In this document: positions 1 through 64,000 of the stretch, one piece after another | Layout of the letters: each line of letters begins with the position of its first letter | Numbering within the stretch: position 1 is the stretch's first letter | DNA from: Cryptosporangium phraense | GTDB taxonomy: Bacteria > Actinomycetota > Actinomycetes > Mycobacteriales > Cryptosporangiaceae | Direction of reading: 5' to 3' | DNA: 64,000 nucleotides | NCBI RefSeq assembly: GCF_006912135.1 | Contig: NZ_VIRS01000007.1 | Span: 62,001 to 126,000, forward strand | The notes under the pieces: generated by a model | What the model was told of the DNA's origin: nothing | What the model saw: only the letters and a program-made list of their open reading frames with translations | The model's database searches: none | Translations under genes and position numbers: made by a program

Positions 1-299
1 GGACGCTGTACTTCACCGGCCGGACGATCCCGGCGTCGGCGCTGGTCCAGTTCGGATCGGTCGTCGAGACCGTGCCGCGCGACCGGCTCGACGAGGCCGC
101 GCTGGGCCTGGCCCGGGAGATCGCGGCCAAGGACCCGCGGGTGATCCGGGCCGCGAAGGAGGCGCTCAACGGCATCGACCCGGTCGACGTCAACCGCAGC
201 TACCGGTTCGAGCAGGGCTTCACGTTCGAGCTCAACCTGGCCGGGGTCGCCGACGAGCGCCGGGACGCGTTCGTCGGCGACGGGAAGGCTCCCCGATGA
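1..299 (+). CDS. echA20: EchA20-type enoyl-CoA hydratase/hydrolase, C-terminal part (5' end outside window)
   Basis: Only the last ~99 codons are present, read from base 3; the start lies upstream of the window. This is a crotonase-fold C-terminus. The end, with RAAKEAL and QGFTFELNLAG motifs followed by VADERRDAF, closely resembles mycobacterial EchA20 as I remember it. EchA20 hydrolyses HIEC-CoA, opening steroid ring D. The stop overlaps the ipdC start in ATGA, so the two are translationally coupled. The company of ipdC, fadA6, ipdAB and kstR2 supports the call. The crotonase oxyanion-hole region lies outside the window and cannot be checked, so another crotonase remains possible but is less likely. 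Confidence 0.78.
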   Translation, partial: TLYFTGRTIPASALVQFGSVVETVPRDRLDEAALGLAREIAAKDPRVIRAAKEALNGIDPVDVNRSYRFEQGFTFELNLAGVADERRDAFVGDGKAPR

Positions 300-1348
300 A
301 CCTGCGCACGCCGCTGACCGAGCTCACCGGCGTCGAGCACCCGATCGTGCAGACCGGGATGGGCTGGGTGGCCGGGCCCCGGCTGGTGGCGGCGACCGCC
401 CGGGCCGGCGCGCTGGGCATCCTGGCCTCGGCCACGATGACGCTCGACCAGCTCGAGAAGGCCATCGTCGAGGTGCGGGAGCGCACCGACCGCCCGTTCG
501 GCGTCAACCTGCGGGCCGACGCCGGCGACGCCGGGGCCCGCGTCGACCTGCTGATCCGGCACGGCGTGAAGGTCGCGTCGTTCGCGCTGGCTCCCCGGCC
601 CGAGCAGATCGCCCGGCTCAAGGAGCACGGCGTCGTCGTCATGCCGTCGATCGGCGCGGCCAGGCATGCCCGCAAGGTGGCCGGCTGGGGCGCGGACCTG
701 GTGATGGTGCAGGGCGGCGAGGGCGGCGGCCACACCGGCCCGGTCCCGACGACGCTGCTGCTCCCGTCGGTCCTCGACGCGGTCGACATCCCGGTCGTCG
801 CGGCCGGCGGCTTCTTCGACGGCCGCGGCCTGGCCGCCGCCCTCGCCTACGGCGCGGCCGGCATCGGCATGGGGACGCGCTTCCTGCTGACCCGCGACAG
901 CGCGGTGCCCGACGCCGTGAAGCAGGTGTACCTGGGGTCCGGCCTGGACGGCACGGTCGTCACGACGAAGGCCGACGGGATGCCCCACCGGCTGTTGCGC
1001 ACCCGGTACGTCGAGGGTCTGGAGCACGAGAACGCGCTGGTCCGGGCGCTCCGATCCGCGCGGCGGGCGGCCGCCTACCGACGGATGAGCGGCGCCACCT
1101 GGCGCGAGGTCCTCCGCGACGGCCGGGCGATGAAACGCGCCGGCGACCGCTCCTGGAGCCAGCTGCTGCTCGCCGCCAACACCCCGATGCTGCTGCGGGC
1201 GGGCCTGGTGGAGGGCGACCCGAACGCCGGGATGCTCGCCTCCGGCCAGGTCGTCGGCCTCCTCGACGACCTGCCCACCTGCGAGGAACTCGTCGCCCGG
1301 ATCGTCGCCGACGCGACCGCCCGGCTCAGAGCCGTTCGAGGATCGTGA
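296..1348 (+). CDS. ipdC: IpdC-like flavin-dependent oxidoreductase (nitronate monooxygenase family)
   Basis: 350 aa, full length for the family. It is an NMO/2-nitropropane dioxygenase-like TIM barrel. The FMN-binding signature GGEGGGHTG sits near residues 141-149, and the phosphate-binding strand AAGGFFDGRG with GIGMGTRF follows at about 168-195. In steroid degraders IpdC (Rv3553-like) is the NADH/flavin enzyme that sets up the ring double bond of HIC-CoA, giving HIEC-CoA, the substrate of EchA20. The ATG lies in the stop overlap with echA20. The 3' end overlaps the convergent fadA6 by 23 nt. A generic nitronate monooxygenase would look similar; the cluster decides the name. Confidence 0.8.
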   Translation: MNLRTPLTELTGVEHPIVQTGMGWVAGPRLVAATARAGALGILASATMTLDQLEKAIVEVRERTDRPFGVNLRADAGDAGARVDLLIRHGVKVASFALAPRPEQIARLKEHGVVVMPSIGAARHARKVAGWGADLVMVQGGEGGGHTGPVPTTLLLPSVLDAVDIPVVAAGGFFDGRGLAAALAYGAAGIGMGTRFLLTRDSAVPDAVKQVYLGSGLDGTVVTTKADGMPHRLLRTRYVEGLEHENALVRALRSARRAAAYRRMSGATWREVLRDGRAMKRAGDRSWSQLLLAANTPMLLRAGLVEGDPNAGMLASGQVVGLLDDLPTCEELVARIVADATARLRAVRGS

Positions 1349-2477
1349 CGTTGGCCTGGCCGCCGCCCTCGCACATCACCTGCAGGCCGTAGCGGCCACC
1401 CCGGCGCTCCAGTTCGTTCAGCAGCGTCGTCATCAGCCGCGTCCCGGTCGCGCCGATCGGGTGGCCCAGGGCGATCGCCCCGCCGTTCACGTTCACCCTG
1501 GCCAGGTCCGCGCCGACCTCGGCCGCCCAGGCCAGCACCACCGACGCGAACGCCTCGTTGACCTCGAACAGGTCGATGTCGTCGATCGACAGCCCCGTGC
1601 GCGCCAGCGCCCGGCGCGTCGCCGGGATCGGGCCGGTGAGCATCCACACCGGATCGTCGGCCAGCACCGACAGGTGGTGCACCCGGGCCCGCGGGGCCAG
1701 CCCGTGGACGCGGACCGCGTCCTCGGACGCGACCAGCAGCGCGCTGGCCGCGTCGCTGATCTGGGACGCCAGGGCCGCGGTCAGCCGCCCGTCCGGACGC
1801 AGCGGCTTCAGCCCGGCCATCGACGCCGGCGACGTGCCCCGGCGCGGCCCCTCGTCGACCGCGAAATCCCCGACCGGCTCGATCTCGGCCGCGAACCGCC
1901 CGGAGTCGATCGCGTCGAGGGCCTTGACGTGCGAGCCGAGCGCGAACGACTCCATCCGCTCGCGGGAGATCCCCCACTTCTCGGCGATCATCTCGGCCGC
2001 CCGGAACTGCGACACCTCCTGGTCGCCGTAGCGGGCCCGCCAGCCGGGCGACTCGGCGAACGGCGTCGTGAACCCGAACTGCGTCCCGACGGTCATCGCC
2101 GCCGAGATCGGGATCGCCGACATGTTCTGCACCCCGCCCGCGACGACCAGATCGGCGGTGCCCGACAGCACGGCCTGCGCGGCGAAGTGCACGGCCTGCT
2201 GCGACGACCCGCACTGCCGGTCGATCGTGACGCCGGGCACGTGGTCGGGCAGCCCGGCGACCAGCCAGGCCGTCCGGGCCACGTCCCCGGCCTGGCCGCC
2301 GATCGTGTCGCAGCAGCCCAGGATCACGTCGTCGACCGCACCGGGGTCGACGCCGGTCCGGCGCATCAGCGCGGCCAGCACGTGGCCGCCCAGGTCGGCC
2401 GGGTGGATCCCGGCCAGCGCCCCGCCCCGCTTCCCCACCGGGGTCCGGACCGCGTCCACGAGGTACGCCTCAGGCAT
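1326..2477 (-). CDS. fadA6: FadA6-like thiolase (acetyl-CoA acetyltransferase)
   Basis: 383 aa, the usual thiolase length. The nucleophilic Cys is at about residue 89 in DRQCGSS, the EVNEAFAS motif is present, the active His is near 339 in GHPIGATG, and the second Cys is near 369 in CEGGGQAN. The enzyme is therefore a complete, probably active, thiolase. In the HIP pathway FadA6 performs thiolysis of the ring-opened C/D-ring product near the end of the route. It is the third gene of a minus-strand unit fadE30-ipdF-fadA6, with 12 nt separating it from ipdF, and is presumably transcribed from the KstR2-controlled gap at 4418-4463. Confidence 0.83.
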   Translation of the reverse strand: MPEAYLVDAVRTPVGKRGGALAGIHPADLGGHVLAALMRRTGVDPGAVDDVILGCCDTIGGQAGDVARTAWLVAGLPDHVPGVTIDRQCGSSQQAVHFAAQAVLSGTADLVVAGGVQNMSAIPISAAMTVGTQFGFTTPFAESPGWRARYGDQEVSQFRAAEMIAEKWGISRERMESFALGSHVKALDAIDSGRFAAEIEPVGDFAVDEGPRRGTSPASMAGLKPLRPDGRLTAALASQISDAASALLVASEDAVRVHGLAPRARVHHLSVLADDPVWMLTGPIPATRRALARTGLSIDDIDLFEVNEAFASVVLAWAAEVGADLARVNVNGGAIALGHPIGATGTRLMTTLLNELERRGGRYGLQVMCEGGGQANVTILERL

Positions 2478-2489
2478 CGGAGTCTCCGA

Positions 2490-3254
2490 TCACGGGTGCT
2501 GGCTGCTGACCGACACGACCTCGCCGGTCAGGTAGGACGAGTACTCGCCGGCCAGGAACACGATCACGTTCGCGACCTCCTCCGGCTCGGCCGCCCGGCC
2601 GAACGCCTCGGCCGCGGTCAGCGAGGCCAGGACCTCCTCGCTGGTGACCTTGGCCAGGAACGGGTGCATGGCCAGGCTCGGCGCGACCGCGTTCACCCGG
2701 ATGCCGTGCGGGGCCAGGTCGAGCGCGCTGCACCGGGTCAGCGCCATCACGCCGGCCTTCGCCGCCGCGTAGTGCGCCTGCCCGGCCTGCGCCCGCCAGC
2801 CGACGACCGACGCGTTGTTGACGATGACCCCGGGCGCGCCGCGGGCCACGAACCGGCGCGCGGCCGCCCGGGTGCAGCGCATGGTCCCGGTCAGCGTGAT
2901 GTCGAGGACCTTCGACCAGGCGTCGTCGGTCATCTCCAGGATCGACGCGGTGCCGCCCAGCCCGGCGTTGTTCACCAGCACGTCGACGCCGCCGAACGCG
3001 TCGGCCGCGGCCAGCAGCGCCTCGACGTCGTCCTCGACCGTCACGTCACAGAGCACGGCGTCGACGCGGGAGGCCCCGAACTCGGCCCGCAACTCGTCCA
3101 GCGCCGAATCCAGGCGTCGCTCGTGAATGTCGCCGAGGACCACCGCGCGGGCGTCCTCCTCCAGGCAGCGGCGCACGACCGCCGCACCGATGCCCGCTCC
3201 GGCCGCCGCGGTCACCACCACGACCCGGCCCTCCAGCAGCGAGTGGCCCCTCAT
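2490..3254 (-). CDS. ipdF: IpdF-like short-chain dehydrogenase/reductase
   Basis: 254 aa classical SDR. The cofactor motif TAAAGAGIG is at about 15-23, NNAG at 95-98, and the catalytic Ser/Tyr/Lys are near S149, Y162 and K166 in YAAAK. Position between fadE30 and fadA6 in a KstR2-type cluster matches IpdF (Rv3559c-like), which oxidises the 5-hydroxyl of the HIC-CoA intermediate. The start ATG overlaps the fadE30 stop as ATGA; an upstream in-frame extension to 5261 would run antisense through fadE30 and is rejected. SDR sequences are too similar to prove the substrate, so the specific name rests on context. Confidence 0.75.
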   Translation of the reverse strand: MRGHSLLEGRVVVVTAAAGAGIGAAVVRRCLEEDARAVVLGDIHERRLDSALDELRAEFGASRVDAVLCDVTVEDDVEALLAAADAFGGVDVLVNNAGLGGTASILEMTDDAWSKVLDITLTGTMRCTRAAARRFVARGAPGVIVNNASVVGWRAQAGQAHYAAAKAGVMALTRCSALDLAPHGIRVNAVAPSLAMHPFLAKVTSEEVLASLTAAEAFGRAAEPEEVANVIVFLAGEYSSYLTGEVVSVSSQHP

Positions 3255-4417
3255 CCGCGCGGCTCCTTGGGTAGGCCGAGGACCCGCTCGGCGAGAATGT
3301 TCCGCTGCACCTCGTCGGACCCGCCGTAGATCGTGTCGGCCCGCGAGAACAGGTACAGGGTCTGGAACTCCTCCAGGCCGTACCCCGGCCCGACGGTCAG
3401 GCCGTCCGGGCCGCGGACGTCCATCGCCAGCTCCCCGAGCTCCCGGTGCCAGCGGGCCCAGAGCAGCTTCTGCACCGAGTCCGCGCCCGGCGACGGCTCG
3501 CCGCTCAGCGTCCGCAGTGCGTGGGTGCGGAGGACCTCGAGGCCGAGCCTCGCCGTCGCCAGGCGGTCCGCGATCAGCGGATCGTCGAACGTTCCGTTCG
3601 ACCGGGCCGCGGCCACGACGGCGGCGAGCTCCCGCGCGAACCCGACCTGCTGCCCGATCGTCGAGACCCCGCGTTCGAAGCCGAGGGTCGCCATCGCGAC
3701 CCGCCACCCGTCCCCGGGCGCTCCGACCACCAGGTCCGCGCGCGTGCGCGCGCCGTCGAAGAACACCTCGTTGAACTCCGACGTCCCGGTCAGCTGGCGG
3801 ATCGGCCGGATCTCGACGCCGTCCCGGCGCAACGGCACCAGCAGGTACGAGAGCCCGGCGTGCCGTCGCGAGCCCGGCTCGGTGCGGACCAGCGCGAACA
3901 TCCAGTCGGCGGCGTGCGCGAGCGAGGTCCAGATCTTCTGCCCGTCGATCACCCAGTCGTCGCCGTCGCGGCGGGCCTGGGTGCGGACGCCGGCCAGGTC
4001 GGAGCCGGCCCCCGGCTCGGAGTAGCCCTGGCACCAGAGCTCGTCGACGGCCTTGATCCGGGGCAGGAACCGGGCCTGCTGTTCCCGCGTGCCGAGCGCG
4101 ATCAGCGTCGGGCCGAGCAGCTGCTCGCCCAGGTGGTTGACGCCGGCCGGGGCGTTCGCGCGGGCGTACTCCTCGTGGAAGATCACCTGCTGGACCAGCG
4201 ACAACCCGCGGCCGCCGTACTCGGGCGGCCAGCCGAGGCAGGTCCAGCCGTGCGCGGCCAGGTGCCGGTTCCAGGCGATCCGCTCGTCGTAGGCCTCGTG
4301 CTCGCGGCCGGAGCCGCCGAGGCCGCGCAGCGCGCCGAACTCGCCGGCCAGATGGTCGGCGAGCCAGGTCCGGACCTCCTTGCGGAAGGAGGTCCCGTCC
4401 GCGAACGGCTCGGTCAC
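3251..4417 (-). CDS. fadE30: FadE30/IpdE1-like acyl-CoA dehydrogenase alpha subunit
   Basis: 388 aa acyl-CoA dehydrogenase with GTG start. The N-terminal helical domain carries WPPEYGG near 63-69, the middle domain has YSEPGAGSDLAG and DGQKIWTS flavin/substrate motifs, and the C-terminus has GGSDEVQRNILAERVLG. In mycobacteria FadE30 (renamed IpdE1) pairs with FadE33 (IpdE2) as an alpha2-beta2 enzyme that dehydrogenates 5OH-HIP-CoA, the first beta-oxidation step of the HIP side chain; the two genes sit in divergent operons, as here. First gene of the minus unit, starting 16 nt from a perfect KstR2 site. Confidence 0.82.
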   Translation of the reverse strand: MTEPFADGTSFRKEVRTWLADHLAGEFGALRGLGGSGREHEAYDERIAWNRHLAAHGWTCLGWPPEYGGRGLSLVQQVIFHEEYARANAPAGVNHLGEQLLGPTLIALGTREQQARFLPRIKAVDELWCQGYSEPGAGSDLAGVRTQARRDGDDWVIDGQKIWTSLAHAADWMFALVRTEPGSRRHAGLSYLLVPLRRDGVEIRPIRQLTGTSEFNEVFFDGARTRADLVVGAPGDGWRVAMATLGFERGVSTIGQQVGFARELAAVVAAARSNGTFDDPLIADRLATARLGLEVLRTHALRTLSGEPSPGADSVQKLLWARWHRELGELAMDVRGPDGLTVGPGYGLEEFQTLYLFSRADTIYGGSDEVQRNILAERVLGLPKEPRG

Positions 4418-4433
4418 ACCCGGACCCTATCCG

Positions 4434-4447
4434 ACCAAGCACTTGGT
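4434..4447. promoter_or_regulatory. KstR2 operator in the fadE30/hydratase divergent gap
   Basis: The 14-mer ACCAAGCACTTGGT matches the published KstR2 consensus AnCAAGnnCTTGnT at every defined base. It lies 16 nt from each of the two divergent start codons (4417 and 4464), so a bound repressor would cover both promoters. A kstR2 gene is present at 10285-10914. Confidence 0.85.
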
Positions 4448-4463
4448 TGGTAGGTTGGTGCCC

Positions 4464-5333
4464 ATGACGACGTTCGAGCCCGCGGTCGAGGACGGACAAC
4501 CGGTCGTTACGTACGAGGTTCGCGGACCGGTGGCGCTCGTGACCGTCAATCGTCCGAAATACACGAACGCGCAGAACTCGAAGGTGACCTACGCGCTGGA
4601 CGCGTTCTTCACCCGCGCCGTGGACGACGACGACGTCGCGGTGATCGTGCTGGCCGGGGCGGGGAAGCACTTCAGCGGCGGCCACGACATCGGGACCCCG
4701 GGCCGGGACGTCGACGAGTCGTTCGACCGGCGCGCGGTGATCTGGTGGGACCACGCCGACAAGCAGGGCGTGGATTCCCGGTACGCCCGCGAGTCCGAGG
4801 TGTACCTCGGGATGTGCCGGCGCTGGCGCGAGATCCCGAAACCGATGATCGCGATGGTGCAGGGGGCGTGCATCGCGGGCGGGCTGATGCTGGCCTGGTC
4901 GTGCGACTTCGTCGTCGCGTCCGAGGACGCGTTCTTCTCCGACCCGGTCGTCCGGATGGGGATCCCGGGCGTGGAGTACTTCGCGCACCCGTGGCAGATG
5001 AGCCCGCGGGCGGCCAAGGAGTTCCTGTTCACCGGCGACCGGTGGACCGCGCAGCGGGCCCGGGCGGCCGGGATGGTGAACCACGTCGTCCCCCGGGACG
5101 AGCTCGAATCGACGGTCTTCGCCCTGGCCGGGCGGATCGCGGCGATGCCCCGGCTGGGGCTGGCGCTGGCCAAGAAGGCGGTGAACCAGGCCGAGGACGC
5201 GCAGGGGCTGCGCGTCGGGATGGACTCGGTGTTCGGGCTGCACCACGCCGCCCACGCGCACAACGCCGAGGTCGGTACGGATTCCCTGGCCGGCCTGGAC
5301 GCGCGGTCGATGGCCCGCGGGAACCGGGCGTGA
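4464..5333 (+). CDS. enoyl-CoA hydratase/isomerase family protein in the HIP operon
   Basis: 289 aa crotonase-fold protein. The oxyanion-hole signatures are visible: HFSGGHDIG near 70-78 and the QGACIAGGLML segment near 133-143. The C-terminal half resembles larger actinobacterial EchA proteins of about 290 aa. The ATG at 4464 is chosen because the in-frame extension to 4380 would cross the operator and run into fadE30. It is the first gene of the plus-strand operon, directly behind the KstR2 site, and its stop overlaps the next gene's GTG. Its place in the operon suggests it hydrates the enoyl-CoA made by FadE30/FadE33, but this is inference; it could act later, after ring opening. Confidence 0.8.
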   Translation: MTTFEPAVEDGQPVVTYEVRGPVALVTVNRPKYTNAQNSKVTYALDAFFTRAVDDDDVAVIVLAGAGKHFSGGHDIGTPGRDVDESFDRRAVIWWDHADKQGVDSRYARESEVYLGMCRRWREIPKPMIAMVQGACIAGGLMLAWSCDFVVASEDAFFSDPVVRMGIPGVEYFAHPWQMSPRAAKEFLFTGDRWTAQRARAAGMVNHVVPRDELESTVFALAGRIAAMPRLGLALAKKAVNQAEDAQGLRVGMDSVFGLHHAAHAHNAEVGTDSLAGLDARSMARGNRA

Positions 5334-6559
5334 GCGTGGAGCCGCCGTTCTTCCTCGGTGACCCGGGCGCGGTCGGGACCCCGGGCTACTTCGGGCCGGA
5401 CGACGACGGACCGCCCGCCGACCGGGGCCTGGGGTTCACCCCGGCCGAGGACGCGTTCCGGGCCGAGGCCCGGGCCTGGCTGCGGGCGCACTCGCCCGGC
5501 CGGCTGCCCTCGATGGACACCGCCGAGGGCGCCCGCGCGCACCGGGCCTGGGAGGCCGAGCTCGCGGCCGCCCGCTGGTCGGTGGTGGCCTGGCCGGAGG
5601 CGTTCGGCGGCCGGGACGCGTCGCTGGTCGAGTGGGTGATCTTCGAGGAGGAGTACTTCCGGGCCGGCGCGCCGACCCGGATCGCGGCCAACGGCATCAC
5701 GCTGCTGGCCCCGATCGTGTTCGCGCACGGCACCCCCGAGCAGCGGGAACGGATCCTGCCGCCGATGGCCGACGGGACGGTCGTCTGGGCCCAGGCCTGG
5801 TCGGAGCCCGAGGCCGGCAGCGACCTGGCCGGCATCCGCAGCCGGGCGGCCCGGGCCGAGGGCGGCTGGGTGCTCGACGGGCAGAAGATCTGGAGTTCCC
5901 GGGCCCCGTTCGCCGACTACGCCTTCGGCCTGTTCCGCAGCGACCCGGACGCCGAGCGGCACCGCGGGCTGACCTACTTCCTGTTCCCGCTGGACGCCCC
6001 GGGCGTCACCGTGCGGCCGATCCCCCAGCTCGACGGCGATCCCGGCTTCGCCGAGATCTTCCTCGACGACGTGTTCGTGCCCGACGCGGACGTGCTCGGC
6101 GCGGTCGGGGACGGCTGGCGGACCGCGATGAGCACGGCCGGTAACGAGCGCGGGCTGTCGCTGCGGGCCCCGGGCCGGTTCCTGGCCGCCGCCGACCGGC
6201 TGCTCGACCTCTGGCGGGCGTGCGGATCGGAACCGCTGGACGGGGTCGCCGACGCCTGGATCGGCGCTCAGGCCTACCGCTACTACACCTGGGACACCGT
6301 CGACCGGCTCCGTTCCGGTGGCGAGGCCGGCGCGCACGGCAGCGTCAACAAGCTGTTCTGGTCGCAGCTCGACGTCGACCTGCACGAGACCGCGCTGACC
6401 CTGCTCGGCCCGGAGCAGGAGGTCCGCGGGGCCTGGACCGACGACTACCTGTTCGCGCTGGGCGGCCCGATCTACGCCGGGACGAACGAGATCCAGCGGA
6501 CGATCGTCGCCGAGCGGATCCTCGGACTGCCCCGGGGCGACGACCGGAGGCGCGGATGA
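5330..6559 (+). CDS. fadE31: FadE31-like acyl-CoA dehydrogenase (alpha type)
   Basis: 409 aa, GTG start overlapping the previous stop. Acyl-CoA dehydrogenase with WPEAFGG near 86-92, WSEPEAGSDLAGI, LDGQKIWSS and the C-terminal YAGTNEIQRTIVAERILG. An N-terminal stretch of about 30 residues rich in Pro, Gly and Asp precedes the first helix and is not typical of the family; a second in-frame GTG at 5336 would remove only two residues. Gene order fadE31-fadE32-fadE33 matches the mycobacterial KstR2 regulon, where FadE31 has been reported to pair with FadE32 or FadE33. Probable role is dehydrogenation after ring opening. Confidence 0.7.
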   Translation: MSVEPPFFLGDPGAVGTPGYFGPDDDGPPADRGLGFTPAEDAFRAEARAWLRAHSPGRLPSMDTAEGARAHRAWEAELAAARWSVVAWPEAFGGRDASLVEWVIFEEEYFRAGAPTRIAANGITLLAPIVFAHGTPEQRERILPPMADGTVVWAQAWSEPEAGSDLAGIRSRAARAEGGWVLDGQKIWSSRAPFADYAFGLFRSDPDAERHRGLTYFLFPLDAPGVTVRPIPQLDGDPGFAEIFLDDVFVPDADVLGAVGDGWRTAMSTAGNERGLSLRAPGRFLAAADRLLDLWRACGSEPLDGVADAWIGAQAYRYYTWDTVDRLRSGGEAGAHGSVNKLFWSQLDVDLHETALTLLGPEQEVRGAWTDDYLFALGGPIYAGTNEIQRTIVAERILGLPRGDDRRRG

Positions 6560-7506
6560 GGTTCGCGCTCTCGGCCGAGCAGCACGCGTTCGCGGCGGCG
6601 ATCGACGCGTCGCTGGCCGCCGCCGACGTGCCGGACGCGGCCCGCCGCTGGGCGGCCGGCGACCCGTCGGCCGGGTTCCGGATCTGGGCCGGGCTGGCCG
6701 ACCTGGGCGTGACCGGCCTGCGCGTGCCGGAGTCGCTCGGCGGCGCCGGCGGGTCGGCCCTGGACCTGGCCGTGGCGGCCGAGCGCCTGGGCTACGCGGG
6801 CGTGCCCGGCCCCTACCTCGACACGGTCGCGCTCGCGCCCGTGCTCCTCCGCGACCTGGATCCGGCGTTGCTCACCGAGATCGCCAAGGGCACCGCCCGG
6901 GTCGGCGTGGCCGCTCCCCCGGGGACGCCGTTCGCGCTGGACGCGGACACCGCGACCCACCTGTTCGTCCTGTCCGGACAGACCGTGCACCGGGCCCGCC
7001 CCGGCCGGGGAGTCGAGTCGGTCGACCCGGTGCGACGGCTCGCCGCGCTGACCCCGCTCGACGCCGTGGGCCGGGCCCCCGGCGACGCGCTGGACGACGT
7101 CACGCTGGCGACCGCGGCCTGGCTCACCGGCGCCGGGCAGCGGCTGCTCGACGAGACCGTCGCCTACGTGCGGGCCCGCCGCCAGTTCGGCCGGGTGATC
7201 GGCGAGTACCAGGCGGTGAAGCACGCGCTGGCCGACGTGAAGGTCGGCCTCGACTTCACCCGCCCGCTGGTGCACGGCGCGGCCCGGGAGCACGACGCCG
7301 GCGGCGGGGGCCGGGAGATCTCCGCGGCCAAGGTGCTGGCCGGGACCAGCGCGCTCCGGGCCGCGCGCACCGCGCTGCAGCTCCACGGCGCGATCGGCTA
7401 CACCCGCGAGCTCGACCTGAGCCGCTGGATCCTCGCGGTGCGGGCGCTGGTCGCCGCCTGGGGCACCCCGGCCCACCACCGCCGTCGCGTCCTCGGGGCC
7501 GTGTGA
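6556..7506 (+). CDS. fadE32: FadE32-like acyl-CoA dehydrogenase (beta type)
   Basis: 316 aa, shorter than ordinary ~380-aa acyl-CoA dehydrogenases, as expected of the degenerate beta subunits of steroid-type heterotetramers. It shows RVPESLGGAGG in the N-terminal domain, a shortened middle domain, RRQFGRVIGEYQAVKHALAD and LQLHGAIGYTRE in the C-terminal domain. The ATG at 6556 overlaps the fadE31 stop; the longer in-frame start upstream lies inside fadE31. Name is by order in the operon and size. Confidence 0.68.
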   Translation: MRFALSAEQHAFAAAIDASLAAADVPDAARRWAAGDPSAGFRIWAGLADLGVTGLRVPESLGGAGGSALDLAVAAERLGYAGVPGPYLDTVALAPVLLRDLDPALLTEIAKGTARVGVAAPPGTPFALDADTATHLFVLSGQTVHRARPGRGVESVDPVRRLAALTPLDAVGRAPGDALDDVTLATAAWLTGAGQRLLDETVAYVRARRQFGRVIGEYQAVKHALADVKVGLDFTRPLVHGAAREHDAGGGGREISAAKVLAGTSALRAARTALQLHGAIGYTRELDLSRWILAVRALVAAWGTPAHHRRRVLGAV

Positions 7507-8600
7507 TGCGGTTCGGGCCCAGCGACGACCAGCAGGCGCTCGCCGACGCGGTGAGCAGCCTCGTCGCCCGGCGCGCCGCGGTGACCGGCCTGCGGGACGC
7601 GATCGACGCCGGGTACGACCGCGAGCTCTGGCGGACGCTCGGCGCGCAGATCGGCGCGGCCGGGCTGGCGATCCCGGAGGAGTACGGCGGGGCCGGGTTC
7701 ACCGCGCTCGAGACGCACGTCGTGCTCGAGCGGCTCGGGGCCGGGCTCACGCCGTCGCCGCTGTTCGGCTCGGCGGTGCTCGGGGCCGGGGCGCTGCTGG
7801 AGTGCGCGGGCCCGGACGAGCGGGCCCGGCTGCTGCCCCCGATCGCCGCCGGCACCACGATCGCGGCGCTGGCCTGGGCCGACGCCCGCGGCCGGCACCG
7901 GACCGACGGGCCCGACGTGCACGCGACCCCGACGACGTCCGGCTGGTCGCTCTCCGGCACCGCGACGCTCGTCCTCGACGCGACCGACGCCGGGTTGCTG
8001 CTGGTGGTGGCGTCGGTGCCCGCCGGGCTCGGGCTGTTCGAGGTGGACCCGGCCGCCGTGACCGTCACCCCCACGCCCGCGCTCGATCCGACGCTGCGGT
8101 TCGCGTCGGTCACCCTCGACCGCGCGCCCGCCACCCTGCTCGGCGCGGACGCCGGGGCCGGGCTGGCGCGCCTGCACGACCGGGCCGCGACCGCGATCAC
8201 CGCGCTGCAGGTCGGCGCGTGCCGGGCGGCCCTGGACCGCACGGTCGCGCACCTGCGCACCCGCACCCAGTTCGACCGTCCGCTCGGCTCGTTCCAGGCC
8301 CTCAAGCACCGCGCGGCCGAGATGCTGGTCCGGGTCGAGACCGCCCGCTCGATGTCCTGGGCCGCGGCCTGGGCGGCCGCGTACGACCCGGCCGACCTGC
8401 CGTTCCGCGCGGCCCTGGCCAAGGCCTGGTGCTCGGACGCGTTCACGTACGTCACCGCCGAGATGGTCCAGCTGCACGGCGGCACCGCGATCACCTGGGA
8501 ACACGACGCCCACCTGTACTTCAAGCGCGCCCACGCCACCGCGCAGCTGTTCGGCACGGCGCGCGACCACCGCCGCCGGATACTCACGGAGACCGCATGA
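7506..8600 (+). CDS. fadE33: FadE33/IpdE2-like acyl-CoA dehydrogenase (beta type)
   Basis: 364 aa. Acyl-CoA dehydrogenase with IPEEYGGAGF near 57-66, TRTQFDRPLGSFQALKHRAAEM and the QLHGGTAITWEHD segment near the C-terminus. Start is ATG 7506, sharing one base with the fadE32 stop (TGATG); GTG 7503 immediately upstream is an alternative. The mycobacterial IpdE2 pairs with IpdE1 (FadE30) encoded in the divergent operon, exactly this layout. The stop overlaps ipdA in ATGA. Which of the two beta-type genes here is the true IpdE2 is inferred from order only. Confidence 0.68.
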   Translation: MRFGPSDDQQALADAVSSLVARRAAVTGLRDAIDAGYDRELWRTLGAQIGAAGLAIPEEYGGAGFTALETHVVLERLGAGLTPSPLFGSAVLGAGALLECAGPDERARLLPPIAAGTTIAALAWADARGRHRTDGPDVHATPTTSGWSLSGTATLVLDATDAGLLLVVASVPAGLGLFEVDPAAVTVTPTPALDPTLRFASVTLDRAPATLLGADAGAGLARLHDRAATAITALQVGACRAALDRTVAHLRTRTQFDRPLGSFQALKHRAAEMLVRVETARSMSWAAAWAAAYDPADLPFRAALAKAWCSDAFTYVTAEMVQLHGGTAITWEHDAHLYFKRAHATAQLFGTARDHRRRILTETA

Positions 8601-9472
8601 CTCGGAAGACCCTCGAGCTCGGCGACCTGACGACCGTCGTCGAGTCCGGCATGACGATCGGTATCGGCGGCTGGGGGTCGCGCCGCAAGCCGATGGCGCT
8701 GGTCCGCCAGCTCCTGCGCAGCGACGTCACCGACCTCACGGTCGTCAGCTTCGGCGGCCCCGACGTCGGCCTGCTGTGCGCGGCCGGGAAGGTGCGCCGG
8801 GTCGTGTACGGGTTCGTGTCGCTCGACAGCATCGCGCTCGACCCGCACTTCCGGGCCGCCCGCGAGCAGCGCGGGCTGCCGGTCACCGAGTACGACGAGG
8901 GCATGTTCGTCGCCGCGCTGCGCGCCGGTGCGCAGCGGCTGTCGTTCCTGCCGACCCGGGCCGGCCTGGAGAGCGACGTCCTCCGGATGAACCCGGAGCT
9001 GCGTACCGTCGCCTCGCCCTACGACGACGAGGTGTACGTCGCCGTGCCGGGGATCCGGCCCGACGTCGCGCTGATCCACCTGCACCGCGGGGACGTGCAC
9101 GGCAACGGTCAGTACCTCGGGCCGGACCCGTACTTCGACGACGTGTTCTCGCTGGCCGCCGACCGGACGGTCCTGTCCGTCGAGCGTCTCGTCGAGACGG
9201 CCGAGCTGGCTGCCGCCGCGCCGCAGTCGCTGCTGGTCAACCGCCTGTTCGTCGACGCGGTGGTGGAGGCGCCGGGCGGCGCGCACTTCACGACGTGCGT
9301 CCCGGACTACGGCCGGGACGAGCTGTTCCAACAGACCTATGCGGACGCGGCGGGCAGCCCCGAGCGGTGGGAGGCGTTCGCGGCCGAGTACCTGAACGGC
9401 GACGAGGCGAGCTACCACGCGGCGGTGCGGGCCCTGCACGCTCGCCGCGTCCCGGAGGGGGCGACCGCGTGA
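8597..9472 (+). CDS. ipdA: IpdA-like COCHEA-CoA hydrolase alpha subunit (CoA-transferase family I)
   Basis: 291 aa, essentially the length of mycobacterial IpdA. CoA-transferase family I alpha fold: an N-terminal GMTIGIGGWGSRRKP glycine loop near 20-34, SFGGPDVGLL, and a HRGDVHGNGQYLGP segment near 159-172. IpdAB are CoA-transferase homologues that act as hydrolases, opening steroid ring C of COCHEA-CoA. The ATG overlaps the fadE33 stop and the gene is followed by ipdB with a GTGA overlap, matching a tightly coupled heteromer. Confidence 0.85.
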   Translation: MTRKTLELGDLTTVVESGMTIGIGGWGSRRKPMALVRQLLRSDVTDLTVVSFGGPDVGLLCAAGKVRRVVYGFVSLDSIALDPHFRAAREQRGLPVTEYDEGMFVAALRAGAQRLSFLPTRAGLESDVLRMNPELRTVASPYDDEVYVAVPGIRPDVALIHLHRGDVHGNGQYLGPDPYFDDVFSLAADRTVLSVERLVETAELAAAAPQSLLVNRLFVDAVVEAPGGAHFTTCVPDYGRDELFQQTYADAAGSPERWEAFAAEYLNGDEASYHAAVRALHARRVPEGATA

Positions 9473-10230
9473 CCGACGTGACCAGGGCGGAGATGTGCGC
9501 GGTGGCGTGCGCGGACGCGTTCGCCGGGTCGGGCCGGGTGCTGGCCCACGCGGTCGGGACCGTGCCGTCGATCGGGGCGCGGCTGGCCCGGCTGACCAGC
9601 AACCCGGAGCTGGCGCTCTCGGACGGCGAGGCGTTCCTGATGGCCGAGCCGCCGCCGCTCGGCGGGACGGCCGCCGACGGCGGGGTCGTGGAGGGCTGGC
9701 TGCCGTTCCGGAGCGTGTTCGACGTGCTGGCGGCCGGGCGGCGGCACAGCATGATGGGCGCGAGCCAGGTCGACCGGTTCGGGAACCAGAACATCTCCCG
9801 GATCGGCCCGGACTGGAACCGCCCGAAGCGCCAGCTGATCGGGGCCCGGGGCGCTCCCGGCAACACCGTGAACCACCGGACCGACTACTGGGTGGCCCGG
9901 CACTCGCCGCGGGTGTTCGTCGAGGCCGTGGACGTCGTCTGCGGGGTCGGGCACGACCGGGCCCGGGCGCACCCGTCCACCGCGTTGCGGTTCCACGACC
10001 TCGGCGTGGTGATCACCGACCTCGCCGTGCTCGACTACGACGGGGAGGGGCGGCTACGGATCCGGACCGTCCATCCGGGAGTGACGCCGGACGAGGTCCG
10101 GGCCCGGACCGGCTTCCCGCTGGACGGGCCGGTCGCCGGACGGACGCGGTCGCCGACCGCGGAGGAGCTGCGGCTGATCCGCGAGGTCATCGACCCGCGC
10201 GGGCTGCGGGACCGGGAGGTGCCGGGATGA
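9469..10230 (+). CDS. ipdB: IpdB-like COCHEA-CoA hydrolase beta subunit (CoA-transferase family I)
   Basis: 253 aa, GTG start overlapping ipdA. CoA-transferase beta-type features: SIGARLARLT, LSDGEAFLM, MGASQVDRFGNQNIS near 95-109 and a GARGAPGN loop near 125-132. Partner of IpdA in ring C opening. It is the last gene of the plus operon; a short GC-rich hairpin and the convergent kstR2 gene follow. Confidence 0.85.
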   Translation: MTDVTRAEMCAVACADAFAGSGRVLAHAVGTVPSIGARLARLTSNPELALSDGEAFLMAEPPPLGGTAADGGVVEGWLPFRSVFDVLAAGRRHSMMGASQVDRFGNQNISRIGPDWNRPKRQLIGARGAPGNTVNHRTDYWVARHSPRVFVEAVDVVCGVGHDRARAHPSTALRFHDLGVVITDLAVLDYDGEGRLRIRTVHPGVTPDEVRARTGFPLDGPVAGRTRSPTAEELRLIREVIDPRGLRDREVPG

Positions 10231-10248
10231 GCGGCGGGAGCGGCGGGA

Positions 10249-10263
10249 GCGGCCGCAGGCCGC
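10249..10263. terminator. short hairpin between convergent ipdB and kstR2
   Basis: GCGGCC-GCA-GGCCGC forms a 6-bp stem with a 3-nt loop in the 54-nt gap between the convergent genes. Imperfect GCGGGAGCG repeats precede it. There is no U-tract, so a terminator role is only plausible. Confidence 0.35.
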
Positions 10264-10284
10264 GGCCCGGGCGGCTCGAACAGC

Positions 10285-10914
10285 TCAGGCGGCCAGGAGG
10301 CCGCCGTAGAGCATCGCGAGGTACTGGCCGGCGAGCTTCTCGTGGGTGAGCTTGCCCTGCGGCTTGAACCAGCCGACCGACCCCCACACGCTGTCCCGGA
10401 TGAACCGGTACGCGACCCCGGGCTCCAGGTCGGACCGGAAGTCGCCGGACTCGACGCCCGCGGTCAGCACCCCGAGCCACAGCGCGGTGATGTCGCCGCT
10501 GGTGCGGGCCACGAACGAGAAGTCGGGCAGGTAGGTGAGCAGCGCCGACTCGTTCTGGTACAGCGCGACCGCGTGCGGGCGCTGGGCGATCGTCGCGAAC
10601 GAGTGCCGGATCAGCCCGTCGAGCGCCTGCCGGGGCGGGTCGCCGGCCGCGACGATCTCGGCGAACGCCTCGTGCAGGCTCCCCAGGAAGTCCCGCAGGA
10701 TCTCGTCGAGCATCGCCTCTTTGGAGTCGAAGTGGTGGTAGAGGCTGCCGGACAGGATGCCCGCGGCGTCGCCGATGTCCCGCACGGTCGTGGTCGTGTA
10801 GCCCCTGGTGGCGAACAGCTCGGCGGCGATGCGCAGCAGTTCGGTGCGGCGCCCCTGCGCCTTCGTCGAGCTGGCGCGGCGCTTCGAGCGCGGCACGGAC
10901 TCCGTGGTGGCCAT
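10285..10914 (-). CDS. kstR2: KstR2-like TetR repressor of HIP catabolism
   Basis: 209 aa TetR-family protein. The HTH lies near residues 25-70 with TVRDIGDAAGILSGSLYHHF, and the C-terminal motif YRFIRDSVWGSVGWF then a QYLA...GG ending, both strongly like KstR2 of mycobacteria. KstR2 is released from DNA by HIP-CoA, the product of FadD3. It is divergent from fadD3 across a 41-nt gap holding a KstR2-like site, so autoregulation is likely. The first ~15 residues are a basic, disordered extension. Confidence 0.86.
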   Translation of the reverse strand: MATTESVPRSKRRASSTKAQGRRTELLRIAAELFATRGYTTTTVRDIGDAAGILSGSLYHHFDSKEAMLDEILRDFLGSLHEAFAEIVAAGDPPRQALDGLIRHSFATIAQRPHAVALYQNESALLTYLPDFSFVARTSGDITALWLGVLTAGVESGDFRSDLEPGVAYRFIRDSVWGSVGWFKPQGKLTHEKLAGQYLAMLYGGLLAA

Positions 10915-10929
10915 GCCCCGATCCTACCG

Positions 10930-10943
10930 AACAAGCATTTGCT
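10930..10943. promoter_or_regulatory. KstR2 operator (one mismatch) in the kstR2/fadD3 gap
   Basis: AACAAGCATTTGCT matches AnCAAGnnCTTGnT except for T in place of C at position 9. It ends one base before the fadD3 ribosome-binding site AGGAGG (10945-10950), so bound KstR2 should block fadD3 expression directly. Confidence 0.7.
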
Positions 10944-10955
10944 CAGGAGGTAGCC

Positions 10956-12446
10956 GTGTCCGAGACGATTCCGGAGCTGCTGCGGTACGCGGGCGAGGCG
11001 TTCGCCGACCGGATCGCGATCGCCGACGGGCCGGTCCGGACGACCTACGCCGAACTGCACGAGCAGGCCCGGGCCGCGAGCCGAGCCTATCGGGCGGCCG
11101 GCGCCCGCCCCGGCGACCGCGTCGCGCTGTGGGCGCCGAACCGGCCCGAGTTCGTCGTCGCGCTGCTCGGCGCGCTGTCGGCCGGGCTCGCCGTGGTGCC
11201 GCTGAACACCCGGTTCCGCGGCCCGGAGGCGCACCGGATCCTGACCCGCTCCCGGGCCACCGTGCTGGTCGTCGACGACGGGTTCCTGGGCACCGACTAC
11301 CTGGGGATGTTGCCCGCCGACCGTCCGCACCTGCGGGCGATCGTCGAGCTGGGAGACCCGCACGAGGGCACGGTGCCCTGGGCCGACTTCCTGGCCGCCG
11401 GGGCGGCCGGCCTCCCCGACGTCGTCGTCGAGCCGGACACCGTGGCCGACGTGCTGTTCACCTCGGGCACCACCGGGGAGCCCAAGGGCGTGATGTCGAG
11501 CCACCGGCAGACGCTCTCGGTCGCCACGGTCTGGGCCCGGGGCGCGTCGCTCGGCCCGGACGACCGGTACGCGATCGTCAACCCGTTCTTCCACAGCTTC
11601 GGCTACAAGGCCGGGATCGTCGCCGCGCTGACCGCGGGCACCGCGATCCACCCGGTCGCCACGTTCGACCCGGAGGCGCTGCTGGCGCTGATCGAGCGGG
11701 AGCGGATCACGGTCCTGCCCGGCGCCCCGACGATCTTCACCACGCTGATCAACCACCCGAAGCGCACCGCCTACGACCTGGGCTCGCTCCGGTTCTCGAT
11801 CGCCGGCGCGGCCTCGGTGCCGCCGAACCTGTTCCTCCAGATGCGCGACGTGCTGGGCTTCGACGAGGTCGCCCAGGCCTACGGCCTGACCGAGTGCGTC
11901 GTCGCGACGAAGTCCCGGCCCGGCGAGGACCCGCTGCACATCGCCGAGAACGTCGGCCCGGCCGTCCCCGGCCTCGAGATCCGGATCGCCGACGCCGACG
12001 ACGAGGTGCTGATCCGCGGCGCCAACGTGATGCTCGGCTACTTCGAGGATCCGGACGCCACCCGGCTGGCCATCGATGCGGACGGCTGGCTGCACACCGG
12101 CGACCAGGGCCGGCTGGACGAGCACGGCTGCCTGCGCATCACCGGCCGGATCAAGGACATGTTCACGGTCGGCGGGTTCAACGTGTACCCGGCCGAGGTC
12201 GAGAACGTCCTGGCCGACCACCCGGCGGTGGCCGAGGCCGCGGTCGTCGGCGTCCCCGACGACCGCCTGGGCTCGGTCGGCCGCGCCTACGTCACGGCCC
12301 GCCCCGGCGCGGCCGTGGAGGCCGGCGACGTGCTGCGGTTCGCGCGCGAGCGGTTGGCCAACTTCAAGGTGCCGCGCGAGGTCGTCGTGCTCGACGCGCT
12401 CCCCCGCAACGCCGCCGGCAAGATCCTCAAGCGGTCGCTGTCTTAA
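10956..12446 (+). CDS. fadD3: FadD3-like HIP-CoA ligase
   Basis: 496 aa ANL-superfamily acyl-CoA synthetase, the size of FadD3. The ATP-binding P-loop FTSGTTGEPKGVM is near 168-180, QAYGLTE near 307-313, HTGD and GRIKDMFTVGGFNVYPAEVE in the hinge region, and the catalytic Lys in NAAGKILKRS at the C-terminus. FadD3 activates HIP to HIP-CoA, the committed step and the source of the KstR2 ligand. GTG start with AGGAGG six bases upstream. Convergent with the hemerythrin-like gene; the stop codons overlap. Confidence 0.83.
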   Translation: MSETIPELLRYAGEAFADRIAIADGPVRTTYAELHEQARAASRAYRAAGARPGDRVALWAPNRPEFVVALLGALSAGLAVVPLNTRFRGPEAHRILTRSRATVLVVDDGFLGTDYLGMLPADRPHLRAIVELGDPHEGTVPWADFLAAGAAGLPDVVVEPDTVADVLFTSGTTGEPKGVMSSHRQTLSVATVWARGASLGPDDRYAIVNPFFHSFGYKAGIVAALTAGTAIHPVATFDPEALLALIERERITVLPGAPTIFTTLINHPKRTAYDLGSLRFSIAGAASVPPNLFLQMRDVLGFDEVAQAYGLTECVVATKSRPGEDPLHIAENVGPAVPGLEIRIADADDEVLIRGANVMLGYFEDPDATRLAIDADGWLHTGDQGRLDEHGCLRITGRIKDMFTVGGFNVYPAEVENVLADHPAVAEAAVVGVPDDRLGSVGRAYVTARPGAAVEAGDVLRFARERLANFKVPREVVVLDALPRNAAGKILKRSLS

Positions 12447-12952
12447 CTGTTGTCCTCGACGTAGTCGTCTGGGTCCTTGTCGACGACCTCGACGCCGTCG
12501 ACGTGGCTCGCCTCGTAGGCGGCGAACGTGACTGCGATGCGGTGCCGGGTGTCGAGGTCGACGTGCCGGCGGAAGTCGGCCAGGCCCTCGTGCTCCTCCT
12601 CGCCCATGTGCTCGTCGTTGGCCTCGCGGGCCGCCCGGACGCCCTTCCACCAGCCGTCCGAGCCGACGTCGTGCTTCGCCGCCTCGAGGATCCCGTCGCG
12701 GATGTCGTTGTGGTCGCCGATGGCGTCCTTCGTCTCCTCGGCCGGCTCCTCGCTGCGCAGCCGGTGGCCGAGCGCGAGCAGCTCGGGGTAGAAGAACTTC
12801 TCCTCGGCCTCGGCGTGCACCTCGAGCATCGCGGCGGTCCGCGTCCAGAGGGCGCCCAGCGTGGCGGTGTCGCCCGGATCGACGTCGTCGAGCATCGCGA
12901 ACATCCGCCGCTGCTCGTGGTGGTCGCTGAGGATCAGTTCGGTGATGTCCAC
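12443..12952 (-). CDS. hemerythrin HHE cation-binding domain protein
   Basis: About 169 aa from the GTG at 12952. Metal-ligand type residues are spaced as in HHE proteins: DHHEQRRM near the N-terminus, HAEAEEKFFYPEL, GDHNDIRDGI and a later DEHMGEEEHEGLADF. Proteins of this class bind a di-iron centre and are linked to oxygen, nitric oxide or iron sensing and to stress, but no specific role can be fixed here. An in-frame GTG at 13009 would add 19 low-complexity residues; 12952 starts right at the domain and has a GGGG-rich upstream element. No evident link to the steroid cluster other than sharing the 3' end. Confidence 0.75.
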   Translation of the reverse strand: MDITELILSDHHEQRRMFAMLDDVDPGDTATLGALWTRTAAMLEVHAEAEEKFFYPELLALGHRLRSEEPAEETKDAIGDHNDIRDGILEAAKHDVGSDGWWKGVRAAREANDEHMGEEEHEGLADFRRHVDLDTRHRIAVTFAAYEASHVDGVEVVDKDPDDYVEDNS

Positions 12953-13017
12953 GGCCCCTGCTTTCCCCGCCCGCTGGTCCGTAATCGCCGCCGGAGGGTC
13001 TTCCCGCACCGGCCCCG

Positions 13018-13420
13018 CACCGCACCACCACCGAACGCGAAACCGCGGTGATCGCCGCCCGCCAGCAGCTGCGCACCGGCCCGGCCGGCATCACCTCGGC
13101 CACCGGCGTCCCCGCCCGCACCCTCGCGCGCATCCTGACCCGCCACCGGATGCCGCCGCTGTCCGCGCTGGACCCGGTGACCGGCCAGATCATCCGCGCC
13201 ACCCGCCTCGGCGCGCAACGCTACGAACACCCAGACCCGGGCAGCCTCATCCACGTGGACGTCAAAAACCCGGCCGCATCCCCGACGGCGGCGGCGGGAA
13301 AGCCCACAGCCGCGACCACGTCACCCGCGGCCACCAACACGAACGCGCCGCGGTCGGCTACGACTACCTCCACCCTGCCGCCGACTCCGCGGTGTTCCGC
13401 GACGCCGCCACCGCGATCGC
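13018..13420 (+). pseudogene. IS481-family transposase remnant, frameshifted
   Basis: The translation from 13021 shows an IS481-type HTH (GPAGITSATGVPARTLARIL, then RHRMPPLSALD) and the YEHPDPGSLIHVDVK strand that leads to the first catalytic Asp. At about 13262 the reading frame breaks: the expected KPGRIPDGGG continuation is found one frame over, followed by GYDYLH. The rest of the DDE domain is missing. No start codon, no full catalytic triad and no obvious terminal repeats were seen, so this is a decayed fragment. Confidence 0.7.
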
Positions 13421-13493
13421 TGGGTCTTTGCCGGCAAAAGCCCGCTATCCGGCCTGCTTGAACGTTGACAAGCCCGCAATCCGAAGGACGGGG

Positions 13494-13760
13494 TCAGGCG
13501 AGCTCCACGAGCAGGGCGGCGATGCAGTCGCGCTCACGGACGAGGGCACGGAAGACGCGCTCGGGCGCAACCAGTTCGTGCCCCCGCCGGGACGCCTCGA
13601 CGTGGGACAACGCGCACAACTCGATCGCGCCGGGCGGATGACGGCGGCGGACATGGAGGCCGCCTCCAGACGCTGGGCCGTGGGCGGTGGAGAGCGGGCC
13701 GAAGCTGTGGACGACGTGGTCAGCGGCGGCGGGAGCGGGATTCGACGACGGTGGCGGCAC
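13494..13760 (-). CDS. possible orphan Clp N-terminal-like domain protein
   Basis: 88-aa reading frame. The C-terminal ~45 residues (CALSHVEASRRGHELVAPE then RVFRALVRERDCIAALL) have the helix pattern of one Clp_N repeat (EA..LGH..VG.EHLL.aLL). The N-terminal 40 residues look like non-coding Pro/Ala/Ser sequence, and the ATG at 13760 overlaps the preceding small gene by 41 nt in another frame. It may be a genuine small gene with an unrecognised start, or the tail of a decayed clpC-like gene beside the IS remnant. Low certainty. Confidence 0.33.
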   Translation of the reverse strand: MPPPSSNPAPAAADHVVHSFGPLSTAHGPASGGGLHVRRRHPPGAIELCALSHVEASRRGHELVAPERVFRALVRERDCIAALLVELA

Positions 13761-13896
13761 TGGCGCAAACCAGGGCGGCGATGATCCAGGTCGTGTGGAC
13801 GCCGAGGATCCCGGCGAGCAGGGCGAAGTAGGCGGTCGCCAGCAGCAGGGCGGCGAGGAGCGGCGGGCGACGGCGGGTGGACGGCCGGGTCGTCAT
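13720..13896 (-). CDS. small membrane protein, 58 aa
   Basis: The ATG at 13896 is preceded by GGAGG at ideal spacing. The protein has a basic N-terminus (TRRRPP), two closely spaced hydrophobic segments at about 13-30 and 35-50, and a basic SRSRRR tail, so it is predicted to be a hairpin inner-membrane protein. No family is recognised. It follows the STAS gene on the same strand after a 101-nt gap that can fold into a long stem. Confidence 0.6.
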   Translation of the reverse strand: MTTRPSTRRRPPLLAALLLATAYFALLAGILGVHTTWIIAALVCASAATVVESRSRRR

Positions 13897-13913
13897 GGGA
13901 ACCTCCGGTCGTG

Positions 13914-13970
13914 GGAGCCCTCCGCACGGACGAGGACGGTCCGCCCGCGGCGCGGAGGGGAGGTGGCTCC
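13914..13970. promoter_or_regulatory. compound hairpin between the STAS gene and the small membrane gene
   Basis: The outer arms GGAGCC (13914-13919) and GGCTCC (13965-13970), middle arms CCTCCGC (13919-13925) and GCGGAGG (13952-13958), and an inner CGGAC/GTCCG pair can stack into one long stem. It sits in the only gap of this minus-strand pair. It could end or attenuate transcription after the STAS gene. Confidence 0.4.
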
Positions 13971-13997
13971 GCGAGCGGACCGGGCTGGGTGAGGCGC

Positions 13998-14342
13998 TCA
14001 GCGCACCCCCACGACCGCCGCGCCCGCGGCCGGCGCGTCCCCGTCCAGGGACGACGCCGCCGGGCGGACCGGGAGGATCCGGTCCAGGCGGAGGTGGGTG
14101 AGCACGCGCCGGACGCGCTCGGTCGGGTGGTGCACCTCGAGGCGCCGTTCGTCCCGGCGCAGACGCCGGTGCAGGTCCACGACGTACGCGACCCCGGCCG
14201 CGTCGATCGCCGGGCACTCGTCGAGCTCGAGCACGACGACCCGCGGCGACACCGCCAGCACCTCCTCCACCGCCGCCCGGATCAGCGGCAGCTGCGCCGC
14301 GGTGAACGCTTCGACCACCCGCACCGACACGATCGGAATCAT
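13998..14342 (-). CDS. STAS-domain protein (anti-sigma factor antagonist-like)
   Basis: 114 aa. The STAS pattern is clear: a VVLELDECPAIDAAGVAYVVDLHRRL segment-type core with Asp-Ala-Ala-Gly in the place where antagonists usually carry the phosphorylated Ser/Thr. The C-terminal ~20 residues are an Ala/Gly/Asp tail. STAS proteins bind anti-sigma kinases or act as sensor modules. The usual phospho-Ser/Thr position appears to read DAAG rather than DSSG/DSTG, so it may not be switched by phosphorylation. No anti-sigma factor gene is adjacent. Start ATG 14342 is the first in frame with a full domain. Confidence 0.75.
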   Translation of the reverse strand: MIPIVSVRVVEAFTAAQLPLIRAAVEEVLAVSPRVVVLELDECPAIDAAGVAYVVDLHRRLRRDERRLEVHHPTERVRRVLTHLRLDRILPVRPAASSLDGDAPAAGAAVVGVR

Positions 14343-14441
14343 GGTCCCAGCCTGTCCGCGGCCCATGGAGGTCTTCCCGCGGCCGTATGACGGTTCCGTG
14401 ACAAAACCGCCGTTGCCTCGCCGACCAGGGAGAATGGGTCC

Positions 14442-15116
14442 ATGCCGTCGGTACTGGTGATCGAGGACGACGATCGGATCCGTCTGTCGCTGCTGCTCGC
14501 CCTGGAGGAGGAGGGCTTCGACGCGGACGGCGCCGGCACGGCCGAGGAGGGCCTGCGCCGCCAGCAGCGCTCCCCCGCCGACGTGCTGATCGTCGACCTG
14601 ATGCTGCCCGGCCTCGACGGGTTCGACGCCATCCGGGAACTGCGCCGCACCGACGACGTCCCCGTGCTCGTCGTCAGCGCCCGGGACGCGACGGCCGACA
14701 TCGTCGCCGCGCTGGAGGCAGGTGCGGACGACTACGTCGTCAAACCGATCCCGATCGCCGAGCTCGCGGCCCGCCTGCGGGCCCTGCGACGGCGGGCCAC
14801 CACCACGGTCCGGGACGACGACGGATGGACGTTCGGCGAGCTGGCGGTCCGGCCGGAGGCCGGCGAGGTCGCGCTGGCCGACCGGCCGGTGCCGGTGACC
14901 CGCACCGAGTTCCGCCTGCTGGTGGAGCTGGCCGGGCACGCCGGGAAGGTGCTGTCCCGGCAGCAGCTGCTGCAGCGGGTCTGGGAGTACGAGATCGGCG
15001 ACGAACGCCTGGTCGACGTGCACGTCGGGCGGCTGCGCCAGAAGATCGAGCCCGATCCGCGCCGCCCGCGGCACCTGGTCACGGTGCGGGGCATGGGCTA
15101 CAAGCTGCAGCCGTGA
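14442..15116 (+). CDS. OmpR-family response regulator
   Basis: 224 aa. Receiver domain with acidic pocket EDD at 8-10, phospho-acceptor D52 in VDLMLPG, S79 and K101 in VVKPI. The winged-helix DNA-binding domain spans about 130-224, ending RLRQKIEPDPRRPRHLVTVRGMGYKL. It leads a three-gene operon with a sensor kinase (GTGA overlap) and a GerMN lipoprotein, which together look like an envelope-sensing two-component system. Divergent from the STAS gene with a 99-nt gap. Confidence 0.88.
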   Translation: MPSVLVIEDDDRIRLSLLLALEEEGFDADGAGTAEEGLRRQQRSPADVLIVDLMLPGLDGFDAIRELRRTDDVPVLVVSARDATADIVAALEAGADDYVVKPIPIAELAARLRALRRRATTTVRDDDGWTFGELAVRPEAGEVALADRPVPVTRTEFRLLVELAGHAGKVLSRQQLLQRVWEYEIGDERLVDVHVGRLRQKIEPDPRRPRHLVTVRGMGYKLQP

Positions 15117-16441
15117 GCCTGCGCACCCGGGTCACGGCGGTCTTCGCGGTCGGCGCGTTCGTGCTGTCGGCGGCGATCGCGCTGGTGTCCTACCAGCTGA
15201 TCCGGACGTCGCTGACCGACGAGCGGGAACGGACCGCGGTGCGGGCCGCGTCGTTCAACGCGACCGTGGTCCGGGCCGGGCTGACCGCCGACGACCCCGA
15301 CCTGGCCGAGATCCTCGGCACGCTGGAGACCACCGAGACCCGGCACGTGCTGGTCCGCCGGGACGGCACATGGTACGGCACGTCGGCCGACGAGGGCCTG
15401 ACCGCGGCCATCCCGCCGGCGTTGCGCGACCGGGTCGCGGGCGGCCGGGCGAGCGTCCAGCGGGTCCGGTCCGGCGGGACGCCGGTCGTCGTGGTCGGGG
15501 TCCCGCTGGCCGGGGGCAGCGAGTTCTACGAGGTCGACTCGCTGGACGAGCTGGCCCGCACGTTCCGGACCCTGGCGCTGGTCCTGTCCGGGGTCGCGCT
15601 GGCCACCGCGGTGGCCGGGGCCGTGCTGGGCCGCTACGCGACCCGGTCGGTGCTGCGCCCGCTCACCGCGGTCACCCGGGCCGCCGAGCGGATCGCCGCC
15701 GGGTCCGTCCGGACCCGTCTGGACGCGAGCGGCGAACCCGACCTCGCCCGGCTCACCCGGTCGTTCAACCACATGGTGGACGAGTTGGCCGCGCGCACCG
15801 AGCGCGACCGCCGGTTCGCCGCGGACGTGAGCCACGAGCTGCGGTCGCCGTTGCAGACGCTGGCCGCGGCGGCGAGCGTGCTGACCCGGCGCGCGGACCG
15901 GCTGGACGAGCGGTCGGCCGCGGCGGCCACGCTGGTCAGCGAGGAGGTCGACCGGTTCGGGCGGCTGGTGAACGACCTGATCGAGCTGGCCCGCAGCGAT
16001 GCGGCATTGGAGCTGGGCCGGGTGTTCCCGGCCGAGCTGGCCACCGCGGCCGTCCGCGCCGCCGGGCTGTCCCCGTCGCTGGTCACCGGTGACCCGGCGC
16101 CGTGGCGGGCCGACCGGCGGCGGGTCGAGCAGATCCTGGCCAACCTGATCGACAACGCGGTGAAGTACGGCGGCGGCCCGGTCGCGATCCGGGTCGGCGA
16201 CCACGAGCTGGTCGTCGAGGACGAGGGCCCGGGCGTGCGGCCGGAGGACCGCGCGGTCATCTTCGACCGGTTCGTCCGCGGCCCGGCCGCCCACGCCCGG
16301 GCCACCGGCAGCGACGGCACCGGCCTCGGGCTCGCGCTGGTCGCGGCCCACGCGGCGGCGCACGGCGGCCGCGTCACCGTCGACGACCGTCCGGACGGCG
16401 GCGCGCGGTTCACCGTCCGGCTCAGACCGGACGACCGATGA
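15113..16441 (+). CDS. HAMP sensor histidine kinase
   Basis: 442 aa. Transmembrane segments at about 7-28 and 146-170 flank a ~120-residue extracytoplasmic domain. HAMP follows, then phospho-acceptor His 241 in VSHELRSP, the N box LIDNAVKYG, and the G boxes VEDEGPGV and GTGLGLALV. Cognate kinase of the preceding regulator by GTGA overlap, and its own stop overlaps the lipoprotein gene as ATGA. The sensor domain family is not recognised. Confidence 0.87.
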   Translation: MSLRTRVTAVFAVGAFVLSAAIALVSYQLIRTSLTDERERTAVRAASFNATVVRAGLTADDPDLAEILGTLETTETRHVLVRRDGTWYGTSADEGLTAAIPPALRDRVAGGRASVQRVRSGGTPVVVVGVPLAGGSEFYEVDSLDELARTFRTLALVLSGVALATAVAGAVLGRYATRSVLRPLTAVTRAAERIAAGSVRTRLDASGEPDLARLTRSFNHMVDELAARTERDRRFAADVSHELRSPLQTLAAAASVLTRRADRLDERSAAAATLVSEEVDRFGRLVNDLIELARSDAALELGRVFPAELATAAVRAAGLSPSLVTGDPAPWRADRRRVEQILANLIDNAVKYGGGPVAIRVGDHELVVEDEGPGVRPEDRAVIFDRFVRGPAAHARATGSDGTGLGLALVAAHAAAHGGRVTVDDRPDGGARFTVRLRPDDR

Positions 16442-16992
16442 GGGCGCGCGCCGCGGCCGCGGCGCTGCTGAGCGCGCTGGGCCTGCTGACCGCCTGCGGG
16501 ATCCCGCTGGACGACGCGCCCCGGCCGGCCGGGGCGACGGCCGACGCCGGGCCGGCCGCGGACGTGCCGGCCGGGACCGCGTCCGAACGGATCTGCCTGG
16601 TCCGGGACGGGAAGCTGACGCCGGTGTCCCGGCCGGTGCGGCCGCCGCTGGCCGTGGCCGGGCACCTCGATCTGCTGCTGGACGGCCCGACCCGGGACGA
16701 GCAGAACCGCGGCTACCGCAGCGCGCTGGCCGGAACCACGCTGGTCACGGGCGCGGCCCAGGCCGGCGGCCTGGTGACGGTCGAGACCGGCGCGGTCGAC
16801 GCCCAGCCCGGCCGCACCGACGACGTGCTGGCGTTCGGGCAGGTCGTGTGCACGCTGGGGTCCCGGCTGCCGGTCGGCACCGTGGTGTTCGTCCACGACG
16901 GCAACCGGGTCCGGGTGCCGCGCGGGGACGGGTCGCTGTCGTCCGGCCCGCTGACGATCGCCGACTACGCGGAGCTGCTGGCCGAGGAGTGA
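16438..16992 (+). CDS. GerMN-type lipoprotein
   Basis: 184 aa. Type II signal peptide with lipobox LTAC and Cys 20. The mature part carries a GerMN-like segment (LLDGPTRDEQNRGYRSAL, then TGAAQAGGLVTVET and a Cys-containing AFGQVVCTLG), as in LpqB-like partners of MtrAB and in proteins encoded with other actinobacterial two-component systems. Predicted to be anchored on the outside of the membrane, where it could modulate the kinase encoded just upstream. The 3' end overlaps the convergent TetR gene by 28 nt. Confidence 0.78.
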   Translation: MRARAAAAALLSALGLLTACGIPLDDAPRPAGATADAGPAADVPAGTASERICLVRDGKLTPVSRPVRPPLAVAGHLDLLLDGPTRDEQNRGYRSALAGTTLVTGAAQAGGLVTVETGAVDAQPGRTDDVLAFGQVVCTLGSRLPVGTVVFVHDGNRVRVPRGDGSLSSGPLTIADYAELLAEE

Positions 16993-17570
16993 TCGCGTCC
17001 GGGACTGAGGAACGCGTCGGCCAGGGCGTCGGTGAACGACGGCGGGACCGGGTCGCCGGTCACCAGGACGCGGTAGTAGATCGGGCCGGTCAGACGGTCG
17101 AGCGCGGCGTCGGTGCCGGGGCCGGGCGGGAGGCCGGCCCGGGCGAGCAGCGCCCGCTCCCGCTCGCGCTGGGGCCGCAGGTGCTCGGCCCGGAGGCGCT
17201 CGGCCAGCGCCGGGTCGTGCTGGGCCTGGCCGGTCAGCGCGCGCAGGACGGCGCCCGGGTCGGAGTGGGTCAGGAACAGCGCGAGCGTCCGCAGGTAGTC
17301 GCGGAGGTCGTCGGCGAAGACGCCGGTGTCCGGCGGGGTGAGGTCCTCGGCCAGGTCGTCGCCGAGCGCCTCGAACAGCACGTCCACCTTCGACGGCCAC
17401 CAGCGGTAGATCGTCTGCTTGGAGACGCCGGCGCGCTCGGCGATGCCCTCGATCGTGACGCCGGCGAACCCGCGTTCGGCCAGGAGGTCGTCGGCCGCGT
17501 GCAGCACGGCCGCCCGGGCGGCCTCGCTCCGCCCGTGCCGGTTCCCGCGGTGTACGTCCACGGCGTCCAC
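16965..17570 (-). CDS. TetR-family regulator
   Basis: 201 aa, GTG start. HTH near 18-65 with TIEGIAERAGVSKQTIYRWWPSK, a very common TetR signature; the C-terminal domain is of the TetR_C type found in actinobacterial repressors. Divergent from an O-methyltransferase gene; the 47-nt gap contains a perfect 16-bp palindrome, so it probably represses that gene and itself. Ligand unknown. Confidence 0.85.
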   Translation of the reverse strand: MDAVDVHRGNRHGRSEAARAAVLHAADDLLAERGFAGVTIEGIAERAGVSKQTIYRWWPSKVDVLFEALGDDLAEDLTPPDTGVFADDLRDYLRTLALFLTHSDPGAVLRALTGQAQHDPALAERLRAEHLRPQRERERALLARAGLPPGPGTDAALDRLTGPIYYRVLVTGDPVPPSFTDALADAFLSPGRDHSSASSSA

Positions 17571-17588
17571 CCTAGACGGCCTAGACTG

Positions 17589-17604
17589 GACGCAACGTTG
17601 CGTC
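17589..17604. promoter_or_regulatory. perfect palindromic operator between TetR and methyltransferase genes
   Basis: GACGCAACGTTGCGTC is its own reverse complement over all 16 bases. It lies 18 nt from the TetR start and 13 nt from the methyltransferase ATG, the expected place for a TetR operator controlling both. Confidence 0.75.
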
Positions 17605-17617
17605 TACGCTAGCCGCC

Positions 17618-18256
17618 ATGAACACCCTTCATGCCCCTCGGACCCGGGCCCTTCTCGACCGCCTCTTCGCGGCCGCCGAACACGACGACGTCGCCGAGGT
17701 CAGCCCGATCGACTTCGCCGCCGCGAGCGCGCAGGAACGGGCCGACGCGGTGGCGTCGGTCTACATGCCGGTCTCGGCCACCGGCGGCGACCTGCTCTAC
17801 GCGCTGGTCCGCGGCGCCCGGCCAGAGACCGTCGTCGAGTTCGGCACGAGCTTCGGCATCTCGACGCTCTACCTGGCCGCCGCGGTCGCCGACAACGGCA
17901 CCGGTCACGCCTACGGCAGCGAGCTCAGCGCGACCAAGCTGGCCGCGGCCCGGGCGAACCTCGACGAGGCCGGCCTCGGCGCGCACGCCACGCTGCTCCC
18001 CGGCGACGCCCGCGAGTCGCTGGCCGGTGTGCCCGGCCCGATCGGGCTGGTGCTGCTGGACGGCTGGAAGGACCTCTGCCTGCCGGTGCTCCGGCTCCTC
18101 GAACCGAAGCTGGCCCCGGGCGCGCTGGTGGTCGCCGACGACACGACGTTCGAGTCGATGGGCGACTACCTGGCCTACGTCCGCGACCCGGCCAACGGGT
18201 ACGTCACGGTGGCGTTCCCGGTCGAGGACGGAATGGAGATCAGCTGCTGGACTTGA
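17618..18256 (+). CDS. SAM-dependent O-methyltransferase-like protein
   Basis: 212 aa. Rossmann methyltransferase with the SAM loop VVEFGTSFGISTLYLA near 72-87, an acidic GSELS strand, GDARESL, and VLLDGWKDL plus VVADDTTFES in place of the metal-binding DADK and NV motifs of catechol-type O-methyltransferases. The small-molecule substrate is not predictable. It is the likely target of the divergent TetR protein. Confidence 0.78.
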   Translation: MNTLHAPRTRALLDRLFAAAEHDDVAEVSPIDFAAASAQERADAVASVYMPVSATGGDLLYALVRGARPETVVEFGTSFGISTLYLAAAVADNGTGHAYGSELSATKLAAARANLDEAGLGAHATLLPGDARESLAGVPGPIGLVLLDGWKDLCLPVLRLLEPKLAPGALVVADDTTFESMGDYLAYVRDPANGYVTVAFPVEDGMEISCWT

Positions 18257-18316
18257 CCGTTCTTTCCCGGATATATGGGTAATTGGTTTCCCGATGCAAC
18301 GCGCTGCGGAGGATCC

Positions 18317-19510
18317 ATGGACCCCATGCCGTATCCGGTCACCGCGCCGGCCGGGCTCGAGGCCGATCCGGCCCTGGCCCGGCTGCGCGACGAGCAGCCG
18401 GTCTGCCCGGTGCAGCTCCCCTACGGCGAGCCGGCCTGGCTCGCGACCCGCTACCAGGACGTCCGCACGGTGCTCGGCGATCCCCGGTTCAGCCGGGCGC
18501 TCGCCACCGGCCGCGACGAGCCGCGGATGCGCGCCTACCGGTCCAGCGGCTCGACGATCCTGAGCCTCGATCCGCCCGACCACAGCCGCCTGCGCCGCCT
18601 GGCGATGACCGCGTTCACCGCCCGCCGGGTCGAGGACCTGCGGCCGGGCGTCCAGCGCATCGCCGACGGCCTGGCCGACCGGATGCGCGAGGAGGGGCCG
18701 CCCCGGGACCTGGTCGCGGACTTCGCGCTGCCGCTGCCGATCACCGTCATCTGCGAGCTGCTGGGCGTCCCCTACGACGACCGCGCGGACTTCCGCGTCT
18801 GGTCGGACGCGTTCCTCTCGACGACGCGGTTCTCGATGGAGGAGGTCCTGGAGAACGTCGGGCGGATGCGCGCGTACATGGCCGGGCTGATCGCGCAGCG
18901 CCGCGCGGACCCCCGGGACGACCTGATCAGCGCGCTGGTCGCGGCCCGCGACGAGGACGAGGACCGGCTCTCCGAGGACGAGCTGCTCTCGCTGGCCGAG
19001 GGGCTGCTCGTGGCCGGCCACGAGACGACCGCGTCGCAGATCCCCAACTTCGTGTACACGCTGCTCACCCACCCGGCGCAGCTCGCCGCGCTGCGGGCCG
19101 ATCTCACCGGCGTCCCGGCCGCCGTCGACGAGCTGATGCGGTACGTGCCGCTCGGCGCCGGGGCCGGCATCGCCCGGTACGCCCGGGAGGACGTCGAGCT
19201 GTCCGGCGTCACCGTGCGGGCCGGCGAGCCGGTCGTCGCGTCGCTGCCGTCGGCCAACCGCGACGCGGACGTCTACACCGATCCGGACACCCTCGACCTC
19301 CGGCGCCGCGAGGCGCCGCACCTCGGGTTCGGCTTCGGGCCGCACCACTGCCTGGGTGCGGCCCTCGCCCGGATGGAGCTGCAGGTGACGCTGGGGACGC
19401 TGCTGAGCCGCCTGCCGGGGTTGCGGTTCGCGGAGACCGGCGACGACGTGCGCTGGAAGGAGGGCCTGGCCACCCGGGGCCCGGAGAAGCTGCTGCTGAC
19501 CTGGGACTGA
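18317..19510 (+). CDS. cytochrome P450
   Basis: 397 aa, typical bacterial class I P450 length. I-helix AGHETT at 233-238, the ExxR helix in ELMR, and the heme loop FGFGPHHCLG with Cys ligand at 345. ATG 18317 has GGAGG four bases upstream; an in-frame ATG at 18275 lacks such a site. Soluble monooxygenase needing ferredoxin and reductase, none of which is adjacent. It meets the following SDR gene end to end with no gap. Substrate unknown; CYP105/107-like by eye only. Confidence 0.88.
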   Translation: MDPMPYPVTAPAGLEADPALARLRDEQPVCPVQLPYGEPAWLATRYQDVRTVLGDPRFSRALATGRDEPRMRAYRSSGSTILSLDPPDHSRLRRLAMTAFTARRVEDLRPGVQRIADGLADRMREEGPPRDLVADFALPLPITVICELLGVPYDDRADFRVWSDAFLSTTRFSMEEVLENVGRMRAYMAGLIAQRRADPRDDLISALVAARDEDEDRLSEDELLSLAEGLLVAGHETTASQIPNFVYTLLTHPAQLAALRADLTGVPAAVDELMRYVPLGAGAGIARYAREDVELSGVTVRAGEPVVASLPSANRDADVYTDPDTLDLRRREAPHLGFGFGPHHCLGAALARMELQVTLGTLLSRLPGLRFAETGDDVRWKEGLATRGPEKLLLTWD

Positions 19511-20365
19511 TCAGGACGGGACGTCGGCCGGGCGGACCGCGAGCGTGCCGCCGGCGTCGACCGCGAGCTGCTGCCCGGTGACGTACCGGGCCGCGTCCGA
19601 CGCGAAGTACAGCACGGCCTCGCTGATGTCGACCGGGTCGAGCGTGTTCACCGGCAGCTTGTGCATCGACCCGAACGCGGGCAGCGCGTCCTCGTAGGTC
19701 GGGTGCTCGAGGTCGGGCCGGAAGACCTTGTACATCATGTCCGAGAGCAGCATCGGCGTCGCGATGTTGCCCGGGTGCACGGCGTTGACCCGGATGCTGT
19801 GCGGCGCGAGCGTGCCCGCCAGGTCGTGCACGAGCCGGGCCACGGCCTTCTTGGCGTGCGAGTACCCCGCCCCGCCGACGCCGGCGGCGTCGACCGAACC
19901 GGGCAGGAACGCGGCCATCGACCCGGTGACGACGATCGACGCGCCCGCGCCCAGGTGCGGGAACGCCGCTTCGAGGGTGTTGATCACGCCGCCGAGGTTC
20001 GTCGAGACCGTGTCGAACCAGGCGACGACCGGGACGTCGGGCGTCGTCGGGGCGATCCCGGCGTTGGCGACGACGACGTCGAGGTGGCCGAGCTCGGCGA
20101 CCCCGGCGTCGACGGCGGCGCGCAGCGCGGCCCGGTCGCGGACGTCGGCGACGGCCGTCACCACGCGCCGGTCGAGCGCCTCGACCAGCCGGGCGGTCTC
20201 GGCCAGATCGGCCTCGGAGGCCATCGGGTAGGGCACCGAGTCGATCTGGGCGCAGAGGTCGATCGCGATGATGTCCGCGCCCTCCTCGGCGAGCCGGACC
20301 GCGTGGCTGCGTCCCTGTCCGCGCGCCGCTCCGGTCACGAAGGCGACCTTGCCTTCCATCCTCAT
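19511..20365 (-). CDS. mycofactocin-coupled SDR-family oxidoreductase
   Basis: 284 aa. The N-terminus GKVAFVTGAARGQGRSHAVRLAEEGAD with DLCAQIDSVPYPMA after it, and a longer insertion before the second half, are hallmarks of the mycofactocin-coupled SDR subfamily, which holds NAD non-exchangeably and passes electrons to mycofactocin. The active-site Tyr-Lys is in YSHAK. ATG 20365 has AAGGAG six bases upstream; the longer frame to 20479 enters the divergent TetR gene. Oxidises an unknown alcohol, perhaps one produced by the adjacent P450. Confidence 0.82.
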   Translation of the reverse strand: MRMEGKVAFVTGAARGQGRSHAVRLAEEGADIIAIDLCAQIDSVPYPMASEADLAETARLVEALDRRVVTAVADVRDRAALRAAVDAGVAELGHLDVVVANAGIAPTTPDVPVVAWFDTVSTNLGGVINTLEAAFPHLGAGASIVVTGSMAAFLPGSVDAAGVGGAGYSHAKKAVARLVHDLAGTLAPHSIRVNAVHPGNIATPMLLSDMMYKVFRPDLEHPTYEDALPAFGSMHKLPVNTLDPVDISEAVLYFASDAARYVTGQQLAVDAGGTLAVRPADVPS

Positions 20366-20384
20366 GTGCCACTCCTTCAAAGTT

Positions 20385-20401
20385 CCGACCAATCTGGTCG
20401 G
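20385..20401. promoter_or_regulatory. inverted-repeat operator between SDR and TetR genes
   Basis: CCGACCA-ATC-TGGTCGG has 7-bp perfect arms, 19 nt upstream of the SDR start and 13-40 nt upstream of the TetR start. A half site CAATGGTCGG follows at 20413-20422. Confidence 0.7.
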
Positions 20402-20441
20402 GGAACCTACCGCAATGGTCGGGTCTTTGTACGATGCCGGG

Positions 20442-20996
20442 GTGGCTCGCGTTTTCCGGTCCCAGGCCGACCAGGGCATCCTCGACCTCGCCGCGTCGCT
20501 GTTCGCCCGGTACGGCTACTCGCAGACGTCGGTGCAGGCCGTCGCCGACGCCGTCGGCATGTCCAAGGCCGGCCTGCTGCACTACTTCCCGTCCAAGGAC
20601 GCGCTCCGGGACGCGGTGGTGGCGCGCAGCACCGCGCTGGCCGAGGAGGTCCTGGCCGAGGTCGCCGACCTGCCGGTCGGCCCGGAGCGCGACCGGCGCG
20701 CCCTCGAGGTGCTCGTCGATCAGGCGCTCGGGACGCCCGGCCTGACCGCCTACCTGCTCAGCACGACGGCCGCCCACGGCGACGACCACGCGGCCGGCAT
20801 CAACGACGTCGTGATGGCCGCGTTCGGGGTCGGCCCGGACGCCGGGCCGGAGCGGCGGATCCGGGTCCTCGGGGCGATCGGCGCGCTCTCGGTCGTCGCG
20901 ATCGCCGCGCACCGGGCCGGGAAGGCCGCGGCCTGGCGGTCGTATCTGATTGCAACGAGCGTGGATGCGCTGGGATTCTCAGACCGGCCTAAGTGA
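20442..20996 (+). CDS. TetR-family regulator
   Basis: 184 aa from GTG 20442; an in-frame ATG at 20415 would add nine residues. I prefer 20442 because the protein then begins at ARVFRSQ, as relatives do, and TACGAT six bases upstream could be a -10 box of a leaderless transcript. HTH near 10-55 with SVQAVADAVGMSKAGLLHYFPSK. Divergent from the mycofactocin-type SDR across an inverted repeat, so it likely controls that gene. Confidence 0.82.
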   Translation: MARVFRSQADQGILDLAASLFARYGYSQTSVQAVADAVGMSKAGLLHYFPSKDALRDAVVARSTALAEEVLAEVADLPVGPERDRRALEVLVDQALGTPGLTAYLLSTTAAHGDDHAAGINDVVMAAFGVGPDAGPERRIRVLGAIGALSVVAIAAHRAGKAAAWRSYLIATSVDALGFSDRPK

Positions 20997-21066
20997 TCCT
21001 TAAAGCCGTCGAATCGGCACTTTGGATCCGGATCCCGGGCCCGGTAACCGGTCATAACGTCAGCGG

Positions 21067-22626
21067 ATGCCCTACGTCTCCGCGCGCGAACTGCCTCCCG
21101 ACGGGTTCCGCGGTGGCCACCGCCGCCCGGCCGGCCGCCGGGTCCGCCGGGCGCGCCGGATCGGGCTGGCCGGGCTGGTGGCGACCGCGGTCGCGGTCAC
21201 GGTGGCGACGTTCACCGCGGGCTCGGCCCAGGCCGCCGGGATGTCGGTGGCCTACGCCCAGACCGCCCGCTGGGACAGCGGCTACACCGGCACGTACACG
21301 GTGACGAACACCAGCGGCGACGACGTCGAGCACTGGTCGCTGACGTTCGCGCTGGCCCCGGGCGCCCGCCTCGACAAGGTGTGGAACGGGAAGGCGACGG
21401 TCCGCGGCGCGGACGTGACCGTCGCCAACGAGTCCTGGAACGGGCACCTCGCGCCGGACGCGTCGGTGGTCGTCGGGTTCGTCGCCGACGCCAGCGGCGC
21501 CGAGCAGGCGCCGCCCGCGCAGTGCACGATCAACGGCGTGAGCTGCGGCAAACCCGGCCCGCGACCGTCGTCGCCGAGCCCGACCGCGACCCCGACCCGG
21601 GCGGTCGGGTCCGGCGCGCTGCCCCCGGAGACCTCGGCGACGTCGTCGCCGCCGGAGTCGGTCCCGCCGGCCGAGCCGTCCGCGGCCGCGCCCTCGGCGG
21701 CTCCGCCGGCCGGTTCGTCGTCAGACGGCCCGATTTTTTCGCCGTATGTCGACGTCCTGCTGAACCCGCCGTTCGACCTGGCCGACGCGGCCGCCCGGAC
21801 CGGCGTGCGCCGCTACACGCTGGGGTTCCTGGTCGCGGCCGACGGGTGCGCGCCCAGCTGGGGCGGCGTCCTGCCGGTCGGCGACCCCGGCCTGGCCGAG
21901 CGGATCGCCGCCCTCCGGTCGGCCGGGGGCGACGTCCGGATCGCGTTCGGCGGAGCCAACGGCCCCGAACTGGCGACGGTCTGCGACACCCCCGACGACC
22001 TGGCCGACGCCTACCAGCGGGCGATCGACGCCTACGACGCGACGATGGTCGACTTCGACGTCGAGGGCGGCGCCCTGGCCGACAGCAGCGCGAACGCGAA
22101 GCGGGCGGCGGCGATCGGGATCCTGCGGGCCCGCAACCGGGGCCTGGACGTCTCGGTGACGCTGCCCGCGCTCCCCCAAGGCCTCACCCAGGCCGGCGTC
22201 GACCTGCTGGCCGGCGCGGCCGACGCCGGGATCGACTTCGACGCGGTGAACCTGATGGCGATGGACTACGGCGACGCGGCCGCGCCGGACCCGGACGGCC
22301 GGATGGGCCGGTTCGCGATCGACGCGGTGACCGCGGCCCAGGCCCAGGTCCGCGGCGTGTTCGGCCTGAGCGACGACGAGGCCTGGCGGCGGCTCGCGGT
22401 GACGCCGATGATCGGCGTCAACGACGTCGCGACCGAGGTCTTCTCGCTCACCGACGCCGCGGCCGTGGCGCGGTTCGTCCGGGAGAAGAACCTGGCCTGG
22501 TACGCGATGTGGTCGGCGAACCGGGACGTCCCGTGCCCGGGCGGGCCCCGGCCGGCGGCCCAGCCGACGTGCTCGGGCGTCGCTCAGGAGCAGTCGGCGT
22601 TCACCGGGGCGTTCCTAGGGCAGTGA
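21067..22626 (+). CDS. secreted CBM2-GH18 chitinase-like protein
   Basis: 519 aa. N-terminal basic region then hydrophobic segment ending GSAQA, a Sec-type signal peptide of about 57 residues. A CBM2-like domain (YTGTYTVTNTSGDDVEHWSL, then VWNGKATV, SWNGHLAP) spans about 58-155, followed by a Pro/Ser/Thr/Ala linker to about 220, then a GH18 barrel. The GH18 catalytic motif is DFDVE with Glu 333. Related actinobacterial GH18 proteins act on chitin or peptidoglycan-type polymers; some are weak or inactive, but here the catalytic acid is kept. Overlaps the convergent PLP gene by 12 nt. Confidence 0.83.
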   Translation: MPYVSARELPPDGFRGGHRRPAGRRVRRARRIGLAGLVATAVAVTVATFTAGSAQAAGMSVAYAQTARWDSGYTGTYTVTNTSGDDVEHWSLTFALAPGARLDKVWNGKATVRGADVTVANESWNGHLAPDASVVVGFVADASGAEQAPPAQCTINGVSCGKPGPRPSSPSPTATPTRAVGSGALPPETSATSSPPESVPPAEPSAAAPSAAPPAGSSSDGPIFSPYVDVLLNPPFDLADAAARTGVRRYTLGFLVAADGCAPSWGGVLPVGDPGLAERIAALRSAGGDVRIAFGGANGPELATVCDTPDDLADAYQRAIDAYDATMVDFDVEGGALADSSANAKRAAAIGILRARNRGLDVSVTLPALPQGLTQAGVDLLAGAADAGIDFDAVNLMAMDYGDAAAPDPDGRMGRFAIDAVTAAQAQVRGVFGLSDDEAWRRLAVTPMIGVNDVATEVFSLTDAAAVARFVREKNLAWYAMWSANRDVPCPGGPRPAAQPTCSGVAQEQSAFTGAFLGQ

Positions 22627-23553
22627 GGACGCCAGCTCGGCCGCCTGCGGGTGGCCGAACAGGCCGGGCAGGCCGCCGGAGTGCAGCAGGACCACGCGCC
22701 GCCCGGCGCGGAGCGTCCCGTCGGCGACCGCGGCGACCAGGCCGGCCGCCGCCCGCCCGGTGTACACCGGGTCGAGCACGACGCCCTCGGTGCGGGCGAC
22801 CAGCCCGATCGCGTCCCGGACGGCGTCGGTGAGCACCGCGTATCCGGCGCCGACCTGGTCGCCGCGGATCGTGAGCGCGCACGGATCGGTGCCCGGCGCG
22901 AGCGCGGCGACGCGGGCGGCCGGGTCGGGCACCGCCCCGCAGTCGACGCCGAGGACGCGGTCCGGACCGAGCGCGGTGACCAGCCCGGCCATCGTCCCGC
23001 CCGAGCCGACCGCGGTCACGACCGTCGCGACGCCCGGGACCTGGGCCTCGATCTCGGCCCCGGCGTCCGCGTAGGCCCGGGCACCGACGACGCTCGAGCC
23101 GCCGAACGGGACGACCTCGACGGTCTCGCCGGCCGCGCGCAGCCGGTCGGCTTCGGCGTCGGCCCGGGCCGCGAGCCCGGCGTCGTCGGCCGGACCGGCG
23201 AACACCAGACGGGCCCCGAACAGCGCGTCGAGCAGCACGTTCCCTACCGGAGAGGCGGGCGGGTCACCGCCGAGGACCAGCACGGCGCGCAGGCCGAGCG
23301 CGGCCGCGGCGGCCGCGGTCGCGCGGGCGTGGTTGCTCTGCGCGGCCCCGGTCGTGACGACGGCCGTCGCGCCGTTGGCGACGGCCGCGCCCAGCGTGTA
23401 CTCGAGCTTGCGGACCTTGTTGCCGCCGGCGCCGAGGCCGACCAGGTCGTCGCGTTTGAGCCAGAGGTCGTCGGCGCCGAGCCCGATCGCGGTGGCCAGC
23501 CGGGGCACGGCCTGGACCGGGGTCGGCCAGGACCCCAGCGTGACGCGGTTCAT
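22615..23553 (-). CDS. PLP-dependent D-cysteine desulfhydrase / ACC deaminase family protein
   Basis: 312 aa. Fold-type II PLP enzyme: the PLP Lys is in GGNKVRKLEY near residue 48, TTGAAQSNHARATAAAAA, and the phosphate-binding loop GSGGTMAGL. This matches D-cysteine desulfhydrase (DcyD-like) and ACC deaminase; I cannot tell which from sequence alone. Full length. Eight bases after its start region lies the 3' end of the XRE gene on the same strand. Confidence 0.8.
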   Translation of the reverse strand: MNRVTLGSWPTPVQAVPRLATAIGLGADDLWLKRDDLVGLGAGGNKVRKLEYTLGAAVANGATAVVTTGAAQSNHARATAAAAAALGLRAVLVLGGDPPASPVGNVLLDALFGARLVFAGPADDAGLAARADAEADRLRAAGETVEVVPFGGSSVVGARAYADAGAEIEAQVPGVATVVTAVGSGGTMAGLVTALGPDRVLGVDCGAVPDPAARVAALAPGTDPCALTIRGDQVGAGYAVLTDAVRDAIGLVARTEGVVLDPVYTGRAAAGLVAAVADGTLRAGRRVVLLHSGGLPGLFGHPQAAELASSLP

Positions 23554-23562
23554 GTCAGGTTC

Positions 23563-24390
23563 CTATCGGTGGGCCGTGGCCGTCTCGTCGAGGAGGCGCA
23601 GTGAGCGTTCCGAGTCCGTACCCGGTTCGGCGTGGTAGATCACCAGCAGCTGGCCGCTCGAGTCGCCGATCGCGAGCTTCTCCCGGTGCAGCTCGAGCGG
23701 CCCGAGCCGTGGGTGCCGGAACCGGGCCGCGCCGCCGGCCAGCGCGACGACGTCGTGCCGGGCCCAGATGTCCCGGAACCGCTCGCTCGCCGCCGACAGG
23801 TCGCCGACCAGCGCCCGGACGTCCGGATCGTCGACGTCGGTGCCGACCGAGGAGCGGAACGCGGCGACCATGCCGACGGCCGCCTCGTCCCAGTCCGGGA
23901 ACAGCGCGCGCTCGTCGTCGTCGAGAAAGACGTCGCGCAGGCGGTTGCGGCCGGACCGGATCCGCGGGGACAGGGCCGTCGCCGGGGCGTTGGCGGCCAG
24001 CACGTCGAACGCGCGATTCTCGACGAAGGCCGGCAGGCCGAGGGTACCGAGCAGGGCCCGGATGCCGGGCGGGACGGCCTCGGTCGACGGGGGCCGCGGG
24101 GCGCGCGGCGGACCGGCGGCGAGGCTCAGCAGGTAGCGGGTGGCGGCCGGGTCGAGCCGGTAGACCCGGGCCAGGGACTCGAGGACGGGCGGGGACGGGT
24201 TGCGGTCGCGGCCCTGCTCGAGGCGCAGGTAGTAGTCGGCGCTGATGCCGGCGAGGGTGGCGACCTCCTCGCGGCGCAGACCCGGCGTGCGCCGGGCGCC
24301 GGTGACGCGCAGGCCGACGTCGGCCGGGTCGACCCGCTCGCGCCGGGCCCGGAGGTACTCCCCGAGGGTGTTCGCGTCGGGACCGGCCAC
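23563..24390 (-). CDS. XRE-family regulator with MmyB-like C-terminal domain
   Basis: 275 aa from GTG 24390. HTH_31-type N-terminus (TPGLRREEVATLAGISADYYLRLEQGR) at about 33-60 and a C-terminal MmyB-like ligand-binding domain ending in LHREKLAIGDSSGQLLVIYHAEPG. Such regulators usually control a neighbouring oxidoreductase or SDR; here the nearest is the PLP enzyme downstream on the same strand, 9 nt away, suggesting a two-gene unit. The longer frame to 24663 covers the small gene at 24401 and is rejected. Confidence 0.82.
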   Translation of the reverse strand: MAGPDANTLGEYLRARRERVDPADVGLRVTGARRTPGLRREEVATLAGISADYYLRLEQGRDRNPSPPVLESLARVYRLDPAATRYLLSLAAGPPRAPRPPSTEAVPPGIRALLGTLGLPAFVENRAFDVLAANAPATALSPRIRSGRNRLRDVFLDDDERALFPDWDEAAVGMVAAFRSSVGTDVDDPDVRALVGDLSAASERFRDIWARHDVVALAGGAARFRHPRLGPLELHREKLAIGDSSGQLLVIYHAEPGTDSERSLRLLDETATAHR

Positions 24391-24400
24391 GCCGACCAGC

Positions 24401-24595
24401 TTAGATCGGCAGGTATTCCTCGACGTGCGGGCGTCCGGCGTCGAAGACGGCGTCCTCGGGATCGTCGGGGCGGTACTCGGGAACGTCCTCGGCGTGGGGG
24501 TGGCCGCCGAACGTCGGCGTGGCGCCGTCGGCGGTGTCCTCCGGGTCGGGCGTCCAGCCGGGGAGCTGGTCCCAGTGACCGCGGGTGTCGGCCAT
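24401..24595 (-). CDS. small acidic hypothetical protein, 64 aa
   Basis: The ATG is preceded by GGAGGAG at good spacing. The protein is acidic and rich in Pro, Asp and Glu (PDPEDTADG, EYRPDDPEDAV), with no hydrophobic segment, so it is predicted to be soluble and flexible. No family is recognised. It lies ten bases upstream of the XRE gene on the same strand and is probably co-transcribed. Confidence 0.6.
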   Translation of the reverse strand: MADTRGHWDQLPGWTPDPEDTADGATPTFGGHPHAEDVPEYRPDDPEDAVFDAGRPHVEEYLPI

Positions 24596-24748
24596 CGTGC
24601 TCCTCCGCTCGGCGGGTTCGTGCTACCTCCCGACGGTACTGCGGAACTGCCACCGAATTGCACCGATGCAAGACCTCCGGATCGTGCCGGAGCCGCCGAT
24701 GGGCCGATGAGAGACCGGTCCAGATGCGCGCCGATCCGAGGAACCGCG

Positions 24749-25687
24749 ATGACCTACCGCCTGGTGACCCGCAGCGACTTCGACGGGCTGGTCTGTGCCG
24801 TCCTCCTGCGCTCGCTGGACCTCGTCGACGAGATCGTGTTCGTACACCCGAAGCCGGTGCAGGACGGTCTGCTCGAGATCACCGACCGGGACATCCTCAC
24901 GAACCCGCCGTACTCGCCGCGGGCGCACCTGGTGTTCGACCACCACCACTCGGAGGCGCTGCGGGTCGGGACGTCGGCGAGCAACTACGTGCTGCGCCCG
25001 GACGCGCCCTCGGCGGCGCGGGTGGTCTACGACTACTTCGGTGGCGCGGCCCGGTTCCCGAAGATCTCGGACGAGATGATGCGGGCGGTCGACGCCGGCG
25101 ACTCGGGCGCGTACGACATCACCGAGATCCTGTATCCGCAGGGCTGGACGCTGCTGAACTTCCTCATGGACAGCCGGACCGGCCTGGGCCGGTTCCGGCA
25201 CTTCCGGATCTCCAACTACCAGCTGATGATGCGTCTGATCAGCCTGTGCGCGGAGAGCCCGTCGGCGGCCGACATCCTGGCCCAGCCGGACGTGGCCGAG
25301 CGGGTCGAGGTCTACCGCAAGCAGGCCAACGCGTTCACCGACCAGCTGCGCCGGGTCGGGCGGATGGTCGACGACGTCGTCGTCGTGGATTTCCGGGGTG
25401 AGCAGGTCATCCACGCCGGCAACCGGTTCATGGTGTACGCGCTGTTCCCGCACGCCCGGATCTCGATCCACGTGCTGCCGGGGCGGGGTGGGCTCAATAC
25501 CGTGCTCGCGGTCGGGAAGTCGATTCTGGACCGCTCGTCGCCGACCGACATCGGTGCGGTGATGCTCCGGCACGGAGGTGGGGGGCACCGGAACGCCGGG
25601 AGCTGCCAGACCGACAACGAGCACGCGGACGACGTGCTGGCCCGGGTGGTGCGCGAGGTCGCCGACCCGGCGCGGGTGACTACGTGA
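24749..25687 (+). CDS. DHH-family phosphoesterase
   Basis: 312 aa. DHH motifs are clear: RSDFDG at 8-13, FDHHHSEAL near 67-75 (DHH signature), VDAGDSGAYD, and a C-terminal DHHA1-like region ending RHGGGGHRNAGSC. The family includes exopolyphosphatases, oligoribonucleases and cyclic-dinucleotide phosphodiesterases; which applies here is unclear. Start ATG 24749 with GAGGAA upstream; the much longer frame from 24245 overlaps two genes on the other strand. Note a diguanylate cyclase gene at 43018, though no link is shown. Confidence 0.8.
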   Translation: MTYRLVTRSDFDGLVCAVLLRSLDLVDEIVFVHPKPVQDGLLEITDRDILTNPPYSPRAHLVFDHHHSEALRVGTSASNYVLRPDAPSAARVVYDYFGGAARFPKISDEMMRAVDAGDSGAYDITEILYPQGWTLLNFLMDSRTGLGRFRHFRISNYQLMMRLISLCAESPSAADILAQPDVAERVEVYRKQANAFTDQLRRVGRMVDDVVVVDFRGEQVIHAGNRFMVYALFPHARISIHVLPGRGGLNTVLAVGKSILDRSSPTDIGAVMLRHGGGGHRNAGSCQTDNEHADDVLARVVREVADPARVTT

Positions 25688-25717
25688 GGTAGGGAGTCGG
25701 CGTGTCCTCGGGGCGGG

Positions 25718-26614
25718 TCAGCGGCGGGACGCCGCCGGGGAGCGGCCCGTGGTGCGTTTGAAGGCGGCGCTGAACGCGCTCTCCGAGGCATAGCCCCAGC
25801 GGCGGGCGGTCGCCGCGACGGTCCGGCCGGCGGCGAGGTCGGCGCCTGCGCCGCGCATGCGGTGGCGCAGCAGGTATTCCATCGGCGGGAGCCCGGTGGC
25901 GGCGGCGAACCGGGCCGCGAACACGGTCCGGGACGTGCCGGCCACGGTCGCCAGCGTCGCGACCGTCCAGCGGTGCCCGGGCCGGGCGTGCATCGCGTCC
26001 AGAGCCGCCTCGATCGCGGGGTCGGCCGGCGAAGGCGGGTCCGCGAGCTCCAGGAGCGTCCCCATGGCCTGGAGGGACAGGACCCGGGTGAGGTGCCGCC
26101 GCACGGCCGCACCGACCGGGCCGGGCGTGGCGGCCTCGGCCGCGAGCAACGTGAGCGTGCCGAGGACCTCGGCCCCGAGGAGCGCGGTGCCCGGCAGGGC
26201 GCGGAGCAGCATCCGGGCGGCGGCGGGGTCGCCGAAGCCGAGCGCGCCGCCGACGAGGCGGGTCTCGCCGGGGCCGCCCCGGCCGACGGAATAGCGAGCG
26301 ACGCCGTCGCCGGTGCCGGTGAACGTCGCCGGGCCGGACTCCGGCGTCAGTCGTGGGTCGCTGGCCACGACGTACGCGGACCCACCGGTCAGCAGATACG
26401 ACTCGCCGGCCCGGAGGCGGACCGGCGCGACCTCGGTCGTGCTGATCCAGCACGACCCGGCGGCGACCCCGACGACCTTCGCGTGCGGATATCCCGAAAA
26501 TTTCAACGCCCAGGGGCCGTCGGCGCGGAGGACGGACGGCGCCGCGTCGCGCACCTCGGCGAGCGCGTCGTCGAGGAACGGACGATTCAGCACAGAGTTC
26601 GAACGATCGCGCAT
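25718..26614 (-). CDS. AraC-family regulator with cupin-type N-terminal domain
   Basis: 298 aa. The N-terminal ~180 residues are of the AraC cupin_6 type (GSCWISTTEVAPVRLRAGESYLL, YSVGRGG...). Two HTH motifs follow: TVATLATVAGTSRTVFAARFAAATG and AATARRWGYASESAFSAAFKRTTG. Divergent from an SDR gene across 58 nt, a classical arrangement in which this type of regulator activates the oxidoreductase. Confidence 0.86.
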   Translation of the reverse strand: MRDRSNSVLNRPFLDDALAEVRDAAPSVLRADGPWALKFSGYPHAKVVGVAAGSCWISTTEVAPVRLRAGESYLLTGGSAYVVASDPRLTPESGPATFTGTGDGVARYSVGRGGPGETRLVGGALGFGDPAAARMLLRALPGTALLGAEVLGTLTLLAAEAATPGPVGAAVRRHLTRVLSLQAMGTLLELADPPSPADPAIEAALDAMHARPGHRWTVATLATVAGTSRTVFAARFAAATGLPPMEYLLRHRMRGAGADLAAGRTVAATARRWGYASESAFSAAFKRTTGRSPAASRR

Positions 26615-26672
26615 GGCTGGTCGGCAGCCCCCTTCCTAGCGTCGAAACTACCGAGACAGGGAGCGAATACCC

Positions 26673-27407
26673 ATGACGCACGATCTGACCGGCACAGTCA
26701 TCGCGATCACCGGCGCGAGCAGCGGCATCGGGGCGGCGACCGCCACGCTGCTGGCCGAGCGCGGCGCGCACCTCGTCCTGGGCGCACGCCGGGAGGACCG
26801 CCTGAAGGCGCTCGCGGCCGCCCTGCCGGGCGGGGAGGCGGCTTTCGCCGCCACCGACGTCCGGCGGCGGGAGGACGTCGCGAACCTGGTCGCGCTGGCC
26901 GGGGAGCGCTTCGGCCGGCTGGACGTGCTGGTCAGCAACGCCGGGATCGGGCCGGTCTCCCGGCTCGACGATCTGCGGGTCGACGAGTGGGACGCGATGG
27001 TCGACGTCAACCTGAAGGGCGTGCTGCACGGCATCGCGGCCGCGCTGCCGGTGTTCCGGGCCCAGGGGCGCGGGCACTTCGTCACGGTGGCGTCGACCGC
27101 GGGGTACCGGGTCGTCCCGACGATGGCGGTCTACGCCGCGACGAAGACCGCGGTGCGCGTCCTCACCGAGGGGCTGCGTCAGGAGGCCGGCGAGCACCTG
27201 CGGGTCACGACGGTCTCCCCCGGGTTCGTCGCGACCGACTTCGCCGCCGGGTCCAGCGATCCGGACGTCCGGGCCGAGCTCGTCGCGGCCCGCGACCGGA
27301 TGGCGATCCCGCCGGAGGCGGTGGCCGAGGCGATCGCGTACGCGATCGGGCAGCCGCCCGAGGTCGACGTCAACGAGATCGTGGTGCGCCCGACGGCGCA
27401 GGCCTGA
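26673..27407 (+). CDS. SDR-family oxidoreductase
   Basis: 244 aa classical SDR: cofactor loop TGASSGIG near 14-21, SNAG at 88-91, catalytic Ser in ASTAGY and Tyr-Lys in YAATK. The C-terminus VDVNEIVVRPTAQA is typical of the NADP-dependent YdfG-like subgroup. Probable target of the divergent AraC regulator. Substrate unknown. Confidence 0.85.
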   Translation: MTHDLTGTVIAITGASSGIGAATATLLAERGAHLVLGARREDRLKALAAALPGGEAAFAATDVRRREDVANLVALAGERFGRLDVLVSNAGIGPVSRLDDLRVDEWDAMVDVNLKGVLHGIAAALPVFRAQGRGHFVTVASTAGYRVVPTMAVYAATKTAVRVLTEGLRQEAGEHLRVTTVSPGFVATDFAAGSSDPDVRAELVAARDRMAIPPEAVAEAIAYAIGQPPEVDVNEIVVRPTAQA

Positions 27408-27415
27408 GGTCCGGT

Positions 27416-28258
27416 CTAGCGGACGGGTTTCCGGCCGACGCCGCAGTACTGGTCGATGGCGTCGGGGCGCGGGCCGGCCGCGTTCTCGGGGTGCCAGTGG
27501 GTCACCGAGACGACGCACGGCTCGATCAGGTCCAGATCGTCGAACAGCGCGGCGAGGCGAGCCGGGCTGCGCAGGTGGTACTTCGGGTTGGCCGAGAGGT
27601 TCCAGATCCGCACGGCCTCGTTGTTCGCGGCGCTGGTGTCGCTGCCGTCGTACAGCGCGAGGTAGCTGCCCGGCGCCAGCCCGTCGAGAAGGGCGTCGAC
27701 GATGGCCTTCGCCTCGGCGTCCGACTCGACGTGGCCGAGGACGCCCATCAGCAGGAGCCCGACGGGCTCGGTGAGGTCGAGCGTGCGGGAGGCGTCGCGG
27801 AGGATCGTGGCGGCGTCGCGCATGTCGGCGTTGAGGTAGTCGATGGCGTTGCCGCCCTCGGCGCCTTCGGCGCCCGCGGCGCGCTCCGCACTGTGCTCGC
27901 TTCCGTCGCGGCGGAGGAGGACGCGGGCGTGGGCCGCGACCAGCGGGTCGTAGTCGACGTAGACGACGCGCGCGTCGCGCGCGACCCCTCGGGCGACCTC
28001 GTGCGTGGCGCTCGCGGCCGGCAGGCCGGACCCGACGTCGAGGAACTGTCGGACGCCGGCGTCGCCGGCGAGGTAGCGCACGGCGCGGTTGAGGAAGGCC
28101 CGGGACAGCCGGGCGTTCTCGGCCAGGTGCGGGAGGCCGGCGATGATCTCGTCGCCCACGGCGCGGTCGACCGCGTAGTTGTCGACGCCGCCGAGCAGGT
28201 AGTTCCAGATGCGCGCGGTCTGCGGTGTGCTGGCGTCGACGCCGGTCCGGTCCGTCAT
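27416..28258 (-). CDS. DUF574-type SAM-dependent methyltransferase
   Basis: 280 aa. The start TPQTARIWNYLLGGVDNYAVDR and the SAM-binding segment QFLDVGSGLPAASATHEVA, then VVYVDYDPLV, identify the large actinomycete-specific DUF574/Methyltransf_19 family. Members are abundant in Streptomyces-like genomes and often sit near conservon-type or regulatory genes; the substrate is generally unknown. No conservon genes are adjacent here. Confidence 0.85.
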   Translation of the reverse strand: MTDRTGVDASTPQTARIWNYLLGGVDNYAVDRAVGDEIIAGLPHLAENARLSRAFLNRAVRYLAGDAGVRQFLDVGSGLPAASATHEVARGVARDARVVYVDYDPLVAAHARVLLRRDGSEHSAERAAGAEGAEGGNAIDYLNADMRDAATILRDASRTLDLTEPVGLLLMGVLGHVESDAEAKAIVDALLDGLAPGSYLALYDGSDTSAANNEAVRIWNLSANPKYHLRSPARLAALFDDLDLIEPCVVSVTHWHPENAAGPRPDAIDQYCGVGRKPVR

Positions 28259-28283
28259 GGTGTTGTCCCCGCTCGACGGTCCA

Positions 28284-28301
28284 CTGTGGTCCGGGCCACA
28301 G
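28284..28301. terminator. hairpin upstream of the methyltransferase gene
   Basis: CTGTGG-TCCGGG-CCACAG forms a 6-bp perfect stem in the 51-nt gap between two minus-strand genes, followed by two direct CCTAGGG copies. It may terminate the TetR transcript or be an operator; nothing decides between these. Confidence 0.35.
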
Positions 28302-28309
28302 CCTAGGGC

Positions 28310-28939
28310 CTAGGGAGGCCGCTCCCCGGCGATCGCGAGGAACAAGTCGACGCAATGATCGACCAGGGCGTCGGCCGGGACGTCGAGCTGGCCGTCGAGC
28401 AAGGACGTCAGGATCTGCGCGACCCCGCCGACGAGCAGTTCGGCCGCGACGTCGACCCGCGGCGTGCGTTCGATCCGGTAGAAGGACCGGACCTCGGCGG
28501 TCAGCAGCTCGACGAACCAGCGCGTCGACTCGGCCCGGCGGGCCGCGACGACCGGACTGGCGCCGAGCGAGCGGGCGAACAGCAACCGCCCGCGCCGCGG
28601 GTCCTCGGTGATGCGGCGAACCAGCGTCGCGAGCCCGGCCCGGGCCCGGCCCGGGGCCGTCCGGGGCGCGGCCTCGACCGCCGCGAGCAGGTCAGCGCCG
28701 AGGCCGGCCACGACGCCGTCGTACACGGCGACGGTGAGCGCGTCGCGATCGGCGAAGCTCTCGTAGAAGTACCGGGCGGTGAGGCCGGTGCGGCGGCAGA
28801 CGCCGCGGACGGTCAGCTCGCCCGGGCCGTCGGGTGCGCCGAGCAGGTCCAGGCCCGCGTCCAGCAGTTTCGCGCGCCGCTCGGCCGCCCTCGCGTCGCC
28901 GGCGACACCGCCGTACGTCCGGAGCGTTCCGTCGGTCAT
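28310..28939 (-). CDS. TetR-family regulator
   Basis: 209 aa from the ATG at 28939; an in-frame ATG at 28948 adds three residues. HTH near 20-68 with TVRGVCRRTGLTARYFYESFADRD. Divergent from a DUF2236 gene, and a 14-nt inverted repeat lies between them, so it is probably the repressor of that gene. No strong ribosome-binding site is visible. Confidence 0.82.
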   Translation of the reverse strand: MTDGTLRTYGGVAGDARAAERRAKLLDAGLDLLGAPDGPGELTVRGVCRRTGLTARYFYESFADRDALTVAVYDGVVAGLGADLLAAVEAAPRTAPGRARAGLATLVRRITEDPRRGRLLFARSLGASPVVAARRAESTRWFVELLTAEVRSFYRIERTPRVDVAAELLVGGVAQILTSLLDGQLDVPADALVDHCVDLFLAIAGERPP

Positions 28940-28969
28940 GGCGCCCATCTTGACATCCGGGGCCGCGGT

Positions 28970-28983
28970 ATCTGATAACAGAT
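28970..28983. promoter_or_regulatory. operator-like inverted repeat between TetR and DUF2236 genes
   Basis: ATCTG-ATAA-CAGAT has 5-bp perfect arms in an AT-rich island unusual for this genome. It overlaps the likely -10 region of one or both divergent genes. Confidence 0.62.
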
Positions 28984-29007
28984 GTATTCAAAAATCCGGA
29001 GTTGGCG

Positions 29008-29829
29008 ATGGCGACGCACGGAACCGAGATCGATTTACGCGCGATCGTGAACGGCGCGGGACTCCTGGCCGCCGGCGCGAACGTGATCATGCAGCTGGCG
29101 CGCCCCGGCGTGGGGTACGGCGTCGCCGAGAGCCGCGTCGAGAGCGGCCGGCTCTTCGACCATCCGATCAAGCGCACCCGCACGACCCTCTCCTATCTGG
29201 CCGTGGCGATGCTCGGCTCGCCGGAGGACAAGGCCGCGTACCGGGCCGCGGTCACCGTCGCCCACCGCCAGGTGTTCTCGACCCCGGACAGCCCGGTCCG
29301 CTACTCGGCGATGGACCCCAAGCTCCAGCTCTGGGTCGCCGCCTGCCTCTACCGCGGCTTCGAGGACGTCCAAACCGCGCTCGGAGGCGCGATGACCGAG
29401 GCCGAGGCGGCCGAGATCTACCGCCGCTCGCACACGCTCGGTACCACGCTGCAGGTCCGGGAATCGATGTGGCCGCGCGACCGGGAGGCCTTCCAGCGCT
29501 ACTGGGACGCCGAGATGACCCACGTCCACATCGACGACACGGTCCGCGAGCACCTGCGGCACCTGGTAGAGCTCAGCTATCTCCCGCGCGCGGTCGGCGC
29601 CCCGCTCGCCGCGTTCAACACGTTCGTCACGACCGGGTTCCTCCCGCCGGAGTTCCGCGACCAGATGCACCTGCGCTGGGACGCGCGCGGCCAGCGGCGC
29701 TTCGACCGCCTGATGCGGACGATCGGAACGGTGTCCCGACGGCAACCGGCCGCGTTGCGGACCTTCCCGTTCAACTACCTGTTGTGGGACGTCCGGCAGC
29801 GCATCAGGAAGGGACGACCGCTGATCTGA
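29008..29829 (+). CDS. DUF2236 / MpaB-type oxygenase family protein
   Basis: 273 aa. Typical DUF2236 motifs: ANVIMQLARPGVGYGV near 26-41, RLFDHPIKRTRTTLSYL, an internal HRQVFS motif, and WVAACLYRGFEDVQ. The family includes latex-clearing protein Lcp and fungal MpaB, heme oxygenases; the conserved His/Arg residues are present but heme binding is unproven here. ATG 29008 has CGGAG six bases upstream; the TTG at 29002 is less likely. Likely controlled by the divergent TetR. Confidence 0.8.
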   Translation: MATHGTEIDLRAIVNGAGLLAAGANVIMQLARPGVGYGVAESRVESGRLFDHPIKRTRTTLSYLAVAMLGSPEDKAAYRAAVTVAHRQVFSTPDSPVRYSAMDPKLQLWVAACLYRGFEDVQTALGGAMTEAEAAEIYRRSHTLGTTLQVRESMWPRDREAFQRYWDAEMTHVHIDDTVREHLRHLVELSYLPRAVGAPLAAFNTFVTTGFLPPEFRDQMHLRWDARGQRRFDRLMRTIGTVSRRQPAALRTFPFNYLLWDVRQRIRKGRPLI

Positions 29830-29918
29830 CCGGTCGGAACCCCGGGCGCGGTCCGGGCGAGTAACTTCGAGGCGTCCCGTACGACCACGCGCGACGCCCG
29901 GAGGACCCCACGGACGCA

Positions 29919-31130
29919 GTGCGGCAGACGCCTGTGAAGCGTCCGAAGAACCGGAAAGCTCAGATCGCCCTGGCGGCGGCCGAGCTGTTCTGCGCGCGGG
30001 GGTACCACGGCGTCGGGGTGGACGAGATCGCCGGCGTCGTCGGCATCACCGGCCCCGCGATCTACCGGCACTTCCCGAACAAGTACGCGATGCTCGTCCA
30101 CGCGACGCGCGAGCTCGGCACGTCCGTCCGGACCGCCGTCGACACCGCGCTGAGCGCGTCGGACGACCCGGAGCGGCAGGTCGACGGCGTGCTGGACGCA
30201 CTCGCGGTCCTCAGCCTGGAGCAACGGCGGGTCACCGGCCTCTACCAGTGGGAGAACCGCTACCTGTCGGCCGAGCACCGGGCCGAGTTCCGGCACGGCC
30301 TCGCGGCACTGATCGACCGGGTGAGCGACCGCGTCCGGGCGGTCCGGCCGGAGCTCGACCGGGCCCAGGCCCGGCTGCTGACCCGGGCCGCGTTCAGCGC
30401 GATCGCGAGCCTGTCGACGCACCGCGCGCCCGCCGCGCGGGCGAGGGCCACCGATCTGCTGCGCCGGGCCGGGTGGGCCCTGCTACGCGCCGACGTCCCC
30501 GATCTCACGCGATCGGAGTCGGCTCCCGTCAGCGCACTCGGGCCCGGACGCAGCCGCCGTGCGGCAGAAGACGCCGAGTCCCGACGGGAGACCGTGCTGG
30601 CGACCGCGATCCGGCTGTTCCACCAGAACGGCTACCACGCGGTCGGGATGGAGGACATCGGCCGCGCCGCCGGGCTCCGCGCCTCCAGCCTGTACCGGTA
30701 CTTCCCGGGCAAGAGCGATCTGCTCGCCGCGGCCTACCACCGGGCCGCGGACCAGGTCGCGACCAGCACCGCCAGCTCGCTGAGCGACGCCGCCGGCGAC
30801 GGCGAGGACGCGCTGCGCCGCTTGGTGAACGGATTCGTCGCGCTGACGTTCGAGCACCGGGACCTGGTCGCCGTGTACCTCGCCGAGAACAACAACCTGC
30901 CCGACCGGGACCGGCACGAGCTGCGCCGGATCCAGCGCGAGCAGGTGGAGCAGTGGGTGCGGCTGCTCGAGGGTGTGCGGCCCGGTCTGTCCACGCCGGA
31001 CGCGCGCCTGCTGGTGCATGCTGCCCACAACGTCGTCACCGACCTCGGCGGCGCGACCGATCCGGCGGCGCCGGAGGAGTTCCGGCCGGTGGTGACCACG
31101 CTGGCCCTGTCGGTCCTGCACCGACCCTGA
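29919..31130 (+). CDS. tandem TetR fusion protein (two complete TetR units)
   Basis: 403 aa, GTG start, about twice the usual TetR length. The first HTH near 12-58 has GVDEIAGVVGITGPAIYRHFPNKYAML. A first ligand-type domain follows to about 190. After a linker the second HTH near 222-268 has GMEDIGRAAGLRASSLYRYFPGKSDLL, then a second ligand-type domain. The two halves are alike in helix spacing, suggesting gene duplication and fusion; no stop or frameshift separates them. One chain could act as a pseudo-dimer on DNA. Targets unknown; not divergent from any gene. Confidence 0.83.
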   Translation: MRQTPVKRPKNRKAQIALAAAELFCARGYHGVGVDEIAGVVGITGPAIYRHFPNKYAMLVHATRELGTSVRTAVDTALSASDDPERQVDGVLDALAVLSLEQRRVTGLYQWENRYLSAEHRAEFRHGLAALIDRVSDRVRAVRPELDRAQARLLTRAAFSAIASLSTHRAPAARARATDLLRRAGWALLRADVPDLTRSESAPVSALGPGRSRRAAEDAESRRETVLATAIRLFHQNGYHAVGMEDIGRAAGLRASSLYRYFPGKSDLLAAAYHRAADQVATSTASSLSDAAGDGEDALRRLVNGFVALTFEHRDLVAVYLAENNNLPDRDRHELRRIQREQVEQWVRLLEGVRPGLSTPDARLLVHAAHNVVTDLGGATDPAAPEEFRPVVTTLALSVLHRP

Positions 31131-31212
31131 GGAGCCCAGCCGAAGGCTCCGGGTCGTCCGGCCTTCGCCATCCCTATGACCGCGTCCGGCCCGCCAGCGG
31201 GCATGCCGGTAC

Positions 31213-31242
31213 CCGGGCCCACGGCGTTCCGTGTGGGCCCGG
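31213..31242. terminator. strong hairpin between convergent genes
   Basis: CCGGGCCCAC and GTGGGCCCGG make a perfect 10-bp stem with a 10-nt loop (31223-31232). It lies in the 137-nt gap between the tandem TetR gene and the convergent HNH gene, so it may serve both. No U-tract, as is common in high-GC actinobacteria. Confidence 0.6.
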
Positions 31243-31267
31243 TGACCGTGCCACGGTCAACCCGCGC

Positions 31268-32830
31268 TCAGAAAGGCGGCGGCTCGTCCGGGTCCGAGGC
31301 CGCCGCGGCCCCTGCCGCCGGCCCTGCCGCGGCCCCTGCCGCCGCCTCCGCCCCGGCACCATCCGCCCCGTCCGACATCGTCATCAACGGCGCTTCCCGA
31401 TCCGCCACGTCCACCGGAAGGTCGTCGTCCTCATCCAACGAATGCGTGGGCGCCTCGACCGTGTACACATGCCCCGCCGGGCTGGTCCACGTACACACCT
31501 TCCGGTCCGCATCATGATCGACGCGCCACCCGCCCTCGTCCTTGGCCCGGTGGTGCCGCCGACACAGCGGCACCAAATTGTCCGGATCGGTCGTCCCCCC
31601 ATCGACCCGCCGCACGTTGTGGTCGAGGTCGCACCGATACGACGGCTGAGAACACCCCGGGAACATGCACGTCGGATAGATGGCCCGGATCAACGCCGCA
31701 AGTGGCGCCGGTGGCCGGTACACCGCCCGCCCGACATCAGTGACGACACCCCGCCGGTCGGCCAGCCACCGCTCCCACTGCCCGTCACCGGCCAACTCCC
31801 GAGCGACGGCCGGCGGCACCGGCCCGTACCCGGTCAGGTTCCCGGGCTCGTGGGTAGCGCCGAGCACGGTACTCAGCGGCGCGACCAGCGCCACCCGCGG
31901 CGCCGCGGCCCGCTTCCCCATCACGATGCCGGCCACGGCCGTGGCCCACTGCTGAGCCAGCGGATCCGGTCCGCCCTCCTCCGACGGCGTCTCCGGGCGG
32001 TCCTCGCCGCGCCACATCGGATGATCCACGGCGAGCCTTCCGAGCTCGGCCAACGCCACGAAGGCGTCCGCCCGCCGCTGGTCGATCGTCCGCTTGTCGC
32101 CCTTGACCCGCGACCGACCGGCGAGCCGATCGAGCGTCGCCCGCACCCGCGAGGCGCCCTCGGCCGGAACGAACGCACGAATCTCGGTCATCGCATCGGG
32201 CAGCGGAAAGAAGTCGACCCGCCGACCGGTCCGGGCGCGCCGCCGTCGGCGCTCCGCGCCGTCGGGATCGGCCTTGATCACCTCCCGCCGGGCGCGGGTG
32301 CCGGTCTGTGCCGGCGTCTTCTTCCGCGCCGAGTCCAGCAGCCGACGTTCGGCCTCCTCCGCCGCTTCGTCGTCCTCGAGCGGTTCGAGGCCCTTGACGA
32401 TCTCGACGGCGTGCCGGTAGGTGATCTGGCCCTCCTCGAGTGCCCGGCCGGTCTGGAACCGCCGGGTCGCGAGGACGCGGGCCACGTCGATGCGCTCCGC
32501 GGCTCCCTGGGCGGACATCCGCAGCGCGGCGGACACCTCCTCCCGGCCCCAGTCGTCCTCGTCGTTCGAGCCGTGCAGGCCGTTACCGACCGGTTCGCGC
32601 CCGGCGATGTCGAGGATCGCCGCGTTCATCTGCGAGTCGACCCACGCCGCCAGCCGTTGCCAGCACTTGGCGATCACGACCTGACCGGCGATGTCCGGCA
32701 GCACTTCGGGTAACTCGGTCGCGGCCACGCCCCGGCTCCGCTTCCGGGGGTGCACCGCGACCAGCGCAAAGGCCAGCTCGGGGCCGGGCGGCAGGTCAGC
32801 GATCTCGGCGAGATCCGGGTAGTCGGGCAT
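31268..32830 (-). CDS. DUF222 / HNH endonuclease domain protein (13E12 family)
   Basis: 520 aa. The N-terminal DUF222 region covers most of the protein. The HNH motif near 420-465 has CMFPGCSQP, RCDLDHNVRRVDGGTTDPDNL and LCRRHHRAKDEGGW, with paired Cys-Cys and His residues for a structural zinc and the catalytic His. The C-terminal ~40 residues are an Ala/Gly repeat tail ending DPDEPPPF. The family is multicopy in many actinobacteria and mycobacterial 13E12 repeats; its function is unknown. ATG 32830 chosen over an in-frame start at 33067, which would overlap the next gene's promoter. Confidence 0.83.
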   Translation of the reverse strand: MPDYPDLAEIADLPPGPELAFALVAVHPRKRSRGVAATELPEVLPDIAGQVVIAKCWQRLAAWVDSQMNAAILDIAGREPVGNGLHGSNDEDDWGREEVSAALRMSAQGAAERIDVARVLATRRFQTGRALEEGQITYRHAVEIVKGLEPLEDDEAAEEAERRLLDSARKKTPAQTGTRARREVIKADPDGAERRRRRARTGRRVDFFPLPDAMTEIRAFVPAEGASRVRATLDRLAGRSRVKGDKRTIDQRRADAFVALAELGRLAVDHPMWRGEDRPETPSEEGGPDPLAQQWATAVAGIVMGKRAAAPRVALVAPLSTVLGATHEPGNLTGYGPVPPAVARELAGDGQWERWLADRRGVVTDVGRAVYRPPAPLAALIRAIYPTCMFPGCSQPSYRCDLDHNVRRVDGGTTDPDNLVPLCRRHHRAKDEGGWRVDHDADRKVCTWTSPAGHVYTVEAPTHSLDEDDDLPVDVADREAPLMTMSDGADGAGAEAAAGAAAGPAAGAAAASDPDEPPPF

Positions 32831-33069
32831 GCCCGCGACGCTAAGCCCGCGAACCGCCGGCGAACGCGTCGTCCACAGCCGATGCCGTCGCCCGATGAAC
32901 CGTGTGGACAACTCGCGCGCCGAGGCGTTCGCCCAACAGCACTCCAAGAAAGTTAACCGTGGTTTACAGTGCTGCCAGCTCGCCCCACTGAAGCCAGCGC
33001 CGGCCATCGTGGGCGGCCCGAGTCGTCGAAAGCGTCCCGGAGCCGTCAGCCGGCACCGGGAGGTCACCG

Positions 33070-34887
33070 ATGTCCCTTGCCGACGAATGCGCGGCGGCCA
33101 CCGCCGAGCTGACGATCCCGATCCTGCTCCGCTCGAACGCCCGCGAGTTCCCCGACCGCCCCGCGCTCGCCATGCTCGACGGCTCGGGCGCGACCATCAC
33201 CTGGGGCGCTCTCCGCGATCGGGTCGCCGCCCTCAGCCTCGGACTCGCCGAGCTCGGCTTACGCCGCGGCGACCGGATGCTGATCTCCGCCTCCAGCCGT
33301 ATCGAGCACTGGGTGGCCGACCTGGCCGCGGTCCACCTCGGCGCGGTCCCCTGCACGACCTACGCGACGCTCAGCACCCCCCAGCTGCAGTACCTCGGGC
33401 AGCACAGCCAGGCCACGGTCCTGATCGTCGAGAACGCCGATCACCTCGCCCGCTGGTCCCCGGTCCGGCACGACCTGCCCGGCCTCCGCGCCATCGTGAT
33501 GATCGACGCCGAACAACCCGACGATCGCGTAGAAACGCTCACCGCGGTCGAGGCCGCGGGCGCGGCCCGCTACGCGACCGACCCGGGCGCCTTCGACGCC
33601 GCCTGGGCCGCCGTCACCCCGGACGACCCGGTCACCCTGCTCTACACGTCCGGCACCACCGGCGACCCCAAAGGTGTCGTGCTCAGCCACCGCAACGTGC
33701 TGCACCAGGCGGTCGCGCTCGAGCTCCTGGTCGACGCGCCCCCGCACGCCCCGACCATCGCCTACCTCCCGCTGGCCCACATCGCCGAGCGGGTCCTCGG
33801 GATCTACATCCCGATCTACCGCGCCGGCACCGTCAACATCGTCCCCGATCCGAGCGGCGCCGCCGCGGCACTGCAGACCGTCCGCCCGCACTCGTTCTTC
33901 GGCGTCCCCCGCGTCTGGGAGAAGATGGTCGCCGCCCTGCAGGGCTACCTCGCGACCGCCGACCTCACGGTCCGCGACGCGGTCACGAACGCGTCCGCGC
34001 TGGCGCTGGAGAGCTCCCGCCTCCGCGAGAACGGCGAGTCCGTCCCGCCCGACCTGGCCGCCCGCCTAGCCGCCGCGGACGAAAACGTTCTGAGGCCGAT
34101 CCGCGCCCTCCTCGGACTCGACAACGTGTCCTGGGCCGGCAGCGGCGCCGCCCCGATCCCGGTCGACGTGCTCCGCTTCCTGGCCGGCCTCGGCGTCGAC
34201 GTGTTCGAGGTCTGGGGCATGACCGAGACCACCGGCACCGCGACGATCAACACGCCCGACCGCTTCCGGATCGGCACCGTCGGCGTCCCCAACGTCGGAA
34301 TGGAGGTCCGGCTCGCCGACGACGGCGAGATCCTCGTCCGTGGGCCGCTCGTGTGCCTCGGCTATCTGCAGGCCGACGGTTCCGTCGCGCCGGTCACGGA
34401 CGCCGACGGATGGCTGGCCACCGGCGACATCGGGACACTCGACGACGACGGGTTCCTCACGATCACCGACCGCAAGAAGGAACTTCTCATCACCGCCAGC
34501 GGGAAGAACGTCGCGCCCGCCCAGATCGAGAACCTGCTGCGCACGCATCCCCTGATCGGCTACGCGATCGCGATCGGCGACCGCCGCCCGTACGTCACCG
34601 CCCTAATCAGCCTGGACGAGGAAGCCGCCCCGGCCTGGGCGGCCGCCAACGGCATCGAGGCCGCCGACCCGAAGGCCCTCGCCGAACACCCGACGGTCCT
34701 CGCCGAGCTCCAGACCGCGGTCGACGCCGCCAACGCCCGCCTCGCCCGGCCCGAGCAGGTGAAGACGTTCCGCGTCCTCCCGGGCCCGCTCAGCCCGGAG
34801 TCCGGCGAGCTCACCCCCACCCTGAAGCTCAAGCGCAAGACGATCCACGACCGCCACGCCGACCTGATCGAAGACCTGTACCGCTGA
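33070..34887 (+). CDS. FadD15-like long-chain acyl-CoA synthetase
   Basis: 605 aa, the size of FadD15/FACL proteins. AMP-binding P-loop LLYTSGTTGDPKGVVLSHRN near 192-211, the VWGMTETTG motif near 381-389, ATGD in the hinge and DRKKELLITASGKNVAPAQIE near 472-492. It activates long-chain fatty acids to acyl-CoA at the membrane. GGGAGG lies seven bases upstream of the ATG. The gap to the HNH gene holds an AT-rich TTTACAGT that could be its -10 region. Confidence 0.85.
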   Translation: MSLADECAAATAELTIPILLRSNAREFPDRPALAMLDGSGATITWGALRDRVAALSLGLAELGLRRGDRMLISASSRIEHWVADLAAVHLGAVPCTTYATLSTPQLQYLGQHSQATVLIVENADHLARWSPVRHDLPGLRAIVMIDAEQPDDRVETLTAVEAAGAARYATDPGAFDAAWAAVTPDDPVTLLYTSGTTGDPKGVVLSHRNVLHQAVALELLVDAPPHAPTIAYLPLAHIAERVLGIYIPIYRAGTVNIVPDPSGAAAALQTVRPHSFFGVPRVWEKMVAALQGYLATADLTVRDAVTNASALALESSRLRENGESVPPDLAARLAAADENVLRPIRALLGLDNVSWAGSGAAPIPVDVLRFLAGLGVDVFEVWGMTETTGTATINTPDRFRIGTVGVPNVGMEVRLADDGEILVRGPLVCLGYLQADGSVAPVTDADGWLATGDIGTLDDDGFLTITDRKKELLITASGKNVAPAQIENLLRTHPLIGYAIAIGDRRPYVTALISLDEEAAPAWAAANGIEAADPKALAEHPTVLAELQTAVDAANARLARPEQVKTFRVLPGPLSPESGELTPTLKLKRKTIHDRHADLIEDLYR

Positions 34888-35401
34888 CCCCCGCTCCGTT
34901 CGGCGCTCGGCCGCGCCTCCCGGCCTCCTCCGCCTTTTTGATTACGCCGAGCCCGCAACGTGGAACAGCAGGGTCCCGTGCCCCGGACCACCGAAAGCGC
35001 AAACTGCGCACGAGCCGCCCGCCCAAAGCCCCCGAACGCGGTCCCGAGACCACCGACCCGCACCCGCTCAGCACTGCAATGACCGACGGGACTGCGCCCG
35101 AGGCGCCCGACCCCGGCCAGTGCCACCGCCAGAACCCCAGAATGAAGCCTCCGCAGGCCGAGCCACTATCGTGGCCTCGCGACCGATAGCCGCCCAGATC
35201 CCGCCCGACCCCCGAGCGCGCTACCGCGGCGACAACGTCCGCACAAACACCGGCCGCATCCCCGCCACCCAAACAGGCGTGGCCAGCGCCCGAACGCGGC
35301 CAGCATCCGCTCGTCGAGCGGCTCACAGCAGGACGTCCCCACGCTCCCCACTCCTATATTTGATATCTTGCCGCCAGATGCTCCCCCAAAAAGGAGTCCG
35401 T
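34888..35401. other. 514-nt intergenic stretch without a supported gene
   Basis: No reading frame here has plausible codon use, start site or family. The strand shown is markedly C-rich. The only structured element is the AT-rich TATATTTGATATCT at 35355-35368, just ahead of the GntR gene, and AAGGAG before its ATG. It may be eroded coding sequence. Confidence 0.55.
35355..35368 (+). promoter_or_regulatory. GntR operator-like element upstream of the GntR gene
   Basis: TATATTTGATATCT differs at only two of 14 positions from TATATTTGGTATTT ahead of the acyl-CoA dehydrogenase gene at 36405. AT-rich islands are rare in this DNA. It likely marks autoregulation. Confidence 0.6.
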
Positions 35402-36094
35402 ATGACGACGCCGGCCGCCGGCACCCGCGCCCGCCGCCCGGCACGGCTGGCCCGCCCCCAGCTGTCCGAAGAGGTCGTCGTCTACCTCCGCGACCTGATC
35501 ATGTCCGGCGAACTCCGCCCAGGTGAATTCATCCGCCTCGAAGAAGTCGCCGCCACGCTCGGCGTCAGCATCACCCCGGTCCGCGAGGCGCTGCTGACCC
35601 TGCGCGGCGAGGACATGGTCGAACTCGAGCACCGCCGCGGCTACCGGGTCGCGCCGCTGTCGCACCAGGACGTCGCGGACATCTTCGACCTGCAGGCCCA
35701 CCTAGCCGGCCGGCTGGCCGCCCGCGCCGCAGCGGCCATCTCCGACCCCGAACTCGCCGACCTCCGCACTCAGGCCGACGGCCTCCGCGACGCCACCGAC
35801 CCGGCCGACATCGAGCAGCGCGAATACGACTTCCACCGCACACTCAACCGGATCGCCGACGCCCGCAAGCTCTCCTGGTTCCTGCACACCGCGACCCGTT
35901 ACACGCCGGTCCGCCTCTACTCGTCCGACCCGGACTGGCGAGCGTCGATGCTGGCCACCCACGACGCCCTGCTCGAGGCGCTCGCTGCCCGCGACGGCGC
36001 CCGCGCGACCGAGGTGATGACCCGTCACTTCACCGACGGTGCCGAGCGCCTCCAGGCACACCTGGACAGCATCGCCTTCTGGGACGAGCGCTAA
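35402..36094 (+). CDS. GntR-family (FCD-type) regulator
   Basis: 230 aa. Winged HTH near 20-85 with LRPGEFIRLEEVAATLGVSITPVREALLTL, then an all-helical FCD ligand domain with the His-rich FHRTLNRIADA and THDALLEALAARD motifs. ATG 35402 follows AAGGAG; the longer frame from 35120 crosses the promoter-like element. It precedes an acyl-CoA dehydrogenase gene whose promoter carries a related palindrome. Probably responds to an acyl or acid ligand. Confidence 0.86.
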   Translation: MTTPAAGTRARRPARLARPQLSEEVVVYLRDLIMSGELRPGEFIRLEEVAATLGVSITPVREALLTLRGEDMVELEHRRGYRVAPLSHQDVADIFDLQAHLAGRLAARAAAAISDPELADLRTQADGLRDATDPADIEQREYDFHRTLNRIADARKLSWFLHTATRYTPVRLYSSDPDWRASMLATHDALLEALAARDGARATEVMTRHFTDGAERLQAHLDSIAFWDER

Positions 36095-36404
36095 CCGGCC
36101 ACCTCGCCCCACCAGCCGAAACCTGCAACAGCCGCCGCCCCGGTCGTCAATACATCCAGGCGGCGCGGCATCCGCTCGGAACCAAGGCAGCCAAGCCTCG
36201 AATCGTCGCGGCCACCTCGTCCAACAACCGACCGAGAGCCCGTCCCGAAACAGCAACCGTCCCTAACGGCCGAAAGCCGACCCACCACGCCGACCGCCGC
36301 AACCCAGGCCAGCCACCGCGGCCGAAAAACGAACCCATATCCCGGCGAACCAAATATATTTGGTATTTAACATTCAAGCCAACGACACCCCCTCGGAGGC
36401 CCCG
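36095..36404. other. 310-nt intergenic region ahead of the acyl-CoA dehydrogenase
   Basis: No gene is supported. The first ~240 nt are featureless and C-rich like 34888-35401. The last 60 nt hold a perfect palindrome (36349-36364), the AT-rich TATTTAAC and the GGAGG ribosome-binding site of the next gene. Confidence 0.55.
36349..36364. promoter_or_regulatory. perfect palindrome, candidate GntR operator
   Basis: ACCAAATATATTTGGT is a perfect 16-bp palindrome 40 nt ahead of the acyl-CoA dehydrogenase ATG at 36405. Its right half with the following bases (36355-36368) recurs upstream of the neighbouring gntR gene, which argues that this GntR protein binds here. Confidence 0.75.
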
Positions 36405-37538
36405 ATGACACCCGACCTCACCGACGAGCAGCGCGCGTTCGCCGCCGCGGTCGCCGACTTCTGCCATCGCGAGGCCGGCACCCGCGAACAACGCGACGCC
36501 CTGGCCCCCGACGGCGGCCGCCACAGCCAACCCCTCTACCGAAAAATGGCCGACCTGGGCTACCTCGGCGCCGGCCTCCCCGAGGCCTACGGCGGCTCCG
36601 GCGGCGGTGCCGTCGAGCTGTGCCTGTTCCTCGAAGAAACCGGCAAGGCGCTCGCCCCGATCGGCGGCTTCGCGACGTCGATCATCGTGGCCGGCGCCTA
36701 CGAGCGGTTCGGCACCGAGGAGCAGAAGAAGCAGATCCTGGGCGGCATCGCGGCCGGCGCGGTCGAGTCGATCTCGATGTCGGAGCCGGGCGCCGGGTCC
36801 GATGTGGCCGCGCTCAGCTGCCGGGCCGAGGAACGCGACGGCGAGTGGCTCATCAACGGGCAGAAGACCTGGTGCTCGAACGCCCACATCGCCGACCACA
36901 TCCTGCTCGTCGCCCGCACGTCCGGTTCCGGCCACCAGGGCTTGACGATGTTCAACGTCCCCACCGACGCCCCCGGCCTGACCATCCGCGGCATCGACAC
37001 AATGGGCGGCAAGGAGGTCAACGACCTGTACTTCACCGACTGCGTGCTGCCGACGTCGGCCGTCGTCGGGGAGGTCGGCAACGGCTGGAAGCAGCTGATG
37101 GCCGGGCTCAACTTCGAGCGGCTGGTGTTGGCCGCGCTGATGCTCGGCACGGCCGAGCGGGCCTTCGACGACACGCTCGCGTACGTCAAGGAGCGGACGC
37201 AGTTCGGCCGTCCGATCGGGACGTTCCAGGCCCTGCGCCACCGCCTCGCCGACCTGGCGACGGAGCTGACCTGCGTCAAGCTGCTCGTCTACCAGACCGC
37301 CGAGCTGGTCGACGCCAACCCCGGCACGCTGTTCCCGCGGGAGGCGTCGATGGCGAAGCTGAAGGCGACCGAGTTCGCGAAGGCCATGGCGCTGGAAGGC
37401 ATGCAGATGATGGGCGGCTACGGCTACGCGACCGAGTACGGCATGGAGCAGATCCTCCGCGCGTCGGTGATCAGCACGGTGTACGGCGGCACCAGCGAGA
37501 TCCAGCGCGACATCATCGGAAAAACGTACGGGCTATGA
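36405..37538 (+). CDS. acyl-CoA dehydrogenase
   Basis: 377 aa. Complete family pattern: LPEAYGGSGGGA, SEPGAGSDVAA, INGQKTWCSNA, QFGRPIGTFQALRHRLADLA, MMGGYGYATEYGMEQ and the terminal YGGTSEIQRDIIGK. A FAD flavoenzyme for alpha,beta-dehydrogenation of an unknown acyl-CoA. ATG 36405 has GGAGG six bases upstream; the frame from 36360 would start inside the operator. Preceded by gntR and fadD15-like genes on the same strand. Ends six bases inside the convergent LLM gene. Confidence 0.86.
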   Translation: MTPDLTDEQRAFAAAVADFCHREAGTREQRDALAPDGGRHSQPLYRKMADLGYLGAGLPEAYGGSGGGAVELCLFLEETGKALAPIGGFATSIIVAGAYERFGTEEQKKQILGGIAAGAVESISMSEPGAGSDVAALSCRAEERDGEWLINGQKTWCSNAHIADHILLVARTSGSGHQGLTMFNVPTDAPGLTIRGIDTMGGKEVNDLYFTDCVLPTSAVVGEVGNGWKQLMAGLNFERLVLAALMLGTAERAFDDTLAYVKERTQFGRPIGTFQALRHRLADLATELTCVKLLVYQTAELVDANPGTLFPREASMAKLKATEFAKAMALEGMQMMGGYGYATEYGMEQILRASVISTVYGGTSEIQRDIIGKTYGL

Positions 37539-38561
37539 CGCCACCGCCGGCTTCCAGCCGATCGCCGGGGCCACGTGCTCGGCGATCGTCGCCAGGATCC
37601 GGGCGTTGTACTCCACGCCGAGCTGGTTCGGCACGGTGAACAGCACGTAGTCGGCGTCCTGCACGGCCTGGTCCTCGGCCAGCTCGGCGGCGATCACGTC
37701 CGGCTCGCCGGTGTACGTGCGGCCGAACCGGGCCCGGACGCCCTCGAGCAGGCCGACCTGGTCGCCCTCCCCCGAGTCGCCGAAGTACATCCGGTCGAGG
37801 TCGGTCGTGATCGGCAGCACGCTGCGCGACACGGACACCAGCGGCGACCGGTCCCAGCCGTGCGTCGCCCAGGCCTCGCGGTACTGCCGGATCTGCTCGG
37901 CCTGGAGCTGGTCGAACGGCACGCCGGTGTCCTCGGAGAGCAGCGTCGAGGACTGCAGGTTCATCCCCAGCGACGCGGCCCAGACCGCGGTCGCGCGGGT
38001 GCCCGCGCCCCACCAGATGCGTTCGGCGAGGCCCTCGGACTGCGGCTGGATCTTCAGGCCGGCCCGGACGCCCGCGCGGGCCGGGTCGGTGGTCGCGACC
38101 GCGGCACCCTGGATCGCGGCCAGGAACAGCTCGGTCTTCGACCGGGCCAGGTCGGCGACGGTCGAGCCCTCGGGCGCGCGGTAGCCGAACGACTCGGCGC
38201 CGTTCAGCGCCGTCTCCGGTGAGCCCCGGCTGACGCCGAGCTGCAGGCGTCCGCGGGCGATCAGGTCGGTCGCGGCGGCTTCCTCGGCCATGTACAGCGG
38301 GTTCTCGTAGCGCATGTCGATGACGCCGGTGCCCATCTCGATCCGGGACGTCCGGGCCGCGATCGCCGCGAGCAGCGGGAACGGCGACGCGAGCTGACGC
38401 TCGAAGTGGTGGACGCGCACGAACGCCCCGTCGACGCCGATCTCCTCGGCGGCCTGGGCGAGATCGATGGACTGGTGCAACGCGTCCGCCGCCGACCGAG
38501 TCTGCGAGCCGGTGACGTCACGCCAGTGCCCGAAGCTGAGAAAGCCGATTTTTTTCGCCAT
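37533..38561 (-). CDS. LLM-class flavin-dependent oxidoreductase
   Basis: 342 aa luciferase-like protein. N-terminal GFLSFGHW, AEEIGVDGAFVRVHHFERQLASPFPLL, GTGVIDMRYENPLYMAEEAAATD and RGRLQLGVSRGSPE motifs belong to the bacterial-luciferase family; the cofactor may be FMN or F420. An inverted repeat lies just upstream of its start, inside the short gap to the preceding gene on the same strand. Reaction unknown. Confidence 0.83.
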   Translation of the reverse strand: MAKKIGFLSFGHWRDVTGSQTRSAADALHQSIDLAQAAEEIGVDGAFVRVHHFERQLASPFPLLAAIAARTSRIEMGTGVIDMRYENPLYMAEEAAATDLIARGRLQLGVSRGSPETALNGAESFGYRAPEGSTVADLARSKTELFLAAIQGAAVATTDPARAGVRAGLKIQPQSEGLAERIWWGAGTRATAVWAASLGMNLQSSTLLSEDTGVPFDQLQAEQIRQYREAWATHGWDRSPLVSVSRSVLPITTDLDRMYFGDSGEGDQVGLLEGVRARFGRTYTGEPDVIAAELAEDQAVQDADYVLFTVPNQLGVEYNARILATIAEHVAPAIGWKPAVAS

Positions 38562-38577
38562 GACGACGCCAACAATA

Positions 38578-38591
38578 GTTGATCAGTCAAC
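38578..38591. promoter_or_regulatory. inverted repeat upstream of the LLM gene
   Basis: GTTGA-TCAG-TCAAC has 5-bp perfect arms in an AT-rich patch 16 nt ahead of the LLM start, overlapping the stop codon of the upstream gene. It suggests that the LLM gene has its own regulated promoter; the regulator is not identified. Confidence 0.55.
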
Positions 38592-38996
38592 AATTCCGGA
38601 GTAGCTCCAGCCGCTCCAGCGCGTGACCTCGATCTCGATCATCGGGCCGCCCGGGCGCCGCTCCCGGTACTGCGGGTACTTGGCGACCAGCGGATCGGGC
38701 GCCGGGACGTCGAGCACCCGGGCCGTGCCGTCGGCGCGGGCCCACCACAGCTGTTCCCAGTCGTCGTCGTAATGGTCGGCCAGCAGGGAGACCCGCGGGT
38801 TCTCGGCGATGTTCGCCAGCCGCTTCAGCCGCGTGTGCCGCTTCGGTTTGGCGTCCACCGCGATCAGGACGGTCTCGCCGACGACGGCGAACGTCGCCGG
38901 GACCAGGTGCGGCACGCCGGCCGCGTCCGCCGTCGCCAGCCGGACGACGCGCGCGCCGGTCAGACGACGCCGGGCCTCGGCCGCGGAGAGTTGCAT
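38583..38996 (-). CDS. PPOX-class F420-dependent-type oxidoreductase (TIGR03668-like)
   Basis: 137 aa split-barrel flavin/F420 protein. VVRLATADAAGVPHLVPATFAV, IAVDAKPKRHTRLKRLANI and PRVSLLADHYDDDWEQLWWARADG are typical of the TIGR03668 PPOX group, which is seen mostly in F420-making actinobacteria. ATG 38996 begins exactly at the domain. May use F420; the substrate is unknown. 68 nt separates it from the preceding membrane-protein gene. Confidence 0.8.
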   Translation of the reverse strand: MQLSAAEARRRLTGARVVRLATADAAGVPHLVPATFAVVGETVLIAVDAKPKRHTRLKRLANIAENPRVSLLADHYDDDWEQLWWARADGTARVLDVPAPDPLVAKYPQYRERRPGGPMIEIEVTRWSGWSYSGIVD

Positions 38997-39064
38997 GCCG
39001 CCATCGTCGGTCCGGGTCGTACCGCCTGTCGAGATCCGGCCCGGGCGCCAGCGTCGCCGGCACT

Positions 39065-39850
39065 TCAGTCCGGGTCGCGGTCGCGGAGCACCACCCGGCC
39101 CCCGCGCCAGCGGTACGACCCCCACGACGTTCCCGACCCGGACGGCGCCGGGCCGGCCAGCGAGGCCCCCGACAGCGCCGCGCGGTACGGGCCGTCGTCC
39201 GGCAGCAGGTCCAGGGCCCGCCGGCCGGCCGGGGTCCGCGGGTCGTGGACCGGGCCCCGGGTCGTCGGTACCACCTCGGACAGCCACTGGGTCAGCAGCA
39301 CCAGCGCGGCGATCCCGCCGACGAGTAACGCCAGGCAGGCGATGCCCGCGGCCACCGCGCCCGACGGTGAGTCCACCTTCAGCGCGTCGAACACCGCAAC
39401 GACCAGCGCGGCCAGCAGCACGTAGCCGAGCGCACCGAGGCCCAGCACCACCGCCGTCGAGACCGGTCCGCGCGCCGACCCCTGGTAGCGCAGGCGCCGG
39501 GTCAGCAGCCCGGCCCGGCGCAACCGGCCCCAGGCCGGCCGCAGCCCGCTGCCCCCGGCGATGCCGGCTCGGACGTCGTCGACCGTGCAGCCCGGCCGTC
39601 GGCGTACGACGTCCACCACCGCGGCCCGCAGCGACGCGTCCGCCGGAACGTCGGCCGAGACCAGTTCGATCCCGCCGTCGGAACCGATCCGCAGGTGGCC
39701 GGAGGCCACCAGGTCGGCGAGGACGACGTCGGCGACGCGGCCGGGGCCGCCCGCGAGGAGCGCGACGTCGACGGGCGCGGGGGCGCGGTCGAGCCAGGCG
39801 CGGGCGCGATCGTCCGCCGACGTGAACCACATCGGCGGGTCCTCGGTCAT
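39065..39850 (-). CDS. TIGR04222-domain membrane protein
   Basis: 261 aa. Soluble N-terminal half with DVALLAGGPGRVADVVLADLVASGHLRI near 28-55, then hydrophobic helices at about 135-160 and 168-190, then a soluble tail. The pattern matches the TIGR04222 family of uncharacterised actinobacterial membrane proteins, which often end in a Gly/Cys-rich tail; that tail is absent here. GTG 39853 directly upstream of the ATG is an alternative start. Confidence 0.68.
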   Translation of the reverse strand: MTEDPPMWFTSADDRARAWLDRAPAPVDVALLAGGPGRVADVVLADLVASGHLRIGSDGGIELVSADVPADASLRAAVVDVVRRRPGCTVDDVRAGIAGGSGLRPAWGRLRRAGLLTRRLRYQGSARGPVSTAVVLGLGALGYVLLAALVVAVFDALKVDSPSGAVAAGIACLALLVGGIAALVLLTQWLSEVVPTTRGPVHDPRTPAGRRALDLLPDDGPYRAALSGASLAGPAPSGSGTSWGSYRWRGGRVVLRDRDPD

Positions 39851-39937
39851 CACGGCCGAATTTCAGCACGTCAGTACCGTGATCCGGGGCGGCCGACCTG
39901 TTGTTCACCGAGCCGTCGCCCGGCGGCACCGTGCGTT

Positions 39938-40963
39938 TCAGGTACGGGCCGCGCGCCGGTCACGAAGCGCGAGGAGCCGGTCGGCGAGCGTAGTGAGCGC
40001 GAGGCCGGGGTTGGCCGCGTGCAGGCGGCCGAGGATCCGCGGCGGCACCGCGCCGAGCCCGGTGTGCGCCCCGACGACGGCGCCGGCCATCGCTGCGATC
40101 GTGTCGGTGTCGCCGCCCAGCGCGGCCGCGTGCCGGGTGGCGTCCCAGACGGAGTCCGGGAACAGCGCGGCGACGGCCAGCGCGGCCGGGACCGACTCCT
40201 GCGTCGCCAGCCCGGTCCCGACCAGCCCGGCCACCGCGTCGAGCGGTTCCCCGGCTGAATCGACCAGGTCCCTGGCCCAGGTGATGCGCGCGGCGACGTC
40301 CGCGCCCGCTACGTAATGCCCCCGCTCCGCCCCCAGCCGCGCCGCCGCCACCGCCGCATCCAGCGACTCGGCCATCCCCCACCCGGCGACGCCCGCGCTC
40401 ACCGCGGCCGCGACCGCCGCGGCCCCGGCGATCGCGATCCCCGTGTGGTGGGTCGCCCGGCTCGCGTCCTCGACCGCGTCCACCAGCCGGTCGAGCGGCT
40501 CGACCGGCACCCCGACGCCGATCGGCGCGATCCGCATCGCCGCGCCGTTCGTGTCGCCGGTCCGCCCGGCCTCCTCGGCCGGCACCCCGGCGGAGATCGC
40601 CGCCAGCGCCCGGCGCGTCGACGGCCCGAGCAGGTCGAGCGACCCGGCCGACCGCATCCGGTCTTCCCAGTCCAGCAACGCCGAGGCCAGGGCCGGCGGA
40701 TCCACCGATCCGTCCCCGGCCGCGAACAACGACCCGACGATCACCGCCTGATCCGTGTCGTCGGTGACCCGCCCGGCCGGCAACCCCCGGCTGATCTCGT
40801 TCTCGTCCGGCCCGGGGTGCAGGTCGTCGAGCGCCTTCCCGTACCGGGCGAGGATCCAGGCCCGCGGCCGGTTCTGCGTCGGCATCCCGAGCGCGTCGCC
40901 GAGCGCCAGGCCGGTGAGCGCACCGACGGCGGCGGCCCGGCCGCGGCCGTCGGTGCGCGCCAC
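39938..40963 (-). CDS. ADP-ribosylglycohydrolase family protein
   Basis: 341 aa. The fold is clear: GALTGLALGDALGMP near 14-28, the metal motif TDDTDQ near 67-72, NGAAMRIAPIGV, and the second metal motif GGDTDTIAAMAGA near 284-296. These residues bind two Mg ions in DraG/ARH enzymes, which remove ADP-ribose from proteins or other acceptors; the acceptor here is unknown. Two bases separate it from the aldo-keto reductase gene upstream on the same strand. Confidence 0.84.
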   Translation of the reverse strand: MARTDGRGRAAAVGALTGLALGDALGMPTQNRPRAWILARYGKALDDLHPGPDENEISRGLPAGRVTDDTDQAVIVGSLFAAGDGSVDPPALASALLDWEDRMRSAGSLDLLGPSTRRALAAISAGVPAEEAGRTGDTNGAAMRIAPIGVGVPVEPLDRLVDAVEDASRATHHTGIAIAGAAAVAAAVSAGVAGWGMAESLDAAVAAARLGAERGHYVAGADVAARITWARDLVDSAGEPLDAVAGLVGTGLATQESVPAALAVAALFPDSVWDATRHAAALGGDTDTIAAMAGAVVGAHTGLGAVPPRILGRLHAANPGLALTTLADRLLALRDRRAART

Positions 40964-40965
40964 GG

Positions 40966-42027
40966 CTACAGGTACGGGTCGAGCAGCACCCGGTCGGGTG
41001 CGCCGAGCCGGTCGGACGCGGCCGCCCGCTGGTGCCAGTACGGGTAGAGCAGCGGCGGCCGGCTGACCTGCTCGAGCGCGGCCACCTCGTCGTCGCTGAG
41101 CGTCAGTTCGGCGGCGGCCAGGTTGTCGGCCAGCTGCTCCTCGGTGCGCGCGCCGACGATCAGCGACGTCACCGCGGGCCGGGTCAGCAGCCAGGCCAGC
41201 GACACCTGCGCGCCGGACACGCCGTGCCCGTCGGCGATCTTGCGGATCACGTCGATCGTGGCGAACAGGCGGTCCGGGTAGTCGATCGGCGGCTCGCTCC
41301 AGTCCGAGAGCTGACGTCCACCGGCCGGGCCCTGCAGCTGGCCGTCGTCACCGCGGGTGTACTTGCCGGACAGCAACCCACCGGCGAGCGGGCTCCAGAC
41401 CAGCACGCCGAGGCCCTGGTCGACGGCCGCGGGGAGCAGCTCGTTCTCGGCCTCCCGGCCGTGCAGCGAGTAGTAGATCTGCTCGGACGAGAACCGCGGC
41501 AGCCGGTCGCGCTCGGCCACGCCGAGCGCCTTCAGCAGCTGCCACCCGGTGTAGTTGCTGACCCCGACGTACCGGACCTTGCCCTGCTGGACGAGGGTCT
41601 CGAGCGCGCCGAGGGTCTCCTCCAGGCGGGTGTGCCCGTCCCATTCGTGCAGCTGGTAGAGGTCGATGTAGTCGGTCCGCAGGCGGCGCAGGCTGGCCTC
41701 GGCCTGGTTGAGGATGTGGTGCCGGGACAGCCCGGCGTCGTTCGGCCCGTCGCCCATCGGGAAGCGCACCTTGGTGGCGATCAGCCAGTCGGCGCGGCTG
41801 TTCTCCAGCGCCTCCCCGACGATCTCCTCGGACACGCCCGCCGAGTACATGTTCGCGGTGTCGACGATGTTCACGCCGTGGTCGCGGCAGAGGTCGAACT
41901 GGCGCCGGGCGGCGTCCACGCCGGTGTTGCCGATCGCGGCGAAGTTGCCGGACCCGCCGAACGTCATCGTGCCCATGGTCAGGGTCGAGATCCGCAGGCC
42001 TGAGTTACCTAGCTGGCGATATTCCAT
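40966..42027 (-). CDS. aldo/keto reductase
   Basis: 353 aa AKR barrel. LGNSGLRISTLTMGTMTFGG start, NIVDTANMYSAGVSEEIVG with active Tyr, Lys in TKVRFP, and RTDYIDLYQLHEWD. NADPH-dependent carbonyl reduction of an unknown substrate; closest in pattern to the YakC/AKR11-13 type. Divergent from an AraC-family gene that may control it. Confidence 0.86.
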   Translation of the reverse strand: MEYRQLGNSGLRISTLTMGTMTFGGSGNFAAIGNTGVDAARRQFDLCRDHGVNIVDTANMYSAGVSEEIVGEALENSRADWLIATKVRFPMGDGPNDAGLSRHHILNQAEASLRRLRTDYIDLYQLHEWDGHTRLEETLGALETLVQQGKVRYVGVSNYTGWQLLKALGVAERDRLPRFSSEQIYYSLHGREAENELLPAAVDQGLGVLVWSPLAGGLLSGKYTRGDDGQLQGPAGGRQLSDWSEPPIDYPDRLFATIDVIRKIADGHGVSGAQVSLAWLLTRPAVTSLIVGARTEEQLADNLAAAELTLSDDEVAALEQVSRPPLLYPYWHQRAAASDRLGAPDRVLLDPYL

Positions 42028-42073
42028 GCCCTAACCTTGCCCACCTGAGCCGAGACTATGAATGCTTGCACGT

Positions 42074-42101
42074 CCCCGGAACTTGCGCGAGAGTTCCGGG
42101 G
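42074..42101. promoter_or_regulatory. 10-bp perfect inverted repeat ending at the AraC-family start codon
   Basis: CCCCGGAACT (42074-42083) and AGTTCCGGGG (42092-42101) are perfect complements with an 8-nt spacer. The last base is the G of the GTG at 42101. If transcribed, the start would be in a hairpin; as DNA it is a good operator for autoregulation and for the divergent aldo-keto reductase. Confidence 0.65.
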
Positions 42102-43039
42102 TGACCGCCGATCCCCTGTCCGACGCGCTCGCTCTGGTGCGCGCCCGCTGCGTCATCACCGGCGGGTTCACCGCGTCCGGCGACTGGTCGGTCCGGTTCC
42201 GGCCGAGCGCGGCGCTGAAGCTCAAGGGTCTGGTCCGCGGCCGCTGCTGGCTGGTCGCCGACGGCCGGCCGCCGCAGCGGCTCGCCCAGGGCAACGTCGC
42301 GGTCTTCAACCGGCTGGACTCGTTCGTCCTCTGCAGCGACCCGGCTCTCCCTCCGGTCGAGGAACCCGAGGCGGTCCGCCCGGGTCCCGGCCCGCTCGAC
42401 CGTTTCGGTGATCAGGGGGACGCCGACGACGGCGCCGTCGTCATCGGCGGGCACATCGACCTGGACCGCAGCGGCGACGAGCTGCTGCTGGCGGTCCTGC
42501 CCCGGCTGACCGTCCTGTCCGAGGCCGACGGGATCCTGCGCCTGCTCGAGCAGCTCCTGGACGAGCGGGCGGCGACCCGGCCGGGCGCGAACTTCGCCGC
42601 CGACCAGTACGCGCAACTGCTGCTCGTCCAGGTGCTGCGGGCCGTCCTGGAGCGGGGCACGGCGTCGCGGCCGGGCTGGCTGACCGTGCTGGCCGACCCC
42701 GACCTGCGGCCCGCGCTGTCGCTGATGCACACCGACCCGGGCCGGGCCTGGGGGCTCGACGAGCTGGCCCGGGCCTCGGCGATGTCACGCAGCCGGTTCG
42801 CGACCCGGTTCCGGGAGGTGTCGGGCCAGCCGCCGGTCGCGTACCTGACGCGGTGGCGGATCCGGCTGGCCGAGCGGGCGCTGCGCGAGACCGACACGAC
42901 GGTCGCAGCGCTGGCGGCCGAGCTCGGGTACGCGTCGGAGAGCTCGTTCAGCCACGCGTTCGCCCGGACCGTGGGCGTCTCGCCGGGCCGGTTCCGCCGG
43001 GCGGTACGCGGCCAGGCTCAGGCGCCGACCGGGGCCTGA
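42101..43039 (+). CDS. AraC-family regulator
   Basis: 312 aa from GTG 42101. A cupin_6-type N-terminal domain (VRFRPSAALKLKGLVRGRCWLV) and two HTH motifs, GLDELARASAMSRSRFATRFREVSG and TVAALAAELGYASESSFSHAFARTVG. An in-frame ATG at 42062 would add 13 residues but would put the perfect inverted repeat inside the gene; GTG 42101 begins at the conserved domain. Divergent from the aldo-keto reductase gene. Ends 22 nt inside the convergent GGDEF gene. Confidence 0.84.
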   Translation: MTADPLSDALALVRARCVITGGFTASGDWSVRFRPSAALKLKGLVRGRCWLVADGRPPQRLAQGNVAVFNRLDSFVLCSDPALPPVEEPEAVRPGPGPLDRFGDQGDADDGAVVIGGHIDLDRSGDELLLAVLPRLTVLSEADGILRLLEQLLDERAATRPGANFAADQYAQLLLVQVLRAVLERGTASRPGWLTVLADPDLRPALSLMHTDPGRAWGLDELARASAMSRSRFATRFREVSGQPPVAYLTRWRIRLAERALRETDTTVAALAAELGYASESSFSHAFARTVGVSPGRFRRAVRGQAQAPTGA

Positions 43040-44631
43040 TACCGGGTCCAGCCGCCGGTGCGGAGGCTCTTGCGGTGGTACATGGCCTGGTCACCGGCCC
43101 GGACCAGCTCCCGGACCCCGACCGGCCCGCCGGGCTCGGCCACCGCGACCCCGACGCTCACGCCGACGCTGACCCGCGCGCTCTCGACGTCGATCGGCTC
43201 CCGGATGGCCGCGACGACCCGGTCCGCGGTCGCCTCGACCAGGCCCTGGTCGTCGACGCCGGTGAGCAGGATCGCGAACTCGTCGCCGCCGAGCCGGGCG
43301 ACCGTGTCGGTGTCCCGGACGCAGGCGCGCAGCCGCTCGGCGATCCGGCGCAGCAGCTCGTCGCCGGCCGGGTGCCCGTGGACGTCGTTGACCTGCTTGA
43401 ACCCGTCCAGATCGAGGAGCAGCAACGCGACCGAGCCGGGCCGTGCCGGGGCGCGCCCGGCGCCCGGGGACGTGTCGATCCGGGTGAGGGCGTCCTCCAG
43501 CCGCGACTCGAGCAGGGCCCGGTTCGCGAGCCCGGTCAGCGGGTCGTGGTAGGCGCGGAACGTCAGCTCGGCGGTCAGCTCGAGCCGCTGCAGCGCCTCG
43601 GCGACGCGCACGCCCCAGTTCGCCAGGCTGAGCCGGGCGTCCGCGGCCAGGCGGTCGTCGGCGGCGACGCTGAGCACGCCGTAGGCGCGTCCGGCGGCCG
43701 CGATCGGCGCGACGAGCAGGCCGCCGGCGGCCGGCGGCACGCCGGTCGACTCCTGCAGGCGCGCGTAGTCCTCCCGGCTGAGGTAGTCGGGGTGCGGCCC
43801 GGTCATCCGGGCGGCCAGGTCGGCGGGCACCGCGTCGACGCGGACGTTCCGCCCGAGGACGCCCGCCGGCAGGCCGTGCCCGGCGACGAACCGCAACGGC
43901 CGAGACCCCGCGACGGCGCCCGGCCCGGCCACCGCGCCCGGCCCGGGCGGCGCGGGCGGCCCGGGCGGCTCCTGGCCTCGAGGGGCCGGGTCGTACAGCG
44001 CGAGCAGCACCCGCACGGATCCGGGCGCCGCCGCGACCTCGGCCGCGATCGCCACCGCGACCTCGGCCAGCGCCGTCCGGTCGGTCGCCGCGGCCAGCTG
44101 TTCCGCCCCGGCCAGGTGCGCGCGCTCGCGCGTCCGCATGCGGTCGTTCTGTTCGGCGATCCCGCGCAGGAACCGGACCATCGGCGGGACGAGCAACCCG
44201 AACAGCACGACCGCGACGTACTCCGGGGCCTGCAGCGGACGTCCCTCGACGACCCCGGCGACCAGCCGGGTCGCCGGGACGAGCTGGACCAGGATCAGCC
44301 GCAGCCCGAACTGCCGGGACGTGCCCCAGTAGCTGCGGAACAACAGCGCCCCGAAGTAGACCCCGTTGTCCGACACCCCCTCGACGACCAGGCACGGCGC
44401 CGCGACCAGCACCCACTCGAGCGGCTCGAGCCAGGGATTGAACCGGTCCCGGACCCGGCCGAGCACCCAATAGCCGAGCAGCCCGGCGACGGCCACGGCG
44501 ATCAGCGTCCGGTCGGCGGCCGACCCGGCCGGGGCGGTCAGCGTCGCCAGGATCCCGACGCAGCCGGTGAACAGCGCGTAGAGCAGGAAGATCGTCTTCA
44601 GGCGCGAGAGCACCCGTCTGTCCACGCGCAC
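43018..44631 (-). CDS. membrane-bound diguanylate cyclase (GAF-GGDEF)
   Basis: 537 aa. Four to five hydrophobic helices in the first ~160 residues, a GAF-like domain at about 175-350 interrupted by a Pro/Gly/Ala stretch, then a GGDEF domain. The active-site GGDEF is intact at 448-452 (RLGGDEFAILL), so it should make c-di-GMP from GTP; no EAL domain is attached. The N-terminal membrane part may sense an envelope signal. Confidence 0.86.
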   Translation of the reverse strand: MRVDRRVLSRLKTIFLLYALFTGCVGILATLTAPAGSAADRTLIAVAVAGLLGYWVLGRVRDRFNPWLEPLEWVLVAAPCLVVEGVSDNGVYFGALLFRSYWGTSRQFGLRLILVQLVPATRLVAGVVEGRPLQAPEYVAVVLFGLLVPPMVRFLRGIAEQNDRMRTRERAHLAGAEQLAAATDRTALAEVAVAIAAEVAAAPGSVRVLLALYDPAPRGQEPPGPPAPPGPGAVAGPGAVAGSRPLRFVAGHGLPAGVLGRNVRVDAVPADLAARMTGPHPDYLSREDYARLQESTGVPPAAGGLLVAPIAAAGRAYGVLSVAADDRLAADARLSLANWGVRVAEALQRLELTAELTFRAYHDPLTGLANRALLESRLEDALTRIDTSPGAGRAPARPGSVALLLLDLDGFKQVNDVHGHPAGDELLRRIAERLRACVRDTDTVARLGGDEFAILLTGVDDQGLVEATADRVVAAIREPIDVESARVSVGVSVGVAVAEPGGPVGVRELVRAGDQAMYHRKSLRTGGWTRYQAPVGA

Positions 44632-44692
44632 CTCCGCCCGGTCCCGCTCCCCCTCCTGTCGGCCCCGGCGCGCCCGGACTGAGCCAATTCCG

Positions 44693-45808
44693 TCAGGGCA
44701 CGAGCACGACGCGGCCCTCGGCGGCGCCCGAGGCCTGCCGCGACCAGGCCTCGGCCGCGTCGGCGAGCGGGTAGGTCTCGTGGGCGATCGTGAGCCGGCC
44801 GGCCCGGACCGCGTCGGCGACCGTGCGGATCGCGTCGGCCCGCTGGTCGGGGCTGAGCGCGACGTTGGTGTAGCCCAGAACGTCGAGTTGCTTGCTGCGG
44901 AGCGTCGCCGAGTCGAACGGGGCGGTCTCGGCGGCGGAGCTGCCGAGGTTCACCAGCCGGCCGCCGGGCTTCAGAACCTGGGCGGCGGCCGCGGCCGGCG
45001 GGCCGAACAGCGTGTCGAGGACGAGGTCGGCGCCCTCCGGGCAGGCCGCCCGGAAGCGGTCGGCGAGCACCTCGGCCTCGGCCACCGGGCCGTCGGCCAC
45101 GACGGCGTCGATCGTGTCCGGCCGCGGCGGGTCCGGCGCCCAGGCGACGCCGCCGTCCGGCGCGCCGCCGGCCACCGCGTCGATCGTGCCGGGCCCGGGG
45201 AGCCCCGCGCCCCAGGCGACCGGTCCCCCGCCAAAATCTAACGGTATGACGACGTCCGCGCCGGCGTCGCGGGCCCGGTCCCGGGCCGCGGCCGAGCGGG
45301 CCGCGGCCAGGACCCGGGCGGCCCCGGCGGCCTTGGCGAACTGGATCGCGGCCTGGCCGACGACGCCTCCGCCGCCGAGCACCAGGACGGTCTCGCCGGC
45401 CCGGAGGCGGCCGCGCCAGGTCAGCGCGGCGAACGCGGCGACGGCCGACAGGCCGGCCGCGGCGACCGCGACCGGGTCGGCGTCCGGCGGCAGCGCGACC
45501 AGGTCGGCCTCCCGCACCGCGACGACCGACGCCATGCTCCCGTCGCCCGGCGCCATTCCGGCCGGGGTCGGGAACCACACGACCCGCCCCGCGTGCCGGC
45601 CGACGCCCTGCACGCCCGGCACGTACGGCGTGGCGGGCGTCCCGAAGTACGACGTTCCGGACGCGCACAGCAGGTCCAGCGGCGTGATCGGCGCGGCCAG
45701 CACCTCGACCAGCACGACGCCGGGCCCGGTCGCGGGGGGATCGACGTCGCCGACGACCGGCGCCGTTCCACAGGCGTGAATCCGCGCAGCGCGCGCTCGC
45801 TCGGCCAT
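44693..45808 (-). CDS. MDR-family (zinc-type/quinone) oxidoreductase with internal duplication
   Basis: 371 aa, about 40 longer than typical quinone-oxidoreductase-like MDR proteins. GroES-like N-terminal domain, cofactor loop VLVLGGGGVVGQAAIQFAKAAG near 142-163, and a normal C-terminus with GGRLVNLG. No zinc-ligand Cys set is seen, so it is more like a quinone reductase. After the ADVVIPLD strand, residues of about 196-243 contain two similar 24-residue copies (GTIDAV and DTIDAV each preceded by a VAW motif), from a 72-nt tandem duplication. The insertion sits beside the cofactor-binding fold; activity is uncertain. Confidence 0.78.
   Translation of the reverse strand: MAERARAARIHACGTAPVVGDVDPPATGPGVVLVEVLAAPITPLDLLCASGTSYFGTPATPYVPGVQGVGRHAGRVVWFPTPAGMAPGDGSMASVVAVREADLVALPPDADPVAVAAAGLSAVAAFAALTWRGRLRAGETVLVLGGGGVVGQAAIQFAKAAGAARVLAAARSAAARDRARDAGADVVIPLDFGGGPVAWGAGLPGPGTIDAVAGGAPDGGVAWAPDPPRPDTIDAVVADGPVAEAEVLADRFRAACPEGADLVLDTLFGPPAAAAAQVLKPGGRLVNLGSSAAETAPFDSATLRSKQLDVLGYTNVALSPDQRADAIRTVADAVRAGRLTIAHETYPLADAAEAWSRQASGAAEGRVVLVP
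45106..45221. repeat. 72-nt in-frame tandem duplication within the MDR gene
   Basis: GCGTCGATCGTG occurs at 45106-45117 and again at 45178-45189, and CCAGGCGAC at 45141-45149 and 45213-45221. Both pairs are exactly 72 nt apart, with diverged but alignable sequence between. The unit is 24 codons, so the frame is kept. Confidence 0.75.
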
Positions 45809-45894
45809 GGCGGCAGCTCCCTCGTCCGGACGGCGGTCCGGAGTCTGTCACGCGGCCCGGCCGTCCGGCGCGCCAACGGCTCAGATCACGGTCG

Positions 45895-46851
45895 TCAGCC
45901 CGCGAAGCGGTCGGTGGCCCGGATCAGCGCGTCGAGGATGCCGGGCTCGTCGAACGAGTGCCCGGCGTCGTCGACCAGGACGAACTCGGCCGACGGTAAC
46001 GCGCGGTGCAGCTCCAGCGCGGTCACCGGTGGCGTGCACAGGTCGTAGCGGCCCTGCACGATGACCGTCGGGATGCTGCTCAGCCGCGGAGCGTCGGACA
46101 GGAGCTGACGGTCGGTGAACCACCCGGCGTGCCGGAAGTAGTGGTTCTCGATCCGCGCGAACGCGGTCGCGTACGCGGCCTCGCCGTAGCGGTCGACCAG
46201 CTCCGGACGCGGCAGCAGGCTGATGTTGGCGGCCTCCCAGCGGGCCCAGGCGGCCGCGGCCGGGCCGTGGACGGCCGGGTCGGGGTCGGCGAGCAACCGT
46301 CCGTAGGCCTCGACGTAGCCGCCGGGGCGGGCGTCCGGGACCGCGGCGGCGAAGGCCTCCCAGAGCTCCGGGCGGAGGTCGGCCAGGGTGCCCTCGTAGA
46401 ACCAGTCGATCTCGCTCCGGCGGAGCGTGAAGATCCCGCGGAGGACGAGCTCGGTGACCCGGCCGGGATGGGTCTCGGCGTAGGCGAGGGCGAGCGTGGA
46501 GCCCCAGGAGCCGCCGAACACCTGCCACCGGTCGATGCCGAGGTGCTCGCGGAGTTTCTCCAGGTCCTCGACGAGGTGCCAGGTCGTGTTGGCGCTCAGG
46601 TCGGCGTGCGGCTCGGACGCGTGCGGGCGGCTGCGGCCGCAGCCGCGCTGGTCGAGCAGGACGATCCGGTAGCGGTCGGGGTCGAACAGGCGCCGGTGGT
46701 CGGGGGTGCTGCCGCCGCCGGGGCCGCCGTGCAGGAACACGACCGGCTTGCCGCCGGGTGCGCCGCACTCCTCCCAGTAGATCGAGTGGCCGTCGCCGAC
46801 GTCGAGGAGTCCGGTGCGGCGGGGGTCGAGGGACGGGTACAGGGTGCGCAT
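45895..46851 (-). CDS. pip: prolyl iminopeptidase
   Basis: 318 aa alpha/beta hydrolase. HGGPGGGSTP near 41-50 forms the oxyanion hole, nucleophile S115 in GGSWGS, Asp in QGRYDLCTPP and His in DDAGHSF near the C-terminus; DQRGCGRSRPH is the family hallmark. Cytoplasmic removal of N-terminal proline from peptides. Its start is only about ten bases from the left end of a decayed IS element, so its natural promoter may have been displaced. Confidence 0.9.
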   Translation of the reverse strand: MRTLYPSLDPRRTGLLDVGDGHSIYWEECGAPGGKPVVFLHGGPGGGSTPDHRRLFDPDRYRIVLLDQRGCGRSRPHASEPHADLSANTTWHLVEDLEKLREHLGIDRWQVFGGSWGSTLALAYAETHPGRVTELVLRGIFTLRRSEIDWFYEGTLADLRPELWEAFAAAVPDARPGGYVEAYGRLLADPDPAVHGPAAAAWARWEAANISLLPRPELVDRYGEAAYATAFARIENHYFRHAGWFTDRQLLSDAPRLSSIPTVIVQGRYDLCTPPVTALELHRALPSAEFVLVDDAGHSFDEPGILDALIRATDRFAG

Positions 46852-46860
46852 CGTTCCGAG

Positions 46861-47675
46861 CCTAAGTGCTACCTCGTAACTCGGTTCGGTCGGCGGTGTC
46901 CAGGCCTGGTCTGAGGTAAGACGGTCGCGGCGAGGTTGTGCATGTACGCGATTCCGCGGACGGCGTGTGCCACGCCGCCGCCGCGGCGGCGGCAGTCGCG
47001 GAGGATCGTCGAGTTCTTCATGCGCGCCAGGGCGCGTTCGATGCGGGCGCGGACGTGACGGTGCGACCGGTTGTGGTGTTCTCTCCAGTCCGGCAGCGGG
47101 GTCTTGTCGCGGTTGCGGCGGTGCGGGACGACCGCCCCGCGGCAGCGGGGTCCGCGGTAGGCGCCGTCGGCGATCACGGTCGCGCCGCGGGTGGCCCAGG
47201 CCGCACCGGAGTCTTCATGGGCGGTGCAGTCGTTGCGGTTGCCCGCCACCGGGTCACCGACCGCGACCACGAGTTGAGTGTCGGCGTCGATGATGACCTG
47301 CACGTTCACCGAGCAACGGTAGTTCTTCGACCGTGCGGTGAGGTCCTGGTCGCGGACCGGGCCAGGGTTGCGTCGTCGATGAGGACCCGCTCGGGTGAGT
47401 GCCGGCGCACGACCGACGAGAGTGTGAGCAGCGGCGCGAGACGGTCGATGATGCGCATCAGCACCCGGTCGGCCAGCGGCAGACACCACGGCCGGCCCGG
47501 CCGGCCGTCTGCGACCTGGGCGCCGCCCCGGCGAGCCACCATCGTGACCAGACGCCGGAACTGCCGCTCGGACAGGCCGGTGAAGACTGGGATCAGTTCG
47601 GTCCGCGACGCTGACAACACCACGACGAAGCACCCAACGACAACGACCCACCGCGGTTACGGGTCAGCCCTTAGG
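46861..47675 (-). mobile_element. decayed IS5-family insertion sequence
   Basis: The ends 46861-46880 and 47656-47675 are imperfect terminal inverted repeats matching at 16 of 20 positions by my count. The inside holds one broken transposase. Element size ~815 nt fits IS5-group elements with a short internal deletion. No convincing direct target repeat was seen; the exact outer ends are uncertain by a few bases. Confidence 0.65.
46869..47623 (-). pseudogene. IS5-family transposase, frameshifted and internally deleted
   Basis: The N-terminal part (47306-47623) has LSERQFRRLVTMVARRGG and GRPWCLPLADRVL, then jumps directly to IIDRLAPLLTL: about 28 residues that intact relatives carry here are missing. 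Near 47355 the frame breaks after VLIDDATLA, and the continuation VRDQDLTARSKNYRCSVN, NRNDCTAHEDS, VIADGAYRG and RARIERALARMK is found in another frame. The DDE residues of the C-terminal part remain, but one intact protein cannot be made, so the copy is dead. Confidence 0.82.
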
Positions 47676-47699
47676 TCGACGTCGTCCCGATCCGCGCGG

Positions 47700-47752
47700 C
47701 CCCCCCCCCCCCCCACCTCCCCCCCCGCCCACCCCCCCCCCCCCCCCCCCCC
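47700..47752. repeat. 53-nt C-rich homopolymer tract
   Basis: C runs of 15, 8, 3 and 21 bases are broken only by single A, T and G bases. On the minus strand this is a G tract that begins six bases after the stop codon of the SH3-like gene, between that gene and the dead IS. It could form quadruplex structures, could vary in length by slippage, or could be a sequencing or assembly fault. Confidence 0.8.
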
Positions 47753-47757
47753 GTGAG

Positions 47758-48282
47758 TCACCGGAGGAACGAGTCGACGATCCAACCGGTGGCGGTGCCG
47801 TAGCGGACGTGGCGCCAATCGACGGTTTCGCCGCTGGTGGCCGGGCCGGCCTGCAGCTCCGGGGCCCCCTCGGCCGCGTCGTAGATGCCGCAGGTTCCCT
47901 GGAGGATGCGGGCGATCTGGTCGGAGCTCGACGCCGGGTCGGTACGCATCCGCGCCGCCGGCGAGCCGATCACGCAGTACTCGGCCGGGCTCGGCGCGGC
48001 TTCCGCGGCCGGTTGGTCGGCGGAGGTCACGCCGGATGAGCTCACCGAGTCGCCGCCGTTGCCGTTGCCGTCGGATGGGGCGGCGCTGATCAGGAACCCG
48101 CCGAGGGCGGCCGCGGCGAGGATGATCACGGCGAGGCCGGCCCGGACGCCGTCGCTGAAGATCCACACGATCCCGACGATCAGGCCGGTGATGTGGCCCT
48201 CGGCGAAGAACAGCATGTAGAACACGAACGCCAGTCCGGCGATCGCCCCCGGTACGAGTAAGGCCGTGCCCACAGTCTCCAT
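47758..48282 (-). CDS. membrane protein with SH3-like C-terminal domain
   Basis: 174 aa. Hydrophobic helices at about 5-28, 32-48 and 50-68, a Ser/Gly/Pro linker, then a ~75-residue domain with CVIGSPAARMRTDPASSSDQIARIL and VDWRHVRYGTATGWIVDSFLR, which has the shape of a bacterial SH3 (SH3_3) domain with two Cys that may pair. Predicted orientation puts the SH3 domain outside the membrane, where such domains bind peptidoglycan. Start ATG 48282; reading frame continues upstream without a better start. Stop lies six bases from the C-rich tract. Confidence 0.65.
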   Translation of the reverse strand: METVGTALLVPGAIAGLAFVFYMLFFAEGHITGLIVGIVWIFSDGVRAGLAVIILAAAALGGFLISAAPSDGNGNGGDSVSSSGVTSADQPAAEAAPSPAEYCVIGSPAARMRTDPASSSDQIARILQGTCGIYDAAEGAPELQAGPATSGETVDWRHVRYGTATGWIVDSFLR

Positions 48283-48384
48283 GCGGCGAAGCCCCCGGTT
48301 CGCGGCCGACGGGTCCAGAGTAGAAAGTGCGCGGCCGGCCTCGCGACCGGTGAACGGGGGGCAGGAACCGGATAGTGTTCGGCG

Positions 48385-49590
48385 GTGCGCGGGGCGGCGG
48401 AGCGGGTGGTTCCGGCGCGCCTCGGGGTGTCGTTCCGGTGGTTGCTGGCGTCGTCGTGGGTGACGAGTCTCGGGGACGGGGTGGCGGCCGCGGCCGGTCC
48501 GCTGCTGGTCGCTTCGCTGACCGCGAACCCGGTGCTGATCTCGCTGGCCGCGCTGCTGCGGTGGGCGCCGCCGCTGGTGTTCGGGTTGTACGCGGGCGTC
48601 CTCTCCGACCGGCACGACCGGCGGCGGATCGTGGTGCTGGCCGACGGGAGCCGGGCCGTGGTGCTCGCCGGGCTGGTCGGGCTGCTCGCGGCCGGGCGGC
48701 TCGGGGCGGTCGGCGCGCTGGTGGCGCTGGGGCTGCTGGCGACCGCGGAGGTGTTCGCCGACAACACCGCGGCGACGCTCACCCCGATGCTCGTTCCCCG
48801 GGACGACCTGGCGCTGGCCAACGCGCGCCTGCAAGTCGGGTTCGTGACGCTCAACCAGCTGGCCGGGCCGCCGATCGGCGCGGCGCTGTTCGCGGCCGGC
48901 GCGGTCTGGCCGTTCGTCGCCCAGGCGGTGCTGGTGGCCGCCGGGGTGCTGCTGGTGTCCCGGATCGTCACCGCGCCGGTGCCGAGGCCCCAGGAGAGAA
49001 CCGGGCTCCGGGAGGGGTTCGCCTGGACCGTCCGGCACCCGGCCGTCCGGACGCTCGCGCTCACGATCCTGATCTTCAACGTGTCGTTCGGGGCGGCCTG
49101 GTCGGTGCTCGTGCTCTACGCCGGCGACCGGCTCGGGCTCGGCCCGGTCGGGTTCGGGCTGCTCACGACGGCCTCGGCGGCAGTTGGGCTGCTCGGCACC
49201 GGGCTGTACGGCGCGATCACGGCCCGGGTGAGCCTCGGCACCGTGATGCGCATCGGGCTGATCATCGAGACGCTCACCCACCTGGCGCTGGCCGTGACCA
49301 CGTCGGCCGCGGTCGCGCTGGCGGTCCTGTTCGTGTTCGGCGCGCACGCGTTCATCTGGGGCACGACGTCGACGACCGTGCGGCAGCGCGCGGTCCCCGC
49401 GCACCTGCAGGGCCGGGTCGGCAGCGTCTACACGATCTGCGTGTACGGCGGGCTGGTCGCCGGCTCCGCGCTGGGCGGTGCGCTGGCCGCGCGGGTCGGC
49501 GTGACCGCGCCGTTCTGGTTCGCGTTCGTCGCGTCCGCCGCGTTCCTCGCCGGGCTCTGGCCCCAGTTGACGCGCATCGCCCGCGACTAG
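48385..49590 (+). CDS. MFS transporter
   Basis: 401 aa, GTG start. About 10-12 hydrophobic helices, with the inter-helix motif GVLSDRHDRRRIVVLADG near 74-91 and TTSTTVRQRAVPAHLQGRVGSVY in the C half, as in MFS_3-type exporters. TAGTGT ends six bases before the GTG, which could be the -10 box of a leaderless message. Substrate unknown; no regulator beside it. Confidence 0.84.
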   Translation: MRGAAERVVPARLGVSFRWLLASSWVTSLGDGVAAAAGPLLVASLTANPVLISLAALLRWAPPLVFGLYAGVLSDRHDRRRIVVLADGSRAVVLAGLVGLLAAGRLGAVGALVALGLLATAEVFADNTAATLTPMLVPRDDLALANARLQVGFVTLNQLAGPPIGAALFAAGAVWPFVAQAVLVAAGVLLVSRIVTAPVPRPQERTGLREGFAWTVRHPAVRTLALTILIFNVSFGAAWSVLVLYAGDRLGLGPVGFGLLTTASAAVGLLGTGLYGAITARVSLGTVMRIGLIIETLTHLALAVTTSAAVALAVLFVFGAHAFIWGTTSTTVRQRAVPAHLQGRVGSVYTICVYGGLVAGSALGGALAARVGVTAPFWFAFVASAAFLAGLWPQLTRIARD

Positions 49591-49602
49591 CGTCGCTCGG
49601 GA

Positions 49603-50544
49603 CTAGGGCAGCGGGAGGACGCAGGTCGGGGAGCCGACCTCGTCGACGCGGCCGGTCGGCACCGGGACGCCGTCCACCAGGTCGAAGTACGCCAGACCGT
49701 GCGAGCGTTCGTTCGCGGCCACCAGCCCCCCGCCGACCAGCGCCAGGTCGCGCGGCCAGGCGCCCCCGCACGGCACCTCGGCCAGCGGCGCCGGCACCCC
49801 GCGAGAATCGAGGCGGAACGCGGCGATCGTGTCCGCACCCCGGTTGGCCAGGTACAGGTGGTCCCCGGTCAGGACGATCGCGCTGGGCTGGTTGGGGCCG
49901 TCCTTCGCCGTCGCCGGGGTCGACGCGACCACCGACCCGCCCTCCAGCGTCAGCACGGCCGAGCCGAGCTCGGCCGCCACGTAGCGGCGGCCGGAGGGAT
50001 GCGTCACGACGTGGCGCGGGCCGGAGCCGGGCGGCAGCACGGTCTCGGCGAGCCGCTCCAGGCGGCCGGACGCCAGCCGGTACTCCACCAGCCGGTCGAT
50101 ACCCAGGTCGACGACCGTGACCCGGCCGTCGGGACCGGGCACGACCTGGTGCGCGTGCGGGCCCTCCTGCCGGTCGGCGTCCGGCCCGGACCCCGAGTGC
50201 CGCACCAGGTCGGTGGCCGGTCCGACGATCCCGTCCGCGACCGGGTGCACCGACACGCTGCCCGACCCGTAGTTCGCGGCCAGCAGGTACCCGTCGGCCA
50301 GCGCCAGGTGGCACGGCCAGGTGCCGCCGGTCGAGGCGGTCGACCGCAGCTCCGGCGCGCCGCCCGGGCCCAGCGCGTAGGACGAGACCGTGCCCGCGCC
50401 CTCGTTCACCGCGTACAGCACCCCGGCGGACGCGATCACGTACGACGGCGAGGGGGTGTCGAGCGCCCCGCCCGGCCGCACCAGCAGGCCGGCGCCCGAG
50501 CCGTTCATGTCCGCGGTGTACGTGCCGACGACCAACCGGGTCAT
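49603..50544 (-). CDS. lactonase-family seven-bladed beta-propeller protein
   Basis: 313 aa. Repeated strands such as VVGTYTADMNGSGAGLLV, HLALADGYLLAANYGSGSVSV, PHAHQVVPGPDGRVTVVDLG and RHVVTHPSGRRYVAAE mark the Pgl/YbhE-type lactonase propeller. In this locus it is well placed to hydrolyse galactono-lactone made by the SDR dehydrogenase. It is the last gene of the minus operon; GGAGG lies in the preceding gene and ATG overlaps that gene's stop. Confidence 0.8.
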   Translation of the reverse strand: MTRLVVGTYTADMNGSGAGLLVRPGGALDTPSPSYVIASAGVLYAVNEGAGTVSSYALGPGGAPELRSTASTGGTWPCHLALADGYLLAANYGSGSVSVHPVADGIVGPATDLVRHSGSGPDADRQEGPHAHQVVPGPDGRVTVVDLGIDRLVEYRLASGRLERLAETVLPPGSGPRHVVTHPSGRRYVAAELGSAVLTLEGGSVVASTPATAKDGPNQPSAIVLTGDHLYLANRGADTIAAFRLDSRGVPAPLAEVPCGGAWPRDLALVGGGLVAANERSHGLAYFDLVDGVPVPTGRVDEVGSPTCVLPLP

Positions 50545-52553
50545 GCGCGCTCCTCCGAGAGAACCACCATCGTGGCGTCGTGTGACGCCGTCCACCGCAC
50601 CGGCAGCCCGGCCGCCATCAGGTGGGCGCCGGAGTACTCGGTGTCCCCGGCACGATAGGTGGCGGTGGCCGAGAGCCCGCGCAGCGGGAGGCGCACGTCC
50701 CGGCCGGGCACCGCGCCGAGCCCGTCGAGCCGGCCGGTGTTCCAGGCCAGCACCACGGTCCGGTCCCCCAGCGTGTACTGCACCGCGCAGCGGTCGGCGT
50801 CCGGGGACCCGATCCGATGCACGGTCCCCTCGGTGATGACGTCGCGGACCCGCTTGTACCGGGCCACCCACTCCCGAGCGGTCGCCCGGGAAGAGTCCGG
50901 CCAGGCCGAGACGTCGGCGCCGATGCCCAGCACGCCCGCGCAGGCCAGGACGAACCGGAAGTCCAGCGACCGCGGGCGGGCGTCGAACAGCCCGGGCGCG
51001 TCGGTGACCCACGAGCTCATCAGGTGCGGCGCGTGCGCGGCCAGGAACCCGTGCTGGACCCGTAGCCGGTCGAGCGGCGCGGTGTTGTCCGACGGCCACA
51101 GCACGTCGGTGCGGGCCGCCATCGCCAGGTCGACGCGCGCCCCGCCGGCCGCGCACCCCTCGACGGTCACCTGCGGGAACGCGGCCCGCAGGTGGTCGAG
51201 GATCCGGTACAGCGCGGCGACGTGCGCGCCGTCGGCGTCCGGGGCCACCGACTCGGTGCGGGGCCGGTTGAAGTCCCACTTGAGGTAGTCGATCGGGTAG
51301 GCCGACAGCAGGCCGTCGAGCGTCGCGGTGACGAACTTCTCGACGTCGGGCCGGCCGAGGTCGAGCAGGTACTGGTTCCGGATCGCGGTCTGCGGGCGCC
51401 CGTCGGCCCGGTACACCCAGTCCGGGTGCTCCGCGTAGAGCGCGGAGGCCGGGTTGACCATCTCCGGCTCGACCCAGAGCCCGAACTTCAGGCCCTTGGC
51501 CCGGACGGCGTGCACGAACGCGTCGAAACCGGCCGGGAACCTGGCCGGGTCCGGCGTCCAGTCGCCGAGGCCGCCGGTGTCGTCGGCGCGGCCGGTGAAC
51601 CAGCCGTCGTCGACGACGAACGTCTCCACGCCCAGGTCCGCCGCCACGTCCGCGAGCGCCAGCTGACCCTCGGCCGTGACGTCGAACGTCGTCGCCTCCC
51701 AGGAGTTGTAGACGACGGTCCGCGGGCCCGGCCGGGCCCGGGCCCGCTCGTAGGTGTGCCAGGCCCGGGCCAGGCCGTCGACGCCGTCGCCGCTGTAGGC
51801 GCCGGCCGCGACCGGCGTGGTGAGGGTCTCGCCGGGCGCGAGCCGGAGCGGCCCGTCGAGCCGACGGCCGGCCCGCACCCGGGTCAGCCCGGCCGCGTCG
51901 GCCTCGGCCGTGAGGGCCCAGGATCCCGTCCAGGCCAGTTGGACGCCCCAGGTGGGGCCGTGGTCGCCCGCGTTCTGGACGGCCAGGTACGGCGAAAAAG
52001 CGTGGCCGGTGACGCCCTGGGCGCTGCCGATCGCGAACCGGCCCCGGGGCAGCACGAGCGACGCGGTCGTGAACTCCTGCGCCCACTGGCCGCACAGATA
52101 GTGCAGCCGGGCCCCGGACGGCGTCGGCACCGAGAAGCCCGCCGAGCCGAGCGCCGAGATCGACACCGGCGCGGTCCCGTCATGGCGCAGCCGCACCCAG
52201 CGCTCGATCACGTCGGTGCCCCCGGCGAACCGGTAGCACTGCTCCCCCACCAGCCCGGTCAGCGCGTCGGCGAACGTCACGGTCAGCGTGTCGTCGGTCT
52301 GGGAAGCGTCCGCGTAGGCCCACCGGAAAGCCCCTCCGACCCGCAGGTCGGCACCGTGGAACGGGCGCAGCCCGTCGGTCGCGTACTCGACCGGAGCGAC
52401 GTCACCGGGCGTGAGGTACTGGACCTTGCCGGAGAAGGCCAGCGGGGACGGGCCGCGGGACACCCCGGCCGGGCCCCAGGAGTGCAGCTCGAGCCACTCC
52501 GGGGCCGCGGTGACCGTGTACTCGGTGGTGGCGCCGGCGAGGGTCCACCTCAT
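50541..52553 (-). CDS. GH36 alpha-galactosidase
   Basis: 670 aa. N-terminal beta-sandwich to about 250, catalytic barrel with NSWEATTFDV near 283-292, DDGWF at 315-319, nucleophile D427 in YLKWDFNR and acid/base D489 in PSDNTAP. It contains CAAGGARVD as expected in GH36. No signal peptide, so galactosides are taken up by the ABC importer and hydrolysed inside to release galactose. Overlaps both neighbours by four bases. Confidence 0.89.
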   Translation of the reverse strand: MRWTLAGATTEYTVTAAPEWLELHSWGPAGVSRGPSPLAFSGKVQYLTPGDVAPVEYATDGLRPFHGADLRVGGAFRWAYADASQTDDTLTVTFADALTGLVGEQCYRFAGGTDVIERWVRLRHDGTAPVSISALGSAGFSVPTPSGARLHYLCGQWAQEFTTASLVLPRGRFAIGSAQGVTGHAFSPYLAVQNAGDHGPTWGVQLAWTGSWALTAEADAAGLTRVRAGRRLDGPLRLAPGETLTTPVAAGAYSGDGVDGLARAWHTYERARARPGPRTVVYNSWEATTFDVTAEGQLALADVAADLGVETFVVDDGWFTGRADDTGGLGDWTPDPARFPAGFDAFVHAVRAKGLKFGLWVEPEMVNPASALYAEHPDWVYRADGRPQTAIRNQYLLDLGRPDVEKFVTATLDGLLSAYPIDYLKWDFNRPRTESVAPDADGAHVAALYRILDHLRAAFPQVTVEGCAAGGARVDLAMAARTDVLWPSDNTAPLDRLRVQHGFLAAHAPHLMSSWVTDAPGLFDARPRSLDFRFVLACAGVLGIGADVSAWPDSSRATAREWVARYKRVRDVITEGTVHRIGSPDADRCAVQYTLGDRTVVLAWNTGRLDGLGAVPGRDVRLPLRGLSATATYRAGDTEYSGAHLMAAGLPVRWTASHDATMVVLSEERA

Positions 52554-53779
52554 GCCAGGAACGCCGCATTGAGACGACGCTGCAGCGCGACGTCGTTCCA
52601 CATCGGGTGGTGCGGGGCGGCGTTGGAGCAGACGATCGTGCCCCAGGCGCCGAGCTCGCGGCTGCGCCGGACCGCGTGCTCGCAGATCTCGGCGCCGACC
52701 GGGCCCTCCTCGAACGTGCCGTGCAGCGGCGTGTACCCGACCCAGCCCTCGCCGAAGACCAGCGGGATTCCCCGGGCCGCGGCCAGGTCGGCGGCGGCGT
52801 CGAGCCAGGTGTCGAGCAGGACCCGCATCGCGATCCGGTGCTCGCCGTAGCGGGAGTACAGCCAGCGGTCCCACTTGCCGGGGTCGCACCAGTCGTGGGT
52901 GTAGATCTCGCGGGCCCCGACGACGGTGGCGTCGAGGACCCAGCGCCGTTCCGGTGCGGGCAGCCACTCCTCCAGCGGGGGTGCACCATCGCGCAGGAGC
53001 TCGGCGTAGGCGCGTTCCTGCGGGTACGGGCGCGACGGGTCGCGGAGCGCGAACTCCTCGACCAGCGAACCGAGCACCCCGTACACGTACGGGTGGAAGA
53101 TCGCGACCCCGATGTTGCGCGGGACGCCCCGGAGCTGCTCGATCGGCACGTGCGCGATGTTCACCGTGCACGGCACCGAGGGGTGGCGGTCGGTGAACCG
53201 GTCGATGCCCTTCTCCAGGCCGTCGCGGATCCCGAGCAGCGACCCGAATTCGCCGCCCTCGGTGAGGGCGCTGTACTGCACCTCGTTGTGGAGCTCGACG
53301 AACGCGATCGTGTCCGCGAGGCCTTCGGCGGTCACGAAGTCGACCAGGTCGGCCTGGGCGTCGGCCAGCGCGAGGGGCCGGGCCTCCACGGGGACCTGGC
53401 GGAGGGCCGCGTGCCAGGAGGAGTCGGCGAGGAACGACGGGGACTGCTGGTACTCCCAGCTCGACACGATCACGCGCACGTCGTGCCGGGCGGCGGCCCG
53501 GAAGAACGCCAGCAGGTGCGCGCGGCCGTCGAGGGTGGTGGGGGCTTTCACGTCGTACCAGCGGGTGCGCTGCCCGTACTCGCCGCCGAGTGAGCGGAAT
53601 CGGAGCGCGGACGTGTCGAGGCCGGAGCGGAACAGCAGCCAGGGCATCGCGCAGATCCGCACGGTGTTGTAACCCCGGTCGACGGCCTCGGCGAAGGCCA
53701 CGTCCAGGTCTTCGAAGGGTTCCCCTGGGCCGGTGCGCGTGTACCAGGTGAAATCCCACAGAGAGATGGTCAGGTTCAC
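52550..53779 (-). CDS. cellulase-like glycoside hydrolase-family protein
   Basis: 409 aa, GTG start at the MalG-type permease stop. TIM-barrel pattern with WDFTWYTRTGPGEPFEDLD, WEYQQSPSF, VELHNEVQYS near 165-174 (candidate acid/base Glu) and VFGEGWVGYTP near 335-345 (candidate nucleophile Glu). It resembles the cellulase-like Pfam family of clan GH-A. No signal peptide, so it acts on imported oligosaccharides. The linkage is unknown; the two conserved Glu support hydrolase activity. Confidence 0.75.
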   Translation of the reverse strand: MNLTISLWDFTWYTRTGPGEPFEDLDVAFAEAVDRGYNTVRICAMPWLLFRSGLDTSALRFRSLGGEYGQRTRWYDVKAPTTLDGRAHLLAFFRAAARHDVRVIVSSWEYQQSPSFLADSSWHAALRQVPVEARPLALADAQADLVDFVTAEGLADTIAFVELHNEVQYSALTEGGEFGSLLGIRDGLEKGIDRFTDRHPSVPCTVNIAHVPIEQLRGVPRNIGVAIFHPYVYGVLGSLVEEFALRDPSRPYPQERAYAELLRDGAPPLEEWLPAPERRWVLDATVVGAREIYTHDWCDPGKWDRWLYSRYGEHRIAMRVLLDTWLDAAADLAAARGIPLVFGEGWVGYTPLHGTFEEGPVGAEICEHAVRRSRELGAWGTIVCSNAAPHHPMWNDVALQRRLNAAFLA

Positions 53780-54657
53780 TTGTTCGCCCCCACCAGCAGC
53801 CCCGACACGAAATGCCGCTGGAACGCGAAGAACACGATCGCGGTCGGCACCGCGGCCAGCACCGACGCCGCCGCCACCACGTTCCACTGCGACACGTACC
53901 CGCCCTGCAGGTTCAGCAGGGCCGCGGTGACCGGCAGTTTCGCCTCGGTGCGCAGCACGGTGATCGCCCAGATCAGGTCGTTGAAGATCCACGTCGTGGC
54001 CAGCGCAGCGAGCGCGGCGAGGGAAGGGCGGCACAGCGGCAGCACGATCCGGGCGTAGATCTGCACCGGCCCGGCCCCGTCGATGCGGGCCGCCTCGGTG
54101 AGTTCCCCGGGCAACGACCGCATGAACCCGTACAGCACGAACGTGTAGAACCCGAGCCCGAACCCGACGTGGATCAGCACCAGCCCGGTCAGCGTGTCGT
54201 ACAGGCCGATCGACTCGGTGATCCGGGACACCGGGATCAGCAGGATCTGCGGGGGCAGCAGGTTCCCGGCCAGCATGATCAGCAGGATCGCCCGCCGCCC
54301 GGGGATCGCGTACCGGCTCAGCGCGTACGCGGCCATCGACGCCAGCCACAGCGTGATGACGACCGCGGGCACGGTGATCTTGATCGACGTCCACAGGGAC
54401 CGGGCCATTCCGCCAGTGCCCAGCGCGGTGTCGAACGCGCCGAGGCCGAAGCTGTGCGGCCAGGACGCGGTGCCGTTCGCGGCCACGTCGTCGAACGACC
54501 GCACGGCCAGGAGCAGCACGAACGCCATCGGCGCGACCCAGAGCAGGGTGATCGGGGCCATCACGGCGTGGAAGACCCAGGCCCTCCGCCGCCGCCGGGG
54601 CGGCGGGGCCGCGACCGGCTCGTCCACCGACGGGGACGCCACCAGGGTGGCACTCAT
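53776..54657 (-). CDS. carbohydrate ABC transporter permease (MalG type)
   Basis: 293 aa, six hydrophobic helices. The EAA loop GELTEAARIDGAGPVQIYARIVLPLCRP near 199-226 contacts the ATPase. Long basic cytoplasmic N-terminus. Second permease of the importer; ATGA/GTGA overlaps link it to both neighbours. Confidence 0.9.
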   Translation of the reverse strand: MSATLVASPSVDEPVAAPPPRRRRRAWVFHAVMAPITLLWVAPMAFVLLLAVRSFDDVAANGTASWPHSFGLGAFDTALGTGGMARSLWTSIKITVPAVVITLWLASMAAYALSRYAIPGRRAILLIMLAGNLLPPQILLIPVSRITESIGLYDTLTGLVLIHVGFGLGFYTFVLYGFMRSLPGELTEAARIDGAGPVQIYARIVLPLCRPSLAALAALATTWIFNDLIWAITVLRTEAKLPVTAALLNLQGGYVSQWNVVAAASVLAAVPTAIVFFAFQRHFVSGLLVGANK

Positions 54658-55559
54658 GCCGCGGCCTCCTCACGGGTCGCCCGGACCAGGTACGTGATGA
54701 TGAAGACCAGCGCCAGCGCGAAGATCACCACCGCGATCGCGGACGCGTAGCCCAGGTTCAGGAACTTGAAGCCCTGCTGGAACATGTACGTGCTGAGCAG
54801 CTCGGACGAGTGGTACGGGCCGCCCGCGGTCATCGCCCAGACGATGTCGAACGTCCGCAGCGAGTCGATCACGGTCACCGCGAACACCACGGTGTTGACG
54901 CCGCGCAACTGTGGCCAGGTGACGTACCGGAACCGCTGCCAGGCGGTGGCCCCGTCCACCGCCGACGCGTCGTCGAGCGTCGGGTCGGTGCCCTTGAGGC
55001 CGGCCAGGTACAGCACCATCACGTACCCGACCTGCCGCCAGACGGCGGCGACCAGCACGGCATAAAGAGCCGTGTCCGGGTTCGCCAGCCACTGCTTTTC
55101 CCACGAGCCCAGCCCGATCGCGCCGAGCAGCGTGTTGATCGACCCGTCGGGCTGGTACTGGACCCGCCAGAACAGGCCGGTCACCGCGAGCGAGAACACC
55201 ATCGGCAGGTAGATCGCGCTGCGGTAGAGGCCGACCCCGCGCCGGGGCCGGTTCAGCGCGAGCGCCAGCGCCAGCCCGCCCAGCACCGACAGCCCACCGA
55301 ACCCGACCGCCCAGATGACGTTGTTCTTCAGCGCCCCGGTGAAGACGTCGTCGGAGAACAGCTGCGAGTAGTTGTCGAGCCCGACCGGCTGGGCCGCGCC
55401 CAGCCCGTTCCAGGTCGTGAACGACAGGTAGAAGCTGTTGAGCGCCGGCCAGAACACCATGCCGACCTCGACCAGCGCCGGCACCGTCAGGAACACCCAG
55501 ACGATGGCCGGGACCCGGCGCCAGGCCTTCCGCCGTGCGGGAGCGGCGAGAACGGTCAC
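54654..55559 (-). CDS. carbohydrate ABC transporter permease (MalF type)
   Basis: 301 aa from GTG 55559, which overlaps the binding-protein stop (GTGA); the in-frame start at 55592 lies inside that gene. Hydrophobic helices and the EAA-like loop DPTLDDASAVDGATAWQRFRYVTWPQL. Forms the heterodimeric pore with the MalG-type subunit. The ATPase is not encoded nearby. Confidence 0.88.
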   Translation of the reverse strand: MTVLAAPARRKAWRRVPAIVWVFLTVPALVEVGMVFWPALNSFYLSFTTWNGLGAAQPVGLDNYSQLFSDDVFTGALKNNVIWAVGFGGLSVLGGLALALALNRPRRGVGLYRSAIYLPMVFSLAVTGLFWRVQYQPDGSINTLLGAIGLGSWEKQWLANPDTALYAVLVAAVWRQVGYVMVLYLAGLKGTDPTLDDASAVDGATAWQRFRYVTWPQLRGVNTVVFAVTVIDSLRTFDIVWAMTAGGPYHSSELLSTYMFQQGFKFLNLGYASAIAVVIFALALVFIITYLVRATREEAAA

Positions 55560-56836
55560 GACCCGAGGACCTTCTTCGCCGACGCCTGCCACTCCTTGAG
55601 GATCGCGTTCACGTCACCGGGCTTGTCGAGGAACTTCGTCAGCGCCGTGTCGGCCGTGGTCTGCAGCTCGTCGCTGGAGTCCCGGTTGAAGAACTGGGTG
55701 ATCTCCTGGGTCTCGTTCAGGTGCGTGATGCCCTTCTGCACCAGCGGCGAGAACTTCGACGTGTCGACCTCGGACGACGTCGGCAGGTTCGACGACTTCG
55801 CGCGTTCGATGAACTTCTGCTGCTGTTGCGGGCCGGCCAGGTACGAGAGCAGGTCGAGCGCGCCCTGCTTGTTGCGGGTCTTGGCGGCCGCGAAGTACCC
55901 GTCGGTGGGGGCCTCCTCGGCGACCGGCACCGACGTGTCGATCGTCGGGACGCGGAAGAAGTCGATGTCCTCGACCCCGCCCTGCGGCACCGAGCTGGTG
56001 GCGAACGCGCCGATCAGGTACATCGCCGCCTTCTTGTTGACCAGCGGGGTGACCGCGTCCTGGTAGGAGTACGAGCGGCCCTTCGGGTCGAGGTACTCGA
56101 TCAGCTGCCGGTAGTGGTCCATGACCTGCTTGACCTCGGCCGAGTCGAACGAGTGCTGCCCGGCCAGCAGCTCCCGGTGGAACTTCGCGCCGTTGATCCG
56201 CAGGTTGAGGTAGTCGAACCAGCCGGACGCCATCCACGGCGTCGAGCCGGTGCCCATCGTCAGCGGGTAGACGCCCTTGCTCTTGATCGTCTTGCAGACC
56301 GCGATGAACTCGTCCCAGGTCTTCGGTGGCTGCACGCCCCACTCGGCGAACGCCGACTTCTTGTAGAAGACGCCCCACCAGTAGTAGTTCGTGGGGATGA
56401 AGATCTGCTTGCCGTCGGCGGCGGTCGACAGTTCCTTGAGCGCGGGCGAGAACTTCGCGCAGGCCCCGTCGCCGGTCCACAGTGACGACACGTCGAGCAG
56501 GAAGCCCTTGCTGGCGTAGTCGCGGGCCACCGAGCCCGCGTACCAGGTGAGCACGTCCGGCGGGTTGGCCGAGTTGAGGTAGGTCGGCAGCTGGGCGCGG
56601 AACGTCTCGATCGCGATCGTGTTGAGCGTGACCTTCTGCTTCGTGTAGCCGTCGACCACCGCGGTCAGCGCGGCCTTCGGGTCCGCGTCGGACTGCGAGT
56701 TCTGCAGCGTCAGCGTGTTCGAGCCGCTGCCGCCGCCGGAGTCGCTCCCGGTCGCGCAGCTGGACAGGAGGGCGGCGGCCCCGAGGCCGCCGAGACCGGC
56801 CAGGAATCCTCTGCGGCTGACTGCGGTGGTAGCCAT
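55556..56836 (-). CDS. sugar ABC transporter substrate-binding lipoprotein
   Basis: 426 aa family 1 (MalE-like) binding protein. Twin-arginine motif SRRGFLAG at 7-14 and lipobox LSSC with Cys 27, so a Tat-exported lipoprotein. Mature domain has WYAGSVARDY, NYYWWGVFYKK and PPKTWDEF motifs. ATG 56836 with GGAGG upstream. First gene of the minus operon. Together with alpha-galactosidase it suggests uptake of alpha-galactosides such as melibiose-, raffinose- or galactomannan-type oligosaccharides. Confidence 0.89.
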   Translation of the reverse strand: MATTAVSRRGFLAGLGGLGAAALLSSCATGSDSGGGSGSNTLTLQNSQSDADPKAALTAVVDGYTKQKVTLNTIAIETFRAQLPTYLNSANPPDVLTWYAGSVARDYASKGFLLDVSSLWTGDGACAKFSPALKELSTAADGKQIFIPTNYYWWGVFYKKSAFAEWGVQPPKTWDEFIAVCKTIKSKGVYPLTMGTGSTPWMASGWFDYLNLRINGAKFHRELLAGQHSFDSAEVKQVMDHYRQLIEYLDPKGRSYSYQDAVTPLVNKKAAMYLIGAFATSSVPQGGVEDIDFFRVPTIDTSVPVAEEAPTDGYFAAAKTRNKQGALDLLSYLAGPQQQQKFIERAKSSNLPTSSEVDTSKFSPLVQKGITHLNETQEITQFFNRDSSDELQTTADTALTKFLDKPGDVNAILKEWQASAKKVLGS

Positions 56837-56970
56837 GTGAACCCTCCGGGGGGCGAGAGTCATTCGCGGCGTCCCCTGCGACGCCGCGTTGCCGAAAGGT
56901 TGCCCGCCGATGGCAGGGCTGTCAATATATCTTCGTAATTAATGGTTAGTTCGAAACCGGAGGCGCGCGG
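56837..56970. promoter_or_regulatory. divergent promoter region of the galactoside locus
   Basis: 134 nt between the two operons, with an AT-rich island at about 56918-56953 (TATATC, TAATTAAT) that is rare in this DNA. It must contain both promoters and probably the DgoR-like operator; no perfect palindrome was found by eye. Confidence 0.6.
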
Positions 56971-57696
56971 ATGGGCGATCGTTTCGCCGGGAAGACCGCT
57001 CTCGTCACGGGCGCGGCCGGTGGCATCGGGGCCGCCTGTGCGGCCCGGCTCGCCGCCGAGGGCGCCTCGGTCGTGCTGACCGACGTGCGTCCGGCCGAGG
57101 AGGCCGCGGAGAAGATCCGCGCCGCGGGCGGCCGCGCCACCGCGGTGGTGGCCGACGCGTCCGATGAGGACGCCTGGCGGCGCACCGCGTCGGCCTGCGG
57201 CCCGGTCGACGTCCTGGTCTCCAACGCGGTCCTGGTGGACGTGAAGCCCGCGCACGAAACGAGCCGGGAATCCTGGGACCGGCAGCTCGCCGTGTCGCTG
57301 ACCGGGTCGTTCCTCGGCGTCCGCGCGCTGCTGCCGTCGCTGCGGGCGGCCGTGCTCATCTCGTCGGTGCACGCGCTGGTGGGGCTGCCCGGGCGGCCGG
57401 CCTACGCGGCGGCGAAAGGGGCGCTGGTCTCGCTGGGCCGCCAGCTCGCGGTCGAGTACGGTCCGGCGCTGCGGGTCAACGTCGTCCTGCCCGGCCCGAT
57501 CCTGACCGACGCCTGGGCCGGCTTCAGCCGGGCCGACCGGGAGCGCAGCGCCGCGGCCACGGTCGCCGGCCGGCTGGGCGACCCGGCCGAGGTCGCGGCC
57601 GCGGTCGCGTTCCTGGCCTCCGACGAGGCCGCGTTCATCACCGGCACGACGCTGGTCGTGGACGGCGGCTGGACCGCTTCGAAGTCTTCATCGTGA
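56971..57696 (+). CDS. SDR-family sugar (galactose?) 1-dehydrogenase
   Basis: 241 aa SDR. TGAAGGIG near 13-20, DADASDE-like acidic stretch, SNA in place of NNAG, catalytic Ser in SSVHA and YAAAK Tyr-Lys, ending GTTLVVDGGW. GGAGG lies before its ATG. As first gene of an operon with dgoD and aldolase it is well placed to oxidise galactose to galactono-lactone, as sugar-type SDR dehydrogenases do. The substrate is inferred from context. Its stop overlaps the GntR start. Confidence 0.78.
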   Translation: MGDRFAGKTALVTGAAGGIGAACAARLAAEGASVVLTDVRPAEEAAEKIRAAGGRATAVVADASDEDAWRRTASACGPVDVLVSNAVLVDVKPAHETSRESWDRQLAVSLTGSFLGVRALLPSLRAAVLISSVHALVGLPGRPAYAAAKGALVSLGRQLAVEYGPALRVNVVLPGPILTDAWAGFSRADRERSAAATVAGRLGDPAEVAAAVAFLASDEAAFITGTTLVVDGGWTASKSSS

Positions 57697-58418
57697 CGAA
57701 CGGGAGACCCCACCGGATGCAGCAGTACGTGGCGCGCGGAGTACACGGTCAGACGGTCGAGGTGCTCGCCCAGCGCATCCTGACCGGCCAGCTCCCGGAG
57801 GGTTCCACACTCGACATCGGCGCGCTGCAGACCGAGTTCGACGTCAGTCTGACCGTGCTCCGGGAGGCGCTGCGCGTGCTGGCCGCGAAGGGCATGGTCG
57901 ACGCGCGGCCCAAGCGCGGCACGTTCGTCCGCCCGCGCGGCGACTGGAGCCTGCTCGACCCGGACGTCCTGCGGTGGCAGTTCTCCCGGCAGGTGCGGCC
58001 GGGTCTCTTCGCGGACCTGCACGAGGTCCGGAGCATCGTCGAGCCGGGCGCGGCCGGGCTGGCCGCGTCGCGGGCCACCGACGACGACCTGGCCGCGCTC
58101 GACGACGCGCTCGACGCGATGGCCGCGGCCGGGAACGACGCCGGGGCCGCGGTCGAGGCGGACCTCGCGTTCCACCGGGCGCTGCTCGCCGCCACCCACA
58201 ACGAGCTGCTGCAGCGCATGGAGGTCCTGATCGAGACCGGCCTGGCCGAACGCGACCGGATGGTCCACCGCCACGGGCCCGGCGACCCGGTCCCCGCGCA
58301 CCGGGCCGTGGTCGGCGCGATCCGGGCCCGGGACGCGCTGGGGGCCGCCCAGGCCATGGGCCGGTTGCTGGAGCAGGCCGTCGCGGACGTCGCCCGGCTC
58401 GAGGAGTCGCCCGAATGA
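57693..58418 (+). CDS. DgoR-like GntR-family (FCD) regulator
   Basis: 241 aa, GTG start at the SDR stop. Winged HTH near 18-82 with LPEGSTLDIGALQTEFDVSLTVLREALRVLAAKGMVDARPKRGTFV-type pattern, then an FCD domain with DLHEVRSIVEPGAAGLAA and FHRALLAATHNELL. The 'DPDVLRW' segment after the wing is typical of DgoR/GntR repressors of sugar-acid genes. It lies inside the operon with dgoD, so it probably represses it and responds to galactonate or a downstream acid. Confidence 0.86.
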   Translation: MTNGRPHRMQQYVARGVHGQTVEVLAQRILTGQLPEGSTLDIGALQTEFDVSLTVLREALRVLAAKGMVDARPKRGTFVRPRGDWSLLDPDVLRWQFSRQVRPGLFADLHEVRSIVEPGAAGLAASRATDDDLAALDDALDAMAAAGNDAGAAVEADLAFHRALLAATHNELLQRMEVLIETGLAERDRMVHRHGPGDPVPAHRAVVGAIRARDALGAAQAMGRLLEQAVADVARLEESPE

Positions 58419-59560
58419 AGATCGTGAGCGTCGAGACGTTCCTGGTGCCACCGCGCTGGCTGTTCTGCCGGATCGGCACCGACGAGGGCCTGGTCGGCTG
58501 GGGCGAGCCGGTCGTCGAGGGCCGGGCCGAGGTCGTCCGCGCGGCCGTCGACGTGCTGGCCGAGTACCTGCTGGGCGAGGACCCGTTACGCATCGAGCAG
58601 CACTGGCAGGTCCTCACCAAGGGCGGGTTCTACCGGGGCGGCCCGGTGCTCTCGTCCGCGGTGGCCGGCGTCGACCAGGCGCTCTGGGACATCGCCGGGC
58701 AGGCCTACGACGCGCCCGTGCACGCGCTGCTCGGGGGCGCGGTCCGCGACCGGGTCCGGGTCTACGCGTGGGTCGGCGGCGACTCGGCCGGCGAGGTGAC
58801 CGACGCGGTGACCGCGCACGTCGAGGCCGGGATGACCGCGGTGAAGATGAACGCCAGCGGGGTGCTCTCCCCGGTGCCGACCCGGGCCGAGCTGGCCGGG
58901 ATCGTGGCCCGGGTCGCGGCCGCCCGGGACGCGCTGGGCGACGACCGGGACGTGGCCGTCGACCTGCACGGCCGGGCCACGTTCGCGGCCGCCCGGCAGA
59001 TCCTGCCCGCGCTCGCGCCGCTGCAGCCGCTGCTGGTCGAGGAACCGCTGCTGCCCGAGCACTCCGCCCGGCTGGCCGAGCTGGTCGCGTGCTCGACGGT
59101 GCCGGTCGCGACCGGGGAACGGCTGTACCACCGGTCGGACTTCCTGCCCGCGCTGACCGCCGGGGTGAGCATCGTCCAGCCCGACCTGTCGCACGCCGGC
59201 GGGATCTCCGAGGTGCGCCGGATCGCCTCGCTGGCCGAGACGCACGGGGCGCTGCTGGCGCCGCACTGCCCGCTCGGGCCGATCGCGCTGGCCGCGAGCC
59301 TGCACGTCGCGCTGGCCACCCCGAACTTCCTGATCCAGGAACAGAGCATGGGCATCCACTACAACGTCGGCGCGGACCTGCTGGACTACCTGGTGGACCC
59401 GGCCCCGCTGACGATCACCGACGGGTACATCGGGCGGCTGTCCGGGCCCGGGCTCGGGGTCTCGGTCGACGAGGCCGCGGTGCGGCGGGCCGACCGGTCC
59501 GGGCACGCCTGGCGCAACCCGGTGTGGCGGCACGCCGACGGGTCCTTCGCGGAATGGTGA
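58415..59560 (+). CDS. dgoD: D-galactonate dehydratase
   Basis: 381 aa, one residue short of E. coli DgoD, and alike over the entire length. Enolase-superfamily residues are in place: D183 and H185 in VDLHGR, metal ligands E209 and E235 (VEEP, TGER), catalytic H284 in APHCPLGP and E309 in IQEQSMGIHYN, with the WRNP ending. It dehydrates D-galactonate to 2-keto-3-deoxygalactonate. This is the strongest single marker that the locus runs the oxidative galactose pathway. ATG overlaps the preceding stop. Confidence 0.92.
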   Translation: MKIVSVETFLVPPRWLFCRIGTDEGLVGWGEPVVEGRAEVVRAAVDVLAEYLLGEDPLRIEQHWQVLTKGGFYRGGPVLSSAVAGVDQALWDIAGQAYDAPVHALLGGAVRDRVRVYAWVGGDSAGEVTDAVTAHVEAGMTAVKMNASGVLSPVPTRAELAGIVARVAAARDALGDDRDVAVDLHGRATFAAARQILPALAPLQPLLVEEPLLPEHSARLAELVACSTVPVATGERLYHRSDFLPALTAGVSIVQPDLSHAGGISEVRRIASLAETHGALLAPHCPLGPIALAASLHVALATPNFLIQEQSMGIHYNVGADLLDYLVDPAPLTITDGYIGRLSGPGLGVSVDEAAVRRADRSGHAWRNPVWRHADGSFAEW

Positions 59561-60291
59561 GCGTCTCCGTCGACCCGGCGCACGGCGGGCGGTGGACGTC
59601 GCTGGTGTCCGGGGGGCGGGAGTGGCTGTGGTCGCGGCCGTCGCCGGCGCGGTTCGCGGTGGCGCCCGGAGACACGTTCGTGGACGTCGGCGGCGTCGAG
59701 GAGTGCCTGCCGACCGTGCGCGGGGTCCCGGACCACGGGGACGTGTGGTCCCGGCCGTGGACGGCGCTGCCCGGGGAGGCCCGGGTGAGCGCGCCGGACT
59801 TCGCACTGCGCCGCACGATCCGGACGGACGGCGACGCGGTGCACGTCGGGTACACGCTGCGGGCCGCGCCGGGCTTCCGGTTCGTGTGGGCGGCGCACGC
59901 GTTGCTGGACGTGTCGGCGTCGGCCCGGCTGGCGGCCCCGGCCGGGACGCCGACGCTCGTCGACGGGGCCGGCGTCGTCGCGTGGCCGGCCGGTGGGCTC
60001 GACCGCCTCGGGCCGGACGACGGCACCGCGGTCGGCGCGGTCCTGCGGGACTGCCCGGCCGTCACCGTCGACGACGGCGAACGCCTGAGCTTCACGCTGC
60101 ACGCGCCGGACCAGCCGGTCTCGGTCGCGCTCTGGCGGAACCTGGGCGGGTGGCCCGAGGGCGACCCGTACCGGTCGATCGGCGTGGAGCCGATGCTCGG
60201 GCGGGTCTTCGACCTGGCCGAGGCCGGTCCGGGGGACGCGGCCGTAGTCTTCGGTTCGGGGGTGGCGCGGTGGATGCTGACGATCTCCTAG
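59554..60291 (+). CDS. aldose 1-epimerase (mutarotase)-like protein
   Basis: 245 aa from ATG 59554, overlapping dgoD by seven bases (GTG 59557 is an alternative). Galactose-mutarotase-like fold cues: GGRWTSLVSGGREWLW near the start, GGVEECLPTV near 47-56, HALLDVS and IGVEPMLGR at the C-terminus. Shorter than canonical GalM (~340 aa), and not all catalytic His/Glu can be assigned, so function is moderate confidence. It would interconvert galactose anomers before oxidation. Confidence 0.68.
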   Translation: MVSVSVDPAHGGRWTSLVSGGREWLWSRPSPARFAVAPGDTFVDVGGVEECLPTVRGVPDHGDVWSRPWTALPGEARVSAPDFALRRTIRTDGDAVHVGYTLRAAPGFRFVWAAHALLDVSASARLAAPAGTPTLVDGAGVVAWPAGGLDRLGPDDGTAVGAVLRDCPAVTVDDGERLSFTLHAPDQPVSVALWRNLGGWPEGDPYRSIGVEPMLGRVFDLAEAGPGDAAVVFGSGVARWMLTIS

Positions 60292-61160
60292 ACGTCGTGT
60301 GCGTCGGGGAGTCGATGGTGCTGGTGACGCCGGATCCGCCCGGGCCGCTGGCCGCCGGGGGCCCGGCGCGGCTCGACGTGGCCGGGGCCGAGTCGACCGT
60401 CGCCTGTTACCTGGCGCTGCTCGGGGCGCGGACCGCGTGGGTCGGCGCGGTCGGGGCGGATCCGCTCGGGGACCTGGTGCGGGACCGCATCGCCGGGTAC
60501 GGCGTGGACGTGTCCGGGGTCTCGGTCCGCGCCGACGCGCCGACCGGGGTGTTCTTCAAGAACCCCGGGGCGGCCGGGACGACCGTGCACTACTACCGGG
60601 CCGGGTCGGCGGCCTCCCGGCTCGGGCCGCGGGAGCTGCCGGAGGCGCGGGTCGTGCACCTGTCCGGCATCACGCCGGCGCTGTCGGCGTCGTGTGCCGC
60701 CCTGGTCGACTCGGTGCTGGCGGTACCGGGGCCGGTGCGCAGCTTCGACGTGAACTACCGGCCCGGGCTGTGGCCGGTCGCGCGGGCCGCACCGGTGCTG
60801 GCCGCGCTGGCCGACCGGGCCGACGTGGTCTTCGTCGGCCTCGACGAGGCCGGCACGCTCTGGGGCTGTGCCTCTCCGGCCGAAGTCCGGGCGCTGCTCC
60901 CGTCGCCGGCGACGGTCGTCGTGAAGGACGCCGCGGTCGGCGCCTACGCGGGCGGCGTCTTCGTTCCGGCGCCGGCCGTCGACGTCGTCGAGCCCGTCGG
61001 GGCCGGGGACGCGTTCGCGGCGGGCTACCTCGCCGGGCTGCTGGCGGACGCGCCCGAGGCCGAGCGGCTCGCGCTCGGGCACCGGGTCGCCGGATCCGCC
61101 CTGCGCATCGCCGGTGACGTCCCCCCGCCCGGCACCCCACTACCGGAAGGCGCGCGATGA
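60270..61160 (+). CDS. PfkB-family sugar kinase (2-keto-3-deoxy sugar kinase?)
   Basis: 296 aa from GTG 60270, 22 nt inside the previous gene. Ribokinase/PfkB motifs: CVGESMVLVTPDP near 11-23, GGPARLDVAGAESTVA, FDVNYRPGLW near 159-168 and the C-terminal GAGDAFAAGYLAG anion hole with catalytic Asp. This type includes KDG kinase (KdgK). In context it would phosphorylate 2-keto-3-deoxygalactonate; E. coli uses the unrelated DgoK for that step. A GTG at 60297 is a shorter alternative. Confidence 0.8.
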   Translation: MDADDLLDVVCVGESMVLVTPDPPGPLAAGGPARLDVAGAESTVACYLALLGARTAWVGAVGADPLGDLVRDRIAGYGVDVSGVSVRADAPTGVFFKNPGAAGTTVHYYRAGSAASRLGPRELPEARVVHLSGITPALSASCAALVDSVLAVPGPVRSFDVNYRPGLWPVARAAPVLAALADRADVVFVGLDEAGTLWGCASPAEVRALLPSPATVVVKDAAVGAYAGGVFVPAPAVDVVEPVGAGDAFAAGYLAGLLADAPEAERLALGHRVAGSALRIAGDVPPPGTPLPEGAR

Positions 61161-61753
61161 CGCTCTCCCTCGACCCGTACCTCGGGACCACCCGGATCAT
61201 GGCGATCCTGCGCGGCCGGCCCGCGGCCGAGACCGTCGCGCTGGCCGGACGGCTCTGGGACGCCGGGGTCACCGCGCTCGAGGTCCCGATCGCGACCCCC
61301 GACGCGGTGGACTCGCTGCGGGCCACGGTCGAGGCGGCCGCCGCGCGCGGGCTCGTCGTCGGCGCCGGCACCGTCACCACCCCGGACCTGGCCCGGACCG
61401 CGGCCGCGGCCGGCGCCCGCTACACGGTCGCGCCCGGGCTCGACCTGACCGTCCTGGCCGCCAGCCTGCACGCCGGCCTCCCGCACCTGCCGGGCGTCGG
61501 CACCGCCACCGAGGTGGCGACCGCGGTCGCGGCCGGCTGCCGCTGGGTCAAGGCCTTCCCGGCCGGTCCGCTCGGTCCCGGTTGGGCGAAGGCGCTGCAC
61601 GGCCCGTTCCCGGACGTCCGGATCGTGGCGACGGGAGGCCTGACGCCGGGCGACGTGCCCACCTACCTGGAGAACGGCGCCGCCGTGGTGGCGCTCGGGG
61701 CGGCCCTGGCCGACCCGGGCGCGGCCGACGCGCTGACGGAGTACCTGGACTGA
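61157..61753 (+). CDS. KDPG/KDPGal aldolase
   Basis: 198 aa, class I aldolase of the Eda/DgoA family. E42 in LEVPIATP, VGAGTVTTPD near 68-77, and Schiff-base K132 in WVKAFPA, then ATGGLTPGDV. Splits 2-keto-3-deoxy-6-phosphogalactonate (or the gluco form) to pyruvate and glyceraldehyde-3-phosphate. Eda and DgoA cannot be told apart by eye; context favours DgoA function. ATG overlaps the kinase stop. Confidence 0.86.
   Translation: MTLSLDPYLGTTRIMAILRGRPAAETVALAGRLWDAGVTALEVPIATPDAVDSLRATVEAAAARGLVVGAGTVTTPDLARTAAAAGARYTVAPGLDLTVLAASLHAGLPHLPGVGTATEVATAVAAGCRWVKAFPAGPLGPGWAKALHGPFPDVRIVATGGLTPGDVPTYLENGAAVVALGAALADPGAADALTEYLD

Positions 61754-64000
<2,247 letters not shown>

Follow-up and report, generated by a model that had tools for sequence, protein, structure and literature searches.

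A divergent actinobacterial locus that probably links alpha-galactoside uptake to oxidative galactose breakdown

Introduction

Galactonate breakdown in mycobacteria was reportedly described in 1981. In Escherichia coli, the dgo operon (dgoR-dgoK-dgoA-dgoD-dgoT) works with a galactonate symporter, and its kinase DgoK belongs to PF05035. As far as the available text of the source goes, the De Ley-Doudoroff pathway of Sinorhizobium meliloti, with the dehydrogenase gal, oxidises galactose itself and takes beta-D-galactose as the entering form (PMC3687685). For Pseudoalteromonas carrageenovora, which has the locus PUL 7, a figure legend on carrageenan loci lists genes for an SDR, a lactonase, a galactonate dehydratase and a GntR protein, and the accessible part of the paper records a full Leloir route as well (PMC6262041). 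Among actinobacteria, excerpts of two papers place galactonate gene clusters of Arthrobacter arilaitensis and Brevibacterium in Leloir-bearing genomes or strain groups (PMC2991359, PMC5719810). Here we describe a locus of Cryptosporangium phraense, found in a window of 64,000 nucleotides (the whole stretch of DNA that was analysed), which probably serves alpha-galactoside utilisation feeding a De Ley-Doudoroff type oxidative galactose pathway. No description of this gene combination was found in the open-access literature.

Gene Content of the Locus

The ORF list and homology across loci revealed two divergent arms with 12 intact genes at positions 49603-61753, whose ORFs overlap or almost touch. 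An earlier sequence-only reading had described an eleven-gene divergent locus; the genes that it named are all present and intact, though they number 12, and its families were recovered by Pfam (lactonase PF10282, GH36 PF02065, cellulase-like PF12876, binding protein PF01547, SDR PF13561, GntR+FCD, MR_MLE, PfkB PF00294 and KDPG/KHG aldolase PF01081). Its term "self-contained unit" was overstated, since no ABC ATPase gene was seen in the cluster on reading the ORF list, and uptake therefore needs an ATPase encoded elsewhere.

The importer arm lies on the minus strand. LAC (49603..50544; PF10282, 210 bits) is a seven-bladed beta-propeller lactonase and a proposed galactonolactonase; it was present in both cluster-bearing relatives of the same genus (L086 and L087), while none of the 80 DgoD loci from named actinobacteria had it at ≥40% identity and a single 34% match was observed in L069. 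The GH36 alpha-galactosidase (50541..52553; PF02065, 315 bits) contains the Melibiase domain and the catalytic Asp pair, and its closest solved relatives bear the names alpha-galactosidase AgaA and AgaB. It aligns to AgaA, and D427 lies within KWDFNR and D489 within SDNTA, presumably the nucleophile and the acid/base, respectively, exactly the residues that had been read as intact; no signal peptide was seen by eye, in agreement with the intracellular location proposed before. The importer of one binding protein and two permeases was likewise found with all three ORFs: ABC permease 2 (53776..54657) and ABC permease 1 (54654..55559), both supported by homology across loci and named by eye, and the sugar-binding protein (55556..56836, alternative start 56863; PF01547, 120 bits), in which a Tat-type signal and a lipobox were discerned by eye.

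CEL (52550..53779, minus strand) is a cellulase-like protein with a GH5-like barrel, for which PF12876 was the only Pfam match; the top fold match was 3gyc (Z 30.3), and GH5 mannanases reached Z of about 22. Its likely catalytic residues are E166, found in 5/5 aligned sequences, and E344, found in 4/4 of the sequences extending that far. It is possible, though we think it rather unlikely, that the substrate is mixed, with alpha-galactose on a beta-linked unit (such as digalactosylglycerol derived from the galactolipids of plants, or manno-oligosaccharides that carry galactose), so that GH36 would remove galactose, CEL would cut the beta bond and the dgo arm would still oxidise galactose. Such a substrate would suit the barrel with its two glutamates, the single gene run that holds CEL and GH36 both here and in genome G001, the GH2, GH35, GH42 or GH43 enzymes that neighbour CEL homologues elsewhere, and the conserved AT-rich element (described below), which in L077 and L079 precedes the gene for CEL. 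However, most GH36-dgo loci are without CEL: it was matched in 6/80 DgoD loci, two of them damaged or partial (L078, and L002, where the middle part is lost), and in 18/397 genomes of the order. The same counts rule out CEL as a constant dgo partner. By position, CEL was close to DgoD only in G000-G002 and G243, a count to which fragmented assemblies such as G111 cannot contribute, as they cannot show proximity.

The oxidative arm lies on the plus strand and begins with the SDR dehydrogenase (56971..57696; PF13561 and conserved residues), a proposed galactose 1-dehydrogenase. It carries the motif Y145xxxK149 and an acidic D38 after strand 2, which suggests NAD as the cofactor. The 25 listed of its 221 NCBIfam model matches all fell below the model cut-offs, a close characterised relative was not found among solved chains, and its substrate would be D-galactose. 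The regulator (57717..58418, alternative start 57693) has the GntR and FCD domains of the FadR/DgoR type and is 36% identical to E. coli DgoR, which agrees with its earlier description as DgoR-like. DgoD (58415..59560) is firmly identified from its sequence as a D-galactonate dehydratase: it scored 560.8 bits against the equivalog cut-off of 311 (NCBIfam NF010624), is 49% identical to E. coli DgoD and has D183, H185, E209, E235, H284 and E309 in common with it. We take these six to be the catalytic residues, which the sequence-only reading had described as complete.

The protein encoded at 59557..60291 has a predicted aldose 1-epimerase fold and is a proposed galactose mutarotase. The top PDB matches of its structure model were aldose epimerases or mutarotases, some of them putative (E values from 8e-9 downward), with a TM of 0.6-0.7 to the first-ranked match, so the model is consistent with the former label "mutarotase-like". 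H60, H114 and E211, which we assume to be the catalytic trio of aldose epimerases, were invariant in 23 sequences. No Pfam family (Aldose_epim included) and no NCBIfam model was matched at E 0.001, and the profile had no match at 0.1 among PDB sequences; the assignment is therefore carried by the fold.

The PfkB-family kinase (60273..61160; PF00294) is a proposed KDGal kinase, with the 2-keto-3-deoxygluconate kinase 1v19 as its closest solved relative and a KDG/KDGal kinase as its top NCBIfam model (119 bits against a cut-off of 440). It was rejected as an orthologue of E. coli DgoK because the Pfam families differ (PF00294 vs PF05035). The last gene encodes a KDPG/KHG-family aldolase (61157..61753; PF01081) in which K132, presumably the Schiff base lysine, is invariant. 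Its first strand, IMAIL, is KDPGal-like, whereas strand 7, ATGG, is KDPG-like, with T159 aligning with V154 of E. coli DgoA; this position is named as stereoselectivity-determining in the accessible part of PMC4915726. The label "KDPGal-type aldolase" proposed earlier is not established, because the protein reached no NCBIfam cut-off (129 of 207 bits for the KDPGal model PRK09140, 133 of 156 bits for the eda model).

Putative Intergenic Control Region

Between the arms lies a conserved AT-rich element, TGTCAATATATCTTCGTAATTAATGGTTAG (56920..56949, plus strand), a candidate operator common to both. A putative promoter pair for the importer arm, read by eye, is located at 56897..56925 on the minus strand (TTGACA, 17 bases, CAACCT), with identical spacing in L002 and L007. 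The 24-base core of the element occurs once in the genome at ≤3 mismatches, and the reversed-pattern control gave 0 occurrences. The element is conserved across genera, as scored with a matrix seeded from the window, L086, L087, L002, L007, L018 and L019, so that these loci and near-copies in other Micromonospora match by construction and the remaining loci are partly related to the seeds. Sites in Streptomyces scored lower (25-39 bits vs 64), and in the Streptomyces-type loci L014, L024, L030 and L037 only the upstream site exceeded 25 bits; a Markov control, which does not mimic AT-rich promoters, gave 0 matches >25 bits in 1.61 million bases.

In rearranged relatives, the element was observed upstream of importers, of some secreted GH27 alpha-galactosidases (L021, L032 and L039), of two SMP-30 lactonases (L036 and L058) and of the CEL gene. 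Its position between the arms here and before galactoside genes in relatives supports the alpha-galactoside oxidation model. It was missing in 10/56 SDR-bearing loci with full flanks and present in 3/14 without SDR. The common FadR-type box, TKGT-N2-4-ACMA, was absent within 40 bases of 21/21 element sites and in the intergenic region of the window, and a site of this common type for the regulator was thus not found; some subfamily members of FadR-type regulators have other sites, according to the available portion of PMC4494728. Ten genes beside element sites were run against Pfam; two of them, a rhamnogalacturonan lyase in L048 and an N-acetylglucosaminidase lying 292 bases from the element in L071, have no obvious place in a galactose regulon.

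Distribution in Actinobacteria and Relation to the Leloir Route

The search of relatives for like clusters revealed recurring gene sets in several actinobacterial genera, and this recurrence, in named loci and in genomes of the order, rules out a rare or unique locus. GH36, importer, SDR, regulator and DgoD occurred together in 31/80 DgoD loci, and mutarotase, kinase and aldolase were additionally present in 24 of those 31, where presence means a tblastn match above an identity limit, fragments counted (45% for GH36, MRO, REG and CEL, 50% for SDR and permeases, 40% for SBP and LAC, 33% for KIN and ALD), and all co-occurrence counts are raw, without correction for relatedness. In the 397 genomes of the order, 26/26 close GH36 matches (>600 bits) lay within 8 kb of DgoD, compared with 0/32 remote ones. 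The mutarotase was found in 29/30 full-flank loci with GH36 vs 4/40 without it (10/80 loci having <20 kb are omitted from the association tables), and its tracking of GH36 supports the model. In the same-genus genome G002, GH36 is reduced to a remnant and most of the cluster is retained.

Both galK and galT were found at a separate locus of the genome, adjoining a beta-galactosidase (GH42 by eye), and galK was matched in 331/397 genomes of the order. The cluster is therefore no substitute for the Leloir route, and the idea of an oxidative pathway in its place, for which the sequence-only reading had proposed this very search, had to be dropped. The genome also has one GH27-type match (C1) and one Aldose_epim match (C14) elsewhere.

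The two Leloir genes would also suit a reading that we regard as improbable, in which the main task of the dgo arm is to break down galactonate or some other aldonate, imported or derived from different sugars, with the GH36 arm as a mere neighbour whose galactose goes to galK. GH36 at 45% identity was missing from 47/80 DgoD loci within the stretch examined per locus (a 34% GH36 in L063 being scored as absent), and galactonate-only clusters are known in the available texts on Arthrobacter (PMC2991359) and Brevibacterium (PMC5719810); against this, no galactonate transporter was seen by eye in the locus, mutarotase and SDR accompany GH36, and the intergenic element is common to both arms. It is equally doubtful that the SDR acts on a side-product while an enzyme encoded elsewhere oxidises galactose, for although the substrate is not readable from the SDR sequence, a homologue of ≥50% identity occurs in 63/80 DgoD loci, with or without GH36.

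Proposed Pathway

Under the preferred model of alpha-galactoside oxidation, alpha-galactosyl oligosaccharides would enter through the binding protein and two permeases, powered by the ATPase from elsewhere, and the cytosolic GH36, as a retaining enzyme, would liberate alpha-D-galactose, which the epimerase would convert to the beta form. The SDR would then use NAD to oxidise galactose to galactonolactone, which the beta-propeller lactonase would open; DgoD would dehydrate galactonate to KDGal and the PfkB kinase would phosphorylate KDGal, leaving the aldolase to yield pyruvate and glyceraldehyde 3-phosphate. Until galactonate accumulates, the GntR/FCD regulator probably sits at 56920-56949 and keeps both arms repressed, and beta-galactosides probably pass through the separate Leloir locus.

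The earlier claim of an oxidative galactose and alpha-galactoside uptake locus is thus well supported by DgoD, GH36, the gene sets found together across genera and the common intergenic element, whereas the specificities of SDR, kinase and aldolase are what we infer. Counted against the model were the kinase family unlike that of DgoK, T159 of the aldolase, the missing FadR-type box, the GH36 remnant in G002, an SDR with neither an NCBIfam cut-off reached among the 25 matches listed nor a close characterised relative among solved chains, and the element-SDR exceptions. More tentatively, the locus might belong to an undescribed actinobacterial galactose regulon, in which one AT-rich operator would govern importers, alpha- and beta-galactosidases, lactonases, CEL (PF12876) as a new family of galactoside-cutting hydrolases and oxidative galactose breakdown; the mutarotase would join the set wherever the sugar comes from an alpha-galactosidase, and beta-galactosides may take the Leloir route, with sugar linkage and anomer deciding between the two.

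Comparison with Known Systems

Compared with the systems known so far, the Arthrobacter arilaitensis and Brevibacterium clusters differ in that a galactonate importer replaces the galactoside importer and GH36, and the SDR is unnamed in the available texts (PMC2991359, PMC5719810). PUL 7 of P. carrageenovora is marine, with other hydrolases and uptake and a pathway divided between plasmid and chromosome, in the part of the paper at hand (PMC6262041), while the pathway of S. meliloti is discussed, in the accessible text, with a lactose cluster containing a beta-galactosidase, and gal lies at another site (PMC3687685). The E. coli dgo operon shares DgoD (49% identical), the regulator (36%) and a same-family aldolase (33%) with the locus; in contrast, it is without galactosidase, SDR, lactonase and mutarotase. 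The individual reactions are all known, whereas the package of alpha-galactoside import, mutarotation, oxidation and dgo genes, arranged around a single divergent control region, is found again in several actinobacterial genera, with a candidate operator now named for it and a likely galactoside context gained for PF12876 hydrolases. As the package coexists with galK, it offers a testable answer to why two galactose routes are kept.

Organization and Distribution of the Locus

The stretch 49603–61753 is a real, recurring alpha-galactoside locus, and an oxidative galactose pathway is probably encoded there. Reading of the ORFs gave twelve genes in two divergent arms, with a binding protein, permease 1, permease 2, a cellulase-like gene (CEL, PF12876), a GH36 alpha-galactosidase and a lactonase on the minus strand, and an SDR (the proposed galactose 1-dehydrogenase), a GntR/FCD regulator, D-galactonate dehydratase (DgoD), a mutarotase-like protein, a PfkB kinase and an aldolase on the plus strand. 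Packing is operon-like, adjacent genes in each arm overlapping or almost touching. The cluster coordinates proposed in the sequence-only reading were correct, as were its GH36 residues when read in the protein sequence. By eye, an ORF resembling an IS DDE transposase lies upstream (46869–47651, minus strand), and a large ORF resembling a monomeric NADP isocitrate dehydrogenase immediately downstream (61865–64000, plus strand).

A DgoD scan of named genomes yielded at least 586 relatives, and 80 actinobacterial loci were kept. The regulator was present in 66 of these, SDR in 63, kinase in 56, aldolase in 52, mutarotase in 36, GH36 in 33 and CEL in six, the last count including L078, where the match is partial, and L002 (Actinoplanes), whose copy is gutted. 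GH36, importer, SDR, regulator and DgoD occurred together in 31/80 loci, and the same set plus mutarotase, kinase and aldolase in 24/80. Among 397 genomes of the same order, 58 GH36 matches were found across 50 genomes; all 26 matches above 600 bits lie 4.5–7.9 kb from DgoD, and none of the 32 weaker ones lies within 12 kb of it. Within the genus, G001 carries the complete cluster, G002 carries it with a GH36 remnant and a mutarotase without its start, and DgoD is absent from G003 at E 1e-100. Large internal deletions were observed in GH36 and the mutarotase start of G002 (L087, about 13526–13810 and 6463–6493), and L002 has lost the central part of CEL and a region spanning mutarotase and kinase (4786–5469 and 11298–11428). 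These gaps reflect either genuine gene decay or sequence lost when GC-rich DNA was assembled.

The oxidative locus does not replace the Leloir route, since the search for galK and galT elsewhere in the 8.46 Mb genome, which the sequence-only reading had proposed, located both on contig C45 (291 bits, cut-off 227, and 138 bits, cut-off 102, respectively). They belong to a second galactoside locus (3024–11344) with importer genes, a beta-galactosidase and a DeoR-like regulator (GH42 and DeoR-like by eye), which is the Leloir route of this genome. A galK match was obtained in 331 of the 397 order genomes and DgoD in 104, with 25 of the 26 genomes having GH36 beside DgoD among the galK matches listed; G140, 82% complete, is not among them.

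Enzymes of the Proposed Pathway

DgoD anchors the family assignments, with a score of 560.8 bits (cut-off 311) and 49% identity to E. coli DgoD, whose acidic and histidine residues it retains; among solved chains it is closest to a putative D-galactonate dehydratase. The solved alpha-galactosidases nearest to the GH36 protein are AgaA and AgaB. The SDR has a YxxxK motif and D38, the latter suggesting NAD as cofactor; its substrate is not readable from sequence, and the assignment as galactose dehydrogenase is putative. The nearest relative of the kinase is a 2-keto-3-deoxygluconate kinase.

The mutarotase-like protein matched nothing in Pfam or NCBIfam at 0.001. Its predicted structure (mean pLDDT 82, built with 23 sequences) matched aldose epimerases and galactose mutarotases, and H60, H114 and E211 are invariant. 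Among 70 loci with full flanks, a mutarotase was found in 29/30 with GH36 and 4/40 without (Fisher p 3e-14, kinship ignored), the exceptions being L015 (GH36 alone) and L020, L036, L063 and L074 (mutarotase alone, L063 having a 34% GH36). The association fits the chemistry, in which alpha-galactose is released by a retaining alpha-galactosidase and the beta form is probably the substrate of galactose dehydrogenases. One operon inherited as a block would also produce this pattern. Beta-D-galactose is named as entering the De Ley-Doudoroff pathway in PMC3687685.

The aldolase is the weakest step. The proposed KDPGal type held for the first strand, IMAIL, which is like IAIL of E. coli DgoA; it did not hold for strand 7, which reads ATGG against AVGG in DgoA and PTGG in Eda. 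According to PMC4915726, V154/T161 and the first strand determine stereoselectivity, and V154T alone lowers KDPGal selectivity without inverting it (ee −96 to −79). Among the 52 aldolases, VGG was found in 45, ATGG in five (L002, L015, L045, L053 and L062) and PTGG in two (L070 and L075), so the present aldolase is of a minority type, for which KDPGal specificity is likely. Actinobacterial dgo loci that are otherwise alike include two aldolase types, which read VGG or ATGG at the position governing stereoselectivity.

CEL has a predicted GH5-like barrel (mean pLDDT 78), matched first by 3gyc (Z 30.3) and then by GH5 mannanases (Z about 22), with E166 and E344 conserved. Outside the dgo locus its homologues neighbor GH2, GH42, GH35 or GH43 enzymes, and a galactoside is a plausible substrate. 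In L100–L103, CEL homologues lie near importers and GH35 or DUF5107/DUF4380 proteins (Pfam for L102 and L103), with no dgo genes noticed around them.

Intergenic Element and Comparison with Known Systems

Between the arms lies a conserved AT-rich candidate operator, TGTCAATATATCTTCGTAATTAATGGTTAG (56920–56949), near-identical across the genus, Actinoplanes and Micromonospora and recognizable in Nonomuraea and Kribbella, whose 24-base core occurs once in the genome at ≤3 mismatches. In a number of Streptomyces loci with tandem arms, it is located some 125 bases ahead of the binding-protein gene, with a second occurrence about 2.4 kb upstream; other Streptomyces loci have the upstream position only. 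Pfam assigned the genes tested at this upstream site in L032 and L039, and one in L021, to the GH27 alpha-galactosidases; by eye their products carry secretion signals. Unlike these, a GH27-type alpha-galactosidase on contig C1 of the source genome (1402–2550), secreted by eye, is without the element. The element also precedes both CEL and SDR in L077 and L079, and SMP-30 lactonases in L036 and L058.

Read on the minus strand, the start of the element gives TTGACA, 17 bases from CAACCT, and part of the element may therefore be the importer promoter. Column symmetry over 21 sites peaked at two centers (0.67 and 0.59), suggesting overlapping imperfect inverted repeats, and common FadR-type boxes were missing from all 21 sites.

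The individual steps are already known; no description of this gene combination with its control region was found in open papers, and as far as these show the combination is new. The PfkB-type kinase is unlike E. coli DgoK. E. coli DgoR responds to galactonate and has as its binding site a pair of closely spaced inverted repeats that overlap its promoter (PMC12288454), and by analogy a DgoR-like control logic is suggested at the candidate operator.
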